This document shows, one piece after another, positions 1 through 27,819 of a DNA stretch of 27,819 bases. The notes below the pieces were generated by a model. The model was not told the DNA's origin. It searched no databases and was given only the letters and a program-made list of their open reading frames with translations. The DNA comes from Syncephalis plumigaleata (Eukaryota > Zoopagomycota > Zoopagomycetes > Zoopagales > Piptocephalidaceae): NCBI GenBank assembly GCA_025201365.1, contig JAIXMF010000170.1, positions 1 to 27,819 of the forward strand. Reading direction: 5' to 3'. The position numbers and the translations under genes are program-made. How positions within the stretch are numbered: the stretch's first letter is position 1; each line of letters begins with the position of its first letter.

Positions 1-1007
1 TAAGCATTCAGTGACGTGGTAGTGCGGTTTGTTGTATGAAGTTGATACAGTCAGTATAGTAGTGGAAACAAATAAGAAGAAGTGACAACGATGACAATAA
101 TATCTCTGGAATAAATGCAAAAGAGAGAAAGAGAGCAAAGGGAACTGTATGCTATAGCGGTTTAAAATTCGCATATAAGAATAGAATAAAGGGAGAGGAG
201 AGAGAAGAAAGCGACTTACTGATGCAAACACGCAGATGGTTTAAAATCAATAGGAGTGAGAAATCAATGTCATTGTTTACCATTCAAGCGATATTTACAC
301 AATAATTTCAGCTTACAACATTCAACATCGAATAAGCACTACTTATATCCAGTATGAATATGTAGTAATTCCATATTAATAGGACACTAAGCAGTATCAA
401 ATAAATATGTGATATTCATTAGGTGTCTATCATTGCTAATACATTAATGAATGATCTGTATTGACTAGCATGTCTATACTCAATTGATCATGTCACTCAC
501 TAGTTGTATGTATGGCCAAATGGTAATAGCTCATACGTTGTACATTCATGTTAAGAGGAATGATTTGTATGCGTGGATATTGCTTGTTGATCTCACTAGA
601 ACTGATGACGCAATCATACACTCGATATCCTCATCTATTCATGTTTACACTACACCACTCATTAACAATGGCAAGTCAGCGCATATTACGTTGTTTGATT
701 AGTATCAAGTAAATGTAGCATTTATAATCAATCAATGAATAGTGCTGTCATACTGATAGATACTAGTAGTAGTCATTGTAGATTAGGTAAAAGTGTCTAG
801 ATGTAAGCAATTCGATTGCGTATCTACTGTCCGATATCCATATGATTGACATGGCACAATTGCAGCCTGTTTGATGTTCATTAGGACAAAGGTGACATTC
901 ATGCATGGTAGCATCATTCAGAAGCAATTATTGGATATTTGATGATATCGATTTGTCTATTCTGTATGGCATTGTTGTATTACAACTATTCCACCTATAA
1001 ATAAACA
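1..1007. other. Left flank, no supported gene
   Basis: This AT-rich stretch has no long open frame with a recognisable product. The first 230 bases of the plus strand are purine-rich, with several GA-rich runs. The short open frame at 484-702 has no homology I recognise and no codon signature. Around 803-868 there is one intron-like unit (a GTAAGC donor, a CATATGATTGAC stretch and a GCAG acceptor) that resembles the repeated introns further right, so the array may have a decayed outlier here. A TATAAATA motif lies at about 995-1002. Confidence 0.5.
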
Positions 1008-1132
1008 ATGCTAATCGATTCATCTTATCATCATCATCAGGTGTGTCTACTCTTTTTATTCTATTCCATACTCATTACTCCATTTCGTTTGTTTGTTTGT
1101 TTGTTTGTTTGTTTCTCTTGCTCTTCCATTAG
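1008..1132 (+). other. Possible 5' coding exon and first intron of the micro-exon gene
   Basis: An ATG at 1008 opens 11 codons (a His-rich stretch ending in CAT CAT CAT CAG at 1040). A GTGTGT donor follows at 1041, then a T-rich stretch with GTTT repeats (about 1086-1114) and an acceptor CATTAG ending at 1132. From 1133, four further codons run in the same frame into the ATG at 1145. The gene could therefore start at 1008 and be 15 residues longer. Against this, GTGTGT is a weaker donor than most here, there is no clear CTAAT branch site near the acceptor, and the TATA-like motif at 995-1002 is too close to the 1008 ATG. I take 1145 as the default start and leave this as an alternative; the region could instead be 5' untranslated. 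Confidence 0.3.
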
Positions 1133-1144
1133 GACAATATCAAC

Positions 1145-4100
1145 ATGGAATCATCTGCTGATAACAATAACGATAATAGCCAACCTATAGTTAATGCTAC
1201 AACATCCGTATCATCAAATTCCACTGGTATTTCTATTATCATCATCATCATCGATACTAGTCAACATACTAATTGTAATACTACTATCTAATGGTCTTTC
1301 TAATGACAATCAATAGATGGTAAGTCTATATCGTATGACATCGATTGCAATGCTGATGATGATGTCACATATGATGCTGTCAATCATAGCTGGTGAGTTA
1401 AACAACGAGTGAGTATGACATATGTCGTGTTGACTGGAATGTAAATCAAAATCATATGTCACTATTATAGAAGCAGACGTAAGTTGATATTCTGTCTAAA
1501 TAAACATACAACGTACTAATTGCAATACTCGTATGATAGGATGTGAGTTGTGAATCACGATGATCCTGTGCCATACACTCATTGAAATGTGGCAATCGAT
1601 TCCCGTATGATTATCATGCATAGGAACACGTAAGCTACTAGTATCATTGCAATAAGCCATTTGATTCACGTATGATTGCATGCATTAGTGGGTAAGCGAG
1701 CACTCGTTGGAATGTGGCATTCGATTCACTGATGATGACGCGTAATAGATTGTAAGTGGGCGGTATTCTGATTGCAGTATACGTCATGCTAATTGCAATG
1801 GCACAATTGCTTCACTTGCCATTCCACACACACACACATATATGACAGCATGTAGGTGATCATTTCGATCATAGCATACGATGTGCTCATTACAAGTTGA
1901 CATGTCATGATACGTGTACGATGACCTGTAACAGGATGTAAGTTGTTAGTCTAGCATTACTGTATAATGTACTAATAACAACAACAATCATCATCATTCT
2001 CTTTGCATATGATTGCACTAGTATGTAAGTGGATATTTCCATACTAATGCATAAAGTGTTAATAGCAATGCATCACACACTCATACATACATAATAGATT
2101 GTAAGAAGTTAGCATTCCAGTCTTACTAGTCGATGTACTCATTACCCTATGGCATACAATTCACATATGATTACGAGTAATAGTATGTAAGTGATGATTA
2201 TTGCAATGTGCAATCGGTTAATTACAAATTGATTGACGATTCACATACGCATCCATGTAACAGAGGGTAACTAGACATTCCTATCGTGATATGTGTGATG
2301 TGTTAATCGAAATGAGGAACATGGATCATGATGGATGATTACACGGCATAGACTGTAGGTTGTCATTCTAGTGTCAGTATACGGCATACTAATCATAGTA
2401 TTTATTCATTATTACGAATAATAGGAGGCAAGTCATTATGATGACTATAGAATACGATATGCTAATTGTAGCATGATGCATGATTGACTTGTAACAACAC
2501 ATGCAGAAAGATGTAAGCTAGCATTCCAATAATAATCACAATAATCATAATGGATGACATGCTAAGTGAAATGCTTCATACAATTCATATACGTGTGTGT
2601 GTGTGTGTGTGTGTATGGTGATCACACAACATAGAGCGTAAGTTAACACGTGGACTGCAATCCCAAAAGTGTAGCTCACCTATGACGATGGAATACAATA
2701 GGCCGTAAGTTATCATTTCGATTGAAGCATATGAGACATTAATTGGAGTATGGAATACAATCCACGTACTATTACGTACAACAGAAGGTAAACTAGCATT
2801 ATAATGACAATAGACAGTGCACTAATAGGAGTGTTACATGTGATCTGTATACGACTATGTACAGCGAATAGTAAGCTAGTACTATAATGACAATGGATGA
2901 TGTGCTAATTGTAACATGGCATACAATCCATATGCATTTATGAATGGCAGGGAGTAAGTAAACATACTGATTTCACCATGCGATGAGCTAATTATATTGT
3001 GAAATTCACGTATGATTATGAATGGCAGTGGGTAAGTTAGCATAATGCCTACAGCATACGATGAGCTAATCGCAAATTGATATACATTTTACGTATGAAT
3101 ACACGTTACAGTTTGTAAGTTAGCATAGAGATTTCAGCATGTGATATGCTAATTATATTGTGAAACTCACGTATGATTACATGTAACAGAGGGTAAATTA
3201 ATTGTGATTAGAGCATGCAATCAACTGATTATAATTTGGTGGTCAATTCAATTATTGCTACATATAACAGAGAGTAGGTTTGCATAGCAATTATAGTGTA
3301 CGCTGGGCTAATCGTGAATTAATATATGACTCACTTACACTTATGCACATCAGGGGGTAAGGCATAATAGTGATTATAGCACACAATGAGCTAATCGCAA
3401 ACTGGTATGAAATTACTTATGTATACGCACATCAGCTGGTAAGCAAAAATAGTGACCACATCATACGATGAACTAATTGTAAACTGCTATGCAATTTACT
3501 TATGAGTACATGTAACAGAGAGTAAGTTGGCATATGGATTACACCATACGACAAACTAATGATAAGCTGGTATGCAATTCACTTATGATCGCATGTAACA
3601 GCAAGTAAGTTGGTATGATAATTACACCATACGATGAACTAATGATAGGCTGGTGTACAATTCACTTACGCTTATGCGCATCAGTGGGTGAGTCGAAATA
3701 GTGATTGCAACATACGATATACTAATTGTAAGCTTGTATACAATTCAATTATGATTACATATAACAGGAAGTAAGTCAAAGTAATGATTGCAGCCTACAA
3801 TGAACTAATCGTAATGCTACGTCTTCTATATGATTATGAATGATAGGCCGTAAGCTAGCGCCATAATTGCAGCATACGATGCATTAATCGTAATGAATAC
3901 GACCCATATGTGATTACAAATGATAGGAGGTAAGCTATTATTTGATACCAATGCTGAATGAACTAATTGCAAGATGCTCTATGGCTCATGTATGCTTACA
4001 TTTAATAGGAGGTAAGCTGGCAGGTTGGTTACAAGATGTGCCACGCTAATGGTAATGTCATTGAATGATTCACATAAAACTACAAATGTCAGAGGGTAAG

Positions 4101-4663
4101 CCAGCATTTCAGCTAATTTCCACAGCACATTAATCGTATTGTGGTATACCATTGACCGTTGATTACGTATGAAAGAAAGTAAGTCATCATTCTGATTACA
4201 ATCTACGGTATGCTAATCGGAATGTGATATTTACTTGTATCATTATTATTATAGAAAGTAAGCAGACACCGAATGATAATGCATCACGCACTCATTACAA
4301 TGGGAATACAATCCACGTATAATCATTTACAGAAAGACGTAAGTTTTGTCGTTTGATTTGGTCAAGCATCTTGTGAAACTAATCCACTATTGTATGCCCT
4401 AGTTGGAGAAGGCGAATCAACATGTAAGTTGATGTCACGATTACAATCTACGGCATACTAATCGAAATATGACAAATGATTGACGTATGGCCACATGATA
4501 GCTTGTAAGTTAAACGTGTCAGTTAGTAGACATGAAGCATTAATCATAGTGTGACATACAACTCCCGTATGATCATGGATACTAGGATGTGAGCTAGCAT
4601 CTTTAACGTTAATACATCGATCTAATTGCAATACGATGTACATTATTTGAATGATAGCAATAA
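1145..4663 (+). CDS. Micro-exon gene: about 81 codons over 43 coding exons, 35 of them single codons
   Basis: I do not recognise the product. Exon 1 (1145-1226) encodes 27 residues rich in Asn and Ser. Later exons lie between an acceptor (mostly TAG or CAG) and a donor (mostly GTAAGT or GTAAGC): 1317 ATG; 1390 CTG; 1471-1478 AAGCAGAC; 1540 GAT; 1624 GAACAC; 1689 TGG; 1749 ATT; 1849 CAT; 1935 GAT; 2022 TAT; 2098 ATT; 2184 TAT; 2264 AGG; 2352 ACT; 2425 GAG; 2507 AAAGAT; 2635 AGC; 2702 GCC; 2785 AAG; 2865 CGAATA; 2951 GGA; 3029 TGG; 3112 TTT; 3190 AGG; 3271 AGA; 3354 GGG; 3436 CTG; 3519 AGA; 3602 CAA; 3685 TGG; 3768 GAA; 3847 GCC; 3927 GAG; 4009 GAG; 4093 AGG; 4176 AAA; 4255 AAA; 4333 AAAGAC; 4403-4423 (7 codons); 4502 CTT; 4586 GAT; 4658 CAA then TAA. 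Exon 1 ends in phase 1 and the 8-nt exon restores phase 0; all later exons are multiples of three. Joined, the 49 codons from 1540 stay open to TAA, while both other frames hit stops. The C-terminal part is charged and helix-like, with three Trp and a basic stretch. No signal peptide or membrane segment is seen. The exact ends of the 8-nt exon and of the last exon are the least certain. Confidence 0.78.
1227..4657 (+). repeat. Array of 42 related short introns with a unit of about 83 bp
   Basis: Intron lengths run from 57 to 122 nt, with many at 75-81 and about ten at exactly 80. They share a loose consensus: GTAAGTTAGCAT at the start, a CATACGATG motif, then CTAAT followed by TGTAA or CGTAA near the middle, a CACGTATGATTACATG motif about 20 nt before the end, and TAACAG or AATAG at the acceptor. 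The block 3032-3770 is the most regular. The intron from 1752 contains a CA microsatellite and the one from 2513 a GT microsatellite, which explains their greater lengths (97 and 122 nt). The intron from 2428 begins with GCAAGT, so it is a GC-AG intron. The Sac1, Mad2 and HMG introns in this window do not carry the CACGTATGATTAC motif, so the family looks confined to this gene. Confidence 0.8.
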
Positions 4664-5976
4664 GCAGTAAGTAATAATCCACAATAATTATACCCATACT
4701 GATCCAGTATGATCAGAGCAAGACAAGGACATCATCAAGTAAATATCATAGGTATTCAAGTCAAGAATGTATTGGTGCAAGACCCTTTAGTGCCCATGCC
4801 ATTCAAGTCATTATTCCTTGGACCAAGAAATATATCTACAAGTCCATTCAATCGCTTATTGAATAAATATGTCGTGTTTTGACCATTATAATTTTCATAA
4901 TTCTTTGAACACCCTATGATATACTCTAGCTTGCTCATTCAAGAATGTATAAACGCAATAGTATCATCTTCTATTTCTTCATTGCTTTGATGTTTTGTAT
5001 GAGCAATGGTATTGAGTGAATACACGAGTATCGGCATTCATGTTTGTGATAAAGCATTATCATTGCATTTGTAAGCAACTTGATGGTAAATGGATGGTTC
5101 AAATCAATGAATACCGAACAGGAATAGCAATTACAATGACATCATTCCCATTCCTAATAAGTCATCATCATTCTATTGGAATTGACTATTAGATGACAAT
5201 GTCTATTGCCCTATACGACGTATAGAATGAATGGTACGCCATAATACGTTTTTACTTGAATGGCTTAAATCACAAGCAGCATCGGATGTATAATCCTTAT
5301 TTCACTCAAACTTCCGGTGCATGCCATAACAATAATCAAGTTCCCATGATAATATAGATAGCGGCAATTTTCTCCTTTTTTTCACGTTTACACGCATTAT
5401 GAAAGTGCCGTTTAGCTTGTACTTGCATTTACGGAATAGCCATATTTGGAGGACATGACACATGGCATACAATTATGACACGAGGAGGTATAGAATAGGA
5501 AACTGCCCTAGTTAGAAAACCCCTTCAGAAGAACGCTAGGCCAATTTCCTTATTCCTAAAATGTCAATCAATCCATTTAGAGATAAATTGCTGTATATAA
5601 ATGGTAATTCCTTTTTAGTCCACTACAAATACTAATATTCTGTAATGCCAAATATTAGTAGCAAGCAATACTTGTCCTACCGTTTATTTGTTGTATTGAG
5701 GCCTTAAGGTTCTCCCCATTTAAACGGTAGCTCCGTTAGTTTGGTATTCCGCATAAAGACGAATACATGTGTTTGTTGTTTCATCATCTACCCTCTCTCT
5801 CTTCTTCTGCTTATTCGCGTTATCCATTACGGTAGAATTGATTTATATCTGGCATGCAACAATGCGCGAATTCCCCAATGTCATTATTCAACTTTTAATC
5901 ACTTTTTACGTTACTTTCTCCTCATTACGACTGCAACGAACGTCGTATTTCTTTCCTTTCATAACAATCAATCACG
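4664..5976. other. Intergenic region between micro-exon gene and secreted-protein gene
   Basis: No gene could be supported. The first part is presumably the 3' untranslated region of the micro-exon gene; a further GTAAGT at 4668 follows the stop codon and could start an untranslated intron. The short frames at 4756-4938 (minus) and 5741-6068 (plus) have no recognisable product. A perfect 10-bp inverted repeat, CTACCGTTTA at 5677-5686 and TAAACGGTAG at 5721-5730, lies about 250 bp before the next start codon. A TATATAAA motif is present near 5594. Confidence 0.5.
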
Positions 5977-6778
5977 ATGACTGGCATTATCAGCAGATTG
6001 GTAATAGTAGGATCCCTATTAATGTTAGCATTATTACAAATCATTCAAGAGCATGCACTTCAAAGTAATGCCATGCCAATGCCATTGTCTTTTAAATCAT
6101 CGACATCATCCAAATCTAGCGGAGGGGGTACAAGCAAGTTTAAACTATTTGGATCATCATCCAGTAGCAGCAGTAGTGGTAGCAGCAGTAGTACTGGTAG
6201 TACTGTTGGTAGTAGTGGCGCCTTGGGCCTTTTAAATAAAATCACGTCAAAAACATCAAGTAAAACGACCAGCTCTACCGATAGTAAGACATCGAGTTCT
6301 TCCGATAAAAAGGATCAAGATACAAAGACCGATTTGAAACTTAGCGCTATTCCATTACCACCTGACAGTAGTAGTAAAGGAAGCTCGAAAGGTGGCACGG
6401 CCATCAAAGGTATAGCTAAACTGTTTAAACCTTCTCACAAGGGCAGTTCAGAGTTGGTTAATTGTCATGATACAATGAACTCGAAATACTCCAAGGATTC
6501 CGTGTCAACGGTCGGGAATAATCAGGAATTAAAGATAACCTCCAAATGGAGTGTTATAAACGATGGATGTCGAGCTGATGGTACACTCAATGGCACTAAA
6601 GTATCCATAAAATGCAAGTCTGGCACTGCAATTACAAGTTTCCTGAGCATATTTAAAGGAGCGGTAAGTGACATGGCGTCGTATACTAGCATGATATTAG
6701 CATGATATTAATAGTGACTTGTTTGTATAGGAAAAAGCATCGTTCGAACATAAAAAGTACAAATGCTCCGTGTCCTAA
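5977..6778 (+). CDS. Small secreted Ser-rich, four-cysteine protein
   Basis: Family not recognised. The model has two exons, 5977-6663 and 6731-6778, and encodes 244 residues. The N-terminus has a hydrophobic core typical of a signal peptide, with a likely cut near residues 25-30. Residues about 35-150 are low complexity: runs of Ser, with Gly, Thr and Lys. The C-terminal part of about 90 residues is more ordered and contains four Cys. The intron (6664-6730) has a GTAAGT donor, a TTAAT-like branch site and a TATAG acceptor. Without splicing, the frame runs into a short tail and loses the fourth Cys, so the spliced form is more convincing. The stop codon is at 6776-6778, six bases before the retrotransposon begins. 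A role as a secreted effector or wall protein is possible but is only inference. Confidence 0.75.
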
Positions 6779-6779
6779 T

Positions 6780-6784
6780 GATCT
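6780..6784 (+). repeat. Target-site duplication, left copy (GATCT)
   Basis: GATCT directly precedes the 5' LTR and recurs directly after the 3' LTR at 12203-12207. A 5-bp duplication is the usual length for Ty3/gypsy integration. It fixes the exact ends of the element. Confidence 0.93.
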
Positions 6785-7060
6785 TGTGATGATGTCTACC
6801 GTTTTCGGTAGAATCATGTCATGATTAACAGCCCCTCCAAGTATAAATAGGTCCAACTAGAACCTATCTATCATTATCGAACAAAAAAGCTATCTTTTAT
6901 CCCCTCTCTCAATAAAAAGCGTTTATACCTTTCGAAAATCCTCTCGTTTATTTGATATTGCAAGTATAGAATCGTAGCGTAAAGGTATATTTACTGGAAC
7001 CTACGATTACGGGTCTTTGATATTAACCCAATTACACGCTGTTCTCACTAGAACGCCACA
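6785..7060 (+). repeat. 5' LTR (276 bp)
   Basis: It starts TGTGATGATG and ends CGCCACA. A TATAAATA box at 6842-6849 and an AATAAA signal at 6911-6916 are the likely promoter and polyadenylation signals. Two short palindromes sit near the left end: a hairpin with TTTT loop at 6795-6812 and a perfect AATCATG/CATGATT pair at 6812-6826. By eye it matches the 3' LTR base for base. Confidence 0.94.
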
Positions 7061-7062
7061 AT

Positions 7063-7080
7063 TGGTGGAGAACCCGGGCG
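7063..7080 (+). other. Putative primer-binding site
   Basis: TGGTGGAGAACCCGGG begins two bases after the 5' LTR. Its TGG start fits pairing with the CCA end of a tRNA, and the position is right for the minus-strand primer site. I cannot say which tRNA is used. Confidence 0.55.
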
Positions 7081-7270
7081 GTATCAATCGTAAAGATACT
7101 GCCAACTATACTTACAATAACAAATATACACCTCGTCTCTCCCCTCGCTCTCGCTCTCTTCGTTTTTACGCCTATAATATCACGAGTCATATATTATCTT
7201 ACCTTATTTCTTTTATATATTTCCTTTACGTCCCTTAACGACCTTACCACAGCTTCTGGTACACAACTGC

Positions 7271-8410
7271 ATGTCCCGCGAGTTGCGAGCTCTAGCCAAC
7301 GATCCACACAGCGCACATATCATGGCTACATTGCAGCAACCTGGCCAAGACAACCAGCCAGACGCAGGACCTGCCCCTCGTCGAGATGCCGCGCCCAACC
7401 GTGTCGAAGGTACCCCTGTTCCAGCACACGAGGACCTTGCAAACCCTTTCGGCGAGTACACGCCAAATGCTCGCCGAGTTTGTGAACTCGTGAACGGTGT
7501 AGCAACCCGATTAGATGAACTACAAGTTAACGAGCAGAATCAAGTGCAAGAGTTTCTCAACGCACACCAACGACGCCACGATTTAGCTCACCTATTTCGG
7601 AATGCTGCGCCCACGCATCAAGTCAACTTCCCGCCAGTACTCCCTCCCATCAAGATTGAAGAGTACGATAGGAAGAAGGAGGACTTCTACACGTGGCTTA
7701 CTCGTTTTGAACTTATCGTCGCCAAATACGAGCTGCTCAACGACGAGAGTATTCACCAGCTCATGATTGCCATGAGTCGCTCATACCCTCAATGGGCCCG
7801 CACCACGAGTTTGGCGCTGGATCAACGTCCGATGACGTACGGTGACGTGCTAAATAGCTTAAAACGACATGTACTCGGTGGCGACCCCATCGATAAGGCG
7901 ATGTTGCAATTCCGCCAGACACGTTACCGATCGCCGGAAACGTTACGAAGCTACGCCAATCGTATCACCGAAGCTGCCCTCAACGCCAATCAAGGACCGG
8001 AAGAACAATGGACGCAATTCCGATGTGGCCTTCCGGAAGATTTACGCTCGCACTTGACGTTACACCGCATCACTAATTGGGAACAGATGATGGACTTTGT
8101 GGATGATCTCGATGTATTAACCAAGCAACGCAAGTCACATACTGTCGCCGCCCTCGATATACCCAATCCTGATCCGGTTGTAGCTCACGCCGCTCCTCGC
8201 CCACAACAGAATGCTCATCGTAGACCTAACACCAACCGTCCTCGTCCAGTCACTCGTAGCTGCTTCCTTTGTGAGGGTACGGATCATTTCAAGAATGATT
8301 GCCCTTACGCTGACGCTATCCAGGAAGCGATTCGACAAAAACGCAATGCACCTGCAGAACGGAATGTCGAGGCTGACGTCAATACTGGCGTGCAGCAGAC
8401 GGAAAACTAG
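7271..8410 (+). CDS. gag: Retrotransposon gag (379 aa)
   Basis: The start is an ATG about 210 bp after the LTR. The N-terminal part is Pro/Ala-rich, the middle is an alpha-helical capsid-like region of the type seen in Ty3/gypsy Gag proteins, and the C-terminal part is basic with one CCHC zinc knuckle (spacing C-x2-C-x4-H-x4-C, encoded at about 8261-8302) that would bind the element RNA. The length is normal for the family. pol follows in a different frame with a short overlap; many family members make Gag-Pol by programmed frameshifting at such overlaps. Confidence 0.93.
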   Translation: MSRELRALANDPHSAHIMATLQQPGQDNQPDAGPAPRRDAAPNRVEGTPVPAHEDLANPFGEYTPNARRVCELVNGVATRLDELQVNEQNQVQEFLNAHQRRHDLAHLFRNAAPTHQVNFPPVLPPIKIEEYDRKKEDFYTWLTRFELIVAKYELLNDESIHQLMIAMSRSYPQWARTTSLALDQRPMTYGDVLNSLKRHVLGGDPIDKAMLQFRQTRYRSPETLRSYANRITEAALNANQGPEEQWTQFRCGLPEDLRSHLTLHRITNWEQMMDFVDDLDVLTKQRKSHTVAALDIPNPDPVVAHAAPRPQQNAHRRPNTNRPRPVTRSCFLCEGTDHFKNDCPYADAIQEAIRQKRNAPAERNVEADVNTGVQQTEN

Positions 8411-8415
8411 AACGG

Positions 8416-11400
8416 GTGTGTGCCATTGAGGCCGCGCACGCCCAAAATGCTGATAAGTCCTCGGTAACCTTCGCTACAAGCAAAACCTCCAGCCAAGGTA
8501 TTATGCTCGTAACCGGTACCATCGGTGGAACCGCATCAGATATGTTAGTAGATACTGGCGCGCAATGTACAGTGGTGACTCAAGATCTCTGTCGACAAAT
8601 CGGTCGAAAGTTACCCCCACACACTGCGTCCCAAGTAAGGTTAGCTGACGGCAAGTCCGTTCAAACTCGTGGTCGCATTTTAATTCCTATTAATGTGGCA
8701 GGAGTTAGCGCTACTATTAATGCTATCATCTTAGACATGGCTCCTTACCCTGTTTTGTTAGGTATGGACTGGCTGAGTCATCCTTCGATTCGTGCCAATG
8801 TGAATTGTTATGATGGTATCATTAGTATAGCAGATCAACATGTGGAAACATCGGTTATGACAGATATGTCTGGTGTACTAGCTATGCGCGTACAGTTTAT
8901 CGCTGCTGATGACCCTTGGTCGTCTATACCTGTGAACGCGATAGTTCATGACACGTCCATTAATCATGTTGATGACAGAGTCGTTGAATCCCACTTCCCT
9001 ACTACTGCAGTAGAGAAAGCCCGTTGTGAAGAGAAAATGAATCATTTATTACATCAGTATCATCGTGTTTTTGCTATTAATCCTAAACGTCCCGGCATCG
9101 TCACCAAGACGAAACATCGTATTGACACCGGCGACTGTTTACCTATCAACTCTCCGCCTTATCGTTCATCTTTCAAGCAGCGCGACAAGATCTCTCAAGA
9201 AGTGCAAGAAATGTTGAAGAACAATATCATCGAACCATCTCATAGTCCCTGGGCATCACCGATCGTACTCGTTGGTAAGAAGGACGGAGGTGATCGATTC
9301 TGTGTCGATTATCGACGTCTGAACGCTATCACGAAGAAGGACGTTTATCCTCTTCCTCGAATCGACGACGCGTTGGATGCTTTAGCTGGCGCTACCTGGT
9401 TTAGCACGCTAGATCTGGCCGCTGGTTATTGGCAGATCCCAATGTCTGATGCTGACAAGGAGAAGACGGCGTTCATCACGAGCGATGGTCTTTATCAATT
9501 CCGCGTTATGCCCTTCGGTCTATGTAATGCACCAGCAACATTTCAGCGCATGATGGATGAGGTTCTCGCAGGCTTGAAGTGGCGTACCTGTTTGGTATAT
9601 CTTGACGACATCATTGTTTTCGGCCGCACTTTCGACGATATGCTAATCCGCCTTGAAGAAGTGTTCCTACGACTGATCAACGCTGGATTACGCTTGAAAC
9701 GTTCTAAATGTCATTTCGCGCAACAAGAAATTGCATACTTAGGACACATCGTCGGAGCTCGTGGTCTCTTACCTGATACAAGTAAAGTTGACGCCGTACG
9801 CAAGTTCCCTCAACCTGTCGATATTCGTGGTATCAAGAGCTTCCTCGGCCTAGCATCCTATTATCGTCGTTTCATCCCCAACTTCGCCACCATCGCTGAA
9901 CCATTACGTCGACTAACCAAGAAAGGAGTACCATTTGAGTGGACACTCGAGCAACAATCTTCTTTCGAGCGGTTACGACAGACCCTTTCCAGCGATGCTG
10001 TCCTCGCATTTCCGAAGTTTGACCGTCCATTCCGTGTTGAAACCGACGCGTCCTCTGTAGGATTGGGTGCCGTGCTTGCTCAGCAACACAACGATGAATG
10101 GCGACCAGTAGCTTATGCTAGTCGAGCTCTTTCTAAAGCGGAAAGTAACTATTCAGCCACTGAATGTGAATGTTTAGCTATAATCTGGGCTTTGGAAAAG
10201 TTCCGTCCTTACATTTATGGTTGTCCGTTCACCGTCGTCACAGATCATTCTGCTTTACGATGGTTAATGAGTCGTCCCGTTTTAACTGGAAGGTTAGGAC
10301 GATGGACCCTCAAGTTACAGGAATGTCAGCCCACCATCGAATACCGTAAAGGCACATCTAATGCCAACGCGGATGCTCTTTCTCGTGATCCGTTGCCCTG
10401 GAGCCACTTCGTTAGCGAATGTACGACGAATCCCGACACACCAGATGAAGAAGTAGACAGCAACGAACAGCGCGACTACCCGATACCACTTATCGAATCT
10501 CCAGCAATCGCCGCCGCCGTAGACGAAGATCCATCCGTGAACGAAGAGAGTTTGGCCAACTCGATTCCGACATTACCTACACCCGACGAATGGCGCGATG
10601 CTCAGCGTGACGACGTTGAGTTCGAAGGTGTTTACGCCTTCCTATCCGACAACAAGCCGTTCTTCGAGGAGGTTGGTTCCGAAATGCTACGCAAGATTCG
10701 ACGCCGCGCTGAATCATACCGTATACAAGATGGCAAGTTACTACGCATTAAAAAAGGTCAACGACTTGTAGAAGTAGTACCCGCTGTCTACCGCCAAGCT
10801 GTATTATATCACAATCACGACGTCCCTACAGCTGGCCATTTCGGTGTCTATCGTACATTCAAGCGTATACAACAAGGTTATTGGTGGCCATCGTTATATC
10901 AAGATACTTACGATTATGTAATGTCTTGCCCGTTATGCAGTCGTCAACGCGCGCCCGCAAAACGCACAGGCTTGCTACAGTCTATTCCAACCCCTGAGCG
11001 ACCTTTCGATCTAATCGCTATCGATTTGGTAGGACCATTCGAGTGTACTACTAAAGGTAATAGATATATAGCTGTGTGCGCCGACTACACGACACGATGG
11101 ATCGAAGCTGCCGCCATACCGGACCCATCTGCTACTACGACCGTACAGTTCCTATTAGACTACGTTATCGCTCGTCACGGTGTTCCTCAAGCTTTACTTA
11201 CCGACCGCGGTACAAATTTCACTTCCGATCTAACAGTACATGTCGCCAAAGCACTCGGTATTCAACAGCGACTTGCTACCGTTAGACGCCCGCAAACCGA
11301 CGGATTGGTCGAGCGTTTTAACAAGACGCTAGCTAGCATGTTAGCCAAGTTCGTTAATGAACAAGGCACCGACTGGGATACGTACCTACCACTATTAATG

Positions 11401-11883
11401 TTCGCTTATCGTTCCACGCCGCAAGCTTCTACTGGTCACACTCCATTCCAACTATTATATGGCCGAGAAGCGCGACAACCACTAGACGCAGCAGTAAAAG
11501 GAGTTGAGCCTACGCAGATTCGACATGCAAAGAAGCGCGAAGATTACAGTAACTACGTCGAAGAGTTACAACGTAGACTAGAAGACGTGAGAGAACGCGC
11601 TCTTGTCATGATTACAGCAGCTCAACAACGACAGTCTGCGAGGTACAATAAAAAGCGAAAAGGTGCTACGTACGAAGAAGGTGACTTGGTCATGGTCGAG
11701 AACACGAACCAAAAAGGATCGAAGTTAGAACGACTACGCAACAAAATGCTTGGACCATACGAAGTGAAAAAGCAAACCAGAGCAGTCAATTATACCCTTG
11801 AAAAAGTAGGTACTAAGGAGATACTCCACACACACGCGGACAGGATGCAAAAATACATACCCAGAAGTACCACCCAGGAGTAG
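8416..11883 (+). CDS. pol: Retrotransposon pol: protease, RT, RNase H, integrase
   Basis: Domains in order, numbered from 8416: an aspartic protease with DTGA at about residues 46-49; a reverse transcriptase with the YLDD active site at about 395-398; an RNase H with a TDAS motif near 543 and further acidic residues; an integrase with an HHCC zinc-binding domain from about 795-845 and a D,D-35-E core (Asp in AIDLVG near 869, Asp in LLTDRG near 929, Glu in GLVERF near 965); then a GPY/F motif near 1115. There is no chromodomain. The product would be cut by its own protease into the enzymes that copy and insert the element. The frame is open upstream of 8416 to 8377, overlapping the end of gag, so it is probably expressed as an extension of Gag rather than from its own start. 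Confidence 0.95.
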   Translation: MCAIEAAHAQNADKSSVTFATSKTSSQGIMLVTGTIGGTASDMLVDTGAQCTVVTQDLCRQIGRKLPPHTASQVRLADGKSVQTRGRILIPINVAGVSATINAIILDMAPYPVLLGMDWLSHPSIRANVNCYDGIISIADQHVETSVMTDMSGVLAMRVQFIAADDPWSSIPVNAIVHDTSINHVDDRVVESHFPTTAVEKARCEEKMNHLLHQYHRVFAINPKRPGIVTKTKHRIDTGDCLPINSPPYRSSFKQRDKISQEVQEMLKNNIIEPSHSPWASPIVLVGKKDGGDRFCVDYRRLNAITKKDVYPLPRIDDALDALAGATWFSTLDLAAGYWQIPMSDADKEKTAFITSDGLYQFRVMPFGLCNAPATFQRMMDEVLAGLKWRTCLVYLDDIIVFGRTFDDMLIRLEEVFLRLINAGLRLKRSKCHFAQQEIAYLGHIVGARGLLPDTSKVDAVRKFPQPVDIRGIKSFLGLASYYRRFIPNFATIAEPLRRLTKKGVPFEWTLEQQSSFERLRQTLSSDAVLAFPKFDRPFRVETDASSVGLGAVLAQQHNDEWRPVAYASRALSKAESNYSATECECLAIIWALEKFRPYIYGCPFTVVTDHSALRWLMSRPVLTGRLGRWTLKLQECQPTIEYRKGTSNANADALSRDPLPWSHFVSECTTNPDTPDEEVDSNEQRDYPIPLIESPAIAAAVDEDPSVNEESLANSIPTLPTPDEWRDAQRDDVEFEGVYAFLSDNKPFFEEVGSEMLRKIRRRAESYRIQDGKLLRIKKGQRLVEVVPAVYRQAVLYHNHDVPTAGHFGVYRTFKRIQQGYWWPSLYQDTYDYVMSCPLCSRQRAPAKRTGLLQSIPTPERPFDLIAIDLVGPFECTTKGNRYIAVCADYTTRWIEAAAIPDPSATTTVQFLLDYVIARHGVPQALLTDRGTNFTSDLTVHVAKALGIQQRLATVRRPQTDGLVERFNKTLASMLAKFVNEQGTDWDTYLPLLMFAYRSTPQASTGHTPFQLLYGREARQPLDAAVKGVEPTQIRHAKKREDYSNYVEELQRRLEDVRERALVMITAAQQRQSARYNKKRKGATYEEGDLVMVENTNQKGSKLERLRNKMLGPYEVKKQTRAVNYTLEKVGTKEILHTHADRMQKYIPRSTTQE

Positions 11884-11915
11884 TGTATGACAATTCGTAC
11901 GTATAATCATACACT

Positions 11916-11926
11916 GGAGGAGGTGA
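11916..11926 (+). other. Polypurine tract
   Basis: GGAGGAGGTGA lies directly before the 3' LTR. Apart from one T it is all purine, and its position fits the plus-strand primer site of an LTR retrotransposon. Confidence 0.65.
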
Positions 11927-12202
11927 TGTGATGATGTCTACCGTTTTCGGTAGAATCATGTCATGATTAACAGCCCCTCCAAGTATAAATAGGTCCAACT
12001 AGAACCTATCTATCATTATCGAACAAAAAAGCTATCTTTTATCCCCTCTCTCAATAAAAAGCGTTTATACCTTTCGAAAATCCTCTCGTTTATTTGATAT
12101 TGCAAGTATAGAATCGTAGCGTAAAGGTATATTTACTGGAACCTACGATTACGGGTCTTTGATATTAACCCAATTACACGCTGTTCTCACTAGAACGCCA
12201 CA
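11927..12202 (+). repeat. 3' LTR (276 bp)
   Basis: The sequence reads the same as the 5' LTR along its full length, from TGTGATGATG to CGCCACA. The internal AATAAA signal probably ends element transcripts and may also end transcripts of the host gene upstream. Confidence 0.94.
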
Positions 12203-12207
12203 GATCT
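12203..12207 (+). repeat. Target-site duplication, right copy (GATCT)
   Basis: This is a direct repeat of 6780-6784 flanking the other end of the retrotransposon. Confidence 0.93.
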
Positions 12208-12433
12208 CCTTGTTATTCTCTCTTTCTCTTCATTCAACAAATAATTCATTTATTTATACTATACTTATAATAAACGTCTCCACTCATTAATGCCACATCT
12301 TCCCCTCCTTTACTGAGGATTAATTATATCATTGAGCATGTTATTAACTAACTAGAAGCATGTCACTTTTTCTTTCTTTTCTTTGGAAATAGATTTAATG
12401 GCAAATATATAATCAACTATTGCTCAAAACTAA
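12208..12433. other. Displaced 3' region of the secreted-protein gene and 3' end of the dehydrogenase gene
   Basis: Before the insertion this AT-rich stretch directly followed the secreted-protein stop codon. An AATAAA-like signal at about 12270-12275 (plus strand) is the probable original polyadenylation signal of that gene, now 5.4 kb away from it. The right part holds the 3' untranslated region of the minus-strand dehydrogenase gene. Confidence 0.5.
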
Positions 12434-15400
12434 CTAGGAAAGTGCTGCATCCAATAGCATTTCCTCCTGCTTAACGTGTAGCTTCTTTTTACCAGTGGCA
12501 ACTGCACCGGTTGGACCTCGACCAGCATAGGAGACCTTAGCGTTCTTGTGGTGCTGTGTTTCCTGCATTGTAGTAATGATACGTGGCTCGACGTAGGTCC
12601 AAGGGCCAAAGTTCAACGGCTCCTCTTGACACCAGAATATCTCGGCATTAGGATAGTGGTCGAGATGCGGCCTGATCAACTCGTACGGGAATGGACTAAT
12701 CTGCTCGATACGACTGATGGCGACATCCTTGATACCACGTTGCTCGCGCGCCTGGATCAATTTATAGTAGACTTGACCAGAGCATAGGATATGACGACGA
12801 ATCTTGTCATTGGCCACTAGATCGCCCTTTACGTTGTCCTCTGGGATGTAGCGTTGGAATATCGTTTCATCGGTCATTTCAGCCAGGGTGGAGCGTGCCA
12901 ACGGATGACGTAGCAATGACTTGGAGGTGAAGACGACGAGCGGTTTACGGAAGTCGCGGAACAATTGACGACGCAATACGTGGAAATAGCTGGCGGGCGT
13001 ACTAGGGTATACCACCTGCATGTTGCAATCTTGATGTTGACGGGCCAATTTCTCCGCGGTTGGATAATGGTAAGGATTGTCGTCGCACAGTTGGAGGAAA
13101 CGTTCAATACGTCCACTACTGTGTTCCGGGCCTTGACCGTCGTAACCGTGCGGTAGTAGCATAGTAAGACCGGTGCGTTGTAGCCATTTCTTCTCGCCGG
13201 AAGCGAGGAACTGATCGATGATACATTGAGCATTATTGGCAAAGTCACCGAATTGTGCCTCCCACATGACAAGTGCATTCGGGCTGACCAACGAGTAGCC
13301 GTACTCGTAGCCGAGTGTACCGAATTCCGATAACGACGAGTTACAAATGGTGAACGGTGCCTGTTGCGGATCCAGCTTACTCAACGACACGTATTGCTGT
13401 TCGCTCTTTTGATCGTGTAGAACGGCGTGTCGCTGCGAGAACGTGCCACGCTCGACATCTTGTCCGCTGAGACGTACGTGTTTTCCCTCCATGAGTAAAC
13501 TACCGAAGGCGAGTGCTTCAGCGGTTGGCCAGTCGATATTCGCACCTTCATCGATGGTCTTGCGACGTGTCTTTAGAATACGCGCTAGATTGGGATGCAC
13601 GCTGAAATCGTTGGGATACGAGCTGATAACGCGACCAATATGCTCGAGCATATCCCTCGGTGCACCGGTCGGGTAGACACGCGTAGTTTCGTTGGCTAAT
13701 TCGCGTGGCGATTTGAAACCATTCCAAATGCTAGCCATCCATTCGCGTGGCGTTGGCTCGTAGTTCCTACTGGCGGCGTATGACTCTTCGAGCATCCTCC
13801 ATACACGATCCTTCATTTCTTTGATTTCCTCAGCGGTGAACGAGCCTTCATTCATTAGACGCTCCTCGTATAGTTGCAATGCCGGGCGTTGCTCCTTAAT
13901 CTTGCGATACATGAGCGGTTGTGTAAAGCTCGGCTGATCCGTTTCGTTATGTCCTTGCTTACGATAGCAAACGATGTCGACGACAACATCCTTCTTGAAC
14001 GTTTGACGCCATTCCGCCGCCAATTGACATACGAATACGACGGCCTCTACGTCATCACCATTTACGTGGAATACCGGTGCGTTGACCACCTTGGCCACAT
14101 CGGTACAGTAGGGTGTGGAACGAGCGAAGCGTGGATCCGTGGTGAATCCGATCTGATTGTTGACGACGACGTGAATGGTACCGCCGGTCGTGTACGAGGG
14201 TAGATCGGACATGCCCAATGTCTCGTAGACAACACCTTGAGCGGCGAATGCTGCATCACCATGCATCAGTACACCCATACTGTGAGTGCGCTCCGGTTCA
14301 TCGCCCGCGTAGAATTGTAGTGCGCGTGTCTTGCCTAGAACGACCGGGTCGACCGCTTCCAAGTGGGATGGATTTGCTTCAAGCGACAAATGCACCCGTT
14401 TACCACTGGGTGTTGGTCGATCGTAATTCATACCGAGATGATACTTGACATCGCCGGAACCCTCCACTTCCGATGGATCTTGTAGACCGCTAAACTCGCA
14501 GAAGATAGACTCATTTGGCTTGCGAACGACATTGCTAAGCACGTTGAGACGACCACGATGCGGCATACCCATAACAATGGAACGAATACCCAAGTCGACA
14601 CTACGATCGATGAGTGCTTTCATGCCGGGAATAAGCGACTCGCAGCCTTCGAGACCGAATCGTTTTTCACTTGGATACTTGCCAGCTATAAAGCGTTCGA
14701 ATGAATCGGACCAAATAAGCCGATCAAGAATCATACGCTTCTCCTCGATCGAGTAACGATAACGAGTAGGAATTTCGACACGCTGACGAATCCAGTTACA
14801 CAGATTACGATCAGGAATATGACAATATTCGATACCAATGGATCCACCTAATAGTATAAACAGCGATTATTATTAATGTCATTATCATTACCAGTATACA
14901 TGTATTTATCTTACTTACAGTAAATTTCATTGAGATGATCGATAATCTCGCGTAATTTCATCGTGGATCGTTCATAAGTAATGAATCCTGGCAACATACC
15001 GGGACCTAGGGTGATTTCACGGTCTAGATCCTTGGAAGTGAATCCGTAATTCTCGATTTCAAGTTCTTGCGGGAATGATGAGTCCAAGTCAGCATCTAGA
15101 ATGCCCAATGGATCGAGTTTAGCGAGATGATGACCCCGCATTTGATAGGCGCGCACCAACAGTTGCACCTTAAGATGATCGAAAATATCGTCTGACTGAC
15201 TACCGGCAGATACAGAGGCTTGAGCACCGACAACAGTACTGGCCGGTGTTACAACACTACCTGGAACAATGGTAGGCGGTGCTTGGTAGGCTTGACCGGG
15301 AGGAGCGCCACCGGCCACGTTCTTAAAGTAAGTTTGCCACGAGAGATGCACGGAGGTTGGATCATTTCGCCATGCTCGATACATTTCATCGACGTAATTA

Positions 15401-15579
15401 GCCGAGCTACCTTGTAGGAACGACTCGCTATTATTCGGTTGACTAGTAGTGGATGCGAGACGTCGAACGGCCGACGATAATCCAAAGGTAAGGGGACGAG
15501 CGGCAGCAGCCCGTAGTGAGGAGTAGGCTGCAGGACGCAGGGATCTACGCATAGATTGCTGAAGCAACGGCGACAGCAT
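12434..15579 (-). CDS. KGD1: 2-oxoglutarate dehydrogenase E1 component, mitochondrial
   Basis: This is the thiamine-diphosphate E1 subunit that decarboxylates 2-oxoglutarate in the TCA cycle, working with E2 and E3 in the mitochondrial matrix. There are two exons, 14919-15579 and 12434-14847, with an intron at 14848-14918 (GTAAGT donor, ATTAG acceptor); the joined protein is 1024 residues, close to the family norm. The first 45 or so residues are rich in Arg, Ala and Ser with few acidic residues, as in a mitochondrial presequence. Next comes the short N-terminal domain ([14 protein letters not shown]). The [10 protein letters not shown] motif lies near residue 313, the [10 protein letters not shown] motif near 416, followed by the [10 protein letters not shown] stretch of the cofactor site and [10 protein letters not shown]. 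The C-terminal transketolase-like half is complete. Coding GC is higher than in the flanks. The start is the first ATG of the presequence. Confidence 0.96.
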
Positions 15580-15970
15580 TGTGGATGATAAATGTGTAGT
15601 AGAAAACGAAGAAAAAGGAAGATATATTTGGTCGTATTGTCAAAGGTCGGGTGTTGCTCAGACGGGTGGCAGTTTTATACCACGAGTACAGTGGTGATAT
15701 AGAAATATCGAGGTAGATGGCTATATATGACGTACACGCGACTCTGACTGGTCTGGTGTATAATGGAGCGGATGTTTTTTATTGATTATTATAATAGGTT
15801 CGACGGAATTGATCGGAAAAGATGCAACGGTAAGACTTGCTCTTTTTTTCCTTTACTTTTTCATTTATAGTTCAGTCTATAGGCTAATTAATAATGCTAC
15901 TATTATTGCAAGAATAAATAGGAATGGAAAGAAGAGCGGTAAACTATTTTAATACTATTATATTCAGTTT
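15580..15970. other. Intergenic: dehydrogenase promoter and Mad2 3' flank
   Basis: On the minus strand a TATAAAA-like motif at about 15673-15679 lies roughly 95 bp before the dehydrogenase start codon and is a candidate promoter element. The right part is the 3' flank of Mad2. No further gene is supported. Confidence 0.4.
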
Positions 15971-17099
15971 CTATTCATCCTGATCTAATCGATAGGAAAC
16001 AAGTGCTTCAACCTTGTGTACATTAGTGGAGAATGAACGTAACCGCACCTGATATGTTATGTATTAGTACGAGTATTAGTACGAGTAATAATATACTATA
16101 ATTCATCTTACCTGTTCTTCGTTCTTTTGTATATAATGTGGATCAGTGTCATTCCATGTTGTTGGCACTTCTGCATCGTGGTCAGCGTAGACAAGAATAT
16201 TAAATGTACCTATCCGAATTTCCCCGTATCAGTTGATATGACATCATACTACGTTTAGATGTGAATTATATAACTTACACTTCTCCTGGAGTATGGGAAG
16301 AAACGTAACACTAGCGGTGATTTGACGTATAATTGCTTGAATTTCTTTATTGATTTCTTTCTCTGTCTTGGTCGGTTTATCACTAGATGCATGGTCAATG
16401 CTTACTATTTACCGTTCTAACTTCATAGATGATACTAATAAATGACCTACCTTGTATTGGCTTCTTCCGGTGATTGAACCACTTGAATGTCAAACTGCCA
16501 GCGTTCCAGTACTTTACGTGTTTGTCGCGACATAATTGCCAGTACTAGTCGTTTAACCTTACCCTCCATCATCCATGCTAATAGAACGAGCGTTAACGAA
16601 TACATACGATGGATTACATGTGGCATCACACACACACACACACATATGTACGTCTACATGCATGCATGTATGTATGTATATTCGTCAAATACCTTCTAGT
16701 TGAGTGAGCACTTGTTTAAGATAGATTTGTAGACTATCATCGGTCGATATCATCATATTGAGTCCGTATTTCTTTGCCATTTTAAAGTCTTCCGCTGGAT
16801 AAAGTCCGCGTTGAAACAATATACTGGATACATTAGTATGTTAGTTAATTAGTTGATGTGTTCTATTATTATTATTGACGCGTGGCAACAATATCACTAG
16901 GTAGACTTGCTCACCTATGAATACTATACTCTAGAGAGAGAGAAAAGTAACAACAACAACATAGTCAGCATTGACACATGACTTTTCTTGTACACGTGGT
17001 TATTCATTCACCATACGTTTGGCAATACTAACCGAAAAACTCTACAACAATGGCAGTCGAGCCCTTGAGCGTAATCTTGTGAGCCTGCGTAGTCGACAT
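15971..17099 (-). CDS. MAD2: Spindle assembly checkpoint protein Mad2 (HORMA domain)
   Basis: Mad2 binds Cdc20 and delays anaphase until all kinetochores are attached. The model has seven exons: 17033-17099, 16915-16930, 16693-16823, 16451-16577, 16279-16382, 16112-16210 and 15971-16048. Family motifs appear in order: GSTAIVVEFF, SILFQRGLYP, VLERWQFDI, IRQITASVTFLP, NILVYADHD and VRLRSFSTNVHKV, and the C-terminal safety-belt part is complete. Exon 2 is only 16 nt. The predicted length of about 206 residues matches the family. One junction does not fit: with GT-AG boundaries, exon 5 ends in phase 1 (AAG T) but exon 6 is open only from phase 0, so the coding sum of 622 nt is one base too long. 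The run TTTAAATATT at the start of exon 6 is a likely place for a base-count error; a non-canonical splice or a true frameshift are the alternatives. The other junctions are in frame. Confidence 0.9.
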
Positions 17100-17442
17100 G
17101 TTGAATGAGATTGACACGTTACCGCGTTGATAAGAAGATTCACAAGTATATGTTTAAAAAGAAACAATTAAAAAAGGGAAAATAACGAGGCAGTAACATA
17201 TAAATACGGATCGCTTCCATTATCATTTGCGCACTCACAATACACATACAAACCTATCCTGCTTTAATAAAGCGGCGTATACAGATACTCACCAGCTGAC
17301 TCGTTAACACCACCTTCTTATCTACTACACTTTGCGTTCTCACTTTCGCCGCTGTTTCTATTCTGTACCTCCCCTTCCTAGTCGTTCATCTAAGGCCGTG
17401 TTCAATAAACGGATACTCAATCTATATCATTACTTGTTCATC
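17100..17442. other. Divergent promoter region between Mad2 and Sac1
   Basis: The 343 bp separate two start codons facing away from each other, so the region must hold both promoters. It is AT-rich near Mad2 and pyrimidine-rich (plus strand) near Sac1. No TATA box stands out in a clear position. Confidence 0.45.
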
Positions 17443-20332
17443 ATGGTCCATGAATCGCTTAAACTGTAGGTAGTCCCGCTAGACTGTTATTCGTCATCTC
17501 TCAGCTGTAACTCGTGCTATTCAGATATGTCTATCCAGACAACTTTGTGTTTGAACCGCTTAGCGTAGGAGCTTCCGGTTCTAAAGCAAAGAAAAACGCC
17601 ACTAGCTTGATATTGCATCGCAGCTCTGGGGACGCTACTGCCGGAAGTAAGTTCAACAAGCAAATGATACATATATATATATATGCACATATGTATATTA
17701 ACTTTCGACTATTATCACTATCGTGTAATAGATACAAAGGACGCGTATCCAGGACGAGCAGAACGAGTGCTTACTTGTTATGGTATTCTAGGCACTATAC
17801 GCTTAGTATCTGGTAAGCTATGATTGCATATATATATATATATAGCAGATATGCAAGTTAACTAACTAACTAACGAATTGCTTAATGAATCAGGCAACTA
17901 CTTGATTATTATTACGGATCGTCAATGGGTTGGATGTCTCGATGGACATGATATCTATACTATTACGGGCACGGAATTGCTTCGATACGCTCCTAGTATT
18001 GGACACTTGAATCCACGTCAGGTACTAGCCAGTTGTTAGCATTACTACCCATGATAACTAGTCGCAAATGAACTAATAATAATGATGATCATGTATAGAA
18101 AGCAGATGAAGAGGCCTACCTACGTCTACTTAAGAATGCACTCGACTTTCCCGGTTATTATTTCTCGTTTACCTACAATCTAGCGCAGTGTTTACAACGA
18201 GAATCCTCAATTCCCGTACGATCTGATCAACCATTATGGGAACGAGTAAGTTCGCTTATTATTATTATCGTTGTTGTTGTTGTAGAATCCCTAATCATGT
18301 TTTACGATTATGATAAAATAGAGCAACGATCGTTTCTTTTGGAATCGTCATTTGCAGCGTGATCTAATTGAATTGGCACAGCGTATTCCTGAAGTAAGTT
18401 CATAGGGAAGCAATAGAAATACTAAGCGTAACTAATACCATGTTCATTTAGGCAGGCAATTATATCATGCCCGTTATCTTTGGTTGTAAGTATTTGACTC
18501 TATATTATTATTATATTGTTCAATGAGCAATGTGCTAATACCGTATAGTTTTGGAGATTAGAGTCATCGAGATCAACAAGGCTTCATTCGATTTTGCCTT
18601 GATATCTCGGCGTAATCGACATCGAGTTGGTGAGTGGACATTCATTGTACGCTAATGATGTAGATGTTAACTTGTGATCTACTACTACCATCATCACAGG
18701 TACTCGATTCTTCCGTCGTGGTATTGATGCCGATGGCAATGTTGCCAATCAAGTGGAAACCGAGCAGATAGTTGTACTTTACGACATGAGCAAGACCGAG
18801 ACTCGTCGAAGGATGTCATTCGTGCAGACTCGTGGCTCGATTCCCGTTTACTGGGCTCAAGTTTGTACCCTCAAGTATACACCTAAATTACATATCGATA
18901 AAGAGAAAGACTCGGTAAGTGATGCCATTCTACGATATAGAATAAAAGAGCAATAATGCTTACCATTCTGTGTCGATTAGTTGTCAGCAGCTCGCAAGCA
19001 TTTCGATGATCAAATAACGCAATATGGACCGCAAATCGTTGTCAATCTAGTAAATAAGCATGGCTACGAGAAACCAATGGGTGATGTGTTCCGATCGACC
19101 GTTGCCGAGTTGAACAACAGCAATGTTCGTTATATTCACTTTGACTTCCACAAGGAATGCAGTCGTATGCGATGGGATCGTATTCGTTTACTATTGAATG
19201 ATATTCAAAGTGACATGGAAAATCAAGGGTAATTACGATGAACAAGTTGATGCTGCACACTGTAATTATTTAACTGATGACTTTATTGTACTTGTTAATA
19301 GATACTTTGAACAAACCATTAGTACGGATGGATCGGCCAACATTTTGAAACGACAAAAGTCGGTGGTACGCACCAATTGCATGGACTGTCTAGATCGTAC
19401 CAATGTCGTGCAGTCTGCCATAGCACGAGATGTACTAGTGCGACAACTAGTGTCGGCTGGTGTGTTCAACACGAATGAAGTAGTACAGAACTATCCGGTA
19501 TTTGAAATAATCTTCCGAAATGGTAAGCTTAAGAAAACAATGAATTACTCGTAACATATTATAGTAATGACTATTCTATATGATTAGTTTGGGCCGATAA
19601 TGCCAATGCCATTAGTGTGGCCTACTCTGGTACCGGTGCTCTTAAAACCGATTTTACCCGGTAAGTAACGAGGCACACACACCTATATATATATATACAT
19701 AAATTTATTCATGACAATGACAATATAGCACGGGTAAGCGTGGAAAGGCGGGTGCTATGCAGGATTTAAACAATTCTATCGTCCGCTACATTAAGAACAA
19801 CTATCTGGATGGTGCTCGACAGGTAAAGTCTTTGACGTATTATATACATGACAATGTCATCTGACGTGCTTTTAGGATGCTTATGACATTCTACTCGGAG
19901 AATTCGAAGTGGATCCAAAACAGTTCTCGCCTTTCCTAGTCAAAGTTACGGCTGTTGGACAAATGGTAATCTCTCTCTCTCTCTTTCTTCTTTTTGAAAA
20001 TGATCACATTCATTCCATAGAACAATTGCACCTAACATTGATGTGTAATACACAGGTGCCATGGGCCATGCTATGCTCGCTAGTGATGATATTCCTAGGA
20101 TTTATGTTCTCAAGCGGAGAAGGCAAGTAGTCTAAATGGTAGATGTTTACTATTTGATTACTAACACATACACTACTCGATAGGTACATCATTCCTGTTC
20201 CTACTCTGGTGCACGCTTTGGTTCGGTCTTTTCGGTGCTTGTATCAGTTTGGCCGTCGAGAATTCCGATCAATTCGTTGACTGGCCTCGTCTCGTCGCCT
20301 ATCCCTACCGAGTGGTATCGAAGAAAAAGTAA
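17443..20332 (+). CDS. SAC1: Sac1 phosphoinositide phosphatase
   Basis: This is an integral membrane phosphatase of the ER and Golgi that removes phosphate mainly from PtdIns4P. It has sixteen exons: 17443-17465, 17525-17646, 17732-17812, 17894-18021, 18099-18245, 18322-18393, 18452-18485, 18549-18629, 18700-18914, 18981-19228, 19302-19522, 19588-19660, 19729-19822, 19876-19965, 20056-20122 and 20184-20332. They sum to 1845 nt, 614 residues, with every junction in frame. Motifs include [10 protein letters not shown], the FSFTYN stretch, [12 protein letters not shown], the catalytic CX5R motif in [12 protein letters not shown] (Cys near residue 410) and [18 protein letters not shown]. Exons 15 and 16 encode the two C-terminal membrane segments, and the tail ends in three Lys. 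Intron 15 begins GCAAGT and is a GC-AG intron; no GT alternative keeps the frame. The start at 17443 gives an N-terminus ([15 protein letters not shown]) that fits the family. Confidence 0.95.
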
Positions 20333-20568
20333 TAATAATAATAATAATAAGTTAAATGATCATTCGGTTACGTGATTTGCATGCCGTAAACTCGATTGCT
20401 ATAAGCTATTCCGGATAATAAACCTGAATCATTTTTATTTACTGGTTCCGCAATTATAGAATATAATAAAGCGTCATTGTCTAGATTCTAAATGAAAACT
20501 GTGCTACTGCTGTTACATCTTTATTTATTGTAATGAAGCGATATAAAGAAGGAAGGTAATCGTTTACC
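20333..20568. other. Convergent 3' ends of Sac1 and the secreted kinase-like gene
   Basis: Two genes run into each other here. A short AAT repeat follows the Sac1 stop codon, and AATAAA at about 20418 (plus strand) is its likely polyadenylation signal. AATAAA-type motifs also occur on the minus strand near 20520. Confidence 0.45.
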
Positions 20569-22399
20569 CTATCCGATACTTTTGGTGTCTTGTTCAATAG
20601 GAGAAACCGATATAGTCCTGAATCGCTTGTCGGCCATGATGCCGTTTATGTCGGTTATCTTCTTCTTCTCTATGAGCGCGCTCAATTCTTGCATTGCTTT
20701 GAATTGCTTTTTCACTAGGGATTTCGCGGCAGATGATGTAATTTGTTTGAGCGATGCGTCCCAATTTGCTTTGACTTCGTTACTATTTAGTACAACATCA
20801 ATTAGGCTTTTTATGGTAGGCACATCATTGTTATTAGGTTCTCTTGCTGCCTTCGCCTTCGCCTTCGCTTTTGCCTTCGATTTTGCCGTCGCTCTTGTTT
20901 TTGGCTTCCTGGCATCTGAAGAGTTGCTGGTATCGCTTGCGCTAGCCATACCACTAACGTCAATGGCTGCTCTTCCAAAGCCGGCGAATTTTATTGTAGG
21001 CACCCCCTTGTTCTTATAACTAACGTAAATATCTATCGTGCATAGCATTAGTCTAATCCATGATTGATGATAATAATAATAGCAATAGCAATAGCAACAA
21101 TTAACTTACTGGCCATGTTAGCTTCGTTATAAATGATTCCTACGCTATTGAAGAGTGATACGGCTGTACAGCAATATCAACGTTAGTATAAGCGTATGAA
21201 CGTATAAGCGCCTAATATAAATGGCATACCTGTAATGACTTGGCTAATAATGTTTGGCAAGGAACGGATTTTATGTGCAGTTATTTTGTTGTAGATGTAG
21301 GATTTGAATCGTACATACTCCTTGGATTGCTCATAAATAAAGCAGCCAATCTTTTTGTCACTAGTTTGCGCACTGGCCATGACTTCTAGCATGATACTAT
21401 CTAATAGCTCTCTCGTCAACGCTAGACCCTTCCTCTTTTCTTCGATATATTTATGGATTTCTCTTTCGTTGTCGTAGTATCCCGGTTCCTTGTAGCATAC
21501 GATCATGCATTTTGTACCCTTCCAATTCGTTGTTGTCCTATATCCCTCCCAGTCAATTCTGCTCTTTTTCCAACTGATCGGTGCTAAACCATGACGCTTA
21601 GGAAATTGGAGTAGAATATCATCCTTCTTATAAGTGGCGGTCATTCTCAACTGAGGATACGATGCAAATGATTTTACGTTTTTCACTCGAGCTGGTTTAC
21701 CCGAAATAGTGCTTGACGAACTGGGCGTTCCTACGCTGCTTGCAGGATTCCAGGAAGATGACGAGTCTGGATCCAATTGTTGAAGCCATTGTTGCAGCTG
21801 TTGATCTATCGAGATATCGCTTGAAATTGGCATAGGCATTATATCATTGCCTGGATTACCCCAAGGTGGTGACAGGTTTACACTTGTAAGCGGGGTCCAT
21901 GGTTGCCACGGTTGTCCCGCTAGATTCTGGTTCATACTCGACATTGACATTGCTGCATTGCTTGTATGATCCCAAAGTGGTGGTACCATGTTCATGTTTG
22001 GATGCTGAAGCCATTGTTGCTGTGATTGCTGTTCCATCGGATGATGGTTTACATTTGACATAGGCATTATAACGCTGCCAGCATGATTCCAAGATGGTGG
22101 TGGCATGTTCATGTTTGGATGCTGGAACCACGGCTGTTGTTGCTGTCCCATTGGATGTTGGTTAAAACCTGTCATAGGCATCATAACATTGTTTGGATGG
22201 CCCCACTGAAGTGGCATGTTCATGCTTGGGTCTTGGAACCAGGGCTGCAACTGCTGCTGCTGCTGCTGCTGCTGCTGTTGTTGTTGTTGTTCCATCGGAT
22301 GATTGCTAAAACCTGTCATTGGCATCATAACATTGTTTGGATGGCTCCATTGAAGTGGCATGTTCATGTTTGGATCTTGAAACCATTGTTGCTGCTGTG

Positions 22400-22430
<31 letters not shown>

Positions 22431-22571
22431 CTGCTGTTGCTGGTCCATCGGATTTTGGTTTGAACCTACCACAGGTGTTTGATTTGGCGGTAGGAACATG
22501 CCATGAACATGGTGGGAGAGCAGTAAGCTCGTACTAAATAGTAGCTTGCATAAGGTTGGCGTATAATTCAT
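20569..22571 (-). CDS. Secreted Gln-rich repeat protein with a degenerate kinase-like domain
   Basis: There are three exons: 21230-22571, 21110-21163 and 20569-21032. The introns at 21164-21229 (branch TACTAAC) and 21033-21109 (branch CTAAT) join in frame to give 619 residues. A hydrophobic N-terminal segment (TLCKLLFSTSLLLSHHVHG) looks like a signal peptide. Residues about 40-280 form five or six imperfect repeats of 35-50 residues with NMNMPLQW, PNNVMMPM and poly-Gln tracts (mixed CAG/CAA). After about residue 300 the order resembles a protein kinase: a beta-3-like MIVCYKE with a Lys, an NEREIHKYI helix with a Glu, a strand GCFIYEQ, then ISQVITAVSLFNSVGIIYNE. The catalytic-loop equivalent reads GIIYNEANMANIYV, with Glu at the Asp position, and the DFG equivalent reads GFG, so the domain is probably a pseudokinase. 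It then runs into a Lys/Ala-rich linker and a helical tail. The kinase reading is by motif only; I do not recognise the family. Confidence 0.72.
22255..22283. repeat. Trinucleotide (CAG/CAA on minus strand) tract
   Basis: A GCTGCT run passing into GTTGTT on the plus strand encodes one poly-Gln stretch of the secreted protein on the minus strand. A similar tract lies at 22388-22441. Both are likely to vary in length between isolates. Confidence 0.8.
22388..22441. repeat. Second trinucleotide tract encoding poly-Gln
   Basis: A mixed GTT/GCT run on the plus strand encodes the first poly-Gln stretch of the minus-strand secreted protein, one protein repeat before the other tract. Confidence 0.8.
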
Positions 22572-23870
22572 GTTATTGGTATGATCCTGTTGAATTGCTT
22601 TTTATAGTAAATCTAAAGTAAACGTATACTGTAGAATGTATGTAGTGCTCCTTGTAATTATGGCTCTACTCCTAATGTATGAATTGATAAATAATACGTA
22701 ATACGCTCGATAGTCTTTGGGGTATACCACGTCTAATAGCACTTGTGTTTACGATAAATTACCGAATGATCGCACTTAGAGTAGGAGGAAACACATAGGA
22801 ATAATAATTGACGATAAGTTCTCGTTGACATGTTGATTGCAACTCATTTTATATAGTAGCACAACATCATTGTTCGCCACTCTCGTGCTATTTCATGTAA
22901 TATCATGGTAAGCTATCCTAATATAACAATAAATAAACGTGACATCTTTCCAATTGTACCGAGATTCAGATGTTTTCGTTAGGTGATATAGCGTGCAGCA
23001 GACTTGACAACGTGAATCCATCCAGTATTAGTTCTGCACTTACTAGTATGAGCATTTTGAGATCACATATTAACAAGTACCATTTGAGAATGTTCAAGTC
23101 AATACCTATCATTACTATAAGTGGGCGTATACACGAGGAGCGATGATGATTCTCGTTCCCTTTTTTTTTCGTATTCCATGACGCTGTGCCACATTGATGG
23201 TCGTTATAAAAAAGAATGATAGTGACTTTCCAAGGCAACACATTATAGCTGATATTCTTAAGATAGCGTTGAATTAGACTGTCTATTTTGAATTAGGAAG
23301 CCATACCTTGTGAGACAAGTGGAATCTAACGGTATACTGCGTGGTATTACGTTACTTTTTCCATTTAAAACGTGTTCCGCTTTTGAAATATAGTAATATA
23401 CACGCTTGTTGATATACAATTAAGAAGTTGGCACGCTAGCGTAGCACATGTTTACTTGTATTATTAGATATAATCGAAAGTGTTTCACCTGTTTCTACTA
23501 TTCTACTTTCTTGATCAAAATATGTCATACCAATGAATCGCGTGAACATGATCGGACATGTAGGAGCAGATATTTGGAGGAGAGCGTAAAATTTGCTTTA
23601 GCAGATCAATACGTATTTGTTTTGGCAATCCTCAACTATACATATCAGTAGTGTATACTGTCTAGTATTCATAGGCAGTTCTCTGATCTATATTGCAGTA
23701 AAATAATGATACTAATGTTTATTGACTATTCACACAATTCCATATATATTAAATATGGCCGATAACGATGGCCGAATAGGTGTGTCCTATGGAGGAAGAC
23801 TAAATATCAAGAAATGGATAAAAGGAAATCTAAAAATATAGGGCGATGGAATAAAAATAGCCGAAAGTAA
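22572..23870. other. Intergenic region, no supported gene
   Basis: The region is AT-rich. The left end is the promoter of the secreted kinase-like gene and the right end is the 3' flank of the Ser-rich gene. Short open frames at 22966-23241 (minus) and 23448-23651 (plus) show no recognisable product, no codon bias and no splice-linked partner. Confidence 0.5.
22598..22606 (-). promoter_or_regulatory. Candidate TATA box of the secreted kinase-like gene
   Basis: On the minus strand the sequence reads CTATAAAAAG about 30 bases before the start codon at 22571. The motif is good but the distance would leave a very short leader, so it may not be functional. Confidence 0.3.
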
Positions 23871-24743
23871 TTAAGCAGGCATCTGACGGCAGACACGACG
23901 AGTAAGAATCAATTCGTGCGATGCACTACCGATAGCATTACGACGACCACGGCGACTAAGATAGACGATGGCAGCGGCAGTTACCGGTGAACACTTTGCA
24001 GATGTCTGACTATTATTACTCGTGGCGGTGTAGAGGGATGACTTGCTCATCTTGTAGCTATAATATGAGGACGACAATGACGACGACGACGACGACGAAG
24101 AAGTGGTCGTTGCTGTTTTCTTCTCTGCATCAATGGGTGATTCGTCATTTGATTCAATGGATGGCGGTAGGGTCATCATCATGTTGTTGTTGGTGGTGAT
24201 GGCGTTAGTTGGTGCCATAATACGAATGGGTGCCGCGTAAGGCTGATGTCGTCGACGGGAATAGGCATCTAGCATATGCGCCGATGCTCGTCGTTGATAA
24301 ACAATGGGTTCACTCGGCACCGATGGCATTTCATCGGGTTCGACGAGCGAGCATCTGCTCAATTGATCGGCCAACGCCCAAGCCGATATCGAGGAGCAGG
24401 AGCGTTTACGCATCGGGCGCTCCATAATCAACGTAGGCGTGAACGTCGTTGATGTCACCGGCTGAGGTAGCGCGGTTAATGATGCAGCCGAAAGACTACG
24501 CATACGGTAGTCTACCGCATCGGATGTAACAGATTCGTGAAAAGCGGTCATAAACGGTGAAGTTGGCGATTCAGCCGCATCGGACAACTCGCTAAGATCA
24601 GTGTCGATGTTAAGCGAGGGTAGATCCGAGGGAAGACTCATGTCGTAACCGGTCATCAATGATGTGGATGATGTATCAATGGGATCAACTACCGTGGATG
24701 AGACGGCAGTGTGTTTGGATGAACTGGTAAGAGAGGAAGCCAT
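23871..24743 (-). CDS. Unrecognised Ser-rich protein (290 aa)
   Basis: This is a single open frame with clearly higher GC than its flanks, which supports real coding. I do not recognise the family. The N-terminal half is rich in Ser and Thr with acidic patches (LPSLNIDTDLSELSDAAE) and Ser/Pro sites. Short basic-serine clusters such as RPMRKRSCSS and YQRRASAHM look like targets of basophilic kinases. A poly-Ser run of about nine residues is followed by SSSYYSYKMSKSS, and the C-terminus is basic (SRRGRRNAIG, LTRRVCRQ). There is no signal peptide or membrane segment. Overall it resembles a disordered, phosphorylated regulatory protein, but that is inference from composition. Homology is needed to say more. 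Confidence 0.6.
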   Translation of the reverse strand: MASSLTSSSKHTAVSSTVVDPIDTSSTSLMTGYDMSLPSDLPSLNIDTDLSELSDAAESPTSPFMTAFHESVTSDAVDYRMRSLSAASLTALPQPVTSTTFTPTLIMERPMRKRSCSSISAWALADQLSRCSLVEPDEMPSVPSEPIVYQRRASAHMLDAYSRRRHQPYAAPIRIMAPTNAITTNNNMMMTLPPSIESNDESPIDAEKKTATTTSSSSSSSSLSSSYYSYKMSKSSLYTATSNNSQTSAKCSPVTAAAIVYLSRRGRRNAIGSASHELILTRRVCRQMPA

Positions 24744-27051
24744 TGTGAAGTTGTTGCTGTACTACTGATACTGATACTGATACTGATACTGATATTGATG
24801 TTATTGTAACGTTACGATAATAAGAATATTATCTTTCTTTTTGCTATTAAAGAATAACTAATAGATCCAATAGGAGAGTAACGGCGACGACGACGATGAT
24901 GATGATGGTGATGATGGTGATAAGTGTGTTACTTGCGTAATACTGTAGATCAACAACGCACTAATAGATCAATAGCGGGTAACACAGCGAATAGAGCGAG
25001 GATGGTAAGCGAGAATGAAGACGACGTACGAGAGATATCGAGCGACTACGATGAATGTGTGAAGGTGGTACCAAGCGAGCGCGGAAGACAAATAACGTAG
25101 CGTTAACAGGGTCGGTCACAAAGCGGAACTGTAATTTAAATATAATAGGAAATGCAAAGTGCTAAGAGCGGTGTCGAGAGTGAAAGTGGCAGTGGTAGTA
25201 ATATAATAATAGAAGGTAAACGACGAAGACGAGGAGAAAAAGAGGATAGCAACAACGGCAGCGGCAATAAACGTTTATTCTAGTCGAAAGGAAGACGAGG
25301 TGTGTACACCAGCGACGATTGATTCATTTATATGATAACACAGGGCGTGGGACAAGGCCATGCGGAGAACATGGATCACAGTGGAAATAGCGTCACGGAT
25401 CGAATGGGCCGACATGTATGGCTGCATTGCCACGATGGCATGAAATGGAATGGAACGATGGATGGCAGAGGGATAACGCAGATATGAAGTGGGTGAATGA
25501 ATGAATGAGGGAAGGGGGAATGGACGATGAGGGTGAGGACGAGGATGAGGATGAGGAAATGGTGGAGCATGTGGTTAAGGCCAAGCAACCATTAAAATGA
25601 TTGGAAAAGAAATGTACACATGGTCTATACACGGTGTGAAGCAACCATGCGAACAAGGAGAGAGAGAGAGAGAGAGAGCGAGAACAAGAGCAAGTAAGAG
25701 AGTAAGAACACACACACACAAAAGAAGAAGGCCTCCAACCGAGTTACACATATCATCAATAATACAACAGCTGTTGTATCGATTCATTTACTGACATGTA
25801 GATATTATGCCTTTTTATTTTAAAACAAATGTTACATTGGAAGTGTACCAGATTAGTGACAATGATATTAAACGAATATTCTATTGATTAGTAAATGGTT
25901 GGAAAAACACTGTATTTAATACATAACGAAACATTACGCGAGTTAAATTTGCTAGTTGATCTACTATTACAACTGCTATTACTAGTTAGTATTGACAATC
26001 CATAGCCTAGAATGATATTCATCCAAATGAGCAATCTGACATGCACTTTGTTTCTCTAGTCCTCCTATGAAATGCAATGCAAGTGAAGTGGCCAGTTGCA
26101 ACCATGTGACTTTGTCAATAACAAAGTGTGTATGTACGTATGTACGTACGTACGTATGTGTGATGGTGGTTTTACCGCACAGTTAGTTAGTTAATGAGTT
26201 GGTTAATCCTTCTTCTACACGATGCAAGTTGATGTTGCCTTGTAAATCATACCACATGACGACTACTATTTTTACTACTACTACAGCTACTACTAACACC
26301 ATTGCAGAAGTAAGTAAAACCAAATCAACCGGTATGTCTAAGGCGACGTAGCAGCAATAGCAATGGCATTATTGAATGTCTTTATTAACAAGTTATCTTG
26401 CTATCAATGTTGTCATGTTGACTATCATATTGCTTTGCTTTGCTCTGCTATCTTGTTTTCGTTTTACTTTCCTGCTTAACCACTTGATATACTGGTATAC
26501 ACATCATTTCTCTCTCTCTCTCTCGCTTTCGTGACATGATTAGCCCCCGACAGTTCAATCACACGAGCTATTTAATCACGTGGCATGCTCACCAAACATC
26601 ACGACCTAATCCGGATGACTGAGGATTCTCATTAGCGAATGAGATGATGACGCACACCCATCCACCTTTGGTACACACCCTGGTCAGAAAACAAATCATG
26701 AAGAAGAGAGAAAAGCAAACTCACCCAAGCAAATAATGCGAGGAGAGAGAGAGAGAGAGAGAGAAAGAAAAGAAGAGAAAGAAATCCTAATGATGCTCCT
26801 AGACACACACGCACACAAACACACGCACATACATACATTTACATTGTAGTCGTTCTCTCCCCGCACATCTGCCTATTGTCCCTTCCTCTATCATTTATCA
26901 CTTTGTTTACGTGTTTTTTATAACACACAGGCACATACTACTTCTACTCTTTATTGTCTTTATTAGCGTGGTTACCACAAGTGGACCTATTCTTGCTACT
27001 CCAAGTCTCTCTCTCTCTACTCTACTCTGTCCAGTCTTACCTTTATTCATC
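24744..27051. other. Long intergenic region rich in microsatellites
   Basis: No gene is supported in 2.3 kb. The left part probably holds the promoter and leader of the Ser-rich gene. Simple repeats include a run of ACTGAT hexamers at about 24763-24797, GAT/GGT triplets at about 24890-24925, GA repeats at about 25660-25678 and 26744-26765, GTAC/GTAT repeats at about 26130-26159, and TC repeats at about 26510-26524. Open frames here are made of these repeats. The last 60 bases before the HMG gene are pyrimidine-rich, as in many fungal promoters. Confidence 0.5.
24763..24797. repeat. ACTGAT hexamer microsatellite
   Basis: About six tandem copies of ACTGAT, the last one altered to ATTGAT, lie directly upstream of the Ser-rich gene start. 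Confidence 0.75.
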
Positions 27052-27631
27052 ATGCCAAAGGAAAAGTCCGCTTCGAAATCCGGTGCTGCCGGTATGTTGT
27101 AGACCGCGCCTACGTGGCAATAACAACTTGCTAGATCTTGTATAGGCTAACGATCAATATCCCACTTTGATACTAGGTGGCAAACGTAAGATTAGCCCTT
27201 ACAATAAGTTCATGAAGGTAAGCTATATATCTGTGTATACTAGTTATTTGTTCCATCTCTAATCTGTATTCATAGGACCAACTCCCAAAGTATAAGGCTC
27301 GCAATCCAGACGCTACCCACAAGGTAAGAGTGATATTCTATTACTATTACCATTGACCATACTAATAAGCATAACTAATGGATATGTCATCTATAATGAT
27401 GCATTTGTATCTACATTACAATGATATTGTTTATTTGTTGCATTTATATAGGATGCATTCAAACAAGTGGCTGCTCTAGTAAGTGTAAACACAGATATTT
27501 TCGCGTTTTCTCTTTCTCTCTAATCAATAATTATTTTCATCACTCACTCATTTTTACTTTTCCTTACAAAAAAATAGTGGAAAGACGCACCAGAGAACCC
27601 CAAGAATGCCAAGTCATCCACCAAAGCCTAA
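27052..27631 (+). CDS. Small HMG-box (YABBY/HMGB-like) DNA-binding protein
   Basis: There are five exons: 27052-27091, 27177-27217, 27276-27323, 27452-27478 and 27578-27631. They total 210 nt, encoding 69 residues, with all junctions in frame. After a short Lys/Ser-rich N-terminus the protein has GKRKISPYNKFMKDQLPKYK, then NPDATHKDAFKQVAALWK and APENPKN. This pattern (SPYN.FM, HK.AF, W, PENP) is typical of the small fungal proteins annotated as YABBY or HMG-box proteins, which bind or bend DNA in the nucleus. It is shorter than a full HMG box and covers mainly helices 1 and 2. Exon 4 is only 27 nt. The ATG at 27052 follows a pyrimidine-rich leader. Confidence 0.88.
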
Positions 27632-27819
27632 TGCCTCCCTTGACCATCTGGCTATTCTTCTCTTACATCCCCAGCAACATTACAATGGAGATTCAATAAA
27701 GCACATTTTTATTAATGTGATATTCATACGATCATCATATTATCCTTGTCATTATTGCTCCATGTTATACTAGTTATTTATTTGTTTATTTGTTTATATC
27801 GCTCCTACAATAATAAAAT
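27632..27819. other. 3' flank of the HMG-box gene
   Basis: An AATAAA signal at about 27695-27700, some 65 bases after the stop codon, is the likely polyadenylation signal. The remainder is AT-rich with TTTA repeats near the window end. Confidence 0.55.

Follow-up and report, generated by a model that had tools for sequence, protein, structure and literature searches.

Structure of the window gene

The window analysed here, a stretch of 27,819 nt from the 32.6-Mb genome of Syncephalis plumigaleata, carries on its forward strand a gene whose coding sequence, in our rebuilt model, runs from 1145 to 4666 and consists of 43 exons separated by 42 introns of 57-122 nt. The first exon measures 82 nt, thirty-five exons are 3 nt and four are 6 nt long, and lengths of 8, 21 and 9 nt occur once each. 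A preliminary description had reported 42 introns in about 81 codons, 35 exons of 3 nt, and a joined frame that stays open to a TAA while both other frames contain stops. The rebuilt model bears out these points, the joined exons giving 81 codons followed by TAA (4661-4663), with many stops in both other frames. As for the extent of the gene, the coding end given there was correct, but an intron in the 3'UTR and the last exon had been missed.

Upstream of the gene, an alignment of promoters by eye places a TATA-like box, TATAAATA, at 996-1003 (+); most aligned family genes have CTATAAAT at this position, L033 being without it. Exon 1 (1145-1226) encodes MESSADNNN... and ends in phase 1. Micro-exons 2-4 (1317-1319, 1390-1392 and 1471-1478), each preceded by a phase-1 intron, are contiguous in two intronless paralogues, L063 and L064. 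Introns 1-3 are in phase 1; exon 4, being 8 nt long, changes the phase, and introns 4-42 are all in phase 0, which makes every subsequent 3-nt exon a complete codon. Exons 5-21 (1540-2870), gaplessly colinear together with exons 2-4 with the intronless paralogues, comprise 14 single codons starting at 1540, 1689, 1749, 1849, 1935, 2022, 2098, 2184, 2264, 2352, 2425, 2635, 2702 and 2785, plus three 6-nt exons starting at 1624, 2507 and 2865.

Exons 22-38 (2951-4257) form the longest unbroken run of the window gene, 17 consecutive single codons starting at 2951, 3029, 3112, 3190, 3271, 3354, 3436, 3519, 3602, 3685, 3768, 3847, 3927, 4009, 4093, 4176 and 4255; tandem periods of 78-83 nt are seen between 2938 and 3937, and the paralogue match is not gapless here. 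Exons 39-42 (4333-4588) are one of 6 nt (4333-4338), one of 21 nt (4403-4423), which recurs as the same exon in L033 and in similar form in L060, and two of 3 nt (4502-4504 and 4586-4588). Exon 43 (4658-4666) holds one codon, the TAA and GCA, in keeping with the TAA-GCA or TAA-GCG of the final coding exon in most array genes listed. Judging from the sequence, the transcript probably continues past 4666 through an intron in the 3'UTR (4667-4716) into a last exon that starts at 4717 and is drawn here as far as 4867, the final base of its AATAAA (4862-4867); it contains the family 3' motif (4723-4741). The junction of stop exon and last exon is contiguous in intronless copies.

A large family of array genes

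The preliminary description dealt with a single gene. The window gene itself is upheld, but it belongs to a large family: the 3' end motif occurs genome-wide at 182 places and the 5' signal-peptide-type motif at 186, so that the family comprises roughly 180-220 copies, counted as end-motif places and not one by one. The signal-peptide-like first exon at 186 places compares with 34 places (23 without mismatch) for a first exon of the window type; the window gene is without a signal-peptide-like N-terminus, a start that belongs to the other subfamily.

The array genes that were read share one layout. A first exon, in most of them signal-peptide-like and ending in phase 1, is followed by a few short phase-1 exons, a phase-shifting exon or pair of exons (2, 5, 8 or 14 nt), a series of 3-nt exons predicted to number about 4 to 64, a stop exon of 9-15 nt, an intron in the 3'UTR and finally a last exon that is conserved. 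When the single codons are read by eye in phase 1 all the way to the last exon, a stop appears in L035; the phase-shift exon resolves this conflict. The longest run of single codons, 35 consecutive 3-nt exons, is that of L046.

On a genome-wide scale this spacing exceeds chance. The pattern donor-branch-acceptor-3 nt-donor gives 1,415 matches (694+721), against 12 (8+4) in the reversed control; with a 4-nt spacer there are 12 matches (6+6) and 27 (9+18) in the control, and with a 2-nt spacer 65+49 and 8+2, respectively. By eye, the stop exon or genuine 2-nt exons account for many of the listed 2-nt-spacer matches. In a coding-blind chain search of 176 kb that treated exon lengths of 1-60 alike, and whose signal models, trained on 262 introns preceding a 3-nt spacer, may favour such introns, 366 of 424 internal exons were exactly 3 nt and 325 of 458 introns were 77-83 nt long; no chains were found on the opposite strand.

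Full models blind to coding content were also attempted for 24 genes, anchored at the start motif and the 3' motif. Eleven are open to a stop in the penultimate exon, among them that of L046, with 40 introns and a product of 73 aa, and that of L051, with 44 introns and 78 aa. The remaining 13 do not stay open up to the last stop, one of them having yielded no model; for the window gene and L034 a wrong choice by the program of a 2-nt or long exon is visible, and L032 and L040 look like decayed genes. L057 has an in-frame TGA exon.

The products of three separate arrays, L046, L034 and L054, have by eye a similar cysteine layout (C...CC...C). We found no Pfam domain at E<=0.1 in the products of the window gene, L046 and L051, nor in the annotated proteins P0001 and P0009. 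Three protein searches over 5.8 billion sequences, by a method that needs shared 5-residue words and would miss distant relatives, returned only S. plumigaleata matches (1, 6 and 3 at E<=1), with no relative in other fungi among them.

The few GenBank models looked at treat the arrays in differing ways. Only residues 1-28 of BDF22DRAFT_655023 (P0009) lie contiguously at the protein's own locus; the whole protein, 130/130 residues, maps exactly onto 44 exons in L060, of which 29 have a length of 3 nt, whereas none of 60 shuffled proteins maps; the model omits units with mostly weaker donors and also the stop exon. For P0008, 86 of 105 residues can be mapped. The P0006 model runs into an intron, and for this reason we take the GenBank models as weak support only.

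Intronless paralogues carry the joined codons

That the single-codon exons are truly coding, as the preliminary description argued, is supported by L063 and L064, which are contiguous, intronless and of the window's subfamily. The 20 joined micro-exons 2-21 of the window gene align without gaps to L064 at 53 of 74 nt and to L063 at 52 of 74 nt, values reached by none of 10,000 exon-order shuffles in either comparison; the two copies, being near-identical to each other, count as one case. When the exon at 1849 is left out, the match to L064 falls from 53/74 to 37/71, a test that is hardly informative towards either end of exons 2-21. The preliminary description had proposed that a homologue at odds with the joined codons would speak against them. 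Compared with these paralogues, the joined codons agree over exons 2-21, and past exon 21 alignment is obtained only with gaps, so that support for the second half of the gene (exons 22-43) is indirect.

A second case is provided by the intronless L036, which equals the joined exons of L051 over 31 nt, exactly and across 7 junctions, five of the exons concerned being 3 nt long; L037 matches L051 over 23 nt at the same 7 junctions. The exon list for these two comparisons was chosen by the analyst; an automated version gives 22 nt over 4 junctions between L036 and L035. Three further intronless copies, L038, L041 and L039, have only 7, 7 and 10 nt in common with L051 over junctions. Between joined exons, L063 and L064 retain 13 nt that look like the end of an intron, and these two copies therefore seem derived from array genes.

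Splice signals and sequence conservation

Between the window gene and four paralogues, a comparison with one shared reference and hence not independent, 3 of 429 splice-site positions are changed, against 188 of 3060 in intron bodies, which also show 60 gap columns; the micro-exons have 9 changes in 167 sites and no gap columns. Micro-exons are not slower than introns in every pair, as shown by the counts against L033 (5/68 in micro-exons, 86/1285 in introns) and L061 (6/44 in micro-exons).

Among 433 distinct introns, the donor is GTAAGT in 313, and the final AG is preceded by T or C in 417. The branch site, TACTAAT-like, lies about 37 nt into the intron, and the YAG about 42 nt further. AG dinucleotides between branch and acceptor number 178, against 755 in shuffles, and are also rarer upstream of the branch (257 against 572); as the introns are homologous, the depletion of AG is partly inherited. 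By their GT(AAGT) donor, TACTAAC-like branch, YAG and avoidance of AG, the array introns appear to be of the U2 type.

The 398 three-nt exons include 1 stop where 8.5 are expected, but this depletion is confounded, since AG followed by TAA or TGA before a donor creates a second donor. Compared with the 2-oxoglutarate dehydrogenase gene of the window, their trinucleotides agree better with its frame 0 (-6.11 bits) than with its frames 1 and 2 (-6.66 and -6.36) or with a model of intron DNA (-6.71), but antisense frame 0 is nearly as good (-6.12) and a uniform model is best at -6.00.

We found no consensus fold in the intron sets of five genes. A snoRNA-like structured RNA in the introns was considered and rejected, positions 1-8000 of the window giving only two Rfam matches, with E values of 0.058 and 0.68 and scores well under the gathering thresholds.

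Interpretation and origin of the arrays

We are highly confident that the window gene is a protein-coding member of an S. plumigaleata family in which spliceosomal introns cut the coding sequence almost codon by codon, with splicing probably by intron definition and growth probably by tandem duplication of units. The structure, the copy number, the joined-codon paralogues for part of the exons and the conservation of splice signals are observed here, whereas splicing and its order, the mode of duplication, secretion and the role of the products are inferred. An exon of 3 nt is not long enough to be recognized in the ordinary way. Each intron would instead carry its own signals, namely the GTAAGT donor, the TACTAAT-like branch, the YAG and few AGs between these last two, and could thus be defined and removed singly by intron definition. 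Removal would probably be ordered or alternating, because 3 nt between neighbouring introns prevent both from being held at once. The arrays would grow by tandem duplication of a unit of about 83 nt, intron plus codon, so that a unit gained or lost would mean one residue more or fewer and no frameshift. The products are predicted to be short and fast-evolving, mostly with a secretion-like N-terminus, and may plausibly be used against the fungal host.

Two other readings deny that the 3-nt exons are retained as such in the mRNA, and we consider both very improbable. The arrays might be non-coding tandem repeats, an intron-like 80-nt minisatellite whose 3-nt spacers are leftovers of unit length, the whole being one long intron or untranscribed. 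The units are indeed homologous and tandem, with periods of 78-83, so that duplication could have passed on a fixed spacing of 3 nt, and in several GenBank models stretches of arrays are read through or passed over. However, contiguous paralogues contain the spacers joined in order, on which ground read-through of the array and its removal as a single long intron were also rejected; splice sites are kept where the remainder of the unit drifts, spacers vary where introns remain alike, the joined spacers of three arrays have a cysteine pattern in common, and most array genes close with the same type of stop exon, in phase. Slightly less probable still is recursive (ratchet) splicing, in which the AG-NNN-GT junctions would be stepping stones that regenerate a donor and the mRNA would lose most or all of the 3-nt pieces. 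Acceptor and donor do stand almost back to back and, from the phases, any donor and any later acceptor keep the frame after exon 4. Known ratchet points are zero-length exons, though, whereas the 3-nt pieces of these arrays are found in contiguous paralogues, and the match to the intronless copy drops when the middle exon at 1849 is left out.

A third alternative accepts the exons and concerns only how the arrays arose: introner-like elements may have been inserted between the codons of an intronless ancestor. We regard it as unlikely, while giving it appreciably more weight than the two readings above. The introns of different genes are one sequence family, and different codons can stand next to very similar introns: in 24 within-gene pairs of 90-95% identity, the upstream codon is the same in 21% and the downstream codon in 46%. 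These same values are nevertheless far above the 3% expected by chance, and in 7 pairs of 95-98% identity the upstream codon is the same in 71% and the downstream codon in 29%, although the pairs in both sets are not independent. The tandem units include the codon, L049 and L058 have by eye a repeated codon series differing by two whole units, and the intron-end remnant in L063 and L064 makes these two intronless copies look derived from arrays.

Within the preferred reading of a spliced coding array grown by tandem duplication, we tentatively raise a further idea, to which we give less than even credence: that the arrays are a codon-cassette system for generating diversity, in which duplication, deletion and recombination of units, by breaks anywhere in an intron, would stay in frame, and skipping would add variants. 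Each codon with its own intron would be an 83-nt unit whose codons diversify while the introns stay alike; in the same 24 intron pairs, the flanking exon bases are only 38-56% identical. After the phase-shift exon any donor fits any later acceptor in frame, so weak donors would permit the skipping of single residues, and one locus may yield many in-frame peptide variants. The P0009 model, which leaves out weaker-donor units, would be a first hint of skipping if it is RNA-based.

If the preferred reading holds, a protein can be reassembled by a spliceosome residue by residue. Because such exons are too short for exon recognition, faithful joining of runs of 17-35 three-nt exons would put intron definition, and the order of splicing, to an extreme test in nature. 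The arrays would also offer a concrete route by which tandem intron duplication adds residues to a protein one by one, the introns buffering against frameshifts, in a family with the look of fast-evolving proteins secreted by a mycoparasite. Gene finders likely mishandle array genes, and similar families may therefore lie unseen in other genomes.

Comparison with known systems

In the parts of the open-access PMC literature available to us, on which the following comparisons rest, no gene with runs of single-codon exons was found. The micro-exon genes (MEGs) of Schistosoma mansoni are described as 35 genes with 10-20 short exons, mostly of 15 bp, and introns of 0.1-5 kb, the abstract stating a minimum exon length of 3 and the text one of 6; their products are secreted and variable, the exons mostly multiples of 3 and the signal peptide the main conserved part (PMC10526429). 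The arrays resemble MEGs in having many short multiple-of-3 exons in a family of secreted type, secretion being read here from a hydrophobic N-terminus that the window gene is without. They differ in being fungal, in having 17 (window) to 35 (L046) consecutive 3-nt exons, and in their mostly 77-83-nt introns of one tandem sequence family; the 366 of 424 exons of 3 nt, the 325 of 458 introns of 77-83 nt and the 42 introns of the window gene all depart from this MEG layout.

Aphid bicycle genes are fast-evolving putative effectors with about 17 exons on average and internal exons almost all in phase 2, megacycle having more than 100 micro-exons (PMC9168663), and a saposin-like fold is claimed for bicycle proteins (PMC13041983). 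Many one-phase micro-exons and fast evolution are common to both systems; unlike in bicycle genes, the units here are mostly single codons between phase-0 introns (introns 4-42 in the window gene), not phase 2. Introners, or introner-like elements, are likewise many introns of one sequence family per genome, inserted in many genes (PMC9860276, PMC4457414). The one intron family here is seen across many paralogous arrays, with copies in tandem inside one gene family and a codon as part of the unit. New introns have been tied to tandem genomic duplication in one case, potato RdRp (PMC4974935), as against dozens of units per gene here. Finally, a spliced 3-bp micro-exon is described in Drosophila homothorax (PMC7392893), and microexon surveys mention 3-nt microexons (PMC7821500, PMC8831610); these are apparently single micro-exons, in contrast to the runs found in S. 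plumigaleata.

Structure of the window gene

The array gene at 1145-4666 (+), as modelled from its sequence, consists of 43 exons separated by 42 introns of 57-122 nt, with 35 exons of exactly 3 nt. The joined coding sequence is 81 codons long and ends in TAA, with numerous stops in the remaining frames. Introns 1-3 are in phase 1 and introns 4-42 all in phase 0, the phase changing at the 8-nt exon 4, so that every 3-nt exon after exon 4 is a single whole codon. Rebuilding the exon chain returned the 42 introns, 35 three-nt exons, roughly 81 codons to TAA and closed other frames of the preliminary description, which had placed the gene end at the stop exon. This is probably too early, as the stop exon is followed by an intron in the 3'UTR (4667-4716) and by a last exon carrying AATAAA.

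Between the window gene and four paralogs (the window being one side of every pair), changes affect 3/429 splice-site positions, 188/3060 positions in intron bodies (60 gap columns), 9/167 micro-exon positions (0 gap columns) and 27/324 positions in exon 1. Of the three splice-site changes, two fall in L059 (C318:149200-154600), a window-subfamily copy whose array is cut by a retrotransposon after about 10 introns, and where an acceptor ahead of the break looks lost. In the introns of the arrays, AG is 4-fold rarer than in shuffled sequence between branch and acceptor (178 vs 755), and about 2-fold rarer upstream of the branch (257 vs 572).

Only one stop occurs among 398 three-nt exons of the arrays, where 8.5 are expected. 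When compared with the 2-oxoglutarate dehydrogenase gene of the window, the trinucleotides of the 3-nt exons fit frame 0 (-6.11) better than frames 1 and 2 and intron DNA, while on the same scale antisense frame 0 is about equal (-6.12) and a uniform model is better (-6.00). The reference gene, at 12437-15639 (-), encodes N-terminal, E1, transketolase and C-terminal domains; it occupies two long open frames, so that this ordinary gene has few introns. Coding-blind models fixed by the start motif and the 3' motif are open to the penultimate-exon stop in 11 of 24 genes tried, and the joined codons of three family loci (L046, L034 and L054) share, by eye, a C...CC...C layout.

Intronless copies as a record of the joined exons

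The best evidence for the 3-nt exons being true exons comes from intronless copies. L063 and L064 are contiguous, near-identical copies of the window subfamily. That the joined codons should match a homologous coding sequence, as expected in the preliminary description, is borne out on these paralogs: joined micro-exons 2-21 (20 exons, 74 nt, 16 of the exons being 3 nt) are collinear with both, without gaps, at 52 and 53 identities, and 0/10,000 shuffles of exon order equalled the match for either copy. Leaving out the exon at 1849 lowers it to 37/71, a test that is informative for middle exons and uninformative at the ends of the stretch. Both copies have diverged, L064 having an in-frame stop, and they are records of the joined sequence only. 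Past exon 21 the alignment requires gaps, and the case for exons 22-43 therefore comes from other evidence.

In the signal-peptide branch, 31 nt of intronless L036 equal the exons of array locus L051 joined over 7 junctions, five of these exons being 3 nt; L037 has 23 nt over the same junctions, and L038, L041 and L039 have only 7, 7 and 10 nt in common with L051, whose exon list was chosen by hand. A script that used no hand-picked exons found L036 and L035 to match for 22 nt, across 4 junctions. Intronless copies also run uninterrupted across the junction that links stop exon and last exon.

GenBank protein models P0006, P0008 and P0009 lend weak support to single-codon exons. Most of the joined window stretch ...STDAEADDEHWIHDYIY is contained in P0008 (83% over 42 residues) and in P0009 (BDF22DRAFT_655023; 84% over 43 residues). 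Only residues 1-28 of P0009 are contiguous at its own locus. Its match in L060 is exact and spreads over 44 exons, of which 29 are 3 nt; 0/60 shuffled proteins map. P0009 omits units, mostly with weaker donors, and the stop exon; among the omissions is the codon at window 1849, matched by an equivalent in the intronless copies. P0008 mapped for 86/105 residues, and P0006 runs into an intron. A further model, P0005 (BDF22DRAFT_657452, contig of 534121 bases), is likely misannotated: by eye, it seems to join a signal peptide of the family to the 3'UTR exon, read in another frame, and to part of a further protein.

A large family of array genes

The window gene belongs to a gene family. Across 176 kb (the window and 28 loci), a chain search on splice signals alone, with exon lengths of 1-60 weighted alike and signal models trained on introns preceding a 3-nt spacer, detected 458 introns; of the 424 internal exons, 366 are 3 nt and none 4 or 5 nt. 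It found no opposite-strand chain of at least 4 introns. A second search, in which each exon base carried a small cost, gave 3 nt for 400/481 exons. Intron length is 77-83 nt in 325/458 introns, and the branch A follows the donor by about 37 nt and precedes the acceptor by about 42 nt. Most listed genes start with an exon 1 that usually measures 94 nt (MKFSAVIAIAVAVVALTSLVAVEA...RR-like) and short phase-1 exons, continue with a phase-shift exon or exon pair (2, 5, 8 or 14 nt) and single codons, and end with a stop-containing exon of 9-15 nt, followed by an intron in the 3'UTR and then by a conserved last exon. The window gene follows this plan, but its exon 1 has no signal-peptide look. The longest array seen, L033 (C1:1409000-1418900), is a single gene with about 76 predicted introns and 64 exons of 3 nt, in an automatic model that is not open along its whole length.

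In the 32.6-Mb genome (383 contigs, the window being C80), the donor-branch-acceptor-3 nt-donor unit has 694+721 matches against 8+4 for the reversed pattern. Versions with a 4-nt spacer have 6+6 (control 9+18), and with a 2-nt spacer 65+49 (control 8+2). Allowing at most 2 mismatches, the common 3' motif occurs at 97+85 places (control 0+1), the signal-peptide exon at 109+77 (control 0) and the window-subfamily start at 19+15, 23 exact (control 0+1), these places being pattern matches that do not establish an intact gene. A protein search added BDF22DRAFT_672195 of Syncephalis plumigaleata, a member without introns.

In plan, array genes resemble the MEGs of schistosomes and the bicycle genes of aphids, but they depart from the exon sizes and phases typical of these. 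Searches of the open-access PMC literature turned up no gene carrying single-codon exons in series, which does not prove that there is none. Syncephalis is counted among mycoparasites in PMC10386755.

Probable splicing and evolution of the arrays

Exon definition across 3 nt is hard to imagine. Since array introns have near-consensus signals, uniform length and no conserved fold, they are likely defined one by one. Two neighbouring introns could not be occupied simultaneously, and removal is probably ordered or alternating.

Within genes, 24 intron pairs of 90-95% identity agree in the upstream codon in 21% of cases and in the downstream codon in 46%. For 7 pairs of 95-98% identity, the figures are 71% and 29%, respectively (chance 3%), the pairs not being independent. 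Flanking exon bases of the 24 pairs are only 38-56% identical. This pattern fits duplication of intron+codon units, with codons later changing faster than introns, whether through selection or through gene conversion that acts on the introns. Periods of 78-83 nt show up in Tandem Repeats Finder, and the repeated codon series of loci L049 and L058 differ, by eye, by exactly two units.

L063 and L064 seem derived from array genes, because 13 nt resembling an intron end remain, by eye, between two joined exons. Also by eye, the promoter is kept in intronless L037, L039, L042 and the second gene of L040, and absent in L036, L038 and L041, which look like retrocopies. A dispersed short element (a T-run, CTTTTAATNNTGCCGTAGCTT, then TTTATTATAAT), possibly a tiny mobile element, lies at L034 3140-3160 (+), L057 366-386 (-) and L063 516-536 (-), placed within an intron of an array, next to a last exon and within a copy that lacks introns.

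Other features of the window

LTR-retrotransposon-like ORFs occupy 7178-11883 (+), with about 2.3 kb between them and the array gene upstream: an open frame at 7178-8410, gag-like by position and with no Pfam match, and 8377-11883, with protease, RT, RNase H and integrase domains. A serine-rich ORF with a signal-peptide-like start extends from 5977 to about 6775 (+), with a likely ordinary intron, by eye, near 6664-6730 and no Pfam match for 5977-6702. Finally, a 472-aa open frame at 21183-22601 (-), with no Pfam match above cut-off, covers tandem repeats of 114 and 144 nt as well as a CTG run.
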